The notes under the pieces: generated by a model | Told to the model about the DNA's origin: nothing | The model's input: only the letters and a program-made list of their open reading frames with translations | Database searches by the model: none | Translations under genes and position numbers: made by a program | Shown here: positions 1-64,000 of the stretch, one piece after another | Layout: each line of letters starts with the position of its first letter | How positions within the stretch are numbered: the first letter of the stretch is position 1 | DNA from: Mucilaginibacter arboris | GTDB lineage: Bacteria > Bacteroidota > Bacteroidia > Sphingobacteriales > Sphingobacteriaceae | DNA: 64,000 nt | Reading direction: 5' to 3' | NCBI RefSeq assembly: GCF_009754915.1 | Contig: NZ_WPIK01000001.1 | Location: 124,001 to 188,000, forward strand

Positions 1-342
1 GATGAAGCTGTGCAGCGTTTTGCCGATGTGGAAAAAGCAAAAGGCGTTTACCACGGCATCAACATGAAACTGATGAAATCGGCTGGAATGTATGAAGGAT
101 ACCGGATGATTTTAAAAGCCAAAGAATCAGGTTTAAAAGTATTGATTGGCTGCATGAGCGAAACGAGTTGTGCCACTTTAGCTGCCGCCGCTTTGGCCCC
201 GCTGTGCGATTGGGCTGATTTGGACGGGCCGTTCCTCACCAAAAACAACCCTTACCAAAACCCTGATTTTGCTGATGGAAAATATGTGCTAAAAGAAGCA
301 TTTGGTTTGGGTTTGCGGTCGGTTGAAGGTTTGGAGTTGTGA
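1..342 (+). CDS. Dipeptide epimerase (enolase superfamily), C-terminal part
   Basis: The reading frame is open from base 1, so the gene starts before the window and only its last 113 residues are seen. The segment INMKLMKSAGMYEGYRM, then GCMSETS and DLDGPFL, matches the end of the enolase-superfamily barrel in L-Ala-D/L-Glu epimerases, which convert murein-derived dipeptides. The second lysine of the family (in NMKLMK) is present. The catalytic N-terminal half is not visible, so substrate choice is inferred. An exact copy of the 12-mer repeat (290-301) lies in frame near the C-terminus and encodes LKEAF. Confidence 0.8.
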   Translation, partial: DEAVQRFADVEKAKGVYHGINMKLMKSAGMYEGYRMILKAKESGLKVLIGCMSETSCATLAAAALAPLCDWADLDGPFLTKNNPYQNPDFADGKYVLKEAFGLGLRSVEGLEL

Positions 343-362
343 GTTTCCAGTTTCGTCGCGTT

Positions 363-450
363 GTCATCTCGACGATAGGAGAGATCTTATTCAATCAAAA
401 AAGACTGCTCTAACTTCTTTAAATAAGATTCCTCCTATCGTCGGAATGAC
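363..450. repeat. Long inverted repeat, GACGATAGGAG family, copy A
   Basis: Two 29-base arms (363-391 and 422-450) are complementary at 25 positions and enclose a 30-base loop. The core is GTCATyyCGACGATAGGAG followed by rrATCTTATT. Related copies lie at 4389-4470 and 37262-37294. The element fills the spacer between the convergent epimerase and M56 genes and could fold as a bidirectional terminator. Confidence 0.8.
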
Positions 451-504
451 AGAGCGCCTATTAACAAAAAAGTAGCACCAATTTGGCACTGCTGATTTTT
501 ACGT

Positions 505-518
505 GGTAAAAGAAGCAT
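505..518 (+). repeat. GGTAAAAGAAGCAT repeat
   Basis: Exact copy of the 14-base repeat, ending on the first base of the stop codon of the minus-strand M56 gene. Lone copy without a second arm. Confidence 0.85.
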
Positions 519-2479
519 TACGGTTTGCTTGTATCTGTAGCTTTTTTACCTTTTTTAGTGGTTATTTCGACAACACCATTTTTACCTTTATCACCATACT
601 TTGCAGTTGCAGTAGCACCGTTCCAAACGCTGATGTTTTCGATATCATTTGGATTTATTTTGACTAAAACATCTTTATCTATTTCTTTTCCGTCTAACAA
701 ATAAATCGGGTCGATGCCCATAATTTTAGATTGAATACGGACTACATCTGCTGGAGGGCGTTGGCGTGCAGAATCTTTTCCACCAAATCCACTCATCGTC
801 ATATTATCTATATTCATGTTTAAGGCTTTTGCGCGCTTGATAACGCTATCTTCATTCATAAACCTTACAGTGCGTTTAACTGTCGTTTTTCCATAAGTAG
901 TTGTTTCATTGTTACCATTGGTGAATGAAAAATTAATCGGCATCGTATAAGCAACTCTTACCGGTTTGCCATTTTGTGTTCCTGGAATCCAGTCTGGCGA
1001 TTCTGATAAAACACGTATAGCTTCTTCTCCGCATCCTCCGCCAATGTCGCGCAGCACTTTTATGTTATTTAATTTACCATCTTTCTCTACAATAAAAGAA
1101 ACGATTACACGGCCTTGCGTTTTTTGATCTTTAGCTTCCTTTGGATAACGGATGGCTTTAGATAAATAATTTCCAAATGCTGCTTGGCCACCAGGAAAAG
1201 TTGGCAGTTTTTCTACAGCTGCAAAAGACACAATAGAACTATCAGTAGTTGAAGGAAAATTATACTTTGCAACTAACTTATTAACGCGCGTCATATCGAG
1301 AAGAATAATCAAAGGAGTTTTATTTTTTAGATCCGAAAAGCTCGTTGTTATTGTTACATATCCTACAAGTTCAAAAGTTAACAAATCGCCTTCCGTATAA
1401 TCCGTTAATTTAAAGCTTCCTTCTTGATTTGTATTAGCAGAATTGCCTTTTTTAGCATAGGAAACTTTGACATTAGCTAAGGGATCGCCATTAACATTAA
1501 CCACTTTCCCTTTTAAAGTCGATGCTGTTTTTATCCTACTTTTTTCTGTAGAAGCTGGTTCAGCAAGAGAGCTTGCCTGTTTGCTAATATCCTGCGCTAC
1601 TTCCGTCAGCGTTGCATCACTGCTGATTTTATCTGAAATTTTACGAATGGTTTTCTGCTCGCTTACGGTTGCTGAAGTCAGGATCAGCATGGCTACAAAA
1701 AGTGGCGCTGATAAACCATATTTAAGCAGCGCGCTCCGGCGGGAAGGGTTTTTATGCAGCATCATGATGCGTTGTTTTAAAAGTGAGTGGTTAAAAAAAC
1801 TGTTGGTTAAGGTATTTGGCTGAACATTCATGGTTTGGCTAAGCAGTAACAGTGCATAATCTGATTTATCGACCCCGAAACTGAGGGCATTACGGTCGGC
1901 AATAAATTCATGAATGTATTTGATAGCTTTCCGGTAGAAATAAATTACCGGGTTAAACCAGTTGAGGATGGCTAATACTTCAAACAAAAGCACATCGGCA
2001 GAATGAAATTGAATGGCATGAACCCTTTCATGTTGCAGGATAACATCTTTTTGCGGCAGGTTTTCATCAACCTTGATCTTACCAAAAAAGGAAAAAGCGC
2101 TTCCGTTTTCTTCCGATTGCATGTACCTTTTCAGCTTAACAAAACGATAAAATAAGCGTGCTAAAAGAAGCATGGCTACTGCCCAGTAAACTACCGAAAA
2201 AAATTGAGAAATGGTAAAACCACTTTCTGTTGCTGGTGAAACCCGATAAACAAAACCAGGATCTATATAATAAATGGTTTGCTGTACTTTTTGTGTGATA
2301 AACAGGTTTTTAACCCATTCTGCCTGCATCATTGGAATGAAAAATGATAGCAGCGCCGCCGAAACCAGGTAAATGCGGTTGAGCATAAAATAGGTTTCCT
2401 TGCGCAAAAGCAGGAGATAAAACCCGTAAAACAGCGCTAAATACAGGTTTGCCAATATTAGATAGTGCCACCAGTTCAT
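518..2479 (-). CDS. BlaR1-like M56 metallopeptidase with TonB and plug-like C-terminus
   Basis: A 653-residue membrane protein. Residues 1-115 hold three hydrophobic segments; HERVH at 150-154 is the zinc HExxH motif, with a likely third ligand in HEFIADRNA near 191. A further hydrophobic segment near 255-270 is followed by a carboxypeptidase-regulatory-like domain (about 320-395), a TonB C-terminal domain (about 425-520, beginning at FPGGQAAFGNYL) and a tail (about 585-645) resembling the plug of TonB-dependent receptors (IYLLDGKEI, NPNDIENISVW, YGDKGKNGVVEITTK). The family senses envelope signals and cleaves its cognate BlaI-type repressor, here the gene two bases upstream. What it senses is unknown. 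Confidence 0.88.
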   Translation of the reverse strand: MNWWHYLILANLYLALFYGFYLLLLRKETYFMLNRIYLVSAALLSFFIPMMQAEWVKNLFITQKVQQTIYYIDPGFVYRVSPATESGFTISQFFSVVYWAVAMLLLARLFYRFVKLKRYMQSEENGSAFSFFGKIKVDENLPQKDVILQHERVHAIQFHSADVLLFEVLAILNWFNPVIYFYRKAIKYIHEFIADRNALSFGVDKSDYALLLLSQTMNVQPNTLTNSFFNHSLLKQRIMMLHKNPSRRSALLKYGLSAPLFVAMLILTSATVSEQKTIRKISDKISSDATLTEVAQDISKQASSLAEPASTEKSRIKTASTLKGKVVNVNGDPLANVKVSYAKKGNSANTNQEGSFKLTDYTEGDLLTFELVGYVTITTSFSDLKNKTPLIILLDMTRVNKLVAKYNFPSTTDSSIVSFAAVEKLPTFPGGQAAFGNYLSKAIRYPKEAKDQKTQGRVIVSFIVEKDGKLNNIKVLRDIGGGCGEEAIRVLSESPDWIPGTQNGKPVRVAYTMPINFSFTNGNNETTTYGKTTVKRTVRFMNEDSVIKRAKALNMNIDNMTMSGFGGKDSARQRPPADVVRIQSKIMGIDPIYLLDGKEIDKDVLVKINPNDIENISVWNGATATAKYGDKGKNGVVEITTKKGKKATDTSKP

Positions 2480-2481
2480 GA

Positions 2482-2856
2482 TTATTTATTTTTAAGTTTT
2501 TCAATCATTTTTATAATCTCATCTGCTTCTTTCAGGTCAATTTTTTCCTTCTCCACAAAAAAGGAAAACATGCGCTCTACGGAGTTGTCGAAATAGCCAT
2601 TCAGCAGTTTATCGGCAGAAAAATTCTGATATTCTTCCTTGCTCACCAGCGGATAATACTGATGGCTTTTGCCAAAAGAGTTGTGGCCGATAAAGCCTTT
2701 GGTTTCCAGAATGCGGATAAAAGTGGAAACCGTATTATAAGCAGGTTTCGGCAGCGGCAATTCGTCGATCACTTCTTTTACAAAGGCTTTTTCCAGCTGC
2801 CATAATACCTGCATAATCTGTTCTTCTGCGCGGGTTAGTTCTTTGATCTGTTTCAT
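2482..2856 (-). CDS. BlaI/MecI/CopY-family transcriptional repressor
   Basis: A 124-residue winged-helix repressor. The opening LTRAEEQIMQVLWQLEKAFV and the recognition segment PAYNTVSTFIRILETKGFI are typical of BlaI/MecI/CopY. It ends two bases before the M56 gene, forming the usual two-gene sensor operon. When the M56 partner is activated the repressor is expected to be cleaved and its operators freed. The inverted repeats just upstream (2864-2895) are candidate autoregulatory operators. Targets other than its own operon cannot be read here. Confidence 0.92.
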   Translation of the reverse strand: MKQIKELTRAEEQIMQVLWQLEKAFVKEVIDELPLPKPAYNTVSTFIRILETKGFIGHNSFGKSHQYYPLVSKEEYQNFSADKLLNGYFDNSVERMFSFFVEKEKIDLKEADEIIKMIEKLKNK

Positions 2857-2863
2857 AAAACTA

Positions 2864-2895
2864 AGTTATAACTATTATTTTAGTTTTACAACTAA
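2864..2895. promoter_or_regulatory. Candidate BlaI-type operator dyads
   Basis: Two symmetric sites lie in the divergent spacer: AGTTATAACT (2864-2873, a perfect 10-base palindrome) and TTAGTT-TTAC-AACTAA (2880-2895). They share the half-site AGTT/AACT and sit directly before the blaI-like start, where BlaI/MecI repressors usually bind. No protein-binding proof is possible from sequence alone. Confidence 0.5.
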
Positions 2896-2958
2896 AAAAT
2901 TAAAAAAGAACTTTTATCAAAAAAAGACGTTGACCTCAACTTAAAGAATAAAGACTAC

Positions 2959-4359
2959 ATGAATATAACTTTCCATGGCGCTGCACGCAATGTAACAGGC
3001 AGTAAACATTTATTAGAACTTGGTGACGGAACACGTATTTTGCTGGATTGCGGCATGTTTCAGGGAATGGGCGAAGAAACAGAAGAATTGAACGAGTATT
3101 TCGGCTTCAACCCCAAAAAAGTAGATTACATGGTCCTTTCCCACGCTCATATTGATCATTGCGGATTAATCCCGCGTTTAGTTGCAGAAGGTTTTGAAGG
3201 GCCGATTTTTTGTACTTCGGCAACCATGGATTTGGCGAGGATATTAATGACGGATTCTGCCCGGATACAGGAACAGGATTCGGCATATAGCAATAAACAC
3301 CGCCGACAAAAAAACCTGAAAGAATTAAGCTCGCTTTACACCGAAGAAAACGTATTTGAAGCCTTGCGTTTGTTTAAAATTGTAGAGTACGGCGAAGAAT
3401 TTGATATTACGCCGCGCATCACTTTAAAATTTACCGATGCAGGCCATATTATCGGCAGCGCTTCGGTGCATTTATCCATTTTAGAAGATGGAAAATTTAC
3501 GCAGTTAACTTTTAGCGGAGATGTTGGCCGGTACAATGATCTGTTGCTGAAAAGCCCGCAGCCTTTTGCCCAGGCAGATTATATTATCCTGGAATCAACT
3601 TATGGTGATTCATTGCATAAAGACCTGGAGCCAATAGAAGATCAGTTAAAAGAAATGATCGAGCAAACTTGTTTGGTAAAAGGCGGTAAGCTCATTATCC
3701 CGGCATTTAGTGTTGGCCGCACGCAGGAACTATTGTACGCATTAAACAGTTTAGAGTTAAAAGGTATTTTGCCCGATGTTTGCTACTATGTTGATAGTCC
3801 GCTATCAGAAAAAGCAACAAAAGTTTTAAAAGAACATCCCGAAGTATATAATAAAGGTGTACAGAAAGTGCTCGAAGTAGATGCTGATCCGTTTGCTTTT
3901 AAAAATTTAAGGTTTATCGAGATGCTGGCAGAATCTAAAGCGTTAAACGATGATCCGCGGCCTTGTGTCATTATTTCTGCATCCGGCATGGCGGAAGCCG
4001 GCCGTGTAAAACATCATATTAAAAACAACATCAGCAACCAGCGCAATACTATTTTAATGGTTGGTTATTGTGAGCCTAATTCTTTAGGCGGACGTTTAAG
4101 CAAGGGCGATAAATGGGTTTCGATATTTGGAGAAGAATACCAGGTAATGGCAGATGTAAAAGTGATTAAATCGATGAGTGCGCATGGAGATTATGAAGAC
4201 CTGCTGCGGTTTTTATCCTGCCAGGACCCGAAAGATGTGAAAAAGATATTCTTAGTTCATGGCGAATACAACGTGCAGCAAAACTTTGCCGAGCGCATCA
4301 AAACGTATAATTTTAAGGAAGTGGAAATTCCGGAACAACACCAAAAGGTAGAGTTGTAG
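2959..4359 (+). CDS. MBL-fold beta-CASP nuclease (RMMBL family)
   Basis: A 466-residue protein with the metallo-beta-lactamase zinc motif HAHIDHCG (about residues 62-69), the later SGDVGR aspartate motif, a beta-CASP region (IIPAFSVGRTQELLYAL, VYYVDSPL-like segment) and the C-terminal RMMBL motifs ISASGMAEAGR, SMSAHGDYEDLL and FLVHGE. Members cut or trim RNA, or more rarely DNA. The length is normal for the bacterial single-protein form. It is transcribed away from the blaI pair. The exact substrate is not known. Confidence 0.88.
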   Translation: MNITFHGAARNVTGSKHLLELGDGTRILLDCGMFQGMGEETEELNEYFGFNPKKVDYMVLSHAHIDHCGLIPRLVAEGFEGPIFCTSATMDLARILMTDSARIQEQDSAYSNKHRRQKNLKELSSLYTEENVFEALRLFKIVEYGEEFDITPRITLKFTDAGHIIGSASVHLSILEDGKFTQLTFSGDVGRYNDLLLKSPQPFAQADYIILESTYGDSLHKDLEPIEDQLKEMIEQTCLVKGGKLIIPAFSVGRTQELLYALNSLELKGILPDVCYYVDSPLSEKATKVLKEHPEVYNKGVQKVLEVDADPFAFKNLRFIEMLAESKALNDDPRPCVIISASGMAEAGRVKHHIKNNISNQRNTILMVGYCEPNSLGGRLSKGDKWVSIFGEEYQVMADVKVIKSMSAHGDYEDLLRFLSCQDPKDVKKIFLVHGEYNVQQNFAERIKTYNFKEVEIPEQHQKVEL

Positions 4360-4388
4360 AGGGGAAAGGCGGAAAGGTTATATGCATT

Positions 4389-4470
4389 GTCATCTCCAAC
4401 GGGAGAGATCTTCTTTAAACAAAAATAAAACTACGTTGATTAAAGAAGATTCCTCCTATCATCGGATAAC
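4389..4470. repeat. Long inverted repeat, GACGATAGGAG family, copy B
   Basis: Left arm 4389-4418 (GTCATCTCCAACGGGAGAGA then TCTTCTTTAA) pairs imperfectly with right arm 4440-4470 (TTAAAGAAGA then TTCCTCCTATCATCGGATAAC). It is more decayed than copy A but carries the same AGAGATCTT and GATTCCTCCTATC blocks. Confidence 0.75.
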
Positions 4471-4674
4471 ATGTGCTTATGGTAACCACATCTTCTTTAA
4501 AAACATTTGCGAAAGCATCATAATTACAACGATAAAAGGAGTATCAGGTAAAACGGATACTTCTTTTACCACCTAAAAATTAGTAAGCTTTTTATATAGG
4601 GCCAACTGCATTTAACAACTTTGTTACAGCCCCGTAAATGATTTAAGTTTTAATTTGGGCAATGATTAAAATTT

Positions 4675-4707
4675 GCCGGTAAAAGAAGCAATGCTTCTTT
4701 TACCGGC
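4675..4707. repeat. GAAGCAT hairpin (near-perfect palindrome)
   Basis: GCCGGTAAAAGAAGCA (4675-4690) is followed at once by its reverse complement preceded by one base, giving 16-base perfect arms around a single A. It is immediately followed by CAAAAAACAGG, resembling the sister form of the repeat. It lies 27 bases before the M28 peptidase start. Confidence 0.88.
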
Positions 4708-4733
4708 AAAAAACAGGTGACTAATTGACTGGA

Positions 4734-6098
4734 ATGATGAAAAAAACTTTACTCAGCACTTTTTTAATAACTTCTTTAAGTATCTGTGCTTTTGCGCAAA
4801 CTACCATCATCAAACAAGATCCGCAGATCAGTAAAATGGTGGATGAGGTTTCATCAAAAAACATAGAAACCATTGTTCGTAAACTGGTGAGTTTTAAAAC
4901 CCGCCATACGTTAAGCGATACAACCAGCAAAACAACCGGCATCGGCGCAGCCAGAAACTGGATCAAGGCCGAAATGGAAAGATACGCAGCAGCTTCGGGT
5001 GGAAGAATGAAAGTTGAGTTTGATACGTTTACCCAACCTGCCGGCGGCCGCATTGATAAGTCTACGGTTTTAAAAAACGTTTTGGCTATTTTAAAAGGAA
5101 CGGACCCTAATGATACCCGTATTTATATGGTTTCCGGCCATTATGATTCGCGGGTAAACGATGTAATGAATGCCAATGCTGTTGAACCCGGCGCTGTGGA
5201 TGATGCTTCGGGAACTGCGCTATCCATGGAACTCTGCCGCGTGATGGCCTCCAGAAAATTTCCTGCAACTATTATTTTTATGGCTGTTGCCGGCGAGGAG
5301 CAGGGCTTAAACGGGTCATCAAACGTAGCCAAACGTGCAAAAGCAGAGAACTGGAACATTGATGCCATGCTGAACAATGATATTGTAGGCAATACTTACG
5401 GTATGGAAACAGGTTTAAAAGATAACCGAAGTGTACGGGTTTTTAGCGATGGCGTTCCTACCATCGCTGCAAAAGATGAAAAAGCAATTGCTGGTTTAAT
5501 TGCTTTAGGCGGAGAAAATGACAGTCCATCGCGGCAACTCGCGCGTTATACCAAAGAGATTGGCGAACGTTATGTAGCACAATTAGATGTAAAAATGATC
5601 TATCGCCGCGACCGGTTTTTGCGCAGTGGTGATCATGTCCCCTTTTTACAGCAAGGATTTACCGCGGTCCGTTTTACCGAAATGAACGAAGATTTTAACC
5701 GCCAGCACCAGGACATCCGCAAAGAAAACGGCGTGGATTATGGCGATCTGCCTGATTTTGCCGATTATGATTATATCCAGAAAGTTGCCCGGATGAATTT
5801 ATCAGTATTGGCCAACCTTGCTTTAGCTCCTGCAGAACCGCAAACCGTAGGCGTAATTACCAGCGGTTTAACCAATAAAACTGCCTTAAAATGGGAAGCG
5901 TCAAAAACCGGCAAAAAACCGGCCGGTTATTATGTAATGATGCGCGAAACCATTAGCCCATACTGGGAAAAGAAGTTTTTTGTAACAGATACAAAAGCAA
6001 CTATGGATTACTCTAAGGATAATTACTTTTTTGCCGTACAAGCTGTTGATGAACAAGGGCACGAAAGCTTACCGGTTGTACCGAAACCAATAAGATAA
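4734..6098 (+). CDS. Secreted M28-family zinc peptidase
   Basis: Starts at one of two adjacent ATG codons (4734 or 4737); an in-frame TTG at 4725 gives a poorer signal peptide. The N-terminus MKKTLLSTFLITSLSICAFAQ is a clear signal peptide, so the protein is exported. M28 metal ligands are visible in SGHYDSR, VDDASGTA, AGEEQGLNGS and GDHVPFLQQGF. The C-terminal 90 residues look like a fibronectin-III-type domain (TNKTALKWEAS, FFAVQAVDEQGHES). Likely an aminopeptidase for outside peptides; the substrate is unproven. Confidence 0.87.
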   Translation: MMKKTLLSTFLITSLSICAFAQTTIIKQDPQISKMVDEVSSKNIETIVRKLVSFKTRHTLSDTTSKTTGIGAARNWIKAEMERYAAASGGRMKVEFDTFTQPAGGRIDKSTVLKNVLAILKGTDPNDTRIYMVSGHYDSRVNDVMNANAVEPGAVDDASGTALSMELCRVMASRKFPATIIFMAVAGEEQGLNGSSNVAKRAKAENWNIDAMLNNDIVGNTYGMETGLKDNRSVRVFSDGVPTIAAKDEKAIAGLIALGGENDSPSRQLARYTKEIGERYVAQLDVKMIYRRDRFLRSGDHVPFLQQGFTAVRFTEMNEDFNRQHQDIRKENGVDYGDLPDFADYDYIQKVARMNLSVLANLALAPAEPQTVGVITSGLTNKTALKWEASKTGKKPAGYYVMMRETISPYWEKKFFVTDTKATMDYSKDNYFFAVQAVDEQGHESLPVVPKPIR

Positions 6099-6131
6099 GT
6101 TATTGGAATTGGTTGAATTAAAATCAATTCT

Positions 6132-6155
6132 GATGCTTCTTTTATCAGGTAAAAG
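6132..6155. repeat. GATGCTTCTTTTATC repeat with partial second arm
   Basis: The exact 12-mer ATGCTTCTTTTA (6133-6144) is followed by TCAGG and TAAAAG, the outside-in form of the repeat (TTTTA-short head-TAAAA). It lies between the M28 gene and the small minus-strand gene that ends at 6159. Confidence 0.8.
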
Positions 6156-6158
6156 TTC

Positions 6159-6359
6159 TTACCAAACCTGCTCCTTCACCACTTCGCAAACAGTCTGGAA
6201 AAGGTTCATTTTTCCGGAGAATAAAGAAACAGTTTCCGGGCTGGTTATTTCAAAAGTGCGCAAATGCCCCACTTCATAATTGATGCCCAAGAGCAAAGCA
6301 AAAATTACAGGTGCTAAAAGAAGTATAAAAGGGTTTGTGTTGTTGATGAATTTTTTCAT
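6159..6359 (-). CDS. Small membrane protein, unknown
   Basis: A 66-residue frame starting MKKFINN with one hydrophobic segment (about residues 10-26, FILLLAPVIFALLLGI) and a soluble tail. I recognise no family. The positively charged start and single transmembrane stretch support a real small membrane protein, but a near copy of the repeat (TAAAAGAAGTAT, 6315-6326) lies in its hydrophobic part, so the frame could be partly repeat-derived. No close neighbour suggests a job. Confidence 0.5.
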   Translation of the reverse strand: MKKFINNTNPFILLLAPVIFALLLGINYEVGHLRTFEITSPETVSLFSGKMNLFQTVCEVVKEQVW

Positions 6360-6511
6360 GACTATCGGTTTGATGGATCAAAGAAAAAACTAATTGCAGA
6401 GCTGCTAAACAGGTATTAGGCAAATCCGTAAGAAAAGCCGGTAAACAGCAGTTTTTTACCGACGAAAAAATTTACCGATAAAGTTAAAATTTCATTTTTA
6501 TGAAACTATCG

Positions 6512-6913
6512 CTACAAAGATTTTTTAACCGGCTCTAACAAATCCCACAGATTGCCATACAAATCTTTAAAAACGGCAACAGTACCATAAGGTTCCTCCT
6601 TTGGTTCTCGTACAAATTCAACTCCATTTGTGCTCATTATAGCAAAGTCTCTTCGGAAATCATTTGTATATAGAAAAAAAGCAACCCTGCCACCAGTTTG
6701 ATTACCAATACTTAGCTTTTGCTTTTCGTTTGCTGCTTTTGCAAGTAAAATACAGGATTCAACAGATGTTGACGGCGCAATTAAAACCCATCGTTTTGTT
6801 GTTGTTAAAACAGTATCTTCAACTAAAACAAAACCTAATTTTGTAGTAAAATATTCAATTGCTTTATCGTAATCGTCAACAACAAGAGTTACATGAGCAA
6901 TAATTCGCTTCAT
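6512..6913 (-). CDS. VOC-family (glyoxalase-like) protein
   Basis: A 133-residue protein with the vicinal-oxygen-chelate start AHVTLVVDDYDKAIEYFTTKLGF and the closing VFKDLYGNLWDLLEP, which carries the metal-ligand glutamate expected near the end. Members include glyoxalases, dioxygenases and antibiotic-binding proteins; the sequence alone does not decide between them. The start lies one base after the stop of the acyltransferase gene, so the two are probably co-transcribed. Confidence 0.87.
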   Translation of the reverse strand: MKRIIAHVTLVVDDYDKAIEYFTTKLGFVLVEDTVLTTTKRWVLIAPSTSVESCILLAKAANEKQKLSIGNQTGGRVAFFLYTNDFRRDFAIMSTNGVEFVREPKEEPYGTVAVFKDLYGNLWDLLEPVKKSL

Positions 6914-6914
6914 T

Positions 6915-7676
6915 TTAATTATCGAAACTGGTAGATAAACTTACTTGTCCCAATGCTTCTTTAATTAACCTTTCTGCACGTTTAACTAAAATTTCTGCCG
7001 GTTGCTTTTCCGGTTCTATCGGTTCTAACACTTCAAATTCCAGTTTTAAAAAAGTCCCTAACGGGAAAGTACCAAACCGCACCATTTTCCAGGAATTGCA
7101 GATGGCAACCGGAACAAGTAGTGCATCCGGACATTTTTTTAACAAGGTAGCAATCCCTCCGATTTGGAAGTCTTTGACAACTCCATTTTTTGATCGTGTC
7201 CCTTCCGGGAAAATTACGGCCGACCAATTGTTTTCCTTCATCCGCAAACCTAATTTTAACATTTCGGGAATGGCCTGCCGCGAATCCTTTCGGTCAATAT
7301 TAGCGCCACCGCCATATTTTAGATTGAAAGAAATGGAAGGAATACCTTTAGTTAGTTCGATCTTAGAAATAAATTTTGCATGATACTTCCGCAGAAACCA
7401 AATGAGCGGCGGAATATCGTACAAACTTTGATGATTGGCGATAAAAATGATTGGCCGGCTTAATGGTAAATGAGCATAATTGGTAAAACTAACCGTATTG
7501 CCAAGCAAATAATAAGTAGAAACGAGGCAAAAGTTTAAAAGATCAACAACAGATTTGTGCGCTTTGTATCCTAAAAAACGAAAGGCGATCCATTGTAAAG
7601 GATGAAAAATCAGCAGAAAAAAAGTGAATGCGATGTAATGCAGCGGCGTTAAAAGATAGCTCAATAACTTTTTCAT
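6915..7676 (-). CDS. 1-acyl-sn-glycerol-3-phosphate acyltransferase (PlsC family)
   Basis: A 253-residue membrane-bound acyltransferase. An N-terminal hydrophobic region (about residues 9-55) precedes the catalytic HX4D motif NHQSLYD and the substrate motif FPEGTRS. It adds the second acyl chain to lysophosphatidate in phospholipid synthesis; some relatives act on ornithine lipids instead. A GGTAAAAGAAGCAT copy fills most of the 21-base gap to the upstream Nudix gene. Confidence 0.88.
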   Translation of the reverse strand: MKKLLSYLLTPLHYIAFTFFLLIFHPLQWIAFRFLGYKAHKSVVDLLNFCLVSTYYLLGNTVSFTNYAHLPLSRPIIFIANHQSLYDIPPLIWFLRKYHAKFISKIELTKGIPSISFNLKYGGGANIDRKDSRQAIPEMLKLGLRMKENNWSAVIFPEGTRSKNGVVKDFQIGGIATLLKKCPDALLVPVAICNSWKMVRFGTFPLGTFLKLEFEVLEPIEPEKQPAEILVKRAERLIKEALGQVSLSTSFDN

Positions 7677-7690
7677 GGTAAAAGAAGCAT
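7677..7690 (+). repeat. GGTAAAAGAAGCAT repeat
   Basis: Exact 14-base copy occupying the spacer between the acyltransferase start codon and the Nudix stop codon, within an apparent minus-strand operon. Confidence 0.85.
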
Positions 7691-7697
7691 TAACCGT

Positions 7698-8258
7698 TTA
7701 AGCTGTTAACTGGTTTTCTGATATTAGAATATGTACTCTTAACACAGCGGCAACCGTAATGGCATCAGTAATTTCGCCTTTGCAAACCATTTGGTAAACT
7801 TCTTCAAAAGGCAGTTTTTTAATGATTAATTGCTCGGTTTCTTCCGGTTCGGCTTCAAACTGTTCCAGGTTTTGGGCGAGATAAATGATTGCCTCTTCAT
7901 CACAAACAGAATTAGAAAGATACATGCGCTGAATTTCCGTCCACTTTGCAGCTTTTAAACCGGTTTCTTCGAGCAGTTCCCGTTTGGCAGAATCAAGCGG
8001 AGAACTTTCTAACGGCCCGCCCCCTTCCGGAATTTCCCAACTGTATTTATTTAGAGGAAAGCGATATTGGCCAACCAGATAAGTGTTTCCCTCTTCATCC
8101 AGCGGTAAAACACCAATTGCTTTATTTTTAAAATGAACTTTACCATAAATCCCCGGGTTTCCCGAAGGATTAATCACCTTAAATTCGGTTAAATTAATCC
8201 AGGGGTTATCGTAAATATTTTCTTCGAGATTGATCTTCCAGGGATTAATTTCACTCAT
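7698..8258 (-). CDS. Nudix hydrolase (ADP-sugar pyrophosphatase type)
   Basis: A 186-residue protein with the Nudix box running from GGPLESSPLDSAKRELLEET into GL, preceded by EIPEGG as in ADP-ribose pyrophosphatases. It hydrolyses a nucleoside diphosphate linked to another group; ADP-ribose or ADP-sugar is the likeliest substrate by family. It follows metK with a 34-base gap that holds one arm of a repeat hairpin, so it may share the metK transcript. Confidence 0.9.
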   Translation of the reverse strand: MSEINPWKINLEENIYDNPWINLTEFKVINPSGNPGIYGKVHFKNKAIGVLPLDEEGNTYLVGQYRFPLNKYSWEIPEGGGPLESSPLDSAKRELLEETGLKAAKWTEIQRMYLSNSVCDEEAIIYLAQNLEQFEAEPEETEQLIIKKLPFEEVYQMVCKGEITDAITVAAVLRVHILISENQLTA

Positions 8259-8274
8259 TCAGCAAAAAATATAG

Positions 8275-8317
8275 GGTAAAAGAAGCATTGGATTATAGAC
8301 CGAATGCTTCTTTTACC
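8275..8317. repeat. GAAGCAT hairpin overlapping the metK 3' end
   Basis: GGTAAAAGAAGCATT (8275-8289) and AATGCTTCTTTTACC (8303-8317) are perfect 15-base arms around a 13-base loop. The right arm lies inside metK and encodes its VKEAFGL end, while the left arm is intergenic. Confidence 0.88.
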
Positions 8318-9543
8318 TGCTCTAAATAATCCAGTTTCTCCCAGGTAAAAAGCTCTACCTCTACTTTGGTTTCCTCGCCATTAGGTGTAAAAAAAGATTT
8401 GGTTACCGTTTGGGAAGCTTTGCCAAAATGCCCGTAAGCAGCGGTTTCAGCATAAATTGGGTTACGCAATTTAAAGCGTGTTTCGATGGCGTAAGGCGTC
8501 ATATCAAAAATAGCAGAAACCTTTTCTGCTATTTCCCCATCGTGCATACTTACTTTGGCTGTTCCGTAAGTATTAACGTAAATTCCCATAGGCTGCGCTA
8601 CGCCAATAGCATACGAAACCTGAACCAAAACTTCATCACAAACACCGGCAGCAACTAAGTTTTTAGCGATATGACGGGTGGCATAAGCCGCAGAACGGTC
8701 AACTTTAGAAGGGTCTTTTCCGGAGAAAGCGCCGCCGCCATGTGCACCTTTACCGCCATAAGTATCTACAATAATTTTTCGTCCGGTTAAACCCGTATCG
8801 CCGTGCGGGCCACCAATTACAAATTTACCCGTTGGGTTAATGTGATATTTGATCTCCACATTAAAAAAATGACTGTATTTAGGATATTTTGCTTTTACAC
8901 GCGGAATAAGTACTTGGATGATATCTTCCCTGATCTTATCAAGCATCGCTTTTTCTTCGTCAAAATCATCATGTTGGGTAGAAATAACAATGGCATCAAT
9001 CCGGATAGGCTGGTTATCATCATTATACTCCAACGTTACCTGGGATTTTGCATCCGGGCGCAGGTATTGAATTTGTGTATTTTCACGACGGATTGCAGCC
9101 AGTTCTATCAATAACGCATTGGCAATATCCAAAGTAAGCGGCATGTAATTGTCTGTTTCAATGGTGGCATAGCCAAACATCATTCCCTGGTCGCCGGCAC
9201 CTTGCAACTGCTTGTTTTCGCGGTCAACGCCCTGGTTAATGTCCGGAGATTGTTCGTGGATGGCAGATAAAACACTACAAGAGTTACCATCAAACATATA
9301 AGCGCCTTTAGTATAACCAATTTTGTTGATCACATCGCGTGCAATTTTCTGAACATCTAAATAAGCTTTAGATTTTACTTCTCCTGCTAAAAAAACCTGG
9401 CCGGTGGTTACCAGCGTTTCACAGGCAACTTTAGAATCAGGGTCGAAGGCAAGGAAATTATCGATTAAAGCATCAGAAATTTGATCGGCAACTTTATCGG
9501 GATGTCCTTCTGAAACAGACTCCGAAGTAAATAAATATGACAT
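8293..9543 (-). CDS. metK: S-adenosylmethionine synthase
   Basis: A 416-residue methionine adenosyltransferase, making SAM from methionine and ATP in the cytoplasm. The start [20 protein letters not shown], the central [12 protein letters not shown] hexapeptide region and [18 protein letters not shown] are hallmark motifs; length is normal for the Bacteroidota form. The leader carries a SAM-II-like riboswitch (9611-9664) behind a good promoter, so its product likely represses it. The last residues VKEAFGL are encoded by one arm of a repeat hairpin. Confidence 0.98.
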
Positions 9544-9582
9544 AGCTATTTTAACGAAAGTGTAAATAAACAGTAAATAGCT
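9544..9582 (-). promoter_or_regulatory. Start-codon hairpin in metK leader (expression platform)
   Basis: On the minus strand AGCTATTT (9582-9575) is the perfect complement of AAATAGCT (9551-9544), which lies directly before the metK ATG. Folding this stem would hide the ribosome-loading region. Its 5' arm overlaps by two bases the segment (9581-9596) that can pair with the riboswitch aptamer, so the two pairings compete. Confidence 0.55.
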
Positions 9583-9610
9583 GATCTGGATTGCAAGCGC
9601 AAAAAGGAAT

Positions 9611-9664
9611 ACGTTTTTAGCACTTTTTTTAATGTGGTTGCAATCAATTCAAATCAGTCCACTT
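9611..9664 (-). promoter_or_regulatory. SAM-II (SAM-alpha) riboswitch aptamer before metK
   Basis: Read on the minus strand: AGTGG-ACTGATTTG, a short loop, ATTGCAA-CCAC, an A-rich joint, then GTGCTAAAA. P1 is GUGG (9662-9659) with CCAC (9637-9634). The order stem, UGAUUUG, UUGCAA, stem, A-rich linker, GCUAAA is the conserved skeleton of SAM-II riboswitches, known from Proteobacteria and Bacteroidota. Placement before a SAM synthase and just after a promoter fits. The pseudoknot pairing was not checked computationally. Confidence 0.8.
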
Positions 9665-9673
9665 AACAGGCAG

Positions 9674-9704
9674 CAAAATTAAAACATTTTTATAATTGCC
9701 CAAA
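9674..9704 (-). promoter_or_regulatory. metK promoter (Bacteroidota type)
   Basis: On the minus strand TTTG (9704-9701) is followed after 19 bases by TAATTTTG (9681-9674), matching the Bacteroidota -33/-7 consensus TTTG and TAnnTTTG at the usual spacing. Transcription would start near 9668-9671, immediately before the riboswitch. Confidence 0.7.
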
Positions 9705-9843
9705 TCGCAATCAAATTTGTTTTTTTAAATTTATATGCTGTTTTTAGGGCACCAAAATATGAGTGCGGTTGAGAAGCAAAAAAGGATTATCAGAAAGATG
9801 AGCTATGAATGTTGTTAATAGGTCAGGCACAATTTTTTAGGCT

Positions 9844-9856
9844 ATAAAAACAGTAT
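9844..9856 (+). repeat. TAAAAACAGTATC sister-form repeat
   Basis: Single copy of the second form of the dispersed repeat, in the spacer between metK and the SUI1 gene. The rest of the spacer from 9705 to 9892 shows no other feature I can name. Confidence 0.6.
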
Positions 9857-9892
9857 CAAAGATTAAATCTCATTGCATTCAGTTAATTTAAA

Positions 9893-10231
9893 GTGAGTAA
9901 AAAAAATAAGAATATTTCGGGCGTAGTTTATTCTACCAATCCTGATTTTGAATATGAGCAGGAAAATAAAGAAGCAGAGACTTTGCCGGTTCAGCAGCAA
10001 CAGCTTAAGATTTTCCTTGACCGAAAATCTGGAGGCAAATTAATAACGCGGATTGCTGATTTTAAAGGCAGTGAAGAAGATTTAGAAAAATTAGGCAAAA
10101 AATTAAAAACAAAATGCGGGGTTGGAGGCGCTGTAAAAGACGGGGAAATACTAATACAAGGAAATTTTCGTGATAAGGTACTCGAAATTTTGAAAATTGA
10201 TAATTATAAAGCAAAAATAGCAGGAGGATAA
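9893..10231 (+). CDS. SUI1/eIF1-like translation initiation factor (YciH type)
   Basis: A 112-residue protein with a GTG start at 9893. The C-terminal SUI1 fold is visible from [17 protein letters not shown] through [20 protein letters not shown], the classic YciH/eIF1 signature. Bacterial members are thought to influence start-codon selection. It stands alone between metK and the exb operon, with GGAGGATAAGC at its own 3' end rather than before a gene. Confidence 0.88.
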
Positions 10232-10542
10232 GCAAGATATTTTACACTACCGTAAATAGTGTATATTTTACACTTAACACTTGCATAAATTGATTATTTT
10301 CTTTTTAATTGTAAAAAGAAAATGCTTAAAATGCATTAGCTGCTCTTTGTAAAAGCAATTCTTTATTTGTAATTTTATACGGCAGTTTAATAAATGATAC
10401 GGTTAAATGATAATTAAGGTTACATTTATTCTTTTTTAAATAATTGTAAAACTTTAAATTTGTTATTGCATTGTTAAAAACACCATTAATAAAGTCTATA
10501 TTTATAAAACTAAAATCTAACTAAAACTAAACAATCTAAAAA
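10232..10542. other. AT-rich leader region before exbB
   Basis: 311 bases without a gene. A weak hairpin ACACTA-ccgtaaa-TAGTGT (10244-10262) followed by ATATTTTA may end the SUI1 transcript. A -7 box lies at 10455-10462. The 80-base stretch before exbB is strongly A-rich, as is usual for Bacteroidota leaders. Confidence 0.5.
10455..10462 (+). promoter_or_regulatory. Candidate -7 promoter box for the exb/tonB operon
   Basis: TAAATTTG matches TAnnTTTG exactly, 80 bases before exbB. I see no well-spaced -33 TTTG, so this is a candidate only. Confidence 0.4.
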
Positions 10543-11379
10543 ATGGCAACTACTCCACCAAAACCAACAACAACAGTAAAAAAAGAAAGCTCAGGTTCAT
10601 CGAGCATTTTTGCATCTTTAGTAATTCCAATTGCTTTTATAGTAGCTATATTAGTATATATGTTTGTTTTGGGTGATCCAAGTCACTACAAAGGTGGTGA
10701 TGTAGAACACGGCGATCCGACAGATTACTTTGGAACCGTACACAGAGGAGGGCCAATTGTACCCGTGTTAATGACTTTCTTACTATGTGTAATTATTTTT
10801 TCTATAGAAAGATTTGTAGTTATTGGTAAAGCAGCAGGTTCTGGTAATGTTGATGCTTTTATCAAAAAAGTACAAGCTTATTTAAATTCTGGTAATATCG
10901 AAGCTGCAAGTGCAGAATGCGATAAACAAAAAGGTTCTGTTGCAAACGTAATTAAATCAGGTTTGAAAAAATACCGTGAAATGGAACTGGAAACCAATAT
11001 GGATGTGGACCAGAAATGTTTAGCTATCCAAAAAGACATTGAAGAAGCAACTTCTTTAGAAATGCCTATGCTGGAGCAAAACTTAACCATTATTGCAACT
11101 TTGGTATCTATCGGTACATTAACCGGTTTATTAGGTACGGTAACCGGTATGATCAGGGCGTTCGCTGCATTAGCAACATCAGGTGCCCCTAATCAGGCTG
11201 CTCTTGCAACTGGTATTTCAGAAGCATTGATCAATACAGCATTAGGTATCTTCACTTCAACTTTAGCTGTTATTGCTTATAACTTCTTTACGTCTAAAAT
11301 TGATACTTTAACCTATGCTATTGATGAAACAGGTTTTAGTATCGTTCAAACTTATGCAGCATCTCATAAGAATTCTTAA
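10543..11379 (+). CDS. exbB: MotA/TolQ/ExbB proton channel protein
   Basis: A 278-residue inner-membrane protein: one hydrophobic segment near residues 24-42, a second after GGPIVPVLMTFLLCVIIFSI, and a pair at about 180-260 including TLVSIGTLTGLLGTVTGMI, the ExbB/TolQ signature. Together with ExbD it converts proton flow into movement of TonB. It heads the set exbB-exbD-exbD-tonB, with 59 bases to the next gene. Confidence 0.95.
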   Translation: MATTPPKPTTTVKKESSGSSSIFASLVIPIAFIVAILVYMFVLGDPSHYKGGDVEHGDPTDYFGTVHRGGPIVPVLMTFLLCVIIFSIERFVVIGKAAGSGNVDAFIKKVQAYLNSGNIEAASAECDKQKGSVANVIKSGLKKYREMELETNMDVDQKCLAIQKDIEEATSLEMPMLEQNLTIIATLVSIGTLTGLLGTVTGMIRAFAALATSGAPNQAALATGISEALINTALGIFTSTLAVIAYNFFTSKIDTLTYAIDETGFSIVQTYAASHKNS

Positions 11380-11438
11380 TTCTTTGTGCCCATTTGTTTA
11401 TTTATCATTATAACAAATTATATTAATTAAAAGCAATT

Positions 11439-12044
11439 ATGCCAAAAGCTCATATAAAAAGAAAAAGTACTGCAATTGATATGACGGCAATGTGCGATAT
11501 GGCTTTCCTTTTGCTTACTTTTTTCATTCTTACTTCTAAATTTAAAACAGAAGACCCTGTTCCGGTAGACATTCCCGGATCCTCAGTCCTTGTTAAATTA
11601 CCGGATGATGTTGCTACGTTAACTATTGGCGAGGGAAAAGTTTTTTTTGGGATGGAAGGCGAAGCAATCCGGAGGCAAACACTGGAAAGCGTTGGCCAGA
11701 AGTACAATATTACTTTTACACCCTCAGAAAAAGCACAGTTTGAAACCCTGCCATCATTTGGTGTGCCTATTGCCAGCATGAAGCAGTTTCTGGATATGAC
11801 CCCAGATCAGCGTAAGGCGCTGAAACAGCCCGGGATCCCAACAGATTCTGTTAGTAATGAATTGTTTAATTGGGTCCGTGAAGCACGCGTTTCTGCAAAA
11901 GCACTTGTAAATAAAGAATTAAGGATTAGTATTAAAGGTGACAGTAAGGAAGAATATCCTACTATTAAAAAGGTAATTGACGTATTGCAAAAGCAAAAAG
12001 TAAATAAATTTAGCCTGATTACTTCATTAAGGGTTGCAAAATAA
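11439..12044 (+). CDS. exbD: ExbD/TolR biopolymer transport protein (first copy)
   Basis: A 201-residue protein with one N-terminal transmembrane helix; the proton-relay aspartate lies in TAMCDMAFLLLTFFIL. The periplasmic part is longer than in classical ExbD (about 140 residues) because of an insert near residues 55-130. It precedes a second ExbD by 15 bases; Bacteroidota often carry two ExbD genes in Ton operons, possibly forming a mixed assembly. Confidence 0.93.
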   Translation: MPKAHIKRKSTAIDMTAMCDMAFLLLTFFILTSKFKTEDPVPVDIPGSSVLVKLPDDVATLTIGEGKVFFGMEGEAIRRQTLESVGQKYNITFTPSEKAQFETLPSFGVPIASMKQFLDMTPDQRKALKQPGIPTDSVSNELFNWVREARVSAKALVNKELRISIKGDSKEEYPTIKKVIDVLQKQKVNKFSLITSLRVAK

Positions 12045-12059
12045 TTAAACTAAAATAAA

Positions 12060-12596
12060 ATGGCAGAATTAGATACCTCCGGGGGTGGCAAGAAAGGCGG
12101 AGGAAAAGTAAGAAGTAAAAAAGCATCCACCCGTGTTGATTTAACAGCCATGGTAGATTTGGCGTTCTTACTGATTACGTTTTTTATGCTTACCACAACA
12201 TTAGCTAAACCACAAGCAATGGATTTAGCTATGCCAGATAAGGATGAAAAGATTAAAGATCAAAAACCTGTTCCGGCTTCCAGAACAATGACAGTATTGC
12301 TTGGAAGTAAAGATAAGTTAGAATACTTTGTAGGTGAACCAGGAAAAGTGCCGCCAACCGCTACCGATTATGGTAAGAATGGCATTCGTAAAGCACTACT
12401 TGACAACTATCAACGGGTTAAACAACAATCAGGAGGAAAAGAAATGATTGTTATTATCAAGCCATCAGATAAATCAAACTATAAAAACATGGTTGATATA
12501 TTAGATGAACTGAAAATTGCCAATTTACAGATTTATGCTATTGGGGATATCCTTCCTAATGAGATTGATTTGTTAAAAAGGGATGGGTTATACTAA
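12060..12596 (+). CDS. exbD: ExbD/TolR biopolymer transport protein (second copy)
   Basis: A 178-residue second ExbD. A Gly/Lys-rich start (SGGGKKGGGKVRSKKA) precedes the helix carrying the conserved aspartate in TAMVDLAFLLITFFML. The C-terminal part ends DILPNEIDLLKRDGLY. It is clearly diverged from the first ExbD outside the helix, so this is an old duplication rather than a recent one. Confidence 0.93.
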   Translation: MAELDTSGGGKKGGGKVRSKKASTRVDLTAMVDLAFLLITFFMLTTTLAKPQAMDLAMPDKDEKIKDQKPVPASRTMTVLLGSKDKLEYFVGEPGKVPPTATDYGKNGIRKALLDNYQRVKQQSGGKEMIVIIKPSDKSNYKNMVDILDELKIANLQIYAIGDILPNEIDLLKRDGLY

Positions 12597-12660
12597 TATA
12601 ATCCATTATAATAAAAAGAATATTAAAATCGTTAATTACAATAAATTATAAACACAAACC

Positions 12661-13497
12661 ATGGCAAGATTAGATATACTGAATCCGGAATGGCTTGATG
12701 TTGTTTTTAGTGGCCGTAATAAGGCTTATGGAGCTTATGTGCTTCGTAAAGAAAATGCAAAGACTTCTGTAAGGGCTTTAATCATCGCCAGTTCTTTGTT
12801 TTTGCTTGCTATTGCAATGCCCACTATTATTAACAAGATCAAGGGTTTTATTCCGAAGGCCGATGAAAAGGTAAAAATTCAGGATGTGGTATTAACGCCG
12901 CCACCGGCAGTTGATATGACAAAACCTCCTCCACCGCCTCCAACAGTGGAACCACCTAAACCAAAGGTTGATCAGGTTCGTTTTCCACCTCTTGTTGTAA
13001 AACCAGACAATCAGGTGCCTGAAAAAGATCCACCAACGGTAAAAGAGCTGGAAGTAAAAGATCCTGGACAAAAGGATCAAAAAGGCGATCCTTCTGCTGA
13101 TATTCGTATTGATGAAGCGGTAGGTAATTCTGATGTTAAACAAGCAGTTGTAGAAGAAAACACAAATGCGATTGTAAGTTTTGCAGCAGTAGAAAAATTG
13201 CCACAATTTCCAGGTGGCGAAGCAGCTTTTGGTAATTATTTAAGTAAAAGCATTCGTTATCCGCCAGTTGCTAAGGAAAATAATACTCAAGGACGTGTTA
13301 TTGTATCCTTTGTAGTAGAAAAAGATGGTAGTTTAACAGACATTAAAGTGCTACGCGATATCGGCGGTGGCTGCGGGCCAGAAGCTGTCCGGGTTTTATC
13401 TAAGTCACCACATTGGACACCTGGCATACAAAACGGTAAAGCGGTACGTGTTGCTTACACAATGCCGATTAACTTTACCCTTGCAGGAGATCAGTAG
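12661..13497 (+). CDS. tonB: Energy transducer TonB
   Basis: A 278-residue TonB. After a cytoplasmic start with SGRNKAYGAYVLRKEN comes one transmembrane segment (about residues 38-58), a proline-rich periplasmic spacer (PPPPPPTVEPPKPK) and a C-terminal TonB domain (about 180-278) from FPGGEAAFGNYL to YTMPINFTL. It couples ExbBD to outer-membrane receptors. The C-terminal domain is strikingly like the TonB domain of the M56 protein at 518-2479. It ends with tandem TAG TAG. Confidence 0.95.
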   Translation: MARLDILNPEWLDVVFSGRNKAYGAYVLRKENAKTSVRALIIASSLFLLAIAMPTIINKIKGFIPKADEKVKIQDVVLTPPPAVDMTKPPPPPPTVEPPKPKVDQVRFPPLVVKPDNQVPEKDPPTVKELEVKDPGQKDQKGDPSADIRIDEAVGNSDVKQAVVEENTNAIVSFAAVEKLPQFPGGEAAFGNYLSKSIRYPPVAKENNTQGRVIVSFVVEKDGSLTDIKVLRDIGGGCGPEAVRVLSKSPHWTPGIQNGKAVRVAYTMPINFTLAGDQ

Positions 13498-13506
13498 TAG
13501 ATTGTT

Positions 13507-13725
13507 ATGTTAAATGGATTTAATTTTAAGGAGAAACCGCTCAAAGAGCGGTTTCTCCTTATTTTAGGGCTGGTCACATTTATTTGTTTTTTAGGATTAG
13601 GTTTAATGATTATGTTTTGGAACAAGCTTCCTTTAAACATGACCACTACTCAAAAATATCTATTTGGATCTGTAATTATTATTTATTCAATTATCCGTTT
13701 TTCAAGATTATTTACTAAAAGATGA
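13507..13725 (+). CDS. Small two-helix membrane protein in the ton operon
   Basis: A 72-residue protein with two hydrophobic helices (about residues 17-37 and 50-66) and a basic end. I do not recognise a named family. It starts nine bases after tonB and overlaps the next gene by four bases (ATGA), so it belongs to the operon. Codons 8-18 encode a 15-base perfect hairpin (13528-13560), so the frame also carries an RNA signal. Confidence 0.72.
   Translation: MLNGFNFKEKPLKERFLLILGLVTFICFLGLGLMIMFWNKLPLNMTTTQKYLFGSVIIIYSIIRFSRLFTKR
13528..13560 (+). terminator. Intragenic hairpin after tonB (attenuator-like)
   Basis: AAGGAGAAACCGCTC (13528-13542), loop AAA, and its perfect reverse complement (13546-13560), followed by ATTTTAG. 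GC-rich core and short loop resemble an intrinsic terminator with a weak T-tract. It lies inside the start of the 72-codon gene, 31 bases after the tonB stop. Confidence 0.7.
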
Positions 13726-14642
13726 AATCAACAAGAATAAGCTTTTTAACTTTTGCTTTATTATTGATTATTATTCTTGCTTCTTGTAATGAAAATAATG
13801 CTGATAATGGTTCAGATCAATTTACTTCTGGAAGCTATAATTTTATTTTTGATGATTCCCTTTCTCCTCTTTTAGACCAAGAAATATATGTTTTTAAATC
13901 TATTTATGCTGATGCAAAACCTAATGTTATTTATCAGCCTGAAAACAAGATTTTAGATTTAATTTTAAATAATAAAGCACGGTTTGCAGTGATGGGGCGA
14001 ACACTAAGGCCTGATGAAGTTAAGATACTAAATAATAGAAATTTGCCACCAAAAATTGGCAAAGTTGCTGTTGATGCAATAACTGTAATTGTTGCTAAAA
14101 ATTCACCTGACTCTTTAATGTTATTATCGGATATTAAAAACTTGTTCGGCAAAAATACTAAAGGGAATAAAAATCTCGTTTTTGATAATCAAAACTCAAG
14201 TATAATTAGTTATTTTAAAAACTTTTCGGGCATTTCTCAATTAGAACAAAAAAATATTTTTGCCCTTAAAAACAGCAAAGAAGTTATAAAATATATTGCA
14301 GCCCATCAAAATGCTATTGGTTTTATCAGTTATAGCTGGCTAACAGAACCGGATGCAGATTATGAAAATGCAGTAAATAATATTAAAATAGTGGGTATTA
14401 AAGATGAAAGTTCGAAAGACGAACCAAATAGTTATTTTAAACCAAACCAATCAACATTAGCTCTAAAACAATATCCCTTAAGAAGGTCTGTATATGTAAT
14501 AGATTGTACGGGCAAAGTAGGATTAGGCACAGGTTTTGCGTCATTTTTACAAAGTGAAAGAGGGCAAAAAATAGTGCTAAGATCAGGCTTACTGCCAGAT
14601 TCTATGCCTACAAGAGAAATAACTATAAAAAAGGACTTATAA
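13722..14642 (+). CDS. PstS-like phosphate-binding lipoprotein
   Basis: A 306-residue protein with a lipoprotein signal (LLLIIILASC, cysteine at residue 22) and a PstS/PBP-like fold: VIYQPENKILDLILNN, VAVDAITVIVAKNSPDS, LKNIKNLFG-like segment and AIGFISYSWL. PstS relatives bind phosphate for ABC uptake; no pst transporter genes follow here. Placed in a TonB operon, it may instead serve Ton-dependent uptake or envelope sensing. The coding sequence is more AT-rich than its neighbours. Function is inferred only from fold and context. Confidence 0.78.
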   Translation: MKSTRISFLTFALLLIIILASCNENNADNGSDQFTSGSYNFIFDDSLSPLLDQEIYVFKSIYADAKPNVIYQPENKILDLILNNKARFAVMGRTLRPDEVKILNNRNLPPKIGKVAVDAITVIVAKNSPDSLMLLSDIKNLFGKNTKGNKNLVFDNQNSSIISYFKNFSGISQLEQKNIFALKNSKEVIKYIAAHQNAIGFISYSWLTEPDADYENAVNNIKIVGIKDESSKDEPNSYFKPNQSTLALKQYPLRRSVYVIDCTGKVGLGTGFASFLQSERGQKIVLRSGLLPDSMPTREITIKKDL

Positions 14643-14664
14643 TTTAACATTTAGAATTTTAACT

Positions 14665-16377
14665 ATGAAGATGATCAATAAAGCAGCAATGACCATTTCC
14701 GGTTTAGCCATGTTAAGTTCTTCTGTTTTTGCGCAAAGTTTGGCAGATGCCAAAAAAGCAATAGATGCAGAACAATACCAGAAGGCCGAGTCGATGCTGA
14801 AAAACCTGACACAAACCCAACCGTCTAAAGATGAAAATTATTTTTATCTGGGGTGGCTATATTTAAAAAAGGACTATTCTGATTCTGCAAGGGCTACCTT
14901 TACAAAGGGAATTAGTATTAACCCAAAATCAGCTTTAAATTATGCTGGTTTAGGTGCAGCAGACCGTGTAGATAAAAACACAGCCGCTGCAAAATCTAAC
15001 TTTGATAAAGCTGTTGCTGTTATTGATAAAAAAGACACAGAACCTTATGTGTATATTGGGAAGGCATATTTGTTAGATCCCAATCCGGATGCAAATGCAG
15101 CTATTCAGATTTTACAAAAAGGTATAGCAGCAAACCCTAAAGAAAAAAATCCGGAGTTATATGCTGCTTTAGGTGATGCTTACCGTTCGCAGTTGAAAAA
15201 TACAGATGCTTATGATAATTACACTCAGGCATTAGCTATTAATCCAAAAATGGTAAGTGCAGTGGTAGCAACGGGGGTGATCTGGAAACAAGCTAACAAT
15301 TTTGAAGATTCTGAAAAAGAGTATCGTAAAGCCTTGTCTATCGATCCAAGTTACGGTCCTGCTTATCGTGAATTAGCAGAGACCTATTTACGATGGGGCA
15401 GAAACAGTACAAAGACTGTTTCCGAGCAGAAATACAAACAAGCGGTAGATTTTTATAAAAAATATCTTGACTTAACTGATCGGTCCATCGATTCCAGATT
15501 ACGTTATGCTGAGTTTCTGGTTTATGCTGAGGACTATAAAGCTTTAGAGCAGGAAGCAAATGAATTAGCCAAGATAGCTCCTAAAAATGATTTAATTGTT
15601 TACAGGTTCTTAGGATACTCTGCTTATGAAAATAAGAATTACGCTGCAGGCCTTGATGCTTTAAACAAATTTATAAGCCAGGCTAACCCAAAAAGAATTA
15701 TTCCATTAGATTATTTGTACCAGGGGCGTTTGCAAATTGCTTTAGGCCAAGATTCATTAGGTATAAATTCATTAAGAAAAGCTTTACAATTAGATACGAA
15801 TCAAGTTGAAGCTTATGGAGAGATAGCCAAATCACTTTATAATCAAAAGAAATATCTGGAAGCCGGAGATGCTTATAAAACATATATAGCTAAATCTCAC
15901 GAAGCTACTTTAAATGATTATTTGAGGGAAGGCGTTAGTTATTACAATGCATTTAAGGCCCAATACTATAGTACTGCAACTCCGAAACCAATTCCGGATA
16001 CAACATTAATTGTAAAAGCTGATACTGCATTTAATTATATACAGAAGCACGCAACGGCACCAATAGCTACGGTGGCGCTTTACGAAGCAAGGGCAAATGA
16101 CCTGAAAGAACCGAGCCGGAATACTTCTCAAGGTTACGCTAAGCCATACTATGAGCAATACATTCAATTAATTACTGCTAAAGGGCCCGTTGCTGATGCA
16201 GATAAGCAGTTTTTAGCGGAAGCATATGTGTATCTGGGAACCTATTATGAGTATGTGGAGAAAAACGAAGCTAAAGCTGCTGAAAATTTTGCTAAAGCAA
16301 AAGAGAATGACCCAACAAACAAGCAAGTAGCGGATTTCTTTGCAAGGAAAGGCGGAGGTGCTGGCAAAAGCAAGTAA
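14665..16377 (+). CDS. Secreted tetratricopeptide-repeat protein
   Basis: A 570-residue protein with a signal peptide ending near SSVFAQS and many TPR units from residue 35 onward (for example ENYFYLGWLYLKKDYSDSARATF, SALNYAGLGAA, PYVYIGKAYL, PELYAALGDAYRSQ). TPR arrays act as scaffolds for protein contacts. It closes the exb/ton operon, and a strong terminator follows at once. A similar gene order (ExbBD, TonB, PstS-like, TPR) recurs in Bacteroidota, suggesting a periplasmic partner of the Ton motor. Confidence 0.85.
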   Translation: MKMINKAAMTISGLAMLSSSVFAQSLADAKKAIDAEQYQKAESMLKNLTQTQPSKDENYFYLGWLYLKKDYSDSARATFTKGISINPKSALNYAGLGAADRVDKNTAAAKSNFDKAVAVIDKKDTEPYVYIGKAYLLDPNPDANAAIQILQKGIAANPKEKNPELYAALGDAYRSQLKNTDAYDNYTQALAINPKMVSAVVATGVIWKQANNFEDSEKEYRKALSIDPSYGPAYRELAETYLRWGRNSTKTVSEQKYKQAVDFYKKYLDLTDRSIDSRLRYAEFLVYAEDYKALEQEANELAKIAPKNDLIVYRFLGYSAYENKNYAAGLDALNKFISQANPKRIIPLDYLYQGRLQIALGQDSLGINSLRKALQLDTNQVEAYGEIAKSLYNQKKYLEAGDAYKTYIAKSHEATLNDYLREGVSYYNAFKAQYYSTATPKPIPDTTLIVKADTAFNYIQKHATAPIATVALYEARANDLKEPSRNTSQGYAKPYYEQYIQLITAKGPVADADKQFLAEAYVYLGTYYEYVEKNEAKAAENFAKAKENDPTNKQVADFFARKGGGAGKSK

Positions 16378-16390
16378 AACAGAATTGCTT

Positions 16391-16427
16391 TATATAAAAA
16401 GGCCTCGTTTAGAGGCCTTTTTATATA
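16391..16427 (+). terminator. Intrinsic terminator after the TPR gene
   Basis: Perfect 16-base arms TATATAAAAAGGCCTC (16391-16406) and the reverse complement (16412-16427) around GTTTA. The GGCCTC core and T-rich right arm form a strong terminator, symmetric enough to work both ways. Confidence 0.9.
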
Positions 16428-16453
16428 TTTGAAGAATTTTTAAAAGTATTTTT

Positions 16454-16825
16454 ATGGAAGCACAAAGTTTACCGATAAATTATCTTCCCATTATCTTTCA
16501 AATGATTGTAGCAATAGGTTTTGTATTCACTACCATGTTGGTAACTCATAAATTAGGCCCTAAAAGAAGCACGAAAGATAAACTAACTCCATTTGAATCT
16601 GGTATAGAAGTAATAGGAAATGCTCGGACACCTGTTTCCATCAAATATTTTCTGGTAGCTATCCTTTTTGTGCTTTTTGATGTAGAAGTAATTTTCATGT
16701 ATCCATGGGCCGTTAATTTCAGGGATTTAGGATCAGATGGCATGATCGAAATGTTCATCTTTATGGGAACATTGCTGCTTGGTTTTATTTATATCCTGAA
16801 AAAGAAAGCGTTAGATTGGGATTAA
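16454..16825 (+). CDS. nuoA: NADH-quinone oxidoreductase subunit A
   Basis: A 123-residue membrane subunit with three hydrophobic helices. The motif PFESGIE followed by KYFLVAILFVLFDVEVIFMY is the NuoA signature. It starts the complex I cluster right after the ton operon terminator. A near copy of the dispersed repeat (TAAAAGAAGCAC, 16560-16571) encodes PKRSTK in the loop between helices one and two. Confidence 0.97.
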   Translation: MEAQSLPINYLPIIFQMIVAIGFVFTTMLVTHKLGPKRSTKDKLTPFESGIEVIGNARTPVSIKYFLVAILFVLFDVEVIFMYPWAVNFRDLGSDGMIEMFIFMGTLLLGFIYILKKKALDWD

Positions 16826-16892
16826 CTACAATAGAATAATTCTAAATACGTTAACTCTTAATCAGTGCCTGTTACACAAAAATTTATTATTG

Positions 16893-16929
16893 TAGATTTG
16901 TACTCATCTTTAAAAAAGATGAGTTTTTG
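16893..16929 (+). promoter_or_regulatory. Promoter box and hairpin between nuoA and nuoB
   Basis: TAGATTTG (16893-16900) matches the -7 consensus and is followed at once by ACTCATCTT-TAAAA-AAGATGAGT (16902-16924) and TTTTTGT. The hairpin could stop nuoA transcripts, or cap the 5' end of a new transcript started at the box. No clear -33 element is visible. Confidence 0.5.
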
Positions 16930-16939
16930 TCATTAAAAT

Positions 16940-17482
16940 ATGAGTGATATTAAGGTAGTTGAAGCGCCGCCAGGAGTAGAAGGTTCTGGCTTTTTTGCCA
17001 CTTCTTTAGATAAAGCAATAGGAATGGCCCGCTCGCATTCACTATGGCCTTTGCCTTTTGCAACCTCTTGTTGCGGAATTGAGTTTATGGCCACAATGGG
17101 TTCACATTACGATTTAGCAAGGTTCGGGGCAGAAAGATTGAGTTTCTCGCCGCGGCAGGCAGATTTGTTAATGGTGATGGGAACGATTGCAAAGAAAATG
17201 GCGCCGGTTTTACGTCAGGTTTATTTACAAATGGCAGAGCCGCGTTGGGTAATGGCTGTTGGTGCCTGTGCATCCAGCGGAGGTATCTTTGATACTTATT
17301 CTGTTTTACAGGGTATCGATGAAATTATTCCGGTTGATGTTTATGTTCCGGGTTGTCCGCCCCGGCCGGAAGGAATAATCGATGGGTTTATGAATATACA
17401 AAAATTAGTGCAAACAGAAAGCGGTAGGAGAAGAGAAGCACCAGAATATAAAGAGTTGTTGGCTAAATATGGAATTCAATAA
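16940..17482 (+). CDS. nuoB: NADH-quinone oxidoreductase subunit B
   Basis: A 180-residue subunit holding the N2 iron-sulfur cluster next to the quinone site. Cysteines sit in [21 protein letters not shown] and [10 protein letters not shown], as required. Normal length. The stop overlaps the nuoC start (TAATG). It is separated from nuoA by 114 bases that hold a promoter box and a hairpin. Confidence 0.98.
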
Positions 17483-17985
17483 TGGGTAAGATTCTTAACG
17501 ATGATGTTATCAATCAGTTGAATTTAAAATTTGGAGAACAGGTTTTACCGCTTTCAGAGCCTTCTGATTTATTGAATTTTGAAACTTCACGCGAGTCAAT
17601 TATCGAAGTTTTAACATTTTTAAAAACTAACGCTGCCCTTCAGTTCAATTACTTAACTGACATTACCGCTGTTCATTTTCCAGACAAGGAAAAGCAATTT
17701 GCTGTTGTTTATCATTTGCATAGTTTTGTAAATAATATCAGGATAAGGGTTAAGGTTTTCCTTAGTGAAAGCGACGTTCATATCCCAACAGCTACGAATT
17801 TATGGAATGGCGCTAATTGGATGGAGCGCGAAACCTATGATTACTTCGGAATTGAGTTTGACGGACATCCGGACCTAAGAAGGATTTTAAATGTGGATGA
17901 CATGACGGTTTTTCCAATGAGAAAAGAATTTCCGCTGGAAGACCCAAACCGTGTAGATAAAAAAGATTATTTTTTTGGAAGATAG
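17482..17985 (+). CDS. nuoC: NADH-quinone oxidoreductase subunit C
   Basis: A 167-residue peripheral-arm subunit, separate from NuoD as in most Bacteroidota. The signature ATNLWNGANWMERETYDYFGI and HPDLRRIL is present. Its start shares one base with the nuoB stop, and nuoD begins 13 bases after its end, so translation is likely coupled. Confidence 0.97.
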   Translation: MGKILNDDVINQLNLKFGEQVLPLSEPSDLLNFETSRESIIEVLTFLKTNAALQFNYLTDITAVHFPDKEKQFAVVYHLHSFVNNIRIRVKVFLSESDVHIPTATNLWNGANWMERETYDYFGIEFDGHPDLRRILNVDDMTVFPMRKEFPLEDPNRVDKKDYFFGR

Positions 17986-17998
17986 GAGCTAATTATAA

Positions 17999-19210
17999 AT
18001 GGAAAATTTTCCTGTTTTTACTGATAACGATCCGCAGGATTCGCCTACAACGTTAAACCTCGGCCCAACACATCCTGCCACACATGGCGTATTTCAGAAT
18101 GTGTTGCAAATGGACGGCGAAAGGATTGTCAGCGGTGTTTCTACCATCGGATATATACATCGTGCTTTTGAAAAAATTGCCGAACATCGTCCTTTCTATC
18201 AAATTACGCCCTTAACTGACCGTATGAACTACTGCTCATCCCCCATCAATAATATGGGCTGGCACATGACAGTGGAAAAATTACTTGATATAAAAACACC
18301 AAAACGGGTGGATTATCTAAGGGTAATTGTGATGGAACTAGCCCGTATTTCAGATCATATCATTTGTAATGGTGTTTTAGGTGTAGATACAGGTGCATTT
18401 ACCGGCTTTTTATACATGATGCAATACCGGGAAGCCATTTACGAAATTTATGAAGAAGTCTGTGGTTCGCGCTTAACTACAAATATTGGGCGCATAGGTG
18501 GTTTTGAACGTGATTTTAATGAAATCGCTTTTAGAAAAATACGTAAATTTCTGGTTGATTTTCCTCCGGTTTTAAAAGAGTTTGAATCTCTTTTTAACCG
18601 TAACCGTATATTTATTGATCGTACGCGTGGTGTTGCGCCTGTTGATGCCGAAACAGCTTTAAGTTATAGCTGGAGCGGCCCATTGTTAAGGGCAACAGGT
18701 GTTGATTATGATGTTCGTGCAATGGAACCTTACAGTTCTTATGAAGACTTTGATTTTGAAGTCCCGGTAGGAACAAATGGCGATGTTTACAGTCGTTTTA
18801 TGGTCCGTAATGAAGAGATGAAACAAAGTATGCGAATGATTGGGCAGGCTTTGCAAAAACTTGAAAAAGAGCCAAAAGGCGTTTTTCATGCTGATGTACC
18901 CGAATATTACCTTCCTCCAAAACAGGAAATTTATAACAACATGGAAGCTTTGATCTATCACTTTAAGATTGTGATGGGCGAAGTAAAAACACCGGTAAAA
19001 GAAGTTTATCATGCTGTAGAAGGTGCCAACGGAGAATTAGGTTTTTACCTGATCAACGACGGTGGCCGCTCACCTTTCAGATTGCATTTTCGCAGGCCAA
19101 GCTTCATCAATTACCAGATGTACGCACCAATGAGCCAGGGAATGTTACTATCTGATGCTATTATCAACATGAGTAGTTTAAATGTAATTGCAGGAGAGTT
19201 AGATGCTTAA
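17999..19210 (+). CDS. nuoD: NADH-quinone oxidoreductase subunit D
   Basis: A 403-residue subunit lining the quinone pocket. LGPTHPATHGV near the start carries the quinone-contact histidines; later YSSYEDFDFEVP and GELGFYLINDGGRSPFRLHFR are family motifs. Normal length. Overlaps nuoE by eight bases. Confidence 0.98.
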   Translation: MENFPVFTDNDPQDSPTTLNLGPTHPATHGVFQNVLQMDGERIVSGVSTIGYIHRAFEKIAEHRPFYQITPLTDRMNYCSSPINNMGWHMTVEKLLDIKTPKRVDYLRVIVMELARISDHIICNGVLGVDTGAFTGFLYMMQYREAIYEIYEEVCGSRLTTNIGRIGGFERDFNEIAFRKIRKFLVDFPPVLKEFESLFNRNRIFIDRTRGVAPVDAETALSYSWSGPLLRATGVDYDVRAMEPYSSYEDFDFEVPVGTNGDVYSRFMVRNEEMKQSMRMIGQALQKLEKEPKGVFHADVPEYYLPPKQEIYNNMEALIYHFKIVMGEVKTPVKEVYHAVEGANGELGFYLINDGGRSPFRLHFRRPSFINYQMYAPMSQGMLLSDAIINMSSLNVIAGELDA

Positions 19211-19751
19211 AATTGAAGAAACCACCGTAGTACACGAGTTTTCTCCTAGGATGTACCAGCAATTTCAGGAAATTGTAAAGCGTTATCCGCCAGAACAACC
19301 TAAAGCAGCCTTATTGCCAATTTTACATGTAGTACAGGCAGCGTTTGGCTGGCTTAGTGTTGATGGAATGGACAAAGTTGCTTCTTACTTAGATATTCAG
19401 CCGATTGAGGTTTACGAGGTCGCTTCTTTTTATACCATGTATTTTTTACGTCCACAGGGAAAATACATGCTGGAAGTTTGCCGTACAGGCCCTTGTTGTT
19501 TGGTAGGGGCAGAAAAGATCATGAAATACATAGAACACAAGTTAGGCGTAAAAGAAGGTGAGGTAACGCCTGATGGACTTTTTAGCTGGAGAGGTGTAGA
19601 ATGTTTGGCTGCCTGTGGCTTTGCTCCGGTTTTACAGATCGGGCCCGAATACACTTTCTATGAAAATTTGACGGAAGAAAAAGTTGATCAGCTGATAGAG
19701 AAATTAGGTGGTAAAAGAAGCATCGAGGCAAATCAGCAACTGACAAATTAA
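19203..19751 (+). CDS. nuoE: NADH-quinone oxidoreductase subunit E
   Basis: A 182-residue thioredoxin-like subunit binding the N1a 2Fe-2S cluster; the four cysteines are in CRTGPCC and CLAACGF. The C-terminus ends GGKRSIEANQQLTN, where GGKRSI is encoded by an exact repeat copy (19713-19726), so the last residues look like a repeat-derived extension. nuoF starts one base later. Confidence 0.96.
   Translation: MLKIEETTVVHEFSPRMYQQFQEIVKRYPPEQPKAALLPILHVVQAAFGWLSVDGMDKVASYLDIQPIEVYEVASFYTMYFLRPQGKYMLEVCRTGPCCLVGAEKIMKYIEHKLGVKEGEVTPDGLFSWRGVECLAACGFAPVLQIGPEYTFYENLTEEKVDQLIEKLGGKRSIEANQQLTN
19713..19726 (+). repeat. GGTAAAAGAAGCAT repeat inside nuoE
   Basis: Exact 14-base copy read in the KRSI frame at the C-terminus of NuoE. 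It is the only exact copy between 8.3 and 21.1 kb. Confidence 0.85.
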
Positions 19752-19752
19752 T

Positions 19753-21120
19753 ATGGGACGAAAACTATTATTAGAACATATTGACGTTGAAGGCATTCAA
19801 ACTTTTGATGTTTACCGTTCCAAAGGCGGCTACGCCGCTGTAGAAAAAGCCTTGAAAACACTTACTCCGGAAGAAATTGTAGAGGAAGTAAAGAAATCAG
19901 GTTTACGCGGCCGTGGCGGTGCAGGTTTCCCTACGGGAATGAAATGGAGCTTTTTGGCGAAGCCGGAAGGCAAACCGCGTTATTTGGTTTGCAATGCTGA
20001 TGAATCTGAACCGGGAACGTTTAAAGACCGTTTTTTAATGACTAAAATCCCTCATCTTTTGATAGAGGGAATGATCATTGCCAGCTTTGCGCTTGGTGCA
20101 AAAACTTCTTATATCTACGTTCGCGGCGAAATGATGCCGCAAATTCGCATTCTGGAAAAAGCAATTGCTGAAGCTAAAAATGCAGGATTTTTAGGAAAAA
20201 ACATATTAGGAACAGGTTACGAACTTGAGTTATACGTTCAGCCAGGCGGCGGAGCTTACATCTGCGGAGAAGAAACCGCATTAATTGAATCGCTGGAGGG
20301 CAAGCGCGGCAATCCGCGTATTAAACCTCCGTTTCCGGCTATCGCTGGTTTATGGGGTTGCCCAACGGTTGTAAATAATGTTGAATCAATTGCAGCAGTT
20401 GTACCAATTATTCGTGATGGCGGAGAAGAATATGCTAAAATTGGAATTGGCCGAAGCACCGGAACTAAACTGATTTCGGCTTCCGGAAACTTAGTAAAAC
20501 CAGGAATTTACGAGATTGAATTAGGTGTTCCGGTAGAAGAATTTATTTATTCTGACGAATTCTGCGGTGGTATCGCCAACGGCAAACGTTTAAAAGCAGT
20601 TGTTGCCGGAGGTTCATCCGTTCCAATCCTTCCTGCTAATTTAATCACCAAAACCATTAACCAGGAGGCAAGGTTAATGAGCTACGAATCTTTGTCTGAT
20701 GGTGGTTTTGCAACCGGTTCGATGATGGGTTCCGGCGGTTTTATTGCTTTTGATGAAGATCAGTGCATCGTTAGAAATACCTGGAACTTTGCGCGTTTTT
20801 ATCACCATGAAAGCTGCGGACAATGTTCGCCTTGCCGCGAAGGAACAGGCTGGATGGAAAAAGTTTTACATCGGTTAGAATACGGCCACGGCAAATTAAG
20901 CGATATTGATTTGCTGGTAGATGTTTCTAAAAAAATAGAAGGCAATACCATTTGTCCGTTAGGAGATGCTGCTGCCTGGCCGGTTGCCAGCGCGATCCGC
21001 CATTTTAGGGATGAGTTTGAATGGCATGTTACCGAACCAAGACTTTGTTTAGAGCGTAATTACGGTTTAGCGCATTATGCTGATCCTTTGCCAAAACCAG
21101 AACCTGCAGTTGCAGTATAA
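19753..21120 (+). CDS. nuoF: NADH-quinone oxidoreductase subunit F
   Basis: A 455-residue NADH-binding subunit with FMN and the N3 4Fe-4S cluster. GRGGAGFPTGMKWSF and CNADESEPGTFKDR bind NADH and FMN; ESCGQCSPCREGTGWM gives three cluster cysteines, with the fourth in NTICPLGD. Normal length. A 42-base repeat hairpin follows it, separating it from nuoG. Confidence 0.98.
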   Translation: MGRKLLLEHIDVEGIQTFDVYRSKGGYAAVEKALKTLTPEEIVEEVKKSGLRGRGGAGFPTGMKWSFLAKPEGKPRYLVCNADESEPGTFKDRFLMTKIPHLLIEGMIIASFALGAKTSYIYVRGEMMPQIRILEKAIAEAKNAGFLGKNILGTGYELELYVQPGGGAYICGEETALIESLEGKRGNPRIKPPFPAIAGLWGCPTVVNNVESIAAVVPIIRDGGEEYAKIGIGRSTGTKLISASGNLVKPGIYEIELGVPVEEFIYSDEFCGGIANGKRLKAVVAGGSSVPILPANLITKTINQEARLMSYESLSDGGFATGSMMGSGGFIAFDEDQCIVRNTWNFARFYHHESCGQCSPCREGTGWMEKVLHRLEYGHGKLSDIDLLVDVSKKIEGNTICPLGDAAAWPVASAIRHFRDEFEWHVTEPRLCLERNYGLAHYADPLPKPEPAVAV

Positions 21121-21125
21121 AAAAC

Positions 21126-21168
21126 AGGTGATAAAAGAAGCATCGTTAGCATGCTTCTTTTATCACCT
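21126..21168. repeat. GAAGCAT hairpin between nuoF and nuoG
   Basis: AGGTGATAAAAGAAGCAT (21126-21143) and its perfect 18-base reverse complement (21151-21168) around a 7-base loop, followed by AAAAATAAA. The same 18-base arms occur at 37237-37329. It lies inside the 101-base nuoF-nuoG gap and could weaken transcription past nuoF. Confidence 0.9.
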
Positions 21169-21221
21169 AAAAATAAACATCCTGGCTTTAAAGTTTTTAT
21201 TGTTGATTGAGAGATTAAAAA

Positions 21222-22226
21222 ATGTCAGATATAGTTAAAGTAAGCATAGACGGGATACCGGTTGAAGTAGCACCGGGAACAACTATCCTCAATGCTGCAA
21301 GGCAAATCGGGGGCGATATTGTGCCGCCTGCCATGTGCTATTACTCTAAATTAGAAGGGAGCGGCGGTAAATGCCGTACATGTTTGGTTAAAGTAAGCAA
21401 AGGATCAGAAAAAGATCCGCGCCCAATGCCAAAATTAGTTGCTTCCTGCAGAACTACTGTGATGGATGGGATGGAAGTGCAAAACATTACTTCGGCAGAA
21501 GTAATTGAAGCAAGAAAGGGCATTGTAGAAATACTATTATTGAACCATCCGTTGGATTGTCCGGTTTGCGATCAGGCCGGGGAATGTTCCTTACAGGATT
21601 TAGCTTACGAACACGGCGCGGCAAAAACACGTTATGAGTTTGAGCGCCGGAAATTTGAACGAATTGATATTGGGGATAAAATCCAGTTGCACATGACACG
21701 CTGCATTTTATGCTATCGTTGTGTTTTTGTTGCCGATCAAATTACCGATCATCGTATCCATGGTATTTTAAACCGAGGTGATCATTCCGAAATCTCAACT
21801 TATATTCATAAAGCAGTTGATAACGATTTTTCGGGAAACGTAATTGATGTTTGCCCGGTTGGCGCTTTAACAGATAAAACTTTCCGCTTTAAAAATCGTG
21901 TTTGGTTTACCAAACCGGTAGAAGCGCACCGCGATTGCGATAAATGCTGCGGAAAAGTAACTTTATGGTACAAGGGCGAAGATGTTTTAAGGGTAACCGG
22001 CCGTAAAGATGTTTATGGAGAAGTAGAAGAATTCATCTGCAATACCTGCCGTTTTGAGAAAAAGAGAACAGACGACTGGGTAATTGAAGGCCCACGTAAT
22101 GTTTCGAATACTTCCGTAATCAGTTCCAACCATTATGGTTCTTTGCATCAGCCACCTGTTATTAAGAAAAATCTGGCTTTGCAGGAATCAAACAAAGAAC
22201 AATTAGAACGTTATACCAGATTATAA
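21222..22226 (+). CDS. nuoG: NADH-quinone oxidoreductase subunit G, short form
   Basis: A 334-residue subunit. It has the N-terminal 2Fe-2S domain (MCYYSKLEGSGGKCRTC), the CPVCDQAGECSLQDLAYEHG 4Fe-4S region, TRCILCYRCV with DVCPVGAL, and a final CDKCCGKVTLWYKG-type cluster region. The large molybdopterin-oxidoreductase-like domain of about 400-500 residues found in most NuoG proteins is absent and no second frame encodes it. Short NuoG is usual in Bacteroidota, so this is not damage. It abuts nuoH directly. Confidence 0.95.
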   Translation: MSDIVKVSIDGIPVEVAPGTTILNAARQIGGDIVPPAMCYYSKLEGSGGKCRTCLVKVSKGSEKDPRPMPKLVASCRTTVMDGMEVQNITSAEVIEARKGIVEILLLNHPLDCPVCDQAGECSLQDLAYEHGAAKTRYEFERRKFERIDIGDKIQLHMTRCILCYRCVFVADQITDHRIHGILNRGDHSEISTYIHKAVDNDFSGNVIDVCPVGALTDKTFRFKNRVWFTKPVEAHRDCDKCCGKVTLWYKGEDVLRVTGRKDVYGEVEEFICNTCRFEKKRTDDWVIEGPRNVSNTSVISSNHYGSLHQPPVIKKNLALQESNKEQLERYTRL

Positions 22227-23270
22227 ATGGAATTAGCTTTAGTTATAGAAAAATTTATTCTGGTTGCGATCATTTTCGGGATCAGTTTAGTAACCGCCAT
22301 GTATTCTACTTATGCCGAGCGTAAAGTAGCTGCATTTTTGCAAGACCGCGTTGGCCCGAACCGTGCCGGCCCTTTTGGTATTTTTCAGCCAATGGCAGAT
22401 GGCGCCAAAATGTTTATGAAGGAGGAAATTATTCCTACTCAATCCAGTGGTTTGTTATTTATTGTTGGCCCGTCGCTGGCTATTTTGACGGCTTGTATCG
22501 GCTCTGCCGTAATTCCCTGGGGGCAAACTTTAACCATTGGTTCGCGTGTAATTGATTTGCAGGTAACCGATATCAACGTAGGCATCTTATACATTTTTGG
22601 CGTGGTTTCACTGGGTGTTTATGGAATTATGATTGGTGGCTGGGCATCTAACAATAAATATTCTTTGTTGGGAGCAATTCGCGCGGCATCACAAAATATC
22701 AGCTACGAGATTGCAATGGGATTATCCATTATTGCATTATTGATGTTAACCGGAACTTTAAGCCTGAAAGAAATTGCACAACAGCAGCATGGTTTTTGGG
22801 CAAATGGCTGGTTTACCTGGAACTTTTTCCGTCAGCCTTTAGGTTTTTTAATATTTATTATTTGTGCTTTCGCAGAAACCAACCGCAGTCCATTTGATTT
22901 ACCGGAATGTGAAACAGAACTGGTTGGCGGTTATCATACTGAATATTCTTCCATGAAGTTAGGTTTCTACCTTTTTGCAGAATACATCAACATGTTTATT
23001 TCATCGGCAGTAATGGCTACTTTATATTTTGGTGGTTATAACTTTCCGTTTATGCACCATTTGGGTTTATCAGAAAACCTGGTAACTATTTTAGGCGTGG
23101 TTGCTTTGTTTGCTAAAATCATTTTCTTCATCTTCTTTTTCATGTGGGTCCGATGGACAATTCCGCGCTTCCGCTATGATCAATTGATGAACCTTGGCTG
23201 GAAAGTATTAATCCCGCTTGCTATTGCCAACATCGTTTTAACCGGTGTTTTTGCTACAATTTTTAAATAA
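22227..23270 (+). CDS. nuoH: NADH-quinone oxidoreductase subunit H
   Basis: A 347-residue membrane subunit with about eight helices, linking the quinone site to the proton channels. ERKVAAFLQDRVGPNRAGP and the loop FAETNRSPFDLPECETELVG with EYSSMKLGFYLFAEY are diagnostic. Its start follows the nuoG stop without a gap. Confidence 0.98.
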   Translation: MELALVIEKFILVAIIFGISLVTAMYSTYAERKVAAFLQDRVGPNRAGPFGIFQPMADGAKMFMKEEIIPTQSSGLLFIVGPSLAILTACIGSAVIPWGQTLTIGSRVIDLQVTDINVGILYIFGVVSLGVYGIMIGGWASNNKYSLLGAIRAASQNISYEIAMGLSIIALLMLTGTLSLKEIAQQQHGFWANGWFTWNFFRQPLGFLIFIICAFAETNRSPFDLPECETELVGGYHTEYSSMKLGFYLFAEYINMFISSAVMATLYFGGYNFPFMHHLGLSENLVTILGVVALFAKIIFFIFFFMWVRWTIPRFRYDQLMNLGWKVLIPLAIANIVLTGVFATIFK

Positions 23271-23283
23271 CCGGATTGAATAA

Positions 23284-23781
23284 ATGGAATCATTAACTAA
23301 TAAAAAGAAAGTTCTCGAATCAAAGCCGCTTAACTTTTGGGAGCGCGCTTATTTACCTGCTATTGCGCAAGGACTTTCCATCACCATAAAGCACTTCTTT
23401 AAAAAGCCGGCTACGATTAGATATCCTGAAGAAAAACGCGAATTTTCCGAAAATTACCGGGGCTTACATTCTTTAAAAAGAGATGAAGAAGGCAGGGAGC
23501 GTTGTACAGCTTGTGGTTTATGTGCATTATCTTGTCCGGCAGAAGCCATAACAATGATTGCAGGAGAGCGCCAGGCGGGAGAAGAAAAGCTTTATCGCGA
23601 AGAAAAATATGCAGCAGTTTACGAAATAAACATGTTGCGTTGTATCTTTTGCGGTTTATGTGAAGAAGCTTGTCCGAAAGAAGCAATTTACTTAGACGGC
23701 GATATTGTACCATCAGATTTTCTGCGGAAAGATTTTATCTACGGAAAAGACAAATTAGTAGAAGCGCCCTTGAATCAATAA
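23284..23781 (+). CDS. nuoI: NADH-quinone oxidoreductase subunit I
   Basis: A 165-residue ferredoxin-like subunit carrying clusters N6a and N6b: CTACGLCALSCPAEAI and CIFCGLCEEACPKEAI. Normal length. It closes the first block of the cluster; the gap to nuoJ holds a hairpin and a promoter-like box. Confidence 0.97.
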   Translation: MESLTNKKKVLESKPLNFWERAYLPAIAQGLSITIKHFFKKPATIRYPEEKREFSENYRGLHSLKRDEEGRERCTACGLCALSCPAEAITMIAGERQAGEEKLYREEKYAAVYEINMLRCIFCGLCEEACPKEAIYLDGDIVPSDFLRKDFIYGKDKLVEAPLNQ

Positions 23782-23787
23782 GTTTTA

Positions 23788-23835
23788 TACCTTTGCCCTC
23801 GTTCTTGCCCGGGCAGAGGTATTTTTATTTTAACC
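23788..23835 (+). promoter_or_regulatory. Hairpin and promoter-like box between nuoI and nuoJ
   Basis: TACCTTTG (23788-23795) fits the -7 consensus, with a TTG at 23770-23772 (15-base spacing, somewhat short). The same bases begin a hairpin TACCTTTGCC ... GGCAGAGGTA (one mismatch) followed by TTTTTATTTT. It may terminate the nuoA-I part and/or start transcription of nuoJ-N. Confidence 0.45.
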
Positions 23836-23836
23836 C

Positions 23837-24325
23837 ATGAGTTTATTTTACTTCGTCGCATTCTTATCTGTATTCTTTTCGCTGCTCGTGATCTTTTCTA
23901 AAAATCCGGTGCACAGCGTTCTTTACCTCATTCTAACATTTTTTACTTTTACCATTCACTACTTTTTGCTTAACGCGCAATTTTTGGGGATAGTGAATTT
24001 CATCGTGTATATGGGTGCCATCCTGGTGCTGTTTTTATACACCTTAATGTTGATGAACCTGAACCAGGAGACAGAGCCGGTAAAATCAAACCTGTTGAAA
24101 GTGATCGGTGTGATTGCCGGTGGTTGTTTATTGGTAACGCTGATTGCTTCTTTAAAAGTTTCGGGCAATTCTGAAATGGTGATTTTAAAAGACCCTAATC
24201 TCGGTTTGGTAAAAAATCTTGGTAAAGTGCTGTTCAACCAGTTTCTACTCCCGTTTGAAGTTTCCTCAATCCTGCTGTTTTCTGCAATGGTAGGCGCTGT
24301 TTTATTGGCCAAAAAAGAATCCTGA
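23837..24325 (+). CDS. nuoJ: NADH-quinone oxidoreductase subunit J
   Basis: A 162-residue membrane subunit with five hydrophobic helices. KNPVHSVLYLILTFF and IVNFIVYMGAILVLFLYTLML, the pi-bulge helix region of NuoJ, are clear. nuoK begins six bases later. Confidence 0.96.
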   Translation: MSLFYFVAFLSVFFSLLVIFSKNPVHSVLYLILTFFTFTIHYFLLNAQFLGIVNFIVYMGAILVLFLYTLMLMNLNQETEPVKSNLLKVIGVIAGGCLLVTLIASLKVSGNSEMVILKDPNLGLVKNLGKVLFNQFLLPFEVSSILLFSAMVGAVLLAKKES

Positions 24326-24331
24326 TCTACG

Positions 24332-24661
24332 ATGGAACATATATCTAACGCAATACAAACCATTCCGCTTAATCATTACATCATTTTAAGCTCGATTATA
24401 TTTTCTATCGGTGTAATCGGCGTGCTTACCCGTCGTAATGCAATCGTGATCTTTATGTCCGTGGAGTTGATGCTGAATTCAGTAAACTTATTGCTGACAG
24501 TTTTCTCCATTTACAGGAACGATGCAGCCGGACAAGTTTTTGTGTTTTTTGTAATGGCATTAGCAGCGGCAGAAGTAGCAGTTGGGCTGGCTATAATCGT
24601 GATGATTTACCGGAACACCAATACAATTGATATTAATGTGTTGAACAGATTAAAATGGTAG
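24332..24661 (+). CDS. nuoK: NADH-quinone oxidoreductase subunit K
   Basis: A 109-residue three-helix membrane subunit. It shows the buried glutamates in [14 protein letters not shown] and [13 protein letters not shown], needed for proton transfer. Normal length. Confidence 0.97.
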
Positions 24662-24692
24662 GTCAGTATAAAAATCAAAATATAAGCCATTC

Positions 24693-26600
24693 ATGATCAG
24701 TAATTATATTTGGTTAATTCCTGTACTTCCTTTAGCAGGATTTATTATTAACGGTTTAGGCCGTAATACTTTACCCAAAAACCTGATTGGTTTGCTGGGA
24801 AGCTTGGTCGTTTTAATTCCGTTTATCTTAAGCGTGATGCTGTTTTTATCGGTAAAAAATTCAGGTCAGCCTATTAACGTTACTTATTTTGAATGGATAA
24901 AAGCCGGAAAATTAAGCGTGCCTTTTTCTTTTCTGGTAGATCAGTTAAGCTCCTTAATGTTGCTGATAATTACCGGAGTTGGGTTTTTAATCCATATTTA
25001 TTCCATTAGCTATATGCATGATGACGAAGGTTTTGGGAAGTTTTTTGCTTACCTAAACCTCTTTATTTTCTTTATGCTGCTGCTGGTTCTGGGTTCTAAC
25101 TATATCATTTTATTTATCGGTTGGGAAGGTGTTGGCCTTTGTTCTTATTTACTGATCGGTTTCTGGTTTACCAATCCTGATTATGCTGATGCTGCAAAAA
25201 AAGCTTTCGTGATGAACCGTATTGGCGATTTAGGTTTCCTGATTGCCATCTTCGTGATGATTGCCACTTTCGGCAGTGCTTCTTTTAGCGAGGTTTTTAT
25301 GAAGGCGGCAACTTTAAAGTTTGGTGATCCGACTTTAATTCTCATTACCATTTTGCTATTTATTGGTGCTACCGGTAAATCGGCACAAATACCTTTATTT
25401 ACCTGGTTGCCGGATGCAATGGCGGGCCCAACACCCGTTTCTGCATTAATCCACGCAGCAACAATGGTTACCGCAGGTATTTATATGATCGTCCGTTCCA
25501 ATGTATTATTTACGCTTGCCCCTTTTACACTACATTTAATTGCAGGTATTGGTCTGGCAACTATTCTTTTGGCCGCAATTATAGCGATTGCGCAAACAGA
25601 TATTAAGAAAGTGTTAGCCTATTCAACGGTTTCACAGTTGGGTTATATGTTTTTAGGTTTAGGCGTTGGCGCTTATACCGGGGCTTTTTTTCACGTCATC
25701 ACACATGCTTTTTTTAAGGCACTTTTATTCTTATGTGCCGGTTCTGTTATTCACGCAGTAAGCGGCGAGCAAGACATGCGCAACATGGGCGGCCTACGCA
25801 AGAAGTTGCCTGTTACTTTTATCACCATGCTGATTGGCGCCATCGCTATTTCTGGTATTCCTCCGTTTTCGGGTTTCTTTTCTAAAGATGAAATTTTAGC
25901 GCACGTTTTTGTTTACAGCAAAAGCATGTATGTGTTAGGCGTAATTGGTTCCATGTTTACCGCCTTTTACATGTTCCGCCTGATCTATCTCACTTTCTTC
26001 GGAAAATTCAGGGGAACGCATGAGCAGGAACATCATCTGCATGAATCTCCATCTTTAATGACTGTTCCTTTAATTGTTCTGGCCATACTTTCTATTGCAG
26101 GCGGATTTATTGGAATTCCGGAAGCATTAGGCGGACATCATTGGCTCTCAGAATATCTTACGCCAATATTTGCCTTGACAACTGCTCAAACTACAGATTT
26201 TCATATTGGGCACAACATGGAATTAATTTTAATGTGCGTTTCTGCCGGCGGCGCTGTCCTGGCAATTATTTACGCTTACATTAATTATGGCAAAGGTGGT
26301 AATATCCCTGCTGCAGAAGGCGAAGACAGAACACCTGTAAATGCTTTGGCTTATCATAAGTTTTACATTGATGAGTTGTATGATTGGATAATCAGAAAAC
26401 CGCTGGATGCTATTTCCAAATTCTTCTATAAAGTTGTTGATTTAAAAATTATAGACGGATTAGTAAACGGATTAGGTAAAGTTTCTATCGAAAGCAGTAA
26501 GGGCTTACGTTTACTGCAAACAGGAAATGTTGGCTTTTATATTTTTGTGATGGTTCTTAGTATTATCGCCATGATGGCTTATGGTTTATTCAGGATTTAA
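24693..26600 (+). CDS. nuoL: NADH-quinone oxidoreductase subunit L
   Basis: A 635-residue antiporter-like subunit with about 16 helices and the long lateral helix at its C-terminus. GWEGVGLCSYLLIGFW, PDAMAGPTPVSALIHAATMV and KKVLAYSTVSQLGYMFLGLG are signature segments of the proton channel. Confidence 0.98.
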   Translation: MISNYIWLIPVLPLAGFIINGLGRNTLPKNLIGLLGSLVVLIPFILSVMLFLSVKNSGQPINVTYFEWIKAGKLSVPFSFLVDQLSSLMLLIITGVGFLIHIYSISYMHDDEGFGKFFAYLNLFIFFMLLLVLGSNYIILFIGWEGVGLCSYLLIGFWFTNPDYADAAKKAFVMNRIGDLGFLIAIFVMIATFGSASFSEVFMKAATLKFGDPTLILITILLFIGATGKSAQIPLFTWLPDAMAGPTPVSALIHAATMVTAGIYMIVRSNVLFTLAPFTLHLIAGIGLATILLAAIIAIAQTDIKKVLAYSTVSQLGYMFLGLGVGAYTGAFFHVITHAFFKALLFLCAGSVIHAVSGEQDMRNMGGLRKKLPVTFITMLIGAIAISGIPPFSGFFSKDEILAHVFVYSKSMYVLGVIGSMFTAFYMFRLIYLTFFGKFRGTHEQEHHLHESPSLMTVPLIVLAILSIAGGFIGIPEALGGHHWLSEYLTPIFALTTAQTTDFHIGHNMELILMCVSAGGAVLAIIYAYINYGKGGNIPAAEGEDRTPVNALAYHKFYIDELYDWIIRKPLDAISKFFYKVVDLKIIDGLVNGLGKVSIESSKGLRLLQTGNVGFYIFVMVLSIIAMMAYGLFRI

Positions 26601-26619
26601 CGAGATTGCAAGATAAAAT

Positions 26620-28080
26620 ATGACGCTTATTCTACTCTTATTACCCGTATTTGCAGCTCTTGTCCTGTTATTGTTAAAAGGCGAAACCGTAAAAATTGCA
26701 GCGCTGTTTTTTGCCATTGCAGAATTAGTTGTTGCCGGAATCATGGTTGCTGGATTCCATGCAGATGCTTCTTATCAATATGTAATAGATTATCTCTGGA
26801 TTGCGGATCTGGGAATTCATTTTAAAGCTGGAGTTGATGGCATTAGCTTGGTTATGGTAGTCCTGACTACCTTATTAGTTCCGCTAATTATTCTTTCTAC
26901 CTTCAAGCATCAATACAATAAACCTTCAACCTTCTACGCATTAATCCTGTTCATGCAAACCGGCTTGCTGCTGGTTTTTACGGCGATGGACGCTTTCCTG
27001 TTTTATGTTGGATGGGAAGTTGCTTTAATCCCGATTTATTTTATCTGTGCTTTATGGGGAGGCGAAAACCGGATTAAAGTAACCATCAAGTTTTTCATTT
27101 ACACGTTTGCCGGTTCGCTGTTTATGCTGCTTGGAATTATCTACCTGTACCTGCAAACTCCTGATAAAACCTTCGACATTCAGGCTTTTTATAACCTAAA
27201 CTTTGATCCTTATCACCAGGGATGGATATTCTGGGCTTTCTTTATTGCGTTTGCCATTAAAATGCCCATATTTCCTTTTCATACCTGGCAGCCGGATACT
27301 TATACAACTGCTCCAACCGGTGGAACAATGATGCTATCAGGAATTATGCTGAAAATGGGCATTTACGGGGCCATTCGTTGGTTAATTCCAATTGCTCCGC
27401 TTGGATTTGCGCATTGGCAAAGTACCGTAATTATTTTAGCTGTAATCGGAATTGTTTATGCTTCGCTGATTGCTTTCAACCAAAAAGACGCAAAACGTTT
27501 AATTGCTTATTCTTCCATCGCACACGTTGGTTTAATTGCTGCCGGGATTTTTGCCTGGAATATGCAAGGTGTGCAAGGTGCAGTTTTCCAGATGTTAAGT
27601 CACGGAATTAATGTAATTGGATTATTTTTCGTAATTGACATTATCAGCAGAAGGATCAACACACGCGATATTAGTTTAATGGGGGGAATTGCTAAAAGTG
27701 CTCCGTTTCTTGCTACTTCTTTTATCATCATAATTATGGGGACAGTTGCGCTTCCTTTAACTAATGGTTTTATAGGTGAGTTTTTACTGATGAACGGCAT
27801 TTATCAATACAACATTTGGTTAGTTGCTATTGCAGGGTTAACGATTATTTTTGGCGCCGTTTATATGCTTCGGATGTACAAGCAAATGATGCAGGGAGAA
27901 ACCAGTTCACTCACAGCTTCTTTTACCGATGTTTCCGGCTCAGAAAAAATAGTTTTAGTTATAATTTGTGCTTTAGTAATTGTGCTCGGCGTATATCCGC
28001 AAATGGTTACGCATCTTTCAGAAGCAAGCGTAAACAACCTGATCGAACAGGTAAACCAAAAATTAATATCAGCCAAATAA
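26620..28080 (+). CDS. nuoM: NADH-quinone oxidoreductase subunit M
   Basis: A 486-residue antiporter-like subunit. YVGWEVALIPIYFICALWG carries the key glutamate; PIFPFHTWQPDTYTTAPTGG and AKRLIAYSSIAHVGLI are typical. nuoN starts four bases after its stop. Confidence 0.98.
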   Translation: MTLILLLLPVFAALVLLLLKGETVKIAALFFAIAELVVAGIMVAGFHADASYQYVIDYLWIADLGIHFKAGVDGISLVMVVLTTLLVPLIILSTFKHQYNKPSTFYALILFMQTGLLLVFTAMDAFLFYVGWEVALIPIYFICALWGGENRIKVTIKFFIYTFAGSLFMLLGIIYLYLQTPDKTFDIQAFYNLNFDPYHQGWIFWAFFIAFAIKMPIFPFHTWQPDTYTTAPTGGTMMLSGIMLKMGIYGAIRWLIPIAPLGFAHWQSTVIILAVIGIVYASLIAFNQKDAKRLIAYSSIAHVGLIAAGIFAWNMQGVQGAVFQMLSHGINVIGLFFVIDIISRRINTRDISLMGGIAKSAPFLATSFIIIIMGTVALPLTNGFIGEFLLMNGIYQYNIWLVAIAGLTIIFGAVYMLRMYKQMMQGETSSLTASFTDVSGSEKIVLVIICALVIVLGVYPQMVTHLSEASVNNLIEQVNQKLISAK

Positions 28081-28083
28081 AAA

Positions 28084-29463
28084 ATGGGTAGTCTTATTTC
28101 AATTTCTGTTTTAGCCATAATTGTTTTGTATTTAGGATTATACCGGGTAAACAAAGCATTACTTCCGGTAACTGTAATTGGGCTTGTTGTGGCTGCAGGT
28201 TTTGCAGTAGCACAATGGAATACAGTAGCCCGGCCTATTTACAGTGGCATGATGTTATTTGATCATTATGCAATTGCATTTTCTGTGATTTGTATCCTCT
28301 CTACTATTTTAATTATTCTGCTCTCTAAAAATTATTTTGAGCGCATTAGCGCACATGTAGCAGAATATTATGCCATTATTTTATTTTCCTTAGCCGGAAT
28401 TATTGTAATGGTTTCTTATCATAACTTAACCATGTTGTTTATAGGCATAGAAATTATGTCTGTAAGCTTGTACATTCTGGCAGGAATTAAAAAAAGAGAT
28501 TTTGGCTCTAACGAAGCAGCCTTAAAATACTTTTTAATGGGTGCCTTTTCTACCGGTTTTTTGTTATTTGGAATTGCTTTGATTTACGGGACTACCGGTT
28601 CTTTTGATCTGGAGGTGATCCGTGATTATATCCTGTCCAATCCTCGTGATATATCTTTTCTTTTCTATACAGGAATTTTATTGATGATTGTAGGCTTATG
28701 TTTTAAAGTAGGGGCAGCCCCTTTCCACTTCTGGACACCGGATGTTTATGAAGGATCGCCAACATTAATTACTGCTTATATGGCAACCGTAGTTAAAACT
28801 GCTGGTTTTGCAGCATTTCTGCGTTTGTTTGCGGTTTGTTTTGCGCCATTGTCGGATTTTTGGACACCTTCGCTGCTCATAATTACTATCATTACTTTGT
28901 TTATCGGTAATATTACCGCGTTGTATCAGCATAATTTTAAAAGGATGCTTGCCTTTTCCAGCATTTCCCACGTAGGGTATATGCTTTTTGCCATAGTTGC
29001 TATTGGTGCAGCTTCTGCAAACGCTGTTTTTATATATGCTACAGCTTATTCTATAGCCTCAATTATTGCTTTTGGTGTGTTGATGCTGGTGCAACAGCAA
29101 ACTGGCAACAGCAGCTTTGATAACTTTAACGGCTTGGGCAAAAGCAATCCTTTTCTGGCTTTTGTGCTTACCATTTCCATGCTTTCTTTAGCTGGCATTC
29201 CTTTAACTGCCGGTTTTATCGGTAAGTTTTTTATGTTTTCCAGGGCATTGTCTCAGTATCAGATCTGGCTTACTGTACTTGCTGTAATAAATGCTATTAT
29301 AGCTATCTTCTATTACTTCAGGGTGATAATTGCAATGTATTTTAATCAGGAAGAAAGAACAGCCATCAGCATCCCTGGAAACGTAAGTTTTGTGTTAGGT
29401 ATAGCTGCTTTAATTACCCTAATCATTGGTATTTATCCGGGTTTCATAGCCCATATTATTTAG
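28084..29463 (+). CDS. nuoN: NADH-quinone oxidoreductase subunit N
   Basis: A 459-residue antiporter-like subunit closing the complex I cluster. IGIEIMSVSLYILAG, VGAAPFHFWTPDVYEGSPT and RMLAFSSISHVGYML are the family signatures. With nuoA-M upstream, all fourteen subunits are present in standard order. Confidence 0.98.
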   Translation: MGSLISISVLAIIVLYLGLYRVNKALLPVTVIGLVVAAGFAVAQWNTVARPIYSGMMLFDHYAIAFSVICILSTILIILLSKNYFERISAHVAEYYAIILFSLAGIIVMVSYHNLTMLFIGIEIMSVSLYILAGIKKRDFGSNEAALKYFLMGAFSTGFLLFGIALIYGTTGSFDLEVIRDYILSNPRDISFLFYTGILLMIVGLCFKVGAAPFHFWTPDVYEGSPTLITAYMATVVKTAGFAAFLRLFAVCFAPLSDFWTPSLLIITIITLFIGNITALYQHNFKRMLAFSSISHVGYMLFAIVAIGAASANAVFIYATAYSIASIIAFGVLMLVQQQTGNSSFDNFNGLGKSNPFLAFVLTISMLSLAGIPLTAGFIGKFFMFSRALSQYQIWLTVLAVINAIIAIFYYFRVIIAMYFNQEERTAISIPGNVSFVLGIAALITLIIGIYPGFIAHII

Positions 29464-29521
29464 CTTTCGGGCTGGACTGCAATTAATATAATATTTGTAG
29501 TTTTACAGACTAACATCGCTA

Positions 29522-30178
29522 ATGAAAGAGATTTGGGAACATTTAACCAACTTAATTGATGCACAGGCTATTATTAGCAAGGGCGGAATTTACCTGATTT
29601 TTTTTATTGTTTTTGCTGAAACTGGCCTGTTCTTCGGATTTTTTTTACCTGGTGATTACTTACTGTTTTTAGCAGGTATTTTTTGTGCAACCGGGTTATT
29701 AGAGGTTTCCATTTACCAATTGCTTTCCGCACTTTTTGTAGCAGGTGTGTTAGGCAATTATGTAGGTTACTGGTTTGGCTATAGCACTGGCAGGGTATTA
29801 TTTAACCGGGAAGACTCCTTTTTTTTTAAAAAACGCTATGTTTATATGGCGGAAGACTTTTTTAAAAAATATGGCGGTATGGCTCTGGTTTTTGGCCGTT
29901 TTTTTCCGATAATACGAACTTTTGCCCCTATCTTTGCAGGAGTTGCTAAAGTTAAATTCAAAAAATTTACACTTTATAATCTGTTGGGAAGTTTGTTGTG
30001 GGTATTGCTGCTTACTTTACTCGGTTTCTTTCTGGGTAAAGAGTTTCCGGGCATTGTTCATTATATGCCGTATATAATTGTAGTACTTATTATTTTTACA
30101 GCAACCCCTATTATTATTGCTTATCATAAATCTACCAAAAACAATTCTGAACAAAACGACTTTTCAAAATTGAAATAA
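29522..30178 (+). CDS. DedA/SNARE-associated family membrane protein
   Basis: A 218-residue membrane protein. AETGLFFGFFLPGDYLLFLAG and FFKKYGGMALVFGRFFPIIR are the DedA motifs, including the conserved glutamate and arginines. DedA proteins flip or recycle lipid carriers such as undecaprenyl phosphate and phosphatidylethanolamine. It starts 58 bases after nuoN and 24 bases before ppa, in the same direction. Confidence 0.9.
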   Translation: MKEIWEHLTNLIDAQAIISKGGIYLIFFIVFAETGLFFGFFLPGDYLLFLAGIFCATGLLEVSIYQLLSALFVAGVLGNYVGYWFGYSTGRVLFNREDSFFFKKRYVYMAEDFFKKYGGMALVFGRFFPIIRTFAPIFAGVAKVKFKKFTLYNLLGSLLWVLLLTLLGFFLGKEFPGIVHYMPYIIVVLIIFTATPIIIAYHKSTKNNSEQNDFSKLK

Positions 30179-30202
30179 TATTTAATTTTATAATAAAAAA
30201 CT

Positions 30203-30760
30203 ATGACATTAGAACATTGCTGGCATACTATTCCACCAGGCGAAGGAGACAAATCACCCGAACATGTTAATGCAATTATTGAAATTCCGAAAGGATCAAA
30301 ATGCAAATACGAAATAGATAAAGATTACGGCCTGCTTAAGTTAGACCGTGTGTTATTTTCATCTGTAATGTATCCCGCTAATTATGGCTTTATCCCGCAA
30401 ACTTATTGTGATGATAATGACCCGTTGGATATTTTGGTGATCTGCTCGCAGGAAGTTGTACCTTTGTGTTTGGTAGAAGCCAAAGTAATTGGTGTAATGC
30501 ACATGGTGGACAAAGGCGAAAGAGATGATAAAATTATTGCGGTTGCGGCACACGATATGTCTGTAAATTATATTAATGATATTACCGACCTTCCTCCGCA
30601 TACAGAGGCAGAAATAACACGTTTCTTCGAAGATTATAAAAAACTGGAACACAGTAATGCTGTTACAGTAGAAATGTTCGAAGGAAGAGAAGCAGCCTAT
30701 CAAATAATCGAAGAAAGTATAGAGCTGTATAAATCGACGTTTCAGAAACAAACTATTTAA
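30203..30760 (+). CDS. ppa: Inorganic pyrophosphatase (family I)
   Basis: A 185-residue soluble enzyme that hydrolyses pyrophosphate. [39 protein letters not shown] (metal-binding aspartates) and [12 protein letters not shown] define family I. Normal length. Its stop shares one base with the start of the next gene. Confidence 0.96.
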
Positions 30761-32100
30761 TGGGTCCTGATCTTGACATTAGCGGTTTTCATGCTTTTTT
30801 AACTGTTTTTTTAGTTTTTTTAAATGGTTTTTTTGTAGCAGCCGAATTTGCAATTGTTAGGGTCCGGGCTTCCCAAATTGAAATACAGGCAAAATCTGGA
30901 AGCCAGGTAGTTAAAATTACAAAAGGGATCCTTCACCATTTGGATTCATATTTAGCCGCTACTCAATTAGGTATTACGCTTGCCTCATTAGGGCTGGGCT
31001 GGGTTGGCGAAGAAGTTATGACTAAGCTTGTTTTTAACTTGTTTAGTCTTTTTCATATTACAGTTACAGGTAGTTTTGCATTAAACTTAGGCCATTTTCT
31101 GGCCTTTTTAATTATTACCATCATGCACATTGTTTTTGGTGAACTTGCACCAAAAACTTTTGCCATACAACAACCCGTAAGAACAAGCTTGTTCATTGCC
31201 TTTCCATTACGTGTTTTTTATATCGTTTGCCGGCCTTTTATCTGGCTTTTAAATGGTTTTGCAAATGCGATATTAAAGCTTTTTGGTATCGAAAATATCC
31301 ATTCCGGCGAAGCACACCATAGTTCTGAGGAGTTGCAGTATTTACTGGACCAGGGAAAAGAAAGCGGCGTGCTGGATTCTAACGAACACGAACTGATAAA
31401 AAACGTTTTTGATTTTAACGAGCGCGTAGCCAAAAACATTATGGTTCCCAGAACTAAAATATCTGGTGTCGAACTTCATTCAAGTAATGAAGAATTATTA
31501 AACTGTATCATCAAAGAGGGTTATTCGCGCATGCCGGTTTATGATGATACGATGGATAAAATTGTTGGTATTGTACAGGCAAAAGATATTTTGCCCTTAC
31601 TGGTAAACCAAACAGATTTTAAACTGGAAGATATTATTCGTAAACCCTACTTTATTCCGGAAACTAAAAAGATCAATGACTTGATGACCGAGCTTCAGTT
31701 AAAACGCATCCAGATTGCTATTGTAATGGATGAGTTTGGCGGAACAGCAGGAATGGTTACCCTGGAAGACATTGTAGAAGAACTGGTGGGCGAAATTCAG
31801 GATGAATATGACGAAGAAAAGCCAATTGTAGAACGCATTAATTCGACTGAATTTGTGGTTAACGCTTTGGCCAGCATTTACGATGTTAACGAGGAGTTGC
31901 CGCATGACTTGCCGGAAGACGGCGATTTCGATACCGTTTCTGGCTGGCTGGGAGAGATATTTGGCAAAATACCAGAAGTTGGAGAGCAAAAAGAAGCAAA
32001 CGGTTATAATATTACAGTGCTAAAAAAAGCAGGACAAAACATTGAATCTGTTAAGCTGGAACTCTTGCTTAATGAAGAAGATGTAACCGATAATCACTAA
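30760..32100 (+). CDS. CNNM/CorC-type protein with DUF21, CBS and CorC_HlyC domains
   Basis: A 446-residue membrane protein. Residues about 1-190 are the DUF21 transmembrane domain (FFVAAEFAIVRVRASQIE, LASLGLGWVGEE); 210-335 hold a CBS pair (MVPRTKISGVEL, AIVMDEFGGTAGMVTLEDI); the end is a CorC_HlyC domain. Relatives export magnesium or support other ion handling; older annotations call them hemolysins, which is misleading. It overlaps ppa by one base. Confidence 0.9.
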   Translation: MGPDLDISGFHAFLTVFLVFLNGFFVAAEFAIVRVRASQIEIQAKSGSQVVKITKGILHHLDSYLAATQLGITLASLGLGWVGEEVMTKLVFNLFSLFHITVTGSFALNLGHFLAFLIITIMHIVFGELAPKTFAIQQPVRTSLFIAFPLRVFYIVCRPFIWLLNGFANAILKLFGIENIHSGEAHHSSEELQYLLDQGKESGVLDSNEHELIKNVFDFNERVAKNIMVPRTKISGVELHSSNEELLNCIIKEGYSRMPVYDDTMDKIVGIVQAKDILPLLVNQTDFKLEDIIRKPYFIPETKKINDLMTELQLKRIQIAIVMDEFGGTAGMVTLEDIVEELVGEIQDEYDEEKPIVERINSTEFVVNALASIYDVNEELPHDLPEDGDFDTVSGWLGEIFGKIPEVGEQKEANGYNITVLKKAGQNIESVKLELLLNEEDVTDNH

Positions 32101-32124
32101 AAATTTGCCTTTATACCAGTTTAA

Positions 32125-32829
32125 ATGTACTTGTTTTATGCTCCTGATTTAAATACAGCAGATTGCTTTTTAAATGAAGAAGAAAGCAGGCATTGCATTA
32201 AAGTGCTTCGTTTGCAAAAAGAAGACGTGATTGAGGTTATTGATGGAAAAGGAAACTTTTATCATGCAAAAATAACCGCTCCCGATCCTAAAAAAACAAG
32301 GTTTGTTGTACTGCAAACACAGCAGGAATTTGGTAAACGAAACCACTATTTGCACATAGCAGTTGCACCAACCAAAAATATTGAACGGCTGGAATGGTTC
32401 ATAGAAAAAGCTACCGAAATCGGGATTGATGAAATTACGCCAATTCTTTGCCAGCGTTCCGAACGTAAAATTATCAATCACGAAAGGCTGAACAAGGTAA
32501 TTACTCCTGCTGTAAAACAATCGCTTAAAGCTTATCATCCCCAGTTAAACCCGCTTACCAATTTATCAAGTTTGCTTAAAGATCAAACTCAAGCACAAAA
32601 ATGGATTGCCCATTGTAACGATGGAGAAAAAGTATCGATAAAAGAAGTATTAATCCCACAAAAAAAATATTTGGTACTGATTGGCCCTGAAGGTGATTTT
32701 TCTCCGCCGGAAATAAATACCGCTTTAGAAAATGGATTTCAAACCATAACTTTAGGTAATAGTCGTTTAAGAACAGAAACGGCTGCACTCGAAGCTTGTT
32801 TTGAAGTTAATTTTTTAAACCGCTTATGA
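32125..32829 (+). CDS. rsmE: 16S rRNA (uracil(1498)-N(3))-methyltransferase
   Basis: A 234-residue SPOUT methyltransferase that methylates U1498 of 16S rRNA. An N-terminal PUA-like part (RHCIKVLRLQKEDVIEVIDG) is followed by the knotted domain with LIGPEGDFSPPEI and LGNSRLRTETAALEA. It overlaps the next gene by four bases (ATGA). Confidence 0.95.
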   Translation: MYLFYAPDLNTADCFLNEEESRHCIKVLRLQKEDVIEVIDGKGNFYHAKITAPDPKKTRFVVLQTQQEFGKRNHYLHIAVAPTKNIERLEWFIEKATEIGIDEITPILCQRSERKIINHERLNKVITPAVKQSLKAYHPQLNPLTNLSSLLKDQTQAQKWIAHCNDGEKVSIKEVLIPQKKYLVLIGPEGDFSPPEINTALENGFQTITLGNSRLRTETAALEACFEVNFLNRL

Positions 32830-33473
32830 AACACTTATTGCTGATCTGCTTTTTCTCTTTGTTCGGCCATACAGAACCAACTTATAAAATTGCCAAAATA
32901 AAATATAGCGGCGGTGGCGACTGGTACGGCGACCGGACTGCGTTAACCAACTTAATTAAGTTTTGTAATGAAAACTTAAAAACCAACATTAAACCAGAAG
33001 AAGATGTGGTAGAAGTTGGAAGCGAAACGTTATTCAATTATCCGTTTACGTTTTTAACAGGCCATGGAAATGTTGTATTTTCTGATCAGGAAGTTAAAAA
33101 CCTGCGCAAATATTTAACAGGCGGCGGCTTTCTGCATATTGATGATAACTACGGATTGAACCAATTTATCCGGCCGCAAATGAAAAAGGTTTTCCCTGAA
33201 CTCGATTTTGTAGAACTTCCTGTAAACCATCCTATATTTCATCAAAAATTCGCTTTTCCAAATGGTTTGCCTAAAATCCATGAACACAATGGCAAACGGC
33301 CGCAAGGTTTTGGTTTGATTTACAAAGGGCGCTTAGTTTGTTTTTACACTTACGAGTGCGATTTAGGCAACGGTTGGGAAGATTTTGGAACATATCCTTC
33401 CGATACCCAGGAAAGCCGTTTAAAAGCCTTAAAAATGGGTGCTAATTTAATCCAGTACGCCTTAACGCAGTAA
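32826..33473 (+). CDS. DUF4159-domain secreted protein
   Basis: A 215-residue protein with a signal peptide (MKHLLLICFFSLFGHTEPT) and the DUF4159 pattern: KIKYSGGGDWYGDRTALTNL, FLTGHGNV, GGGFLHIDDNYG, FPELDFVELPVNHPIFH. Related to glutamine-amidotransferase-like domains; function is unknown. Translation is coupled to rsmE by the ATGA overlap. Confidence 0.87.
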   Translation: MKHLLLICFFSLFGHTEPTYKIAKIKYSGGGDWYGDRTALTNLIKFCNENLKTNIKPEEDVVEVGSETLFNYPFTFLTGHGNVVFSDQEVKNLRKYLTGGGFLHIDDNYGLNQFIRPQMKKVFPELDFVELPVNHPIFHQKFAFPNGLPKIHEHNGKRPQGFGLIYKGRLVCFYTYECDLGNGWEDFGTYPSDTQESRLKALKMGANLIQYALTQ

Positions 33474-33527
33474 TAATATCTTTAAAAGCTACAGGTAAAT
33501 TTATAAAGAGAAATCACAGGAAAACTG

Positions 33528-33645
33528 ATGCTTTTTTTATCGGCATAAAATTAGCGCTTGTTCAAATTTAATATCAGCATTATTGGTAATGCTTCTTTTA
33601 TGCCTGTATTATTTGATCATGTTTTTTATGCGATAAAAGAAGCAT
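33528..33645. repeat. Cluster of three GAAGCAT repeat copies
   Basis: A one-mismatch copy at 33528-33550 (ATGCTTTTTTTA-TCGGCA-TAAAA), an exact copy at 33589-33600 (ATGCTTCTTTTA) and an inverted exact copy at 33634-33645 (TAAAAGAAGCAT). The last two form a loose hairpin with a 33-base loop. It fills the spacer after the DUF4159 gene. Confidence 0.85.
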
Positions 33646-33646
33646 C

Positions 33647-33707
33647 TAAATCATTAAAAAGCGAAAGGCTTCATTTAAAATGAAGCCTTTCGCTTTTTAA
33701 TGATTTA
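33647..33707. terminator. Bidirectional terminator, 30-base perfect arms
   Basis: A perfect 61-base palindrome centred on 33677, with arms 33647-33676 and 33678-33707. The core GCGAAAGGCTTC is GC-rich and flanked by A and T tracts on both sides. It separates the convergent DUF4159 and gldJ genes and is placed to stop both. Confidence 0.92.
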
Positions 33708-33715
33708 AGAAGAGT

Positions 33716-35326
33716 TTATAACTGAATCTTCTTCGGTGATTTTTCCTTTTTAACCCGGAAGTGAGCTTTACCTTCAGGATGGATTTCTGCCGCGCCAATC
33801 ATGCCCATTGCACAACGGAAACCTACTTCTGCAGTGGCATCTTCTTCATCCATAAAACGGCGTGTGGCAGGGTTTAACCAATAAGCTCGATCGTTCCAAG
33901 AACCTCCTTTAAAGACTTTTGAATGATCGTTTACCAAAGTGGTATTACCATACAAAGAAGTATTTACAGAATCTCCGTAACCACGTACATCAGGTGTAAA
34001 AGCTTTACCAGAATTATTGGCTGCAACTACAGCACTTTGATTTGGATTGGCGTTAGTTGCATTAGTTTCTGCAGCAGTTGCCTGGCTACCGTTTAACTCA
34101 CTCCATTTTTGTTTTTTAGACGTTTTAGCCAGATCTTTTATCGGGCGGCCATATTTATCTTTAGCTAAAAGTCCTTTATCAGTATTAGCTAATCTTTTAT
34201 TGGTATATATGTTCCCTCGGAAAGGGTTAAAATCTTCAAAATCTTCATAAGAAAGCTGGCGATAAGTATCAGCAGTCCATTCGTTTACATTTCCAGCCAT
34301 ATTATATAAGCCAAAATCATTAGGCGGATATGACCTTACCGGTGCTGTAATATCAGCTTTATCGTTTAAAGCGCCACCAGTTCCCATATTATCACCGGCA
34401 CCACGTTTAAAGTTAGCCAGAATTAAACCACGTGTGACTTTTTTAGGAGACCTTACGCCCATGCCATTCCATGGATAAACTTTTCCGTCGCTGATGTTTT
34501 CATATTGGGTATTTCCTGCAAGTGCAAGTGCTGCGTATTCCCATTCGGCTTCTGATGGCAAACGATACGGTTGTTTTAAAACACCGTCTTCAATACGGGC
34601 TGGGCGTGTAGCTGCTTTGCCATTATTTCCTTTTGCGGCTGCATTTAAATCTTTAGGCATGTGTTTACCGTCAATGCCTGCACCACGATATTGCCCGTTT
34701 AAATATAAATCAGTGTTAAAAGCAGCAGCGCCACCGGTTTTTCCGCTTTTGCTCATGGTTTTCCAATCGGTAATGATACCTCGTTCGCGTAAAATTTCTT
34801 CGTTCACGCGTTGAGTACGCCAGTCGCAATAATCATTGGCTTGTTCCCAATTTACACCAACTACCGGATAATCCTGATAACCTGGATGGCGTAAATAATT
34901 ATCTACATAAGGCTCGTTGTAGGATAAAGGCTGGCGCCAAACCAAAGTATCCGGAAGCGCATTGTAGTACATTTCCCGGTCCTGAGGATAAGTTCTTTTA
35001 ATCCAGTATAAATATTCCAGCCAGTCTGTATTGGCCACTTCGGTTTCATCCATATAAAAAGAAGCTACCGTAACCCTTCTGCGAACATTATTATAATCGA
35101 ACTGTAAATCTTCGTTTAGTGAACCTCCCAGAACGAAAGTACCTCCTTCAATTGGTACTAAACCTGGGCCCGGCGCCGGGTGTTTTTTTGCAAAAACCTG
35201 AAAACCGCCATTCGTACGGTCATTATAAGCCCATCCGGTTTTAGGGGATTTTGCCTTATTGCAACTGCTTAATATCCCGCCAAGCGCAATCACTGTTAAG
35301 GCACAGTTGATAAAATTTCTTTTCAT
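33716..35326 (-). CDS. gldJ: Gliding motility / type IX secretion lipoprotein GldJ
   Basis: A 536-residue lipoprotein from the ATG at 35326: MKRNFINCALTVIALGGILS then SC (lipobox LSSC). A longer frame to 35377 is rejected because a -7 promoter box lies within it. The rest is an FGE/SUMF1-like fold (IEGGTFVLGGSLNED, GVNWEQANDYCDWRTQ, LPSEAEWEYAALA, GNVNEWTAD, FKGGSWNDRAYW, GFRCAMG). GldJ supports the type IX secretion ring and gliding in Bacteroidota. Divergent porV next door fits this. Confidence 0.92.
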   Translation of the reverse strand: MKRNFINCALTVIALGGILSSCNKAKSPKTGWAYNDRTNGGFQVFAKKHPAPGPGLVPIEGGTFVLGGSLNEDLQFDYNNVRRRVTVASFYMDETEVANTDWLEYLYWIKRTYPQDREMYYNALPDTLVWRQPLSYNEPYVDNYLRHPGYQDYPVVGVNWEQANDYCDWRTQRVNEEILRERGIITDWKTMSKSGKTGGAAAFNTDLYLNGQYRGAGIDGKHMPKDLNAAAKGNNGKAATRPARIEDGVLKQPYRLPSEAEWEYAALALAGNTQYENISDGKVYPWNGMGVRSPKKVTRGLILANFKRGAGDNMGTGGALNDKADITAPVRSYPPNDFGLYNMAGNVNEWTADTYRQLSYEDFEDFNPFRGNIYTNKRLANTDKGLLAKDKYGRPIKDLAKTSKKQKWSELNGSQATAAETNATNANPNQSAVVAANNSGKAFTPDVRGYGDSVNTSLYGNTTLVNDHSKVFKGGSWNDRAYWLNPATRRFMDEEDATAEVGFRCAMGMIGAAEIHPEGKAHFRVKKEKSPKKIQL

Positions 35327-35341
35327 TTTTTTAAATCCTGT

Positions 35342-35349
35342 CAAATGTA
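35342..35349 (-). promoter_or_regulatory. Candidate -7 box of gldJ
   Basis: TACATTTG on the minus strand, 15 bases before the chosen gldJ ATG. The nearest -33-like TTG is about 25 bases upstream, a poor spacing. The box places the transcript start after 35342, ruling out the ATG at 35377. Confidence 0.5.
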
Positions 35350-35505
35350 AATTTAATATATTTCGTAAAAACGCCAATAAAAAATTTAAGCATCGTAAAT
35401 TTATTTTTTTGCAGATATTACTATATTCAACGAAATTACTTCTTTAGGGTTACAAGCAGATTAAAATTTAATTAGCTTTGGCAATAAGGGCGTTATAAAG
35501 AAGTT

Positions 35506-35535
35506 ATTTGCTTTGTACAACGGTTTTTATATTTG
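35506..35535 (+). promoter_or_regulatory. porV promoter (Bacteroidota type)
   Basis: TTTG (35506-35509), an 18-base spacer, then TATATTTG (35528-35535) match the -33/-7 consensus well. The transcript would start about 50 bases before porV. A second -7-like box, TAGCTTTG, lies at 35473-35480. Confidence 0.65.
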
Positions 35536-35592
35536 TTTATTCTGTAGGTACAGAAATTTTAATACTGGCTTTAAACTTATTATTTCAGTTTA

Positions 35593-36735
35593 ATGGAAAT
35601 TAATACAATAGTTAAGAGGTTTTTAATACTAACAATAAGTTTAGGTTTTAGTATTTTTTATGCAGATGCACAAGTTAACGGTACAAATACTAACGGAAGT
35701 TCGTCTTCTGGCGCAATATTAACAGCAGTTCCATTTCTAACGGTTTCTCCGGATGCACGTTCTGGCGCTATTGGTGATGCCGGCGTTGCCCTGTCATCCG
35801 ATAAAAATGCAAATTACTGGAACCCGTCAAAATTAGCTTTTATAGAAAACGGCGATCAGGTTTCCTTGTCTTATAGCCCCTGGCTGCGCCGTTTGGTGCC
35901 AGATATTAACCTGGCTTACCTAAGTTATGCCCATAAACTGGATAACCGTAATACCATTGGCCTTTCTTTACGCTATTTTAACCTCGGTAAAATTCAGTTA
36001 GTTGATATTAACCAGCAGGACCAGGGCACTTACACGCCAAATGAATTTTCCATTGATGCTACTTTTGCCCGTAAATTTGGCGAAAATTTTTCATTAGGTA
36101 CTTCCCTGCGTTATATTTATTCAAACCTCTCCAGCGGTACTTTTTCAGAAGGGCAGCAAACTAAACCGGGACAGGCAATAGCAGCAGATGTTTCTTTATA
36201 TTATAAAAAACCTACCCAGATGTTCGGGCAGGACGATCTGTTTGCCTTTGGCCTGAATATTTCTAACATTGGCTCTAAAATGAGTTATACCGAAACCGGA
36301 CAAAAGTATTTTTTACCAACTAATTTAAAAGTAGGTGTTGCCAATACTTGGTTCTTAGATAATTATAATGAATTAACTGCTGTTTTGGATGTAAATAAGC
36401 TTTTGGTCCCAACCAACCCTAACTCTACAGCAAGTGTGCCCGCAGGTATTTTTGGTTCTTTTACAGATGCTGGTTTTACAGGTGAACTAAAGGAAATTAA
36501 TTTTGGCGGTGGCTTAGAATACTGGTACAACCATCAGTTTGCTTTGCGCGGCGGATATTTTTATGAAAACCCAAACCGCGGAAACCGTAACTATTTAACC
36601 CTGGGCGCTGGTTTTCGTTTTGATGCTTTTAACCTGGATTTTTCTTATCTGGTAGCTAATGAGCAGCAAAGCGCGCTGGCAAATACGCTGCGCTTTACTT
36701 TGGGTTATACTTTTGGTAAAGATTATTCCAAATAA
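35593..36735 (+). CDS. porV: Type IX secretion outer-membrane protein PorV
   Basis: A 380-residue outer-membrane beta-barrel with a signal peptide ending near YADAQ. AVPFLTVSPDARSGAIGDAG and ALSSDKNANYWNPSKLAF open the PorV/LptO family; amphipathic strands continue to an aromatic end, FTLGYTFGKDYSK. PorV carries substrates to the attachment complex of the type IX secretion system. It is divergent from gldJ, another T9SS gene; porU is not in this window. Confidence 0.93.
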   Translation: MEINTIVKRFLILTISLGFSIFYADAQVNGTNTNGSSSSGAILTAVPFLTVSPDARSGAIGDAGVALSSDKNANYWNPSKLAFIENGDQVSLSYSPWLRRLVPDINLAYLSYAHKLDNRNTIGLSLRYFNLGKIQLVDINQQDQGTYTPNEFSIDATFARKFGENFSLGTSLRYIYSNLSSGTFSEGQQTKPGQAIAADVSLYYKKPTQMFGQDDLFAFGLNISNIGSKMSYTETGQKYFLPTNLKVGVANTWFLDNYNELTAVLDVNKLLVPTNPNSTASVPAGIFGSFTDAGFTGELKEINFGGGLEYWYNHQFALRGGYFYENPNRGNRNYLTLGAGFRFDAFNLDFSYLVANEQQSALANTLRFTLGYTFGKDYSK

Positions 36736-36758
36736 CAAGCAGGCCAAAATTTATACTG

Positions 36759-37238
36759 ATGAAAATAAAGGTTGGTTTCGGCTTTGATGTCCATCAATTG
36801 CGTAAAGGCCATCCTTTTGTGATGGGTGGTGTAAATTTAGAACATACTTCGGGCGCGTACGGCCATTCGGATGCTGATGTTTTGCTGCACGCCATTTGCG
36901 ATGCTCTGTTAGGCGCTGCCAATCTGCGCGATATTGGTTTCCATTTTTCTAATACCGATGAGCGTTGGCGCGGCATCAGCAGTTTAATCCTGCTAAAAGA
37001 AGTAATGAAGCTATTGGCTGAAAAAAACTGGATAATAGGTAATATTGATGCTATGATTTGTTTAGAAGCACCTAAAATAAATCCGCATATTCCTGCCATG
37101 AAAGCGCATATTGCCAATGCCGCAGGAATTAGTGAAGAAGATATTTCTATCAAAGCTACTACTAATGAGCAAATGGGTTTTATCGGGAGAGAAGAAGGCG
37201 TGGTTGCTTACGCGGTTTGTTTGATTGAGAAGATTTAG
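36759..37238 (+). CDS. ispF: 2-C-methyl-D-erythritol 2,4-cyclodiphosphate synthase
   Basis: A 159-residue enzyme of the MEP isoprenoid pathway. GFGFDVHQLRKGHPFVMGGV gives the metal-binding DxH, HSDADVLLHAICDALLGA the active site, and KATTNEQMGFIGREEG the C-terminal motif. Normal length. It starts 23 bases after porV and ends right at the next repeat hairpin. Confidence 0.97.
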   Translation: MKIKVGFGFDVHQLRKGHPFVMGGVNLEHTSGAYGHSDADVLLHAICDALLGAANLRDIGFHFSNTDERWRGISSLILLKEVMKLLAEKNWIIGNIDAMICLEAPKINPHIPAMKAHIANAAGISEEDISIKATTNEQMGFIGREEGVVAYAVCLIEKI

Positions 37239-37329
37239 GTGATAAAAGAAGCATTGTTGCCGTTATCATTCCAACGATAGGAGGAATCTTTATCAAAACG
37301 ATAGGTTTAAAATGCTTCTTTTATCACCT
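37237..37329. repeat. GAAGCAT hairpin enclosing a GACGATAGGAG-family copy
   Basis: Outer arms 37237-37254 and 37312-37329 are the same perfect 18-base pair as at 21126-21168. The 57-base loop contains a fragment (37262-37294, with CCAACGATAGGAGGAATCTT) of the other repeat family. Followed by AAAAATTATT. It separates convergent ispF and the GapN-like gene. Confidence 0.9.
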
Positions 37330-37403
37330 AAAAATTATTATTCTTTTTGAAGGAAGATTTCTCCCATGGGATCGAAATAACAAAACATACTTCTTTTATC
37401 CGC

Positions 37404-39029
37404 CTAAAAAATGAATTTGGTACTTAAAAAGTTCGATTCATTATTGTTCACAATTTCATTGATCAGCTTTTTGTTGCTATCGTTCAGTTTGGTAGCCACC
37501 AAGGACCGGATAGAAAATGCCCGCAACGCATCTACTACAGACAATGTTCCTTCGGCGCTGTCTTTTCGGCCGGTAAAAGGAAAAATATCCGGTCCGCGCT
37601 GACATTGGCAATTGATATTTACCCGGCTCACTTCATTAACAAAAGGATCGATTAAGGAAGCTATTTCTTCGGCATTATTACTGAAAATACTTACCTGTTG
37701 TCCATGTGGCGATTCGATCTGGTATTCTATCGTTTCGTCCAGGTCTTTAAAAGGAATTACCGGGATAACCGGCCCGAATTGCTCTTCCCGGTACAATTTC
37801 ATTTTTTCGTTCACGGGAAAAACAATAGCCGGATAAACAAAAGAAGCTACGTTTTCTCCTCCGTTTTCGTTGATTACTTTAGCACCGTTTGCTATCGCAT
37901 CATCAATACAAGCTTTTAAATAAGCTGGTTTTCCCGGTTCGGGCAAAGGCGTTAAGTTTACACCTTTTTCCCAAGGCATACCAAATTTCAGGTTACTTAC
38001 CGCAACTGATAATTCTTTTAAGAAATCATCCGCAATATCTTCATGCACCAACACAATTTTTAAAGCGGTACAACGCTGTCCGTTAAAAGAAAGCGCACCT
38101 AAAACGGTTTCGCTTACAGCCAGTTTAATATCAGCATTTTTAGTTACGATAGCTGCATTCTTTGCATCCAATCCTAAAATAGCACGCAAACGGTTTACTT
38201 TAGGGTGCTGCTTTTTCAGTTCATTAGCTACTTTGCTCGAACCAATTAAAGTTAAAACGTTAATTTTTCCGGATTGCATTAATGGCGGAACAATATCTGC
38301 GCCACGGCCATAAATGGTATTGACAACACCTTTTGGAAAACATTCCTGAAAAGCTTTCAGCAAAGGATAGTGCAATAACGTGCCGTGTTTGGGTGGTTTG
38401 AAAAGCAGCGTATTGCCCATGATTAATGCCGGAATAAGTGTGGTAAAAGTTTCGTTTAAGGGATAATTAAACGGGCCCATACATAAAACAACGCCTAACG
38501 AGGAGCGACGGACCTGTGCAACAATTCCCTGCTCAATTTCAAATCGGGATGATTGCCTGTCCATATCTTTTAAAGCATCAATAGTAGCATTGATATATTC
38601 AACCGTTCTGTCAAATTCTTTTACAGATTCTGCGTAGGGCTTACCTATTTCCCACATAATCAGCTTCACAACAAGGTCTTTTTGTGCTACCATTTTAAAG
38701 GTGAACTGCTCTACACGTTGTATCCTGTTAGCAACGCTCATGGTTGGCCATTCGCCTCGGCCACTGTCGTAAGCTGCCATTGCAGCATCCAGCGCTTCCA
38801 TGGCTTCTTTTGTTCCGCAAACCGGAAAAGCACCGATTACCTTTCGTTTTAATCCTTCAGTAGTTCTGATGCAAACAGGAGAAGAAACTTCGCTCAGCTC
38901 GCCCTCCCATTGTTTCATTTCTCCGTTAGAGAGATATTCCCGTTGAATGATCTGCTCTTTCAGCATAAATTCTTCAGGTATCTGGCTTTCTTCTACAAAA
39001 ATAGCATCCAGTTGATCTTTAAAATCCAT
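37404..39029 (-). CDS. GapN-like NADP-dependent glyceraldehyde-3-phosphate dehydrogenase
   Basis: A 541-residue aldehyde dehydrogenase. Catalytic cysteine lies in FNGQRCTALK; LCMGPFNYPLNET holds the conserved asparagine region, and GSSKVANELKK follows the cofactor site. Closest by pattern to non-phosphorylating GapN enzymes that oxidise glyceraldehyde-3-phosphate to 3-phosphoglycerate with NADPH formation. It ends the pectin gene run, where the aldolase below releases exactly this substrate. The N-terminal 60 residues are longer than in typical GapN. Confidence 0.85.
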   Translation of the reverse strand: MDFKDQLDAIFVEESQIPEEFMLKEQIIQREYLSNGEMKQWEGELSEVSSPVCIRTTEGLKRKVIGAFPVCGTKEAMEALDAAMAAYDSGRGEWPTMSVANRIQRVEQFTFKMVAQKDLVVKLIMWEIGKPYAESVKEFDRTVEYINATIDALKDMDRQSSRFEIEQGIVAQVRRSSLGVVLCMGPFNYPLNETFTTLIPALIMGNTLLFKPPKHGTLLHYPLLKAFQECFPKGVVNTIYGRGADIVPPLMQSGKINVLTLIGSSKVANELKKQHPKVNRLRAILGLDAKNAAIVTKNADIKLAVSETVLGALSFNGQRCTALKIVLVHEDIADDFLKELSVAVSNLKFGMPWEKGVNLTPLPEPGKPAYLKACIDDAIANGAKVINENGGENVASFVYPAIVFPVNEKMKLYREEQFGPVIPVIPFKDLDETIEYQIESPHGQQVSIFSNNAEEIASLIDPFVNEVSRVNINCQCQRGPDIFPFTGRKDSAEGTLSVVDALRAFSIRSLVATKLNDSNKKLINEIVNNNESNFLSTKFIF

Positions 39030-39064
39030 ATTGTAGTATTAGATTAGGGATAATTTTAAATGTT

Positions 39065-39096
39065 GATGCTTCTTTTACCGGTAAAAAATCAGCATC
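39065..39096. repeat. Full outside-in repeat element
   Basis: GATGCTTCTTTTACC (39065-39079) meets GGTAAAAAATCAGCATC (39080-39096): an imperfect palindrome with head ACCGGT. It may show the complete unit of the family. It fills the 79-base gap between the transporter and GapN-like genes. Confidence 0.85.
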
Positions 39097-39108
39097 AGTA
39101 TTGTTTGC

Positions 39109-40458
39109 TTATAAATCTGAAATTGGGCTAAACCTCGGAACAAGAAATTTCATGAAAGACCAGGCAATCAGGTAAGATAAAGCACAAATAAAAAACATAA
39201 TACCATAAGCAATTTGTGGGGTGGCAACATAAAAATCTGTTAACCTGCCAGCCAGTTGTTGCACCAGTACGCCGCCAATTCCACCAGCCATTCCACCAAT
39301 ACCTACTACAGAACCAACTGCTTTTTTAGGGAACATATCTGAAACAGTGGTAAACAAATTTGCAGACCATGCCTGGTGTGCAGCGGCGCCAACACAAATA
39401 ACCGCAATAGCCATAATGGAAGCATTGGCCCCAAATTTTTCTACATTACCAAAGAATTGTGTTGATAGCAAAATCAGAGGAAAAACGGCAATAAGCAGCA
39501 TCGCAGTCATCCTTGCGCGGTAAGTTTCCCAGCCTTTGTTAATAAAGAACATCGGAATACTTCCACCAAAAACACTACCGAAAATAGCTGTACCGTAAAC
39601 AATAAAGGTTGGCCACATCACTTCATGACTGGTCATGCCGAACTGCTTTTTCAAATAATCCGGAAGCCAGAAAAGCAGGAACCACCAAATACCGTCGGTT
39701 AATAATTTACCGAAAAAGAAAGCCCAGGTTTGGCGGTATTTGAATAATTTAGACCAGGACACTTTTTGGTTATTGATTGGAACATCTTCAGATGGTGCTG
39801 CATGAACAGCTATATCATCACTATGGATATAATCAAATTCACTTTTTGTTAAACCTTTGTGTTTGGAAGGTGAATTATACAAAGCGAACCAAAAAATCAG
39901 CCATAAAAACCCAATACCGCCAGTAATAATGTAAGCCATTTTCCAGCCTAAATCAACACCGAAATGAATTAAACACCAGGGAACAAACAAAGAGGCAATC
40001 ATGGCGCCGATGTTTGATCCGCTGTTAAAAACACCTGTTGCCAGCGCTCGTTCTTTCTTCGGGAACCATTCTGCTACGGTTTTTATGGAAGCAGGAAAGT
40101 TTCCTGCTTCTCCAATACCAAATAAACTTCTGATTACAATATGCAAGGCTACCGTACTTCCTGCAAGCGCATTCAGCATTCCGAAAACAGACCAGATAAT
40201 TAAGGATAGCGCCAAACCCAATTTTGTGCCAATCTTATCAATTACCCAGCCGGCAACAATGGTAATACCTGCATAAAAAGCTGTAAAAAATGAAGTAACA
40301 TAGGCAAAATCAGTATTTGTCCAGCCAAAACCTCCTTTTTCAACAGGTGTACAAAAATGCTCTTTCAGGTAACTGATTACCTGACGGTCCATATAATTGA
40401 TCGTTGTTGAAAAAAGAAGCAGTGTAGCAATTGTCCATCTATATTTACCTATTTTCAT
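39109..40458 (-). CDS. MFS hexuronate transporter (ExuT/ACS family)
   Basis: A 449-residue transporter with about 12 helices. RWTIATLLLFSTTINYMDRQ, the loop GWVIDKIGTKLGLAL and the SLFGIGEAGNFPASIKTVAEWF motif are typical of the anion:cation symporter family including ExuT and GudP. Its place in a galacturonate operon points to galacturonate or related hexuronates. It follows eda by 24 bases. Confidence 0.88.
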   Translation of the reverse strand: MKIGKYRWTIATLLLFSTTINYMDRQVISYLKEHFCTPVEKGGFGWTNTDFAYVTSFFTAFYAGITIVAGWVIDKIGTKLGLALSLIIWSVFGMLNALAGSTVALHIVIRSLFGIGEAGNFPASIKTVAEWFPKKERALATGVFNSGSNIGAMIASLFVPWCLIHFGVDLGWKMAYIITGGIGFLWLIFWFALYNSPSKHKGLTKSEFDYIHSDDIAVHAAPSEDVPINNQKVSWSKLFKYRQTWAFFFGKLLTDGIWWFLLFWLPDYLKKQFGMTSHEVMWPTFIVYGTAIFGSVFGGSIPMFFINKGWETYRARMTAMLLIAVFPLILLSTQFFGNVEKFGANASIMAIAVICVGAAAHQAWSANLFTTVSDMFPKKAVGSVVGIGGMAGGIGGVLVQQLAGRLTDFYVATPQIAYGIMFFICALSYLIAWSFMKFLVPRFSPISDL

Positions 40459-40482
40459 GTTTTATCGGCTTATCAAATTAAT

Positions 40483-41145
40483 TTATCTACAGCTTTTTAC
40501 TAATTCATGTGCTTCTTTTGTGGCAGTAAAAAGCTCATCATAAAGCTTTCCTTCCATTACTTTTTTACTGATGAGTTTGCTCCCTAAACCGACAGCGCTT
40601 ACGCCAGCTTTAAACCAGCCGGAAATGTTTTCTTTTGTTAAATCTACACCTCCCGTTGGAATAAAAAGCTGACCAGGAAATAATTCTTTGATAGAAGTTA
40701 AAAAAGCTTCACCCAAAATATTTGCCGGAAAAAGCTTGATTAAAGCGGCTGAATTTTCTTGTGCGAGAAAAATTTCCGTCGGCGTCATACAACCTGGAAT
40801 CCAAAGTAACTCTGCTTCTAAAGCCATCTGCCCTACTTTCGGGTTTACAATCGGGCTAACTAAAAAATCTGCTCCGGCTTTCAGAAAATCTTCTGCTTCT
40901 TTTACCGACTTAATTGTTCCGATACCTAATTCCAGGTCAGGCATTTCTTCGTTTGCCAGCTCCCGCAATAATTTAAAGTTCTCTAAAGCTTCCGGCCCGC
41001 GATTGGTATATTCAAAAACCCTTACGCCTGCTTTGTAAATGGTTCTTGTTATTTCTAAACTGACTTCAGGGTCTCTATAAAAAAACAAAGGCAAGGTGCC
41101 CTGCTCTAAAATCTGGTTTAAAGAATGCTCTTTTTTACTGTTCAT
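40483..41145 (-). CDS. eda: 2-keto-3-deoxy-6-phosphogluconate aldolase
   Basis: A 220-residue class I aldolase splitting KDPG to pyruvate and glyceraldehyde-3-phosphate. GIGTIKSVKEAEDFLKAGAD, FLVSPIVNP, and the Schiff-base region LIKLFPANILG (lysine) with IPTGGVDLTKENISGWFKAG are the family motifs. It overlaps the kinase gene by 11 bases, so the two are translationally coupled. Confidence 0.94.
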   Translation of the reverse strand: MNSKKEHSLNQILEQGTLPLFFYRDPEVSLEITRTIYKAGVRVFEYTNRGPEALENFKLLRELANEEMPDLELGIGTIKSVKEAEDFLKAGADFLVSPIVNPKVGQMALEAELLWIPGCMTPTEIFLAQENSAALIKLFPANILGEAFLTSIKELFPGQLFIPTGGVDLTKENISGWFKAGVSAVGLGSKLISKKVMEGKLYDELFTATKEAHELVKSCR

Positions 41146-42148
41146 TTTTAATGATTTTTTTTACTTCGTCCGCACTCATTGTCGTGGCATCGCTTTCAAT
41201 AAATAATTTGCCGTAAGCTGCTGCTGTGGCAAACTCCAATGCTTCTTTTACCGGTTGTTTTTGGTACAAACCATAAATTAAGCCTGCCATAAAGCAATCG
41301 CCGCTTCCAACTTTATCTACAATATGAGCCGCTGAATATTCTTTCGATACTTCCAGTTTCCCGTCGGTGTACAAGGTAGTGTAATATTGGATACCAGGAT
41401 CACCAAAACGAAAAGTATTAGCTACATATTTACATTTTGGATAAGTTTTAATAAGTGCTTCTGAAGTTTTTATCGCATGATTCAGGTAATTTTCTTTGGT
41501 ACCGATTTCGTGTATATTTTCATCTACTGCCGTTCCCAGCATTTGATTTGCTGCCCAAACATTGCCCATAATTAGATCGCAATATTGTGCCAGATTAGGC
41601 ATAATTTCAATCGGCTGTTTACCATACTTCCACAATTTTGCGCGATAATTCAAATCCAGCGAAATGAAGATATTTTTTTGAGAAGCCACTTTTAAAGCTT
41701 CTTCACAAACATCTGCTACATTTTGAGTGATAGCCGGACAAATTGCGCTGAAATGAAACCAGGAAACATCTTCAAAAACAGCATTCCAATCTATCGTTCC
41801 AGGTTGCAATTCTGCATACGAAGAATAAGCACGATCGTAAATTACGCCTGCATTTTTAAGGTCTTTTCCCTTCGGAAGATAGTACGTTCCAATTCGGTTT
41901 CCCTGATAAATAATGGCAGAAGTATCAACTTTTCTTTCCTGAAGATACTGAACGATCTGTTCCGACAACATGTTTTCCGGCAAAGCTGTTAAATAAGCCG
42001 AAGGCAAATCCCAAAGCGCCAAAGCTGTAGCAACATTCAATTCTGCACCGCCAACATAAAAAGGAAGGGAATTTTCTTTTAGCCAGTTTCCTTCGGTATC
42101 CGGACAAATCCGCAGCAACAATTCGCCGAAACTGAGTATTTTGCTCAT
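41135..42148 (-). CDS. kdgK: 2-keto-3-deoxygluconate kinase (PfkB family)
   Basis: Start chosen at ATG 42148 (MSKILSFGELLLRICP), two bases from the uxaC stop; a 20-residue longer frame would overlap uxaC. The 337-residue PfkB fold has the substrate part VGGAELNVATALALW and the catalytic DKVGSGDCFMAGLIYGL. It phosphorylates KDG made by UxaA. An exact repeat copy (41239-41250) encodes PVKEALEF near the end. Confidence 0.92.
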   Translation of the reverse strand: MSKILSFGELLLRICPDTEGNWLKENSLPFYVGGAELNVATALALWDLPSAYLTALPENMLSEQIVQYLQERKVDTSAIIYQGNRIGTYYLPKGKDLKNAGVIYDRAYSSYAELQPGTIDWNAVFEDVSWFHFSAICPAITQNVADVCEEALKVASQKNIFISLDLNYRAKLWKYGKQPIEIMPNLAQYCDLIMGNVWAANQMLGTAVDENIHEIGTKENYLNHAIKTSEALIKTYPKCKYVANTFRFGDPGIQYYTTLYTDGKLEVSKEYSAAHIVDKVGSGDCFMAGLIYGLYQKQPVKEALEFATAAAYGKLFIESDATTMSADEVKKIIKNEQ

Positions 42149-42149
42149 C

Positions 42150-43550
42150 TTAAAAGTTGAAATAATTTTTAGCGTTGTAATAGCAGATATCAGAAACAAT
42201 CTTTCCAATAAGTTCCATATCAGCAGGCAATTCTCCGTTTTCTACATCTTCTCCAAATAAATTACAAAGTAATCTGCGGAAATATTCATGTCGAGGAAAA
42301 GATAAAAAGCTACGCGAATCTGTAAGCATACCAACAAATTTGCTTAACAACCCCATGTTGGATAAAGCATTAATTTGTTTAGTCATGCCATCTTTCTGAT
42401 CTAAAAACCACCAGGCTGAACCAAATTGTACTTTTCCGGCAACGGAACCATCATTGTAATTACCAATCATTGTTGCTATTAATTCATTATCAGCTGGATT
42501 AAGATTATATAGAATTGTTTTTGCCAAGCGATCTTCTGTATCCAGCTTATTCAAGAACTTTGAAATTTGCCTTCCCTGACTAAAATCACCAATAGAATCC
42601 CAGCCTGTATCCGGCCCAAGTTGTTTCAGCATTCGCACGTTATTATTCCGTAGTGCGCCTAAATGGTATTGCTGCACCCAGCCTTTTTCGTGATCCCAAA
42701 CGGCAAATTGAAAAAGCATTGCCGATTTAAACTTCAGGTTTTCTTCGTAGCTGATGCTTTGTTTAGCACGTATTTTTTGGAAGATATTTTTGATTTCCTC
42801 TTCTGTATAATCTTCAGCATAAATCTGCTCTAAACCATGATCGGAAACCGAGCAGTCATTTTCTGCAAAGTAATCATGGCGCATTTTTAAGGCTGATAAA
42901 TAAGCATCATAACTATCAATTGAAGTATTGGTTACTTCTTCCAGCTTATTAATATAAACGTTTAAAGCCTCCAAATCATCCGGGTTCATTGCTTTATCCG
43001 GACGAAAAGCAGGAAGCATTTTAACGGAACCTCCTTCTTTTTTTAGTTGCTGATGAAATTGTAAATTATCAACCGGATCATCTGTTGTGCAAATGGTTTC
43101 TACTTTCATTTTGCTCATCAAACCTTGAACAGAATATTCCGGCGTTTGCAGTTTTGCCGTGCAATTATCGTAAACACTTTGTGCTATTTTTACCGACAAT
43201 AAATCGTGAACATCAAAGTAGCGTTGTAACTCTAAATGTGTCCAATGGTAAAGCGGGTTACGTAATGTGAACGGAACTGTTTCTGCCCACTTTTCAAACT
43301 TTTCGTAATCGCTTTTTCCTCCGGTGATGTAATCCTCATTAATTCCGTTGGCTCGCATGGCACGCCATTTATAATGATCGCCATAAAGCCAAACCTGCGT
43401 GATGCTTTTAAAGTTGATATTATCTGCAACCTGATCCGGCGGCAAGTGATTATGGTAATCTATAATGGGTAGATTTTTAGCAAACTCATGGTAAAGCTTT
43501 TGGGCAGTTGGTGTTTGCAGGAGAAAGTTCTCGTCTAAAAAAGGTTTCAT
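42150..43550 (-). CDS. uxaC: Uronate isomerase
   Basis: A 466-residue amidohydrolase-fold isomerase turning galacturonate into tagaturonate (or glucuronate into fructuronate). PIIDYHNHLPPDQVADN holds the metal-binding HxH; WTHLELQRYFDV, CTTDDPVDNLQFH and GMLTDSRSFLSFPRHEYFRR are signatures. Normal length. Confidence 0.96.
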   Translation of the reverse strand: MKPFLDENFLLQTPTAQKLYHEFAKNLPIIDYHNHLPPDQVADNINFKSITQVWLYGDHYKWRAMRANGINEDYITGGKSDYEKFEKWAETVPFTLRNPLYHWTHLELQRYFDVHDLLSVKIAQSVYDNCTAKLQTPEYSVQGLMSKMKVETICTTDDPVDNLQFHQQLKKEGGSVKMLPAFRPDKAMNPDDLEALNVYINKLEEVTNTSIDSYDAYLSALKMRHDYFAENDCSVSDHGLEQIYAEDYTEEEIKNIFQKIRAKQSISYEENLKFKSAMLFQFAVWDHEKGWVQQYHLGALRNNNVRMLKQLGPDTGWDSIGDFSQGRQISKFLNKLDTEDRLAKTILYNLNPADNELIATMIGNYNDGSVAGKVQFGSAWWFLDQKDGMTKQINALSNMGLLSKFVGMLTDSRSFLSFPRHEYFRRLLCNLFGEDVENGELPADMELIGKIVSDICYYNAKNYFNF

Positions 43551-43602
43551 TTAGGTTTTTTTCTACACTCGAAAAGGAGCAGTAAAAGGTAAATATTTAG
43601 GT

Positions 43603-43616
43603 GGTAAAAGAAGCAT
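43603..43616 (+). repeat. GGTAAAAGAAGCAT repeat
   Basis: Exact copy in the 72-base gap between uxaC start and uxaA stop, the only gap between 42 and 46 kb longer than four bases. Confidence 0.85.
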
Positions 43617-43622
43617 TTCTTT

Positions 43623-45275
43623 TTATAAAGAAACGCCTCTTTTCCATGGAATAAAATCGTCCTGGCCATGACGCACTGCGCTTACTTCAATTTCGCCACT
43701 GGCAACACGGATAACATAATCCAGGATACGTTCTCCGGCTTGTTCAATCGTTTCTTCACCTTCAATCACAGTTCCGGTATTAATGTCGATGATATCACGC
43801 ATTTTATTATACAACTTGGTATTACTTGCTATTTTAACTACAGGCGTAACAGGGTTTCCGGTTGGCGTGCCCAAGCCAGTTGTAAATAAAACAACGTTTG
43901 CACCGGAAGCAACTTCGGCAGTGGTAGATTCTACATCATTTCCCGGTGTACACAATAAATTCAATCCTGGTTTGGTTACTTTTTCAGGATAATCTAAAAC
44001 TTCTACAACCGGTGATGTTCCGCCTTTTTTAGCTGCTCCTGCGGATTTAATCGCATCCGTAATCAAACCATCCTTAATATTTCCGGGAGAAGGGTTCATA
44101 TCAAAACCAGAACCAACCGCTTTTGCACGTTCGTTGTAAGTGCGCATCAGGTAAGAAAAACGTTCGGCGTTATTGGTATCTACACAGCGATCGCTCATGT
44201 TTTGCTCCACGCCACATAACTCTGGAAATTCGGCCAGAATAACTGAACCACCAGCTGCAATCAGCAAATCAGAAGTATAACCAATGGCCGGATTGGCAGA
44301 AATCCCTGAAAAACCATCGGAACCGCCACATTCCAAGCCAATACAAATTTTACTGATTGGAGAAGGCTGACGTGTATTTCTATTTGCTAAAACCAGTCCT
44401 GCAAAAGTTTGCTTGATTGCCAATGAAAGCAATTCAGCTTCAGTTCCAACTTTTTGCTGCTCTAACACAAAATAAGGTTTATCAAATAAAGGAGAACGTT
44501 TTTTGATTTCTTCCTCCAAGATAGAAACTTGCGCATTCTGGCAACCTAAACTTAAAACAGTTGCACCAGCAACATTTGGATGTGTGATATATCCAGCTAA
44601 TAATCCGCAGAGCGCCTGCGCATCCTGACGAGTACCACCGCAGCCGCCATTATGTACTAAGAATTTAATGCCATCAACATGAGGAAATAAACGTTCTTGT
44701 TTTGGAACCTGTTCCACATAAGGCATATCGGCGTTTAAAATCTGGGAAACATCCTGACCAGATTTGTACATCTTGATCAGTTCCTGCGCCTGGTTGGTGT
44801 ACATTTTGTTTCGGCCATAACCCAAAGGTGTAATTAATGCTTCTTCAAGCACTTCTAAATTTCGGTTTTCGCAAAAAACCATCGGAATAACCAACCAGTA
44901 ATTAGCTGTACCTACGCTGCCGTCAGACCGTGGATAACCGTAAAAAGTACGATCAGCAAATTTGCTTACATCAGGTTTGTTCCAATCGGTTTTACGGTCG
45001 CCAATTGTAAAATCGTTTGCAGCGTGATGAATATTTTTGGTAGTTAAAACGCCACCTTTTGAAATATGATACTGCGCTTTACCAACCAAAACGCCGTACA
45101 TGATAATGTCGTCGTCTTTTTCAAAATCTTTTGCGGCAAACTTGTGTTTTGCCTGAACATTATCTATTAAGGTGTATTCCTGATCATCATATTTAACTAC
45201 TGTTCCTTGTGGTAAATCTGTTAAAGCCACAATTACATTATCATCAGGGTGTACTTTTAATACTTGGTTCTTCAT
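43623..45275 (-). CDS. uxaA: Altronate dehydratase
   Basis: A 550-residue dehydratase converting altronate to 2-keto-3-deoxygluconate. The N-terminal SAF part (VHPDDNVIVALTDLPQGT) and the large UxaA part are joined as usual. FLVHNGGCGGTRQDA, LGLECGGSDGFSGISANPA and GSGFDMNPSPGNIKDGL are typical. It ends three bases after uxaB, so the pair is co-translated. Confidence 0.95.
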   Translation of the reverse strand: MKNQVLKVHPDDNVIVALTDLPQGTVVKYDDQEYTLIDNVQAKHKFAAKDFEKDDDIIMYGVLVGKAQYHISKGGVLTTKNIHHAANDFTIGDRKTDWNKPDVSKFADRTFYGYPRSDGSVGTANYWLVIPMVFCENRNLEVLEEALITPLGYGRNKMYTNQAQELIKMYKSGQDVSQILNADMPYVEQVPKQERLFPHVDGIKFLVHNGGCGGTRQDAQALCGLLAGYITHPNVAGATVLSLGCQNAQVSILEEEIKKRSPLFDKPYFVLEQQKVGTEAELLSLAIKQTFAGLVLANRNTRQPSPISKICIGLECGGSDGFSGISANPAIGYTSDLLIAAGGSVILAEFPELCGVEQNMSDRCVDTNNAERFSYLMRTYNERAKAVGSGFDMNPSPGNIKDGLITDAIKSAGAAKKGGTSPVVEVLDYPEKVTKPGLNLLCTPGNDVESTTAEVASGANVVLFTTGLGTPTGNPVTPVVKIASNTKLYNKMRDIIDINTGTVIEGEETIEQAGERILDYVIRVASGEIEVSAVRHGQDDFIPWKRGVSL

Positions 45276-45278
45276 GTT

Positions 45279-46793
45279 TTAAATTTTGTTTTTTACAGAT
45301 AGCCCTTCAGCCGCTTTTAAAGCCCCTTCGCTGGTTATTTTAGCAAAATATTGTTGTACGGCATCTTCAAATCCTGGCAGAAGCGTTAAATCTGTTCCCC
45401 AAAGCTCGGTATTATTTAATATGGTATAAGTCAAAATATCAGCAGGAATACTGTTTTTAAGGTCATAAAAAAAGCGTGCCTGATCATCATTCACCGGATA
45501 ACTTTTTCCGTTTACCCCGCCGTAAAATTTGCCGTTTTCTTCTTTCTGAACCTGCATAAAAGCGATGTACGCAGCAAAACCTAAAGCAATACGGGCAGGT
45601 ATTTGATCGGATTTTTGATAATGCTTTACCAAAACAGGCACAACACGCATTTTAAGCTTGGCGGAAAATTGTACCGTAATAGCAATCCATTGATGTTTAA
45701 TGTGCGGATTACGGAAACGATCTAAAACCTGGCCTGCAAACCCATCCGTTTGCTGTTTGCTTACTTCGTACGGAATTGACGATGCTATTTCTTCTTTCAT
45801 CAACTCACTTACAAAACTCGAAAACGTTTCATCGTCCATTGCTTCTTTTACCGTATTAAAACCTGCAAGAAAAGCCAGGCCACAACTTAATGTATGCGTA
45901 CCATTTAACATTCTCAGTTTTAGTTCCCGGTAAATTTCAATATCCGGCGCAATAATTACACCTTTATCAGCTTCAGCAAAACTTAGAACAGCCTTTACTT
46001 TTTCATTGCCTTCTATCGCCCATAAGCGGTAAACTTCGGAAACGGTCAACAGCTTATCTTCATAACCGGCTTTTTCCTGGAAAGCAGAAACCGTTTCTGC
46101 ATCAGGCTTTCCGGGAACAATCCGATCAACTAATGAATTGCAGAAAGAGTTACTTTTATCCAACCAATCTATCAGTGCTGCATCCAACTGGTTAAAAGCA
46201 GCTAATTCCAACACGATCGATTTTAATTTATCACCGTTGCCAACAATTAATTCTGTTGGCACAATCACCATTCCGCTTTCTTCGCTTCCGTTAAAGGCTT
46301 TATATCGTTCTACTAAAAAAGCTAATAATTTACCTGGAAAAGAAGTTGGCGGACTTAATTTAATATCTTCTTTAACCAACTGAATCCCAACTTCTGTAGT
46401 GTTGGAAATCACAATTTTCATTTCCGGTTTTTGGGCACATTTTAAAATCTCCTCCCAATGTTCTCCTGCTGATAAAACACGGCTGATAGCAGAACAGATA
46501 ATATTCTCTTCTATTTTCTGTCCGTTTTCAATGCCTTTTACACATAAAGTATATAAGCCGTCCTGATCGTCAAATTCGGAAGAGCTTCCTGTTGAAGTTG
46601 ATTTTACCACCACAATCCGTCCGTTAAACACACCTTCACGATTGGCTTTATCAATAAAATAATCTGGCAAACCTCTAAGCAATACACCTGTTCCAAACTG
46701 TAAAACTTTCTCCGGAAGGCTTAAAATTGCTTCATCAGGAACGATTACTTCCTGCGACTGAATTTCTTTTAAATTAGACTTTGATAAAATCAT
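45279..46793 (-). CDS. uxaB: Tagaturonate reductase
   Basis: A 504-residue long-chain mannitol-dehydrogenase-type enzyme reducing tagaturonate to altronate with NADH. LQFGTGVLLRGLPDYFIDKA is the nucleotide-binding start; KLRMLNGTHTLSCGLAFLAG carries the catalytic lysine region. Family neighbours reduce fructuronate, but the uxaA/uxaC partners favour tagaturonate. The 158-base space upstream contains a repeat copy and could hold its own promoter. Confidence 0.94.
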   Translation of the reverse strand: MILSKSNLKEIQSQEVIVPDEAILSLPEKVLQFGTGVLLRGLPDYFIDKANREGVFNGRIVVVKSTSTGSSSEFDDQDGLYTLCVKGIENGQKIEENIICSAISRVLSAGEHWEEILKCAQKPEMKIVISNTTEVGIQLVKEDIKLSPPTSFPGKLLAFLVERYKAFNGSEESGMVIVPTELIVGNGDKLKSIVLELAAFNQLDAALIDWLDKSNSFCNSLVDRIVPGKPDAETVSAFQEKAGYEDKLLTVSEVYRLWAIEGNEKVKAVLSFAEADKGVIIAPDIEIYRELKLRMLNGTHTLSCGLAFLAGFNTVKEAMDDETFSSFVSELMKEEIASSIPYEVSKQQTDGFAGQVLDRFRNPHIKHQWIAITVQFSAKLKMRVVPVLVKHYQKSDQIPARIALGFAAYIAFMQVQKEENGKFYGGVNGKSYPVNDDQARFFYDLKNSIPADILTYTILNNTELWGTDLTLLPGFEDAVQQYFAKITSEGALKAAEGLSVKNKI

Positions 46794-46901
46794 TTTTAGG
46801 TTATTCTTATTGGTATTCGCTTAATTCAGGTTATTGAAGAGCTGAAAAGTATCGATTTTTTAGTCAGTATCAAAATTTACACAATACTGTGCTGTCCTGC
46901 A

Positions 46902-46924
46902 ATGCTTCTTTTATCGGGTTAAAA
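46902..46924. repeat. ATGCTTCTTTTA repeat with partial second arm
   Basis: Exact 12-mer followed by TCGGGT and TAAAA (outside-in form). It lies in the 158-base gap between the pectinesterase and uxaB. Confidence 0.8.
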
Positions 46925-46951
46925 TGTATATCTTTTCGTAAGCTTATTCAT

Positions 46952-47977
46952 TTATTTCAAAGGGTCCCACTGATTGTCAAAAGCCCAGTTTGCGGTAATT
47001 TGTTGTGCTGATGGCGCGTGTTCAGCTTCTATTAGATTGTTTTTTATCCAGGCATAATCTCCGCCTGAATGATGGCAATTGTAGTAATAAGAGCGGTTTC
47101 CCCATTGCACACCTTTCGAACTGGCTGCCTGGTAAATTGGCGCATCCGCCATTTCTTTAGCAAACAGGCAATCAATCAGATAAAACTGCGAATCGAGGTG
47201 ATATCTTCCTAACTTAAATCCTTCATCTCCACGAAAAACACAATTTTTAAGCACTGTTTTTTCATTCTTATTTTTGGAGCCATCATGCCAGATTGCCGCT
47301 TCTTTATTATGACAGATAAAAGTACAGTTTTCGGCATAAGCCCAGCCGCGCGGACAGTAGAAATCTACGCCACCTTCCATCGTGCAGTTTTGGAAATAAT
47401 ACATGCCGGAAACACCATTCCACGGACTAACGGTATCGCCTCCATAAGCTCGCAAAACGCAATTAATCACTTTTAATCGCGTAGTTTGGGTTGACCGCAG
47501 CGCCATTTGATGGCCGTTTTTAGTTATTGTTTTTTGTGGAGATCCTTTTCCGTTCGGACAATCAAGCAACGTATCTCTTTGAAAATCCCTTCCGTAAGAA
47601 TTAATAATGCTTAAGTTTTTTAACGTGATGTCGTTTCCGCTTAAATTAATCGTTGCCACGCCCCAATCGCCCGTATTATTGCACAACCACATATCCCTCG
47701 AAATTGCCTGCGTAATTATTGTATTGCTGCTGTTATCGCCTTGCAAAACAATATGGTTTTTGGTGATGGAAACCTTTTCCGCGTAAGTTCCTTTTCGAAT
47801 TAAAATAACCCGGTCTGTTGCTGATGAATCAGGCAAACTATTAATTGCTGCCTGTATCGTTTTAAAATCTCCTTTTCCGTTTGCATCGACCACAATTTGT
47901 TTTTGTGCCGATGCTTCTTTTATCAGCATAAAATTAAGAATGATGAAAAAACATCGGTAAAAGAAGCATTTTCTCAT
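46952..47977 (-). CDS. Secreted pectinesterase (CE8)
   Basis: A 341-residue right-handed beta-helix enzyme that removes methyl groups from pectin. IVVDANGKGDFKTIQAAINS opens the family; YCPRGWAYAENC and WHDGSKN are further parts. The signal peptide (about residues 1-25, MRKCFFYRCFFIILNF then MLIKEASAQ) is encoded almost wholly by two inverted copies of the dispersed repeat. An inner ATG (residue 17) would give a truncated signal. Confidence 0.9.
   Translation of the reverse strand: MRKCFFYRCFFIILNFMLIKEASAQKQIVVDANGKGDFKTIQAAINSLPDSSATDRVILIRKGTYAEKVSITKNHIVLQGDNSSNTIITQAISRDMWLCNNTGDWGVATINLSGNDITLKNLSIINSYGRDFQRDTLLDCPNGKGSPQKTITKNGHQMALRSTQTTRLKVINCVLRAYGGDTVSPWNGVSGMYYFQNCTMEGGVDFYCPRGWAYAENCTFICHNKEAAIWHDGSKNKNEKTVLKNCVFRGDEGFKLGRYHLDSQFYLIDCLFAKEMADAPIYQAASSKGVQWGNRSYYYNCHHSGGDYAWIKNNLIEAEHAPSAQQITANWAFDNQWDPLK
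47911..47969. repeat. Inverted pair of repeats within a signal peptide
   Basis: Exact copies ATGCTTCTTTTA (47911-47922) and TAAAAGAAGCAT (47958-47969) face each other across 35 bases. On the gene strand they read as CFF(Y) near the start and (L)IKEA at the signal-peptide cleavage region. Confidence 0.88.
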
Positions 47978-47979
47978 CG

Positions 47980-49893
47980 TTACTTGGCTTTTGCAGGAAC
48001 TTGTTTAATCAGCCAATTCACCAAATCCTGACAAGCTTCGTAATTCTGATAATCAGCCGGAATCTTGCGGCCATTAGTATATTCATTATAAAACCATGGA
48101 TCGCCAACGGCAAAAACAGAACCTTTACCATATTTTGCTGTCGCGATAATTACATCCTTTCCATCAGTAAACTCTGCAACGGCAGGCGGTGTTACCTTTA
48201 AGGTAGAAATTTCTTTAATGTGGACTTTCTTGCCCGTTTTAAAAATCGGATCATTGGCCGGCATCTGGAAATCACCTGTGGTAAGATCGGTAGTTACTTT
48301 ATTCCGGCTGTCTTCATTAAACCGGATTCCAAATTTTCCTGCCAAAATGTTCAGATGTTCCAGGTCGCAATTGCCAACATCGTTCGCCAATAAAACCAAT
48401 ACACCGCCAGCTTTTACCCATTCTGCTATCGCTGTTGCATCCTGCTGGTTTACATAATTCGGCTTATCCGTTTCCTTTTGGGTATCCGGATCAACAATAA
48501 TGTAAATATCAGAGCCTTTTAAATTAGCTGTAGTTGGCGCAGCATATAATGTTGCTGTTTTTACGCCGCGATAATTAAAAGCACATTTAAAGAAATAAAA
48601 GCCGTTATTGTCCATTTCGTCCCATTTGTAATGGAAAGAAATTGTGCGGCCGGTTACATCTTTCATGTGTTCATTGTTGAAGTAAGAATCCAGCATGGCT
48701 GTTTGTCCTTTGCCTGCTTTCGGGATTTCCGCTAATTCCATTTCATTTGCAGCCTGCAGGAACGCGCCAACACCTTTTGGGTCGTTGGTTACCACTTTTT
48801 CTTTCGTGTAGTATTCAAAGCTGCCATCGCGGTACGGATTTCCGCCTAAACCTGCAACAGCAACCGTTCCTTTTAAATTGGTGTTGCCGCTGGCATCCGT
48901 TTCTATAAATTCCTTAACTGTTCCGTCGTACCCTTTTTTTGCAACCGCTTTGTATTTTTCGGGGAGATAACCCAAACGTGTTCCCTTAGCCAGCGTGTAA
49001 ACAAACATGCTGGAAGCGGAGGATTCTAAATAATTGCCTTTTTCAGTTGCCTTGTCCAAAACCTGGTACCAAACGCCGGATTTCGGATCTTCATATTTTT
49101 GAACGGCAGCAGCAAAACGGTTTAAAATATCCAGCAAAGCTTTTCGCTGCGGATGATTTTCCGGCAGATACTCCAGCACATCTACCAAAGCCATTCCGTA
49201 CCAGCCCATTGCCCTTCCCCAAAAATTGGGCGAAGTTCCCGTTGTTTTATTAGCCCATTTTTGCTGTTTTGATTCGTCCCAGCCATGGTAAAGCAAACCC
49301 GTTTTCGGATCGCGCGCATGCTTTTCCATCAGAATAAACTGCTTGGTAATATCATCAAAATCAGAAGGTTCATCAAAAACGGAAGCATATTCGGCATAAA
49401 AAGGTTCGCCCATGTACAAGCCATCAAGCCACATTTGGTTAGGGTAAACTTTTTTATGCCAGAAACCACCTTCAGTAGTACGCGGCTGGTTTTTTAATTG
49501 CCCGCGCAACTGACTTAATGCTTTGTAATATTTTTCTTGTCCGGTTACACGGTAAAGCAGCAATAAAGAACGACCTGTTTTAATATTGTCAATATTACTG
49601 TCCTCGGCTTTATAGCCCGTAATCTTACCTTCATTATCTACCAGCTTATCTATGCTTTTTTGGATATAGCGGTAATACTCTGCATCGGCAGTACGCTTCC
49701 AAACGCCAGCCATTCCTTCCAGCAAAACGCCCTGATCGTAAGACCATCTTGCAAATTTGGTTGAACTGGTATCCGGCCATACTTTCATGGCCGTTTTTGC
49801 TACTTTTTCTGATAGCGATTGCGCCCGAAGGCTATAAGCCGTACCAAGCAGAAATAACAGGACGATGCTTCTTTTAAGAGTGTTTTTTTTCAT
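47980..49893 (-). CDS. Secreted GH105 unsaturated rhamnogalacturonyl hydrolase with C-terminal GATase-like domain
   Basis: A 637-residue exported protein (signal MKKNTLKRSIVLLFLLGTAY). Residues about 30-380 form the (alpha/alpha)6 barrel of GH88/GH105: WSYDQGVLLEGMAGVW, WLDGLYMGEPFYAEY, WGRAMGWYGMALVDVLEYLP. These enzymes free unsaturated galacturonate from lyase products. About 420-630 form a DUF4350-like domain (IAEWVKAGGVLVLLANDVGN, KYGKGSVFAVGDPW). The KRSI in the signal peptide is encoded by an exact repeat copy (49865-49876). Confidence 0.9.
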   Translation of the reverse strand: MKKNTLKRSIVLLFLLGTAYSLRAQSLSEKVAKTAMKVWPDTSSTKFARWSYDQGVLLEGMAGVWKRTADAEYYRYIQKSIDKLVDNEGKITGYKAEDSNIDNIKTGRSLLLLYRVTGQEKYYKALSQLRGQLKNQPRTTEGGFWHKKVYPNQMWLDGLYMGEPFYAEYASVFDEPSDFDDITKQFILMEKHARDPKTGLLYHGWDESKQQKWANKTTGTSPNFWGRAMGWYGMALVDVLEYLPENHPQRKALLDILNRFAAAVQKYEDPKSGVWYQVLDKATEKGNYLESSASSMFVYTLAKGTRLGYLPEKYKAVAKKGYDGTVKEFIETDASGNTNLKGTVAVAGLGGNPYRDGSFEYYTKEKVVTNDPKGVGAFLQAANEMELAEIPKAGKGQTAMLDSYFNNEHMKDVTGRTISFHYKWDEMDNNGFYFFKCAFNYRGVKTATLYAAPTTANLKGSDIYIIVDPDTQKETDKPNYVNQQDATAIAEWVKAGGVLVLLANDVGNCDLEHLNILAGKFGIRFNEDSRNKVTTDLTTGDFQMPANDPIFKTGKKVHIKEISTLKVTPPAVAEFTDGKDVIIATAKYGKGSVFAVGDPWFYNEYTNGRKIPADYQNYEACQDLVNWLIKQVPAKAK

Positions 49894-49900
49894 GGAAAAA

Positions 49901-51553
49901 TTATTTCATAACCAGGGCCTTGCTATCGGCGCCGGCGCTAAATGCTGTTTTGGTTTTTGCTTTGGAAGCATCTGTATTGGTAACTTTTATGCCGCTGCTT
50001 TGTCCGTTTACATTAAAAAGCAGATCGGCATTGGAGTTATATTGAAGATTATCCAAAGAAATTAAACTTGAATTCTGAATATTTACAACCGGGTTAGTAT
50101 CAGCCACAATTACCCTGACATTTTTAAAATTGATGTTTTTCGCTTCCTGCAAATCGATACCTTTTTTAGCTGTTAAAACCATATTGTCCATATAAATATC
50201 GCTGATTTTCATTTCCGGCAAACCACGGATAAAAACAGCTTTGGAAGCCCCATTACAAACAATATTGCTGATGTGAAAATCACGAAAGATCGGTGTTTCT
50301 TCGGTTACTGGCAATAATACCACTTTTGGTGCTTCGCGGTTTTCGCCAGCCAACGGAACGGGATCTTTTGCCATGTAATACATATCAAACAAAATAGCTT
50401 CGCCGCCAATATCTTTCATGGCGATGTCTTTTACAAATATTTTTTCTACAATTCCGCCGCGGCCACGGTTGGTTTTAAAACGAAGGCCAACGTCTGTTCC
50501 GATAAAAGAACAGTTGGAAACAAACAAATTACGTGCGCCGCCGCTCATTTCGCTGCCGATAACAAAACCACCATGTGCATGATAGACAATACAGTTTTTT
50601 ACGATCATATTTTCGGTTGGCTTGCCCCTTTTGCGCCCATCGGCATCGCGCCCGGATTTAATGCAGATCCCATCATCGCCTACATCGAATGTACTTCCTT
50701 CAAGCAGTACATTTTTACAAGATTCTACATCTATCCCATCACCATTTTGTGCATACCACGGGTTTTTTGCATAAACGTTTCTAACGGTTAAATCTTCGCA
50801 TAATAAAGGATGCAAGCACCAGGCAGGAGAATTTTGAAAGGTTACGCCTTCCAGCAAAACTCTTTTACAATTGGTAAGGACTAATAAATTCGGACGTAAA
50901 AAATCTTTAATATCTGCGTAATCTGCAGCAGTTTTACCCGGAAGCAAGACACCTGCGTTTTCTATTTTTGATCCTTTTAAAGATTGTTCGGATGGATACC
51001 AGGTTTTTTTATCATCACTTAACAAACCGCCTGAAGCTACTTTATTTTTCCATTGCGTTTCTGTCAGCTTATCTTTTTTAACCATTCGCCAGGCATCGCC
51101 GTTCCCATCAATAATTCCGGTTCCTGTTATGGCAATATTGGTAAGGTTAGTACCTGATATGGGTGACTGGTTTCTTACGGCCGGCCTTCCTTCCCAGTTT
51201 CCTTCAACTAATTTATATTGCTTAAAATCATCTGTAAACTGCAAAACTGCATCTCTGTTAATATGTAGGTTTACATTACTTTTCATTTCGACCGGACCGG
51301 TAATCCACATCCCGCCCGGAACTAAAACCACACCACCGCCTTTATTGCTGCAAGCAGTAATGGCATCATTAATACTTTTGGTATTTAGTGTAATGCCATC
51401 TGCTTTTGCACCATATTTTAAGATGTTGAAAGTATCGGTCTTAAAACTGGTTTTCTGTATTTGGGGGAGTTTATTCCAACTATAAGATTGTGAAAATACT
51501 TCTTTGGAGAAGCACATAAAAACTATCGATAAAAGAAGTATTGATCTTTTCAT
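49901..51553 (-). CDS. Secreted polygalacturonase (GH28)
   Basis: A 550-residue right-handed beta-helix glycosidase with signal peptide MKRSILLLSIVFMCFSKEVF. GAKADGITLNTKSINDAI opens the family; NGDGIDVESC and GDDGICIKSG carry the catalytic aspartates, HGGFVIGSEMSGG the conserved histidine and RFKTNRGRGG the substrate loop. It cuts galacturonate linkages in pectin. It is the promoter-proximal gene of the run. A one-mismatch repeat (51530-51541) encodes ILLLS of the signal. Confidence 0.94.
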   Translation of the reverse strand: MKRSILLLSIVFMCFSKEVFSQSYSWNKLPQIQKTSFKTDTFNILKYGAKADGITLNTKSINDAITACSNKGGGVVLVPGGMWITGPVEMKSNVNLHINRDAVLQFTDDFKQYKLVEGNWEGRPAVRNQSPISGTNLTNIAITGTGIIDGNGDAWRMVKKDKLTETQWKNKVASGGLLSDDKKTWYPSEQSLKGSKIENAGVLLPGKTAADYADIKDFLRPNLLVLTNCKRVLLEGVTFQNSPAWCLHPLLCEDLTVRNVYAKNPWYAQNGDGIDVESCKNVLLEGSTFDVGDDGICIKSGRDADGRKRGKPTENMIVKNCIVYHAHGGFVIGSEMSGGARNLFVSNCSFIGTDVGLRFKTNRGRGGIVEKIFVKDIAMKDIGGEAILFDMYYMAKDPVPLAGENREAPKVVLLPVTEETPIFRDFHISNIVCNGASKAVFIRGLPEMKISDIYMDNMVLTAKKGIDLQEAKNINFKNVRVIVADTNPVVNIQNSSLISLDNLQYNSNADLLFNVNGQSSGIKVTNTDASKAKTKTAFSAGADSKALVMK

Positions 51554-51854
51554 AAGGTATAACTAACAGATTAATTGCCCGCTCAGTAAATTCTGCATTA
51601 CAACTATACAGCAATTACTAATACAAGCAATTATTGGTTTATCTAATTTTGATGGCTAAGGCAATTGTACACAGAATATTAATAAAACTGAACTTATTTT
51701 CTATAATATTTGCGCAAACGTTACCGGAGGGGCGGAATTAAGGCATTTGTATCTAATAAAGAAAAGCCAGGTTTAACAAAGAGATGATACAACCGTGTAA
51801 AGATTTATTGTAACTGCTTAGGTTGTATAAAAAAAAATATGGACAGGATAATTA
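51554..51854. other. Spacer before the pectin locus
   Basis: 301 bases without a gene, probably holding the pectin operon promoter. I find no exact TAnnTTTG box on the minus strand. TTTGCGCAAA followed by CGTTACC (51709-51725) is the one clear symmetric block. Confidence 0.4.
51709..51725. promoter_or_regulatory. Candidate LacI-type operator of the pectin locus
   Basis: TTTGCGCAAA (51709-51718) is a perfect 10-base palindrome, overlapping GCAAACGTTACC, whose central CG with flanking AA/TT fits LacI-family operators. It lies 156 bases before the polygalacturonase start. No regulator gene is in the window. Confidence 0.3.
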
Positions 51855-52214
51855 TCAGTTGCACATATCTTCGGGGATCTCGCGGGTAATTTTTTGAACT
51901 TTAGTAACAACCAGTGTGCTGTCGAACTCTGCACCTATGCCTTCCTGACCGGAAACTTTTTTAATGGCTTCCACTTCTACATAAACTGGTTCGTAAGGTT
52001 TTTCAAAGTTCATGTTTGAGTATTGCAGTTCCAGCTTTTTAGAACTATCGGTTACCCAATATTCGCGGCCCGTGCTGCAATCTTTAAAAGACTTTACTTC
52101 AAGCCCAAAACTGTATAAGCCTTTGTATATTTTATTTTCCGACTGGTTGTGCCTGTTACAGCTACAGCCACCTAACATCCCCAATATACTCCCGATGAAA
52201 ATTATTCTTTTCAT
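51855..52214 (-). CDS. Small lipoprotein, unknown
   Basis: A 119-residue frame with a lipoprotein signal (IFIGSILGMLGGC, cysteine at 17). The mature part has no family I recognise; it shows LEVKSFKDCSTGREYWVTDS and ends EIPEDMCN. It follows the FtsX-type permease gene by nine bases, in the same direction, so it may be co-transcribed. Confidence 0.68.
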   Translation of the reverse strand: MKRIIFIGSILGMLGGCSCNRHNQSENKIYKGLYSFGLEVKSFKDCSTGREYWVTDSSKKLELQYSNMNFEKPYEPVYVEVEAIKKVSGQEGIGAEFDSTLVVTKVQKITREIPEDMCN

Positions 52215-52223
52215 GCCGCTAAG

Positions 52224-53447
52224 TTACAGTTCCTGTTTAATTTCGTCGAGTTTTTGTACACTCAAACGGGCACTAATGCCTGATGCAATTACCGAAATGC
52301 TGATTACGGTAGTAAAAACCAGTAAAAAATCAGTTGGTTTTAAGGTTACCGGATATGCTTGTACCATCGTTGTTCCGCCCATCGTAATAAAACCAAATTT
52401 TTGCTGAAGCAGGGAAAACACCAAACCTACCAGCATACCAACCAAACAACCAATCAAAGAAATAAGCATTCCTTCGTAAAAGAAAACGTGATGGATCAGT
52501 TTTTTACCTGCACCCAAACTGGTTAAAATGGCAATGTCTTTTCGCTTGTCTATTACCAACATTGTTAACGAACCAATTATATTGAAAATTGCAATGATCA
52601 GCACAAAAGTCAGTATCAAAAATATCGCCCATTTTTCGGAATTCAGCAGTTTATATAAAGAAGTATTTTGCTGATAACGGTTTTTTATCACATAGTTTTT
52701 CCCCAGCTTGTTCTGCAGTTGCTGCTGCATTTGGTTAACATTTGCTTTATTAAGCAGGTTGAGTTCTATATAAGATATTTTCTTCGGCTCGTCGAGCAAA
52801 TCACGCGTAAAACTGATAGGTGTAATCACCATATCATCAAAATCCTGCTGTACTGAAAAAACGCCCGACATGCCAATATAACGAACAACAAACTCATCCA
52901 TCGGGTTAAAAGAACTGACAACATTATGCCGAGGCGAATAAATTTGCAAGAGTGCAGATTGATCTCTGATATTAATGCCCAAACTAATTTGTACTGACGC
53001 ACCAATAACAGCCAGGTTTTGATTGTCTTCTTTTAAGGTGAAAGAACCTACCTGCAAGGTACTATCTAAGTTGGGGTTCTTTAAAAAATCATCACTTACG
53101 CCTTTTACCGTCCCAATAAACTGGCTTTTACCATAACGGAGCAGCACTTTTTCTTCCAGCACTTCGGTTACCGAAAGCATCCCCGGTAGTTTGCGTAAAC
53201 TATCCAAGTGCAGCGTTGCCGGATCAAATGTTTTTCCTTTTGCCGGCAGTACTTTTAGTTCAGGCGTAAAGTTGTTATACAGCGAAACGATCAATGTTTC
53301 AAACCCGTTAAAAACCGAAAGAATAATAATTAGCGCTGCACTGCCCACCAGCACGCCCAGCATCGAAATGCCGGAAATAATATTGATGGCATTGGTAGAT
53401 TTTTTAGAAAAAAGATAGCGCTTAGCTATAAAAGCAGATGTGTTCAA
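52224..53447 (-). CDS. FtsX-like ABC transporter permease (LolC/LolE type)
   Basis: A 407-residue permease with one N-terminal helix (INIISGISMLGVLVGSAAL), a large periplasmic domain (about 45-260) and three C-terminal helices (FLILTFVLIIAIFNIIGSL onward). This MacB/LolCE layout serves lipoprotein release or membrane mechanotransmission; no ATPase gene lies beside it. The upstream gap is full of repeat copies. Confidence 0.88.
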   Translation of the reverse strand: MNTSAFIAKRYLFSKKSTNAINIISGISMLGVLVGSAALIIILSVFNGFETLIVSLYNNFTPELKVLPAKGKTFDPATLHLDSLRKLPGMLSVTEVLEEKVLLRYGKSQFIGTVKGVSDDFLKNPNLDSTLQVGSFTLKEDNQNLAVIGASVQISLGINIRDQSALLQIYSPRHNVVSSFNPMDEFVVRYIGMSGVFSVQQDFDDMVITPISFTRDLLDEPKKISYIELNLLNKANVNQMQQQLQNKLGKNYVIKNRYQQNTSLYKLLNSEKWAIFLILTFVLIIAIFNIIGSLTMLVIDKRKDIAILTSLGAGKKLIHHVFFYEGMLISLIGCLVGMLVGLVFSLLQQKFGFITMGGTTMVQAYPVTLKPTDFLLVFTTVISISVIASGISARLSVQKLDEIKQEL

Positions 53448-53456
53448 TTTCTTCGG

Positions 53457-53498
53457 ATGCTTCTTTTACAATACTTTTTTAAGCAATACTTCTTTTAT
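53457..53498. repeat. Two tandem repeat copies before the permease gene
   Basis: Exact ATGCTTCTTTTA (53457-53468) and the variant ATACTTCTTTTA (53486-53497), in the same orientation 29 bases apart; decayed relatives lie between and after. They occupy most of the 71-base gap before the MBL gene. Confidence 0.82.
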
Positions 53499-53518
53499 GA
53501 CACTTTTTTTTATAACGC

Positions 53519-54157
53519 TTAGGTTAAAAACGGATTGTACTCTTTTTCGTAACCAATTGTAGTTTCCGGGCCGTGGCCAGGATAAACAATAACCAGGTCT
53601 GGCAGCGTAAACAACTTTTCGCGGATGTTTTGAATTAGTTGCCCGGTATTTCCGCCTGGTAAATCCGTGCGGCCTATACTTTCCCTGAAAAGCACATCCC
53701 CGCCAATCAATATATGATCATTGGCCGAATAAAAACACAAATGTGCCGGCGAATGGCCCGGCGCAAATATCAGTTCCAGTTCTGTATCTCCAAACTTTAT
53801 TGTTCCGCTTTCCGGTAAAAAAGTATCCGGCAATGGCGAAACATCATACCTGATGCCCATTTGCGGCGCATAACCCGGGACCGCAGCCAATAACGGCAGT
53901 TCGCCTTCGTGAAATTGCGGCTTCAATCCGTACTGCTCAAAAATAAATTTATTACCCAAAACATGGTCGATATGGCAATGTGTATTGAGCAGCAAAACAG
54001 GCTTTAACTGGTTTTTCTGTATAAATGCCACTACTTTATTTTGTTCTTCTGCTGAATACATTCCCGGATCAATCAGCACACATTCCAGCGTATCGTCAAA
54101 AAGCAGGTAAGTATTTTCGTAATAAGGGTTATTGGGAAATGACTTGATATGCAACAT
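53519..54157 (-). CDS. MBL-fold hydrolase (glyoxalase II-like)
   Basis: Start chosen at ATG 54157 (MLHIKSFPNNPYYENTYLL); the 19-residue longer frame adds a non-family hydrophobic stretch. The 212-residue protein has the zinc motif THCHIDHVLG and later FAPGHSPAHLCFY, GGDVLFRESIGRTDLPGG and PGHGPETTIG, typical of hydroxyacylglutathione-hydrolase-like enzymes. The substrate is unknown. Confidence 0.88.
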   Translation of the reverse strand: MLHIKSFPNNPYYENTYLLFDDTLECVLIDPGMYSAEEQNKVVAFIQKNQLKPVLLLNTHCHIDHVLGNKFIFEQYGLKPQFHEGELPLLAAVPGYAPQMGIRYDVSPLPDTFLPESGTIKFGDTELELIFAPGHSPAHLCFYSANDHILIGGDVLFRESIGRTDLPGGNTGQLIQNIREKLFTLPDLVIVYPGHGPETTIGYEKEYNPFLT

Positions 54158-54233
54158 CTTAATTAAACATAGGTAAACAAAGCACGACAAATTTATAATG
54201 ATAAGTAAAAACACGCCGCTTTGTTAGGCAACA

Positions 54234-56078
54234 TTACTTGTTTTTAAAGTAAACCGTAAAACGTGTCCCTTTGTTTAATTCGCTTTTTACTTCAATTTTG
54301 CCTCCTAAGGCTGTAATCTGTGCCTGCACAATATACAAGCCTAAACCCTTACCTTCTGCTTTGTTGCTAAAGCGTTTGTACAAACCAAAAAGTTGTTGCC
54401 CGTATCTGTTTAAATCGATGCCAATGCCGTTATCTTCAAAAATTAAAACAGCATGGCCCTGCTCCTGATAAGTTTTTATGTTGATAACCAGCCTTCGTTC
54501 GTCGCTTCTGTATTTCAGTGCGTTAGATAAAAAGTTCAGTAAAATACTTTCTAAATAACTTTCTTTAAACAGGATTACTGGCGCTTCGGCAAAATCTTCT
54601 TCTATTTGCGCGTTTGCAGTTTCAATCAAGTAAGCAAGGGATGCTTTTGCTTTGCCCCAAACTTCGGCAATAACTAAAGGTTGGGCAATTTTATCGTCCT
54701 CACTTTTAATCATTAAAATATCAATGATATCATTTACCGTGATATTTAATTTATTGGTCGAGCTTTTTACGGCCTCAATCAGTTCCAGCGTATCTTCATC
54801 TTTAATTGCTTCGGTATCCAGCAAACTTAAAAGCCCGGTTAAATTAGCCAGCGGTGCGCGTAAATTGTGCGAGATAACGTAAGAAAACTGTTTCAGTTCA
54901 TTGTTGCTTTCCTGCAATTCGCGGACGAAGTTTTCATTTTCTGCTTCCCGGCTTTTACGTGCGGAAACATCCCGGTAAACAGCTACAAAATGGGTGATGT
55001 TGCCTTGACCGTCTTCTACCGGACTAATGCTGTAATCTACCCAATAATCGCTTTTGTTATTTTTATAGTTGATTAAACGGGTTTCAAATGTTTCGGGTTG
55101 AAAATGATTAACGGCAGATGCTTCTTTTACCGGGTATTTTTTATGAAGCAATGCTGGCTTTTGTCCTACAATTTCCTGTGCAGCATAACCGGTTAAATGG
55201 TTAAAAGCGGCATTGCTGTAAACAATTTCTGAATTATAAAAATCTGTTGAACTGTTTTTGGTGATGATGATACCATCCGCACTGTTGTTAATGGCCGATT
55301 GCAATAAGAGCAACTGCTGCTGAACCTCGTCTGTGATGATGGGTTGCTGCTGCTCATTTTGTTTCGTTAAATCAACAATAACAGCAACCCGGCAAGTTTT
55401 GTTATTAAACTGAAACAGGCTGGTAAAAACCTCCACTGCCGTTACTTCCCCTCTTTTATTTACATGCTGCCACTTGCCGGCAAAGCTTTTGTTACTGGCT
55501 GCTTCTGTTTTTTGCTGTAAATCAAAAATGGTCATTGCAGCAAACTCAACCCAGGTGTAACCGTAGAAATGTTCGGCAGCTTCGTTTGTTAGCAGTAGTT
55601 TTTTATTGTCAACCTCGTAAACCAGCACCGGCAAAGGATTGCGGTTAAACAGGTTTTTATATTGTTGTCCGGCTGTAGCAACCTCCAGGTTTTTTATCCG
55701 CCGGGCTACTGCATGTGTAATGCTTTTATATAAAATACTACTGTTTAGGTTCTCTTTTGCAATTACATCCTGCGCGCCTGCAAGTATCGCTTCTGTAGCA
55801 AGTGTTTCATTCGGATGGTCTGTTAAAATAATAACTGCCGGATGATTTGCTTTCTTTAAAAGTTTGTTAAATAATTCTTTTTCGGATGTTTGTTCAAACT
55901 TCAGGCTGATAATTAATACATCAAACGCAACCGAAGAATTAATTTCTACAGCTTTTGTTAAAAACTGGGAATAAACAATAACCGGATTTTGGAAGAATTT
56001 ATTAATATAGCTGTTCAGGAGCACAAAATTTGCTGCGTCTTCTTCAACAATCAAAATATTTAAGGTATGCCTGCCCAT
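54234..56078 (-). CDS. PAS-containing histidine kinase with degenerate receiver domain
   Basis: A 614-residue kinase. Residues 1-125 resemble a receiver domain (ILIVEEDAANF, VIILTD, LAGAQDVIAK) but the phospho-acceptor position is serine 58 (FDVLIIS) instead of aspartate. Two PAS domains follow (about 140-250 and 265-380). HisKA carries ISHNLRAPLANL; the ATPase part has LLNFLSNALKY, FEDNGIGIDL and GKGLGLYIVQ. No transmembrane segment is visible, so it is a cytoplasmic sensor. No response regulator is adjacent. An exact repeat copy (55118-55129) encodes VKEAS in the second PAS domain. Confidence 0.9.
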   Translation of the reverse strand: MGRHTLNILIVEEDAANFVLLNSYINKFFQNPVIVYSQFLTKAVEINSSVAFDVLIISLKFEQTSEKELFNKLLKKANHPAVIILTDHPNETLATEAILAGAQDVIAKENLNSSILYKSITHAVARRIKNLEVATAGQQYKNLFNRNPLPVLVYEVDNKKLLLTNEAAEHFYGYTWVEFAAMTIFDLQQKTEAASNKSFAGKWQHVNKRGEVTAVEVFTSLFQFNNKTCRVAVIVDLTKQNEQQQPIITDEVQQQLLLLQSAINNSADGIIITKNSSTDFYNSEIVYSNAAFNHLTGYAAQEIVGQKPALLHKKYPVKEASAVNHFQPETFETRLINYKNNKSDYWVDYSISPVEDGQGNITHFVAVYRDVSARKSREAENENFVRELQESNNELKQFSYVISHNLRAPLANLTGLLSLLDTEAIKDEDTLELIEAVKSSTNKLNITVNDIIDILMIKSEDDKIAQPLVIAEVWGKAKASLAYLIETANAQIEEDFAEAPVILFKESYLESILLNFLSNALKYRSDERRLVINIKTYQEQGHAVLIFEDNGIGIDLNRYGQQLFGLYKRFSNKAEGKGLGLYIVQAQITALGGKIEVKSELNKGTRFTVYFKNK

Positions 56079-56454
56079 TGTGTAATTACCTTTTTAAAGC
56101 ATTACAATTGATATATCAGACGCAGCACTAACCTGTCCGATTTGTCGAAAGCAATCTAATGTTGTGCTTAAGGCTTTTTTTATCATTAATTTTATCCAGA
56201 AATTGTTCCGACTTATTACATCCATTGCTAAAATCAGCCTGCTGTTATTATGTTAAGCTATTTATTTTCTAAACCTGTACGTAATAATTTTTATTATGGT
56301 TAGTGCAGAACTTACAAATATATATACAGCTTTGCATATAATTATATATTACTTTCAGTATAAGCTATATAATTAATAAACAATGTATTAGGAAATTAAT
56401 TATTGTATGAAATAATACAGCCGGAGCATATATTATAATATTTAACCATCAATT
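56079..56454. other. AT-rich divergent spacer
   Basis: 376 bases between the histidine kinase and the DUF2027-Smr gene. The part from 56300 to 56450 is very AT-rich with runs of TATA. I see no exact promoter box, no tRNA and no copy of the dispersed repeat. Promoters for both flanking genes must lie here. Confidence 0.5.
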
Positions 56455-57402
56455 ATGAAATTTAAATTAGGCGACTTTGTGCGTTTTGTGGAAGAGAAAA
56501 GAGAAGGTTTTATCACCCGGATTATCGACGGGCAAACGATAGGTGTAACGGGTGAGGATGATTTTGAAATACCAGTTCTGGCTTCAAAAGTTACTTCTGT
56601 ACATGGCCGCGAAGCAGCCGTAGCAGCAGCAAAAGAACAGGAAGAAATTGAAGAAGCAGCTAACCAGGAATTTATTTCTAAAGGGATTTACCTGGCTGCC
56701 GTTCCGGAGAAACAGGTAACTTCCGTGGTTCAGTTTTACCTGATCAACCAAACTTCTTATACTTTACTTGCTTCTTTTACCACCGAAAAAAGCCAGGAAT
56801 TTAAAGGGGAATTTGCCGGGATACTTTTACCGCGAACAGCCGTAAAGGTTTTTTCGGCCGGCTTGCCCGATATTTCTATCTGGCCCAAATTCATCTTCCA
56901 AATTCTATATCACAGCAAACAAACAGTAGATTTTTTAGATCCGCTGATTTATACCGAAAGGTTTAAAGCCAAAGATTTTGCAGGATCAAAAACAGCGGTA
57001 CACTTATTAAACCAGCAAGGCTGGCAGTTTCAATTAGATATTGGAGCAGTAAAAGTAGATGCACAAAAGCTGAAGGAAAGCTTTTTTAAATCGCCGGAAG
57101 AGAAAAAAATGGTAGAAAAACCAGCTAAAGAAATTGACCTGCATATCGAAAAACTTCGTGATGATTACCAATTTTTAAACAGCAACGAGATCTTGAAAAC
57201 GCAGCTGGAGCGTTTTCAGAAAACACTTGACGGGGCAATCGTACATCAATTGCCTTCCATCGTTTTTATTCATGGCGTTGGTAACGGTATCCTCCGGCAC
57301 GAAATCCATAAAGTGGTTAGCAAGCATCCGCAGGTAAAAACGTTTATGGACGCCCGCAAAGAAAAATTTGGCTATGGCGCTACAGAAGTTGTTTTAAAGT
57401 GA
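56455..57402 (+). CDS. DUF2027 and Smr domain protein
   Basis: A 315-residue protein. Residues about 1-200 match DUF2027 (MKFKLGDFVRFVEEKREGFI, IGVTGEDDFEIPV, a beta-rich middle); about 230-315 form an Smr/MutS2 domain with IDLHIEKL, VFIHGVGNGILRHEIH and GYGATEVVLK. Smr domains nick or bind nucleic acid; the HGVGNG loop is intact. The architecture is known in Bacteroidota but its role is not established. Confidence 0.88.
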   Translation: MKFKLGDFVRFVEEKREGFITRIIDGQTIGVTGEDDFEIPVLASKVTSVHGREAAVAAAKEQEEIEEAANQEFISKGIYLAAVPEKQVTSVVQFYLINQTSYTLLASFTTEKSQEFKGEFAGILLPRTAVKVFSAGLPDISIWPKFIFQILYHSKQTVDFLDPLIYTERFKAKDFAGSKTAVHLLNQQGWQFQLDIGAVKVDAQKLKESFFKSPEEKKMVEKPAKEIDLHIEKLRDDYQFLNSNEILKTQLERFQKTLDGAIVHQLPSIVFIHGVGNGILRHEIHKVVSKHPQVKTFMDARKEKFGYGATEVVLK

Positions 57403-57411
57403 TTTTATACC

Positions 57412-57426
57412 GGTAAAAACAGTATC
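57412..57426 (+). repeat. GGTAAAAACAGTATC sister-form repeat
   Basis: Exact copy of the sister form in the 34-base gap between the Smr-domain gene and the GT39 gene, preceded by ATACC. Confidence 0.75.
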
Positions 57427-57436
57427 GTTCAATTTT

Positions 57437-59119
57437 ATGCCTTCGTTTACTTCAACTCCTATTTTTAAATGGCTGTATTTTTTTATCGGTGCCGCTGTTC
57501 TGCTTAATTTCAGCGGATTGTTTATTACCATTCTTGGTTTAGACGGGCCATTATATGCCTGTATTGCCAAAAGCATGGTGCAGCGGCACGATTATGTAAA
57601 CCTGTTTTCGCAGGGGAAAGACTGGCTGGATAAACCGCATTTTCCATTCTGGGTTACGGCTTTATCATTTAACCTTTTTGGTTTTACAACCTGGGCTTAC
57701 AAGCTTCCTGCTATTTTATTTGTTTTGATGGGAGGAGTTTACACTTATCTCTTCTGCAAAAACCTGTACAATAAAGAGGTTGCGTTGTGGTCGGTTTTGA
57801 TTTTTTTAACTGCTGAACATCTCATCATTTCCAACAATGATGTTCGTGCCGAACCTTATTTAACGGGTTTAATTATCGCTTCGGTTTATCATTTCTATAA
57901 AACGGTTGCTAAAAACAGCATTGGACATTTAATTATCGCCTGCGTTTTTGCCGCTTGCGCCGTAATGACGAAAGGTATTTTTGCCCTGATCCCGATTTTT
58001 GGCGCTTTTGCCGGAGAATATATCCTCACCAAAAACTGGAAACAGCTTTTTAACTGGCGATGGCTGCTTGCTTTTATTTTGGTGATGCTGTTTTTAGCAT
58101 CCGAAATTTACTGCTTGTACGAGCAGTTTGATCTGCACCCGGAGAAATTAGTTTTCGATCAGCATAACGTTTCCGGTATTAAATTCTTTTTCTGGGACAG
58201 CCAGTTTGGCCGCTTCTTTAATAACGGGCCGATAAAAGGGCACGGCGATCCGTTTTTCTTTTTTCATACCTTGCTTTGGGCGTTTATTCCCTGGTCGGTT
58301 TTGCTTTATATTGCGGTTGTTCAGTTCTTCCGAAATCAACACAAACAAAAACGTGAATGGTATTGCATCTGCGGAGCGCTGCTTACTTTCTTTGTTTTTT
58401 CGGCCTCCAAATTCCAACTGCCGCATTATATTACCATTGTGTTTCCGTTTTTTGCGATCATCACGGCGCAGTATTTAATTGGCATCAAAACAGCAAAAGG
58501 ATTGCAGGCTATCCGCATTACACAAAGCGCGGTTTTAGCTTTGCTGATCCTGATCGTTCTGCTTCTCCAGTATTTTTACCGGGCAGAAAATTTTACGTTC
58601 TTTACCATTTTGCTGCTGCTCATTACCGCCGTCCTCCTCATTTTTGTATCGGTAAAAGAAGCATGGGGCAGTAAATATCAACTGTTATTTCAATCGGTTT
58701 TGGTTTCGATATTCATCAACCTTTACCTCAACCTCAATTTTTATCCTTCCCTTTTACATTATCAATCTGGCAGCGAAGCCGCATTTTATATCGATAAAAA
58801 CAGCATGGGTAATTTGCCGGTAGCACAATTGCAGGAAGAAGAATATTCGCACGCCTTGGAATTTTACTTAAACCGGCCGCTTTATTTAATTAATGAAGAC
58901 GGAAAAGGGAACCTTCCTTCAAAACCTTATTTGTTGTATGCTTCGAAAGAAAACATAAACCAAATAGTGGCAAAAGGCTGGAAAATCAGACCGGTGAAAA
59001 CGTTTAATGATGAGTTGGTAACGCGTTTAACAGGAAAGTTTTTGAACCGGAAAACGCGGAAAGAACAACTGGGGCAGAAAGACCTGGTTTTGGTGGAAAA
59101 GGATGTTTTGGCAAAATAA
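57437..59119 (+). CDS. GT39-family membrane glycosyltransferase (ArnT-like)
   Basis: A 560-residue protein with about 12 hydrophobic helices. LGLDGPLYACIAKSM carries the catalytic-type aspartate of GT39/ArnT enzymes, and WLDKPHFPFWVTALSFNLFG and ISNNDVRAEPYLTGLIIA follow. These move sugars from lipid carriers to lipid A or other acceptors; the acceptor is unknown. An exact repeat (58653-58664) encodes VKEAW. Confidence 0.87.
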   Translation: MPSFTSTPIFKWLYFFIGAAVLLNFSGLFITILGLDGPLYACIAKSMVQRHDYVNLFSQGKDWLDKPHFPFWVTALSFNLFGFTTWAYKLPAILFVLMGGVYTYLFCKNLYNKEVALWSVLIFLTAEHLIISNNDVRAEPYLTGLIIASVYHFYKTVAKNSIGHLIIACVFAACAVMTKGIFALIPIFGAFAGEYILTKNWKQLFNWRWLLAFILVMLFLASEIYCLYEQFDLHPEKLVFDQHNVSGIKFFFWDSQFGRFFNNGPIKGHGDPFFFFHTLLWAFIPWSVLLYIAVVQFFRNQHKQKREWYCICGALLTFFVFSASKFQLPHYITIVFPFFAIITAQYLIGIKTAKGLQAIRITQSAVLALLILIVLLLQYFYRAENFTFFTILLLLITAVLLIFVSVKEAWGSKYQLLFQSVLVSIFINLYLNLNFYPSLLHYQSGSEAAFYIDKNSMGNLPVAQLQEEEYSHALEFYLNRPLYLINEDGKGNLPSKPYLLYASKENINQIVAKGWKIRPVKTFNDELVTRLTGKFLNRKTRKEQLGQKDLVLVEKDVLAK

Positions 59120-59170
59120 AAGCGATAAACCTTCAATTATTTTTACAGCAGGAATTAATATATTTGTTAG

Positions 59171-59368
59171 ATGGATGCGCTGATTGTTTACCCCGAGAAC
59201 AAAGAACAATTAACTGCTTTAAAAGCAGTAATGAAGGCTATGAAAATATCTTTTGAGCAAAAAAGCGAAATTTATCCGGATCAGGTAATTGAAGGTGTAA
59301 AAAAATCCTTAAAACAAGCAGATGCAGGACAAATTTTGCCTTATACCGGAATTAAGAATTTGTTATGA
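59171..59368 (+). CDS. Antitoxin-like protein (DUF2683 type)
   Basis: A 65-residue protein beginning MDALIVYPENKEQLTALKAVMKAMKI and ending with a helical part, GVKKSLKQADAGQIL. This pattern fits the small DUF2683 antitoxins paired with RelE/ParE toxins. It overlaps the toxin start by four bases (ATGA). A TATATTTG box (59159-59166) just before the ATG may be its promoter, which would give an almost leaderless message. Confidence 0.78.
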   Translation: MDALIVYPENKEQLTALKAVMKAMKISFEQKSEIYPDQVIEGVKKSLKQADAGQILPYTGIKNLL

Positions 59369-59622
59369 GCCTGCAGGTTTTTTATACGCCTGAAGCAAAA
59401 GAAACCTTACAATCTGTTTATCATTTTATACATACTAAATTTGGCTTAAAAGCAGCAGAAAAGTTTGTATGGAAAGCCGAAAAGACAATTGATCTTATTG
59501 CTGTTCATCCGTTAATGTTTAAAAGCAGCACAATCGACAAGAATGTTAGAATTGGCTTGATCAGCAAGCAAACTTCTCTGTTTTACCGTATTAATGATAC
59601 AGCTTTTGTTTTTTTGGGATAA
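59365..59622 (+). CDS. RelE/ParE-family toxin, frameshifted at a T tract
   Basis: An 85-residue frame with LQVFYTPEAKETLQSVYHF, KAEKTIDLIAVHPLMF and LISKQTSLFYRIND, as in the plasmid-stabilisation RelE/ParE family. It stops early at VFLG. Reading one base further after the seven-T tract (59609-59615) gives FWDNRQEPLQ and a stop at 59642-59644, and WDNRQ(N/E)P is the usual end of this family. So the ORF looks truncated by one base at a slippage site. Confidence 0.82.
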   Translation: MSLQVFYTPEAKETLQSVYHFIHTKFGLKAAEKFVWKAEKTIDLIAVHPLMFKSSTIDKNVRIGLISKQTSLFYRINDTAFVFLG

Positions 59623-59704
59623 CCGCCAGGAACCGCTACAATAAAAAGCAATACCTTTAAAGGCTTTGTTTGAAATTCTTATTTTGATGAGGCTTAAAAG
59701 CTTA

Positions 59705-60439
59705 CTAATTAGTAAGGGCAATATCCACCACTTGCCCAATAATAATCAGCGCCGGATACGTTAACTTCTGTGTTTCCGCCATTTCCGGTAAATCTTTTAC
59801 CAAACCTTTTACAGATTTCTGCTTGGGTAAAGAAGCATGCTGGATAATTGCCGCCGGAACTGAACCTTTTCCTGCTTCTATATAAGTTGCTGCAATTTCC
59901 TGCAGCTTTTTCATGCCCATATAAATTACAACCGTTGCGTTGCTTTGCATGGCTAAACGCAGATCAGCAGAAAGCGAGCCGTCTTTTTTCGTTCCGGTTA
60001 TCGCCCAAACGCTTTCGCTTAAATTGCGGTGCGTTAGAGGAATATCTTCAAACCCGGAAGCCTGCATACTCGTAATTCCCGGGATAAAATAGGTTTTAAT
60101 ACCATGTTCACGGGCAAATAAAATTTCTTCAAATCCTCGCCCAAAAATAAACGGGTCGCCGCCTTTTAAGCGAATGACTTGTCCTTTTGCAAGAGCATAT
60201 TGTTTAATTAGTTCCAGGATCTTTTCCTGAGGCGTATATTCTCCGTAAGGTTGTTTGCCTACATAAACCAGCTCGCAATCTTTAGGCGCCAAATCCAGCA
60301 ATTGCTTATTGGCCAGGTTATCGTACAAAATAACTTTGGCCTGCTGCAATAATTTGTAAGCTTTAACGGTGATCAATTCAGGATCACCCGGACCAGCGCC
60401 AACAACATATAATTCAGGTTCTTTAGTTTCTTCGCCCAT
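59705..60439 (-). CDS. cobA: Uroporphyrinogen-III C-methyltransferase
   Basis: A 244-residue SAM-dependent enzyme that makes precorrin-2 for siroheme or cobalamin. VGAGPGDPELITVKAYKLLQ, VRLKGGDPFIFGRGFEE and GITSMQASGFEDIPLTHR are diagnostic. It is the stand-alone form without a CysG dehydrogenase part. The upstream repeat copy runs into the start codon: its terminal AT forms the first two bases of ATG at 60439. Confidence 0.95.
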   Translation of the reverse strand: MGEETKEPELYVVGAGPGDPELITVKAYKLLQQAKVILYDNLANKQLLDLAPKDCELVYVGKQPYGEYTPQEKILELIKQYALAKGQVIRLKGGDPFIFGRGFEEILFAREHGIKTYFIPGITSMQASGFEDIPLTHRNLSESVWAITGTKKDGSLSADLRLAMQSNATVVIYMGMKKLQEIAATYIEAGKGSVPAAIIQHASLPKQKSVKGLVKDLPEMAETQKLTYPALIIIGQVVDIALTN

Positions 60440-60451
60440 GCTTCTTTTACC
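60438..60451 (-). repeat. Repeat copy supplying the cobA start codon
   Basis: On the minus strand GGTAAAAGAAGCAT is followed by GGGCGAA; the ATG formed is the cobA start. The purine run AAAAGAAG lies only two bases before the ATG, too close for a normal ribosome-binding site. Confidence 0.85.
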
Positions 60452-60475
60452 AGCATTTTTTATGCCTTAACCTTA

Positions 60476-61780
60476 TCATTTACTTTTCATTGCCATATAG
60501 TCCAGCGTTAAATTGCACATCGCTTTTACACCTAAAGTAAATCCACTTTCATCAATATAAAAATCAGGCGTGTGGTGAGAAGGCGCTGTTAATGGGTTTC
60601 CGCCTTTGGGCATTCCTCCCAAAAAGAAAAATATACCCGGAACTTTCTCTTCGTAAAAAGAAAAATCTTCGGCGCCGGTAACAGCAGGGCGCAACAATAC
60701 ATTTTCTGCCCCGGCTGTTGCCTGTAAAGTTGGCAGCATTTTTTCTGTCAGAACCGGATCATTATAAGTAACCGGGTAATGGGTGCTGTATGGAATTTTT
60801 ACTTCTGCCGTAGCGCCTGCCGCTGCTGCCGTATTTTGCACGATGGTTTTAATGCGTTCGATAAACATTTTTTCATCCGGAGCGCTTAAATTTCGGATGG
60901 TTCCCATCATTTCTACCTGTTCAGGGATAATGTTAGAACGGTTTCCGCCATTAATCGAACCAATGGTAACCACGCCGCCGTTTTCTGTTACGTTTAAATT
61001 ACGGCTCACAATAGTTTGCAAAGCCATAATAATTTGTGCCGAAGTAACGACAGGATCAACAGACGACCACGGATAAGCGCCATGCGCCTGCCGCCCTTTT
61101 ACCGTAATTTTAAAATCATTTACCGCCGCCATTGCGCCGCCCGGGCGATAAGCTATTTTGCCAACTTCTGTTTGCGAGTTGATGTGTAAGCCAAAAATGA
61201 CATCTACTTTCGGGTTTTCCAGTACGCCTTCTTTTACCATTAATGCTGCACCGCCTTCTTCGCCAGCAGGTGCACCTTCTTCTGCCGGTTGAAAAATGAA
61301 CTTTACCGTTCCATGCAGTTCGCTTTTCATGGAAGATAAAATTTTTGCCACACCCATTAATATCGCCACATGCGAATCGTGCCCGCAAGCTGCCATTACG
61401 CCAACTTCCTGTCCGTTATACATCGCTTTTACTTTAGATGCAAACGGTACATTTACGCGTTCTGTAACCGGCAAACCGTCCATATCGGCACGTAAAGCCA
61501 CCACCGGGCCGGGTTTTCCTCCTTTTAATATCCCAACTACGCCCGTTTTGGCTACGCCGGTTTTTACTTCGATGCCTAATGATTTTAAGTAACTGGCTAC
61601 AATTCCGGAAGTCCGCACTTCATGATTTCCCAATTCCGGATGTTCGTGAAAATCTCTCCGCCAGGCAATTACCTGTTTTTCTAAAGCGTCTGCCTGTTTG
61701 CCAACCTGGGCTTTATAAGAAGTTTGCGAAAAAGCCGGAAAGCAAATCAACGCAAACGGTAAAAAGTAAAGTTTTTTCAT
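60476..61780 (-). CDS. Secreted M20-family amidohydrolase
   Basis: A 434-residue protein with a signal peptide ending near PAFSQT. Metal ligands appear in GHDSHVAILMGVAK (histidines), LRADMDGLPV and QPAEEGAPAGEEGG. The lid domain begins near AAVNDFKITVKG. Relatives hydrolyse N-acyl amino acids (hippurate or IAA-amino acid type). The export signal points to a periplasmic role; the substrate is unknown. Confidence 0.88.
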   Translation of the reverse strand: MKKLYFLPFALICFPAFSQTSYKAQVGKQADALEKQVIAWRRDFHEHPELGNHEVRTSGIVASYLKSLGIEVKTGVAKTGVVGILKGGKPGPVVALRADMDGLPVTERVNVPFASKVKAMYNGQEVGVMAACGHDSHVAILMGVAKILSSMKSELHGTVKFIFQPAEEGAPAGEEGGAALMVKEGVLENPKVDVIFGLHINSQTEVGKIAYRPGGAMAAVNDFKITVKGRQAHGAYPWSSVDPVVTSAQIIMALQTIVSRNLNVTENGGVVTIGSINGGNRSNIIPEQVEMMGTIRNLSAPDEKMFIERIKTIVQNTAAAAGATAEVKIPYSTHYPVTYNDPVLTEKMLPTLQATAGAENVLLRPAVTGAEDFSFYEEKVPGIFFFLGGMPKGGNPLTAPSHHTPDFYIDESGFTLGVKAMCNLTLDYMAMKSK

Positions 61781-61873
61781 CAGGGTTTTTATTTGTAAGA
61801 AAGATAGTCAAATATGCTTATTGCACAAGCCTTAAATTTTTTTAGTATCAAAATTTGATGCTAAAAATATACC

Positions 61874-61887
61874 GGTAAAAACAGCAT
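61874..61887 (+). repeat. GGTAAAAACAGCAT hybrid-form repeat
   Basis: A form that combines AACAG of the sister motif with GCAT of the main motif, 47 bases before the SMP-30 gene. Confidence 0.6.
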
Positions 61888-61933
61888 TACCCTTTTAATG
61901 CTTTATACCATTACCAATTATTAAACTTAATCT

Positions 61934-62896
61934 ATGAAAAACCTGCCTAAAAAGAGTACGCTGCTAATTTGTGGGATGCTTACAACTTTATCTTTTTATG
62001 CTTACGCACGAGATAAAAATCATAAAGCACTTTATTTATTTTCTAACGAGGCTATCAAAATAAAACCAGACTCAGAAATTGTTGCAGACAATGCTAAACT
62101 GCAATTGATCGCCAAACAGTTTAAGTTTACAGAAGGGCCGGCAGTTGATAAAATGGGAAATGTTTTTTTTACCGATCAGCCCAACGACAAGATCTGGAAA
62201 TACGACATTAACGGAAATCTTTCTGTTTTTATGGATAAAAGCGGTCGTTCTAACGGTTTGTATTTTGATAAAAAAGGAAATTTGATTGCCTGTGCTGATG
62301 AAAAAGATGAATTGTGGTCTATCTCGCCCGGAAAAAAAATCACGGTTTTGGTTGAAGGTTTTGAAGGCAAGAAATTAAACGGGCCAAACGATTTGTGGAT
62401 AGATGCAAAAGGCGGAATTTACATTACTGACCCGTATTACCAGCGCGATTACTGGACACGAAAAAAACCTGATTTGGAAGGCCAAAAGGTGTATTATCTC
62501 CCGAAAGGAAAAAAAGATTTGGTAATGGTTGCCGATGACTTAAAAAAACCAAACGGCATTGTAGGAACGCCAGACGGAAAATATTTATTTGTGGCCGATA
62601 TTGAAGGAAATAAAACTTATAAGTACGAAATTAAAGCAGACGGAACTTTAACTAACCGGCAGCTTTTTGCAGAAAAAGGTTCTGATGGAATGACGATGGA
62701 TAACCAGGGAAACATTTACCTGACCGGAAATGGCGTTTTTGTTTTCAATTCTGAAGGGAAGCAAATTAAACATATCGGCATTCCGGAAAAGTGGACTGGC
62801 AATATTTGCTTCGGTGGAAAAAACAGAGACATATTATTTATTACTGCTTCCGAAGGAATTTATACGCTGAAAACGAAAGTAAAAGGTGTTGAATAA
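61934..62896 (+). CDS. Secreted SMP-30/gluconolactonase-like beta-propeller protein
   Basis: A 320-residue protein with a signal peptide ending near FYAYA. FKFTEGPAVDKMGNVFFTDQ, DKSGRSNGLYFDKKGNLIAC, LNGPNDLWIDAKGGIYITDP and KKPNGIVGTPDGKYLFVAD are SMP-30 repeats with the expected metal-binding Glu, Asn and Asp. Members open sugar lactones. A sister-form repeat hairpin follows its stop. Confidence 0.88.
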   Translation: MKNLPKKSTLLICGMLTTLSFYAYARDKNHKALYLFSNEAIKIKPDSEIVADNAKLQLIAKQFKFTEGPAVDKMGNVFFTDQPNDKIWKYDINGNLSVFMDKSGRSNGLYFDKKGNLIACADEKDELWSISPGKKITVLVEGFEGKKLNGPNDLWIDAKGGIYITDPYYQRDYWTRKKPDLEGQKVYYLPKGKKDLVMVADDLKKPNGIVGTPDGKYLFVADIEGNKTYKYEIKADGTLTNRQLFAEKGSDGMTMDNQGNIYLTGNGVFVFNSEGKQIKHIGIPEKWTGNICFGGKNRDILFITASEGIYTLKTKVKGVE

Positions 62897-62906
62897 TTTT
62901 ATGCTA

Positions 62907-62936
62907 ATACTGTTTTTATGCCGGTAAAAACAGTAT
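62907..62936. repeat. Sister-form hairpin between convergent genes
   Basis: ATACTGTTTTTA (62907-62918), loop TGCCGG, TAAAAACAGTAT (62925-62936): perfect 12-base arms. It fills the gap between the SMP-30 gene and the first Uma2 gene and starts on the stop codon of the latter. Probably acts as a terminator for both. Confidence 0.85.
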
Positions 62937-63493
62937 CAGGAAAATAGCTTTTGCAAATCGATTTGCAAACCAGGCAAAGTATTTAAGGTGATGGTGCCGT
63001 TTTGATGCTCTTTTTGCTGTAAGATAAATTGTTTATCGTTTAAAACATAAACTTCTGCATTTTTGGATAAAGGGTCGATAATCAAATATTCCTTTACGCC
63101 GTAACGTTCGTAAAAATCTTTTTTATGTATTAAATCATAATAAGCGGTGGCAGGCGAAAGGGTTTCGATAACCAAATCAGGTGCACCATGGATACGATCG
63201 TAAAGTAATTCAACTTTGCTTTCGTTAGAGATGTAAATCAAATCAGGCTGAAAGGTATTTTTTTCATCCAGCACAACATCAACAGGATAAAACAAACAAA
63301 GTCCTCCTAAACCGTTTTTTTCTAAATGTTGAGAGATCAACATAAAAAGTTTCCCATTAACCAACTGATGATTAAGCGAAAAAATTGGCGGCATCACTTT
63401 TTCTCCATCAATCAATTGAAACTGCGGGCCTACTTCCAGCGAATGGTAATCTAATTCGGTATATTTCTTTTTCTCCGCAACTGGCATAATCAA
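62936..63493 (-). CDS. Uma2-family endonuclease-fold protein (first copy)
   Basis: A 185-residue PD-(D/E)XK-fold protein. FQLIDGEKVMPPIFSLNH, FYPVDVVLDEKNTFQPDLIY, APDLVIETLSPATAYYDL and YERYGVKEYLIIDP are the Uma2 pattern, with aspartate, glutamate and the later lysine of the active centre. The function of the family is unsettled. It is clearly paralogous to the next gene, with the same ending LPGLQIDLQKLFS. Confidence 0.87.
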   Translation of the reverse strand: MIMPVAEKKKYTELDYHSLEVGPQFQLIDGEKVMPPIFSLNHQLVNGKLFMLISQHLEKNGLGGLCLFYPVDVVLDEKNTFQPDLIYISNESKVELLYDRIHGAPDLVIETLSPATAYYDLIHKKDFYERYGVKEYLIIDPLSKNAEVYVLNDKQFILQQKEHQNGTITLNTLPGLQIDLQKLFS

Positions 63494-63511
63494 GTTTATA
63501 AATTTTTAGAT

Positions 63512-63525
63512 GGTAAAAGAAGCAT
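63512..63525 (+). repeat. GGTAAAAGAAGCAT repeat at the end of the second Uma2 gene
   Basis: Exact copy abutting the TGA stop of the Uma2 copy at 63525. The first Uma2 gene has the sister form at the matching place (62923-62936). Confidence 0.88.
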
Positions 63526-64000
63526 CAGGAAAACAGCTTTTGCAGGTCAATTTGTAAACCAGGCAAGGTATTTAAGTTGATCGTATCATTTTGCTTTTGC
63601 TGTAGCTCAAATTTATTTTCTCTTAAAACATAAGCTTCAGCATAGAAATGTTTTGGATCAATAATCAAATATTCCTTTACGCCGTAACGTTCGTAAAAAT
63701 TTTTCTTCTGCTGCAAATCATAATAAGCGGTAGAAGGAGAAAGAATTTCGACGATCAAATCAGGTGCGCCCATAATCCGGTCATGAAACAGCTCCTTTTT
63801 TCTTTCGCCTGAAATGTAGATTAAATCAGTTTGAAAAATGTTTTCTTCATCTAAAACTACATCCAACGGAGCATATAAACATAGTCCGTCAGCATTAATT
63901 TTTTCTGAAAAAGCGTCTATAATTTTAAAAATCCGTGCTGATAATAGCTGATGATAAGAACTTGGCGATGGCGACATAACTAAATCTCCGTTAATGAGTT
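63525..64000 (-). CDS. Uma2-family endonuclease-fold protein (second copy), N-terminus cut by window end
   Basis: The frame is open through the window edge: before the inner ATG at 63977 it continues with LINGDLVMSPSPSSYHQL, the usual Uma2 start region, so the true start lies beyond 64000. LDEENIFQTDLIYISGERK, APDLIVEILSPSTAYYDL and YERYGVKEYLIIDP match the first copy closely. The pair is a tandem duplication. Confidence 0.87.
   Translation of the reverse strand, partial: LINGDLVMSPSPSSYHQLLSARIFKIIDAFSEKINADGLCLYAPLDVVLDEENIFQTDLIYISGERKKELFHDRIMGAPDLIVEILSPSTAYYDLQQKKNFYERYGVKEYLIIDPKHFYAEAYVLRENKFELQQKQNDTINLNTLPGLQIDLQKLFS

Follow-up and report, generated by a model that had tools for sequence, protein, structure and literature searches.

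The 12-mer ATGCTTCTTTTA is the core of a motif that is spread through the genome of Mucilaginibacter arboris and whose most likely function is that of a DNA uptake sequence similar to the USS of Haemophilus. The motif is abundant, restricted to the genus, bipartite in architecture, and neutral with respect to strand. It is maintained at orthologous sites, constrained at silent sites, and nearly absent from a contig of conjugative type that could itself be a binning contaminant. The window, which is the whole stretch of 64,000 nucleotides that was analyzed, belongs to a genome of 4.16 Mb (G000); G001 and G002 are its two congeners.

A preliminary description of the window had reported an inverted pair of the 12-mer in the signal peptide codons of a pectinesterase and further copies in the signal peptides of the next two secreted enzymes. 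Both observations were confirmed. Two exact copies face each other at 47911-47922 (+) and 47958-47969 (-) with 35 nt between them, and the neighboring GH88 and GH28 enzymes carry, respectively, an exact copy and a copy with one mismatch, both in signal peptide codons. The A/T-rich link that had been noticed between the arms is explained by the A/T tracts of both arms. The features of the locus are as follows.

46902..46913, + strand: intergenic core copy, flanked by the pectinesterase stop and a mannitol_dh-type (UxaB-like) gene; the first copy of the pair in G002 occupies the syntenic place
46952..47977, - strand: pectinesterase ORF (Pfam, PF01095), whose signal peptide overlaps the facing pair
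47911..47922, + strand: core copy in the pectinesterase signal peptide that forms the first of the two facing arms
47929..47934, + strand: A/T tract TAAAAT of the 47911 copy, offsets +18 to +23 (read from the sequence, with the consensus from aligned copies)
47946..47951, - strand: A/T tract of the 47958-47969 copy, TTTTTT on the - strand, offsets +18 to +23 (sequence and consensus)
47958..47969, - strand: core copy that forms the second of the two facing arms
47980..49893, - strand: GH88 ORF (Pfam, PF07470)
49865..49876, + strand: exact core copy, GH88 enzyme signal peptide (LKRSI)
49901..51553, - strand: GH28 ORF (Pfam, PF00295)
51530..51541, - strand: variant core ATACTTCTTTTA, one mismatch, GH28 enzyme signal peptide (ILLLS)

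These genes form part of a pectin/uronate catabolism cluster (window positions 43623-51553; altronate dehydratase-type, mannitol_dh-type, pectinesterase, GH88, and GH28 genes) that is partly missing in both congeners. Near its start, a paralogous pectinesterase of G000 (L154, G000:C1:112692-113096) likewise carries two copies of the motif family, one of which probably lies upstream of the true start. The body of the pectinesterase gene is flanked by the direct copies at 46902-46913 and 47911-47922, and most of this body is absent in G001 (L209:9843-9901); recombination between the copies, or gain of a gene between them, is possible.

The copies in the three genes represent a tiny fraction of a family that extends over the whole genome, which the preliminary description overlooked. 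Other copies in the window are listed below.

8277..8315: two exact cores back to back, 15 nt apart
21132..21162: two exact cores back to back, 7 nt apart
33589..33645: two exact cores facing each other across 33 nt
37243..37323: two exact cores back to back
62907..62936: two family-B cores (ATACTGTTTTTA) facing each other across 6 nt
290..301, - strand: exact core copy
507..518, - strand: exact core copy
2162..2173, - strand: exact core copy
4691..4702, + strand: exact core copy
6133..6144, + strand: exact core copy
7679..7690, - strand: exact core copy
19712..19723, - strand: exact core copy
39066..39077, + strand: exact core copy
41239..41250, + strand: exact core copy
43605..43616, - strand: exact core copy
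53457..53468, + strand: exact core copy
55118..55129, + strand: exact core copy
58653..58664, - strand: exact core copy
60438..60449, + strand: exact core copy
63514..63525, - strand: exact core copy

The window contains 27 exact copies of ATGCTTCTTTTA in all, and 85 copies when up to two mismatches are allowed, compared with 18.3 ± 4.1 in shuffles. Genome-wide, 1,947 exact copies were counted (982 and 965 by strand), whereas the reversed control, the same 12-mer read backwards, was found 1 and 0 times. The two congeners have 2,114 and 1,118 exact copies. Within-genome statistics were collected from a 464-kb sample of G000 using six family cores, which yielded 351 copies; by extrapolation from this sample, the family comprises about 3,000 copies in the genome.

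Among 60 genomes searched, only the three congeners were rich in ATGCTTCTTTTA, the other 57 having 0 to 9 copies, and in 399 genomes from 25 genera of the family Sphingobacteriaceae, the same three were rich and the other 396 had 0 to 12 copies. A 25-nt pattern run against GTDB contigs matched at least 81 stretches; among the matches listed, all came from two MAG records, an uncultured Mucilaginibacter MAG and a lichen MAG named Sphingobacteriaceae bacterium. The same pattern was present in 0 viral contigs in IMG/VR. When 10-mers were ranked de novo in 20-kb pieces, the motif was the top word in 17 of 20 pieces from G000 (the exceptions being L033, L044, and L047), 15 of 16 from G002, and 0 of 40 from other genomes. 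A search for dialects revealed no motif of this kind in 24 genomes of the same family sampled at 20 to 127 kb each or in 20 genomes of other families sampled at 7 to 20 kb each. A few sampled genomes have repeated words that look local (for example, L166, L254, and L264). In G008, from another genus of the family (L166, L218-L221), GCGAAGCAACT and AACTTTAAAC are weakly repeated, mostly within one 20-kb piece, and in G052, from another family (L264, G052:C4:150001-170000), a word close to CGGGAAGATCG was counted 11 times within 20 kb.

Alignment of all copies gave the full consensus [AG]AT[AG]CT(TC/GT/TT)TTTTA-YC-[AG][CG]C-n-six A/T. The word is thus bipartite, consisting of the core AT[AG]CT(TC/GT/TT)TTTTA followed by YC and, about one helical turn further, an A/T tract. 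A purine precedes the core, offset 13 is C in 70 to 80% of copies, and the tract occupies offsets 18 to 23, with 98 to 100% A/T at offsets 19 to 21; it was recovered independently in G000, G001, and G002. ATGCTTCTTTTA is the most frequent 12-mer of the 464-kb sample, and its 207 perfect copies compare with 124 for all 36 single-mismatch variants summed. The second (B) core, AT[AG]CTGTTTTTA, has 714 copies with the same flanks as ATGCTTCTTTTA, and the two main cores are bridged by the rarer ATGCTTTTTTTA. The ratios of A and B cores differ among the three congeners. No conservation was detected beyond about 30 nt in the aligned copies.

The mean density of the family in the sample is 0.76 copies per kb. 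Its strands are balanced (177/174 in the 464-kb sample; also 114/118 and 41/36) and the motif has no relation to GC skew in the sampled sequence, which rules out a polar replication mark. By the calls of a home-made codon-usage script, which mis-set some starts and on which all coding and intergenic densities rest, the family is about 8-fold denser between genes (3.05 per kb) than in gene bodies (0.29 to 0.36 per kb), and 200 of the 351 copies lie outside genes. Convergent spacers are the densest (37 copies in 6.1 kb), followed by codirectional spacers (99 in 32.7 kb) and divergent spacers (31 in 14.1 kb). Inverted pairs within 80 nt are in roughly 3- to 4-fold excess, with 25 facing and 18 back-to-back pairs versus 5.9 expected for each, while direct pairs within the same distance number 12 versus 11.8 expected. 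Motif-free tracts of up to 9.9 kb span conserved operons; the largest on contig 1 are runs of conserved genes, such as an NADH-dehydrogenase-type cluster (read from the proteins). The 13 kb that surround a Y1-transposase gene (about 196866-197207) on C56 are unusually dense, with 20 copies (L248, G000:C56:190001-203000).

Copies are also tolerated as coding sequence, as the preliminary description had proposed. Read directly, the 12-mer is free of stops in five of its six frames, and the family has 146 coding copies, versus 2.6 in codon shuffles, that use these five frames; the TAA frame accounts for 0 of the 146. A rival account, which we consider very improbable, takes the copies for transcription terminators or for hairpins that serve RNA processing and treats those in genes as by-products. 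The ranking of convergent above divergent spacers would fit it, as would the facing pairs with 6- and 17- to 21-nt spacers, which could form hairpins. However, most copies are single, and 132 of these single copies are coding. Copies in genes show no bias between sense and antisense (72 and 79), and the A/T tract would be left unexplained. Moreover, the mRNA of the signal peptide pair folds no better than shuffles (z, -1.24), which rules out an RNA hairpin at that site.

The preliminary description went further, reading the inverted repeat as an element that specifically builds the signal peptides of secreted enzymes. Two results favor that reading. In signal-peptide-like genes, picked by a crude rule with the first 75 nt counted, 14 copies were found in 6.45 kb (2.17 per kb, or about 1.5 per kb once about 4 of the 14 that look like start-codon mis-extensions are removed), so starts are enriched over gene bodies. 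In addition, homologues were compared at 21 of 23 loci, and all 19 from outside the genus have unrelated signal peptides and 0 copies in their first 90 nt, the outcome that the preliminary description had named as support; the other two, both from G000, have two copies each. As the main function, the tie to pectinesterase or to signal peptides is nevertheless contradicted by the density maximum between genes and by the 1,947 copies in the genome. It is also contradicted by the congeners, where the pair is kept although the gene is lost. In G001 the facing pair persists (identical at 49 of 59 nt and at 25 of the 35 spacer positions), but its reading frame ends a few codons past the signal peptide, and no mature pectinesterase is left. 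In G002 the three pectin genes are absent, and a facing pair lies in the corresponding syntenic spacer. The densities between genes and the homologue and congener loci together rule out a signal-peptide-specific element, and we give that main function almost no credence. Signal peptides are merely a permissive coding niche for the motif, with a bystander role, and the genome-wide motif accounts for odd coding repeats such as that of the pectinesterase signal peptide.

G000 and G002 were aligned over 189,301 columns (79.8% identity) and the fate of each copy was scored. For 91 of 118 G000 copies, both genomes have the motif (57 identical and 34 switched between family cores); the remaining 27 comprise 12 that differ gap-free and 15 with gaps nearby. 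From the G002 side, 91 of 124 copies are shared, 16 differ gap-free, and 17 have gaps. For comparison, random 12-column windows were identical in 387 of 3,736 cases. Inside the copies, codons for the same amino acid are identical in 171 of 187 cases, versus 131.2 ± 5.7 expected from the same codons elsewhere. The shared orthologous sites and the excess of silent-site identity show that the DNA word itself is maintained, and the gap-free changes indicate that many differences between the two genomes are substitutions and not insertions. As far as these codons indicate, the constraint acts on the DNA and not on the peptide.

REP/RAYT repeats are short, abundant, mostly intergenic, and arranged in inverted pairs, and the motif resembles them in all of these respects. 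The copies might then be insertions, single or in inverted pairs, of a mobile REP/MITE-like repeat spread by a Y1 (RAYT-type) transposase. G000 has two Y1_Tnp genes, one of which (on C56) has copies on both sides, and the alignment contains one clean 32-nt presence/absence. Unlike REP/RAYT repeats, though, the motif has no palindromic unit, differs between species by substitution instead of insertion (12 and 16 gap-free cases in G000 and G002), and has many coding copies, in five frames. Nor is sequence conserved past about 30 nt: facing pairs with 55- to 75-nt spacers share no conserved unit, spacers of similar size being 43% alike on average. Y1_Tnp was matched in 35 of 60 genomes, 32 of them without the motif, and the match in G002 is only weak. 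A mobile repeat is a highly unlikely explanation, and as the main cause it is ruled out by the gap-free differences, the unlike spacers, and the presence of Y1_Tnp in motif-free genomes.

Foreign DNA offers a further comparison. The conjugative-type contig C8 (G000:C8; 78,466 bp) has 2 copies versus 59.3 expected at similar G+C, as an uptake sequence predicts; C8 could be a binning contaminant, in which case its poverty in the motif would be uninformative. Four other stretches counted in the same way have 8 to 15 copies in 15 to 20 kb. The conjugation genes of C8 (L047, L271, L272, and L273) encode a TraG P-loop protein, TraM, DUF4138, a T4SS coupling protein, and MobC, and 8 of 10 proteins were matched in the Pfam scan. 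The contig also has ParA, a resolvase, and HsdM. Genes of G000 that do not align to G002 are not depleted of the motif (0.52 versus 0.41 per kb), whereas recent acquisitions should be poorer if the motif is an uptake sequence.

The near-absence from C8 would also fit binding sites of a genus-specific protein for chromosome organization, segregation, or repair (matS-, Chi-, or KOPS-like, or sites of a nucleoid protein), fixed by selection on chromosome function. So would a double-stranded element of core plus A/T tract that is spread over the sampled chromosome and kept at orthologous sites. We regard such sites as unlikely. The motif has no strand or GC-skew bias and therefore no KOPS- or Chi-type polarity, and chromosomal marks predict neither the stretches of up to 9.9 kb without a copy that cover conserved operons nor the preference for inverted pairs and gene ends. 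To our knowledge, it would be unusual for such marks to be limited to one genus and to come in two core variants side by side.

Under the uptake-sequence reading, a receptor of the competence machinery, on the surface or in the periplasm, would bind the core and the adjoining A/T tract on double-stranded DNA, and DNA of the own genus would be preferentially imported and recombined. Biased uptake together with homologous recombination would, through molecular drive, both multiply the copies and keep them at fixed sites. Copies would build up where the DNA is free to change, that is, in intergenic spacers, in inverted pairs at gene ends, and at permissive coding sites such as signal peptides. 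Both the bias of uptake and the existence of the receptor are inferred.

Homologues of ComEC, DprA, and YifB/ComM are present, and such genes also occur in genomes not known as competent. The Bacteroidota include a competent genus, Riemerella, in which ComEC and DprA are described as essential and a YifB-family ATPase as affecting transformation, and the same screen gave candidate outer-membrane proteins unlike known machinery (PMC8459023). The type IV pilus/T2SS ATPase family PF00437 (PilB/PilT-type) was not over the cutoff in any of the three congeners and was over it in 11 of 60 genomes, and the canonical uptake motor seems to be missing in the genus. If uptake is sequence specific, the lack of a detected PilB/PilT-type ATPase points to a receptor other than the pilins used by Neisseria and, by prediction, by Haemophilus. 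Because uptake is deduced from genomic pattern, and because no match was found to the pilus motor that both known families use, we do not claim membership in DUS or USS.

There is about an even chance that the motif represents a third, independently evolved uptake-sequence system, in the Bacteroidota, that does without type IV pili by using some other receptor in the outer membrane (perhaps TonB-linked or of SusC type, as the Riemerella mutants hint) and that has converged on the core-plus-A/T-tract design of Haemophilus. Titles and abstract openings in the open-license literature report no uptake sequence for Bacteroidetes, Bacteroidota, or Sphingobacteriaceae, and a search of that literature with the motif letters returned unrelated subjects only. 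If true, a third origin in a distant phylum would test whether such motifs arise by molecular drive wherever uptake is biased, and it would provide a handle on the unknown outer-membrane DNA importer of the Bacteroidota. Motif-tagged DNA could serve as a laboratory tool to transform such environmental bacteria.

Strong preference for an uptake motif has been described for species of two families, the Pasteurellaceae and the Neisseriaceae, with 1,465 USS cores in Haemophilus influenzae and 1,892 DUS in Neisseria meningitidis (PMC7811141); the copy number found here is similar in size. Riemerella columbina is described as preferring its own DNA, and the authors' k-mer table holds A/T-rich words only, with no motif of the kind seen here among the tabulated counts (PMC7965970). 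Like the motif, the DUS of Neisseriaceae occur in thousands of copies with clade-level dialects (PMC3630211, PMC2397512, PMC7371117), are placed permissively, and form inverted pairs at gene ends (PMC3630211, PMC2397512). They are atypical or low in ICEs, as the motif may be, to judge from the possibly contaminant C8, and Neisseria ICEs have been found by the same kind of uptake-motif contrast (PMC7371117). A DUS runs without a break for up to about 13 nt (PMC12616744) and is bound by ComP, whereas the motif described here is bipartite and its receptor putative. The USS of Pasteurellaceae, as described for H. influenzae, differs in having an unrelated core and two A/T tracts where the motif has one clear downstream tract; it also belongs to a different phylum. 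The congeners, unlike USS bearers, have no PilB/PilT-type ATPase over the cutoff, and uptake in them is proposed on genomic grounds. In other respects the two agree: both combine a nonpalindromic core with a downstream A/T tract at about 1 copy per kb, occur on both strands and in inverted pairs, and change by point mutation (PMC7811141, PMC12616744).

Follow-up and report, generated by a model that had tools for sequence, protein, structure and literature searches.

A 13-letter repeat with two core spellings, confined to one Sphingobacteriaceae genus, as a candidate DNA-uptake-like signal

Introduction

The window analysed here is the whole 64-kb stretch G000:C1:124001-188000 of a 4.16-Mb draft genome (G000). 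On its minus strand two tandem Uma2 genes both end in a C-terminal LQKLFS and a TGA stop; for gene 62936-63493 the PF05685 (Uma2) match was confirmed. The stop codon of one is followed 3' by TGATACTGTTTTTACC (62923-62938(-)), that of the other by TGATGCTTCTTTTACC (63512-63527(-)). A first-pass annotation regarded these as two forms of one repeat behind both stops and, apart from small corrections, the letters are indeed present at these places. What kind of repeat is this, why does it come in two spellings, and what might read it?

Results

The window contains 37 strict copies of the repeat with its tract (see below). The word TGMTTCTTTTACC, with at most one mismatch, matches 32 times in the window vs. 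0.32 times in shuffles. The sites are listed below, with core forms named by the letters at position 1 (G or A) and at positions 4-5 (TC or GT).

505-517 (-): core, G-TC form
1523-1535 (+): core, G-GT form
4558-4570 (+): core, A-TC form
4678-4690 (-): core, G-TC form, inverted pair with 4692
4692-4704 (+): core, G-TC form, inverted pair with 4678
6134-6146 (+): core, G-TC form
7677-7689 (-): core, G-TC form
8275-8287 (-): core, G-TC form, inverted pair with 8305
8305-8317 (+): core, G-TC form
19710-19722 (-): core, G-TC form, within ORF 19203-19751
21130-21142 (-): core, G-TC form, inverted pair with 21152
21152-21164 (+): core, G-TC form
24838-24850 (+): core, G-GT form
27714-27726 (+): core, A-TC form
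32637-32649 (-): core, A-TC form (first-pass coordinates 32639-32650)
33632-33644 (-): core, G-TC form
37241-37253 (-): core, G-TC form, inverted pair with 37313
37313-37325 (+): core, G-TC form
37388-37400 (+): core, A-TC form
39067-39079 (+): core, G-TC form
40894-40906 (+): core, G-TC form
41240-41252 (+): core, G-TC form
43603-43615 (-): core, G-TC form
45840-45852 (+): core, G-TC form
46903-46915 (+): core, G-TC form
47912-47924 (+): core, G-TC form
47956-47968 (-): core, G-TC form
51528-51540 (-): core, A-TC form (first-pass coordinates 51530-51541)
53486-53497 (+): degraded A-TC copy with TATG instead of TAYC
55119-55131 (+): core, G-TC form
56769-56781 (+): core, G-TC form
57412-57424 (-): core, A-GT form
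58651-58663 (-): core, G-TC form
58793-58805 (-): core, G-GT form
60439-60451 (+): core, G-TC form
61874-61886 (-): core, G-GT hybrid
62907-62944 (no strand): inverted partner ATACTGTTTTTA..TAAAAACAGTAT, whose A-run is the tract of the 62923 site
62923-62935 (-): core, A-GT form, abutting the TGA of Uma2 gene 62936-63493
63512-63524 (-): core, G-TC form, abutting the TGA of the second Uma2 gene (63525 onward, extending past the window)

Among the hybrids reported earlier, ATGCTGTTTTTACC is present at 61874-61887(-). For the other, ATACTTCTTTTA, the picture is mixed: the occurrences at 51530-51541(-) and 32639-32650(-) are full members with a tract, but that at 53486-53497(+) reads ATACTTCTTTTATGAC and is a degraded copy. 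A perfect ATACTTCTTTTACC at 4557-4570(+) had been overlooked.

Genome-wide, TGCTTCTTTTACC occurs 628 times in G000 (reversed control 0). The genus was sampled by three genomes (G000, G001, and G002), partly metagenome assemblies, in which ATGCTTCTTTTAYC has 1357 (G000), 711 (G001), and 1479 (G002) copies, the reversed pattern being essentially absent. The first-pass annotation had allowed for a chance likeness if its sister form were not enriched across the genome; this form, TRCTGTTTTTAYC, is enriched, with 487 (G000), 584 (G001), and 651 (G002) copies and a reversed control of 0. A census on 1.03 Mb of G000, taken as stretches, yielded 555 strict copies, i.e., 0.54 per kb, which extrapolates to ~2,250 for the genome. 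In the other genomes sampled (118 of the family, others of the class, ~400 in all) ATGCTTCTTTTAYC was found only 0-3 times per genome, and the sister form at most 11 times per sampled genome of other genera; the pattern searches outside the genus covered 121, 61, and 295 genomes. The repeat is confined to one genus of the Sphingobacteriaceae. An unbiased survey of words in 17 usable samples and 80 loci (at most 20 kb per genome, so that rarer words could escape) revealed no comparable word elsewhere. Frequent words in Pinibacter, in Chitinophagaceae 26-R-25, and in the CTTCGACAAGCTC family were set aside as tandem heptamers or another dispersed repeat. Tandem arrays of heptamers (TAGGAAT/TAAGAAT) surround genes at the Chitinophagaceae loci L107 and L082.

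Alignment of the copies in 830 kb of G000 gave the consensus aTRCT[TC|GT]TTTTAYC, with a core word of 13 letters, followed by R-S-Y and then by a tract at positions 17-22. This tract switches as a unit between an A-run and a T-run, and G or C is almost never seen at positions 18-20. GCTTCTTTTA has 566 perfect copies; its 30 one-mismatch variants sum to 637, of which the accepted A form accounts for 130. The four combinations of G/A with TC/GT were counted 282, 61, 57, and 44 times in the 830 kb. All of them had been noted before, and each is enriched genome-wide. They carry the same 3' extension and tract and, therefore, belong to one family.

The two spellings at positions 4-5 are a true two-state switch. 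With the tract required, TC, GT, TT, and GC were observed 343, 101, 18, and 12 times in G000, whereas 264, 30, 93, and 85 are expected if the two positions were independent. The intermediates TT and GC are 5-14 times rarer than expected, and the same pattern holds for G001 and G002. The linkage of variable positions proposed in the first-pass annotation for a single family is borne out as well, since A at position 1 associates with GT at positions 4-5 in all three species (odds ratios 3.6, 5.0, and 6.2; Fisher p 4e-7, 2e-6, and 3e-5; these and the other statistics treat sites as independent). The linkage is seen separately in ORF sites and in intergenic sites. ORFs hold 68% of the GT copies and 36% of the TC copies (p 4e-10). 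Most coding form switches amount to one amino-acid change (e.g., ASFT to AVFT, LLL to LFL) and, therefore, coding context seems to pick between two forms that are both acceptable to the reader.

The repeat is enriched in non-coding DNA, yet many copies are coding: 242 of the 555 copies (44%) lie inside ORFs, on either strand, and ORFs, called by length without a gene finder, cover ~88% of the sequence. Orientation is balanced (306:322 and 690:667). The spread is near-Poisson (variance/mean 1.03 per 10 kb), and close neighbours (<100 bp) make up 9.7% of neighbour pairs. In the 1.03 Mb of G000, 19 out of 555 copies start flush behind a stop codon, whereas any other offset has ~2; the apparent cause is that the R-A ahead of the core in the consensus completes TGA or TAA.

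Other repeated structures were encountered as well. At 33647-33707 of the window, just past the copy at 33632, lies a perfect inverted repeat of 30 bp whose loop is a single base (TAAATCATTAAAAAGCGAAAGGCTTCATTT). A second dispersed family, GTCATTCCGACGATAGGAGGAATCTT-like and unrelated to the 13-letter word, forms inverted pairs (hairpin, REP-like) at 357-456, 4402-4456, and 37280-37364. Copies of the A-TC form lie near the Y1 (IS200-like) transposase loci L172 and L174; those at L172:1925 and 1991 form a tandem at a distance of 66 bp.

The origin of the copies was examined by aligning G000 with G001 over 243 kb (79% identity). Among the 126 G000 sites covered, 86 still have a family form in G001, 33 have decayed by substitution, and 7 are gapped; insertion-like events were found at none of the 126. 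In proteins of genera that lack the word, 13 of 15 alignments are ungapped at the site. Copies come about by point mutation rather than by insertion. At fixed positions of the core, identity between the two species is mostly 94-100% (81-88% for the last C); it is 81-94% at tract positions 18-20, compared with 72-77% for the flanks, and no more than 9% of random 13-mers match in full. At third codon positions, identity amounts to 95.3% inside the core and to 59.8% in the flanks (p 7e-37) and, therefore, this conservation acts at the DNA level.

The 119 ungapped pairs include 10 direct switches from TC to GT and 3 from GT to TC, and these 13 outnumber the intermediates (6 TC to TT). Switching of forms at the Uma2 loci between relatives, which had been put forward as something to look for, does occur: the first site reads TGATACTGTTTTTACC (ACTGT) in G000, TGATGCTTCTTTTACT (GCTTC) in G001, and TGATACTATTTTTACC (ACTAT) in the related locus L071.

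Two stretches are free of sites. One comprises 70.6 kb of G001 (G001:C1:49813-120467, L181-L184), where ~40 sites would be expected from the density in that genome. This stretch, an integrated mobile island of ~70 kb that stands out by its complete lack of the repeat, has genes for a TrwC relaxase, two tyrosine integrases, a serine recombinase, ArdC, and a type I RM system. The other, the first 20 kb of contig C8 (L242, G000:C8:1-20000), carries ParA, serine resolvase, and PAS/histidine-kinase genes and is likely a mobile element or plasmid belonging to the same genome as the window. The scarcity of the repeat in mobile DNA is thus seen in two cases only.

Discussion

The density of the copies, their lack of orientation bias, their excess in non-coding DNA, the ~10% of inverted pairs, the AT segment on the 3' side, and the mutational origin are all traits of uptake sequences (PMC1626085, PMC1939737). 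By this analogy the repeat is best read as a DNA-uptake-sequence-like signal that would be spread by biased transformation, with one putative receptor accepting two core spellings, and biased uptake of kin DNA with recombination is the most likely drive. We give this reading a probability of roughly 0.6. We infer three of its components, namely uptake as the drive, a single reader, and competence of the organism.

In such a scheme a putative surface or periplasmic receptor would prefer double-stranded DNA that carries the consensus core with an A- or T-tract 5 bases on. Signal-bearing fragments from lysed kin would be taken up, passing through ComEC, and be recombined into the chromosome with DprA and RecA. 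Near-consensus alleles would hence spread and decayed copies would be restored. The receptor would accept TC as the stronger, mostly intergenic spelling and GT as a usable alternative wherever this suits the encoded protein better. Together with a rejection of single-change intermediates, this would lead to two linked forms and to direct switches between them.

ComEC and DprA are encoded in the genus. Both are near-universal, so that their presence proves nothing. To our knowledge, all uptake-sequence systems characterised so far import DNA through machinery of the type IV pilus type. In the three genomes of the genus, PF00437 (type IV pilus/type II ATPase) has no match over the cut-off and PF00263 (secretin) has no match; the importer would, therefore, be non-canonical. 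A transformation machine that is independent of type IV pili has been described within the Bacteroidota for Riemerella anatipestifer (PMC8459023); DUF5689, the protein that Riemerella requires for this, is missing from the genus. In the open-access literature, strongly self-enriched uptake words are found only for the Pasteurellaceae and Neisseriaceae, two families that have type IV pili, and no uptake sequence was found there for Bacteroidetes/Bacteroidota or Pedobacter. By analogy, the repeat would work like an uptake sequence, though one that we keep apart from the pilus-dependent systems.

The closest likeness is with the uptake signal sequences (USS) of the Pasteurellaceae, of the Hin- and Apl-type, and with the uptake-sequence traits listed in the same study (PMC1626085): a non-palindromic core of ~10 bp with an AT-rich segment at a fixed 3' distance, thousands of copies in equal orientations, a non-coding excess with many coding copies, an origin by substitution rather than insertion, and sharing within a clade. 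However, the repeat described here has a different core and two alternative spellings per genome, and belongs to another phylum and to a genus without type IV pilus genes. The USS also has two AT-rich 3' segments ~12 bp apart, while we observe one tract (17-22) and no clear second. Among the Neisseriaceae, the DUS of Neisseria is read by the pilin ComP. The DUS and its dialects (PMC3630211) resemble the repeat in being genus-specific words spread by substitution with ~10% inverted pairs, the latter a proportion stated for known uptake sequences (PMC1939737). They are likewise depleted in integrated conjugative elements, and DUS absence has been used to find such elements (PMC7371117). Unlike our repeat, the Neisseria DUS lacks an AT segment (PMC1626085). 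Dialects of the Neisseriaceae also distinguish species, while our two forms share one genome and replace each other at individual sites.

The chief alternative is that the word is bound inside the cell by a protein that organises the chromosome or marks it as self (a nucleoid protein, a condensin loader, or a defence system that spares marked DNA) and is kept by selection at each site. Strong per-site conservation, even spread, and absence from mobile DNA would fit this equally well, as would an A-tract beside the core for a DNA-bending protein. However, ~2,250 near-random copies, of which about half dictate amino acids within ORFs, without domain structure or orientation bias, are less readily explained in this way, and sites bound by cellular proteins tend to follow a looser consensus (PMC1626085). 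We, therefore, consider this alternative unlikely, if worth keeping in mind.

It is much less probable that two reader proteins exist, one for TC and one for GT. Two states with strongly depleted intermediates, and a ratio of GT to TC that depends on the species (584 vs. 711 in G001, 487 vs. 1357 in G000), would agree with this. However, all forms share the flanking consensus and tract, they switch directly at orthologous sites, and coding context alone already shifts their ratio. The earlier suggestion that different proteins read different forms is, for these reasons, not upheld: the same extension in all forms and their replacement at the same place point to one reader protein with two accepted states. 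Reshaping of the forms by imported DNA is possible.

Copying of a REP/REPIN-like element by a RAYT (an IS200-like Y1 transposase) is more improbable still. Short, abundant, partly inversely paired repeats together with Y1_Tnp genes (one or two in each genome, some of them close to A-TC copies) bring REPs such as the GTAG/CGTC types (PMC3733652) to mind. However, the repeat is not palindromic, most copies are single and without a hairpin, about half lie in ORFs, copy number is independent of the transposase, and sites differ by substitution in otherwise alignable, often coding, DNA. The lack of insertion-like events among the 126 aligned sites largely refutes an insertion model.

The least probable function is that of a transcription terminator or other RNA-level signal behind genes: 19 of the 555 copies sit flush behind a stop codon and inverted pairs could form hairpins, but these stops are helped by the consensus R-A, most copies are unpaired, facing pairs are A-rich rather than T-rich on their 3' side, and strand symmetry between tandem genes (82 copies on the same strand, 72 on the opposite) and inside ORFs (95 and 106) refutes it as a general function, although paired copies may serve as terminators. 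A Chi-like recombination site was rejected given the lack of strand bias, overall or along GC skew (replication origin not located).

Implications

If the uptake reading is true, a clade-specific word in a Bacteroidota genus without pili would provide bait for the importer of the phylum. Somewhat short of even odds, and thus tentatively, the genus would represent pilus-independent, sequence-specific DNA import in Bacteroidota with two discrete core spellings, forbidden intermediates, and two exchanging "dialects" per genome. The coexisting spellings, the switches at orthologous sites, and the avoided intermediates would then form a natural experiment on the change of uptake dialects. The word may also mark foreign DNA, in that stretches without the repeat would be mobile elements.
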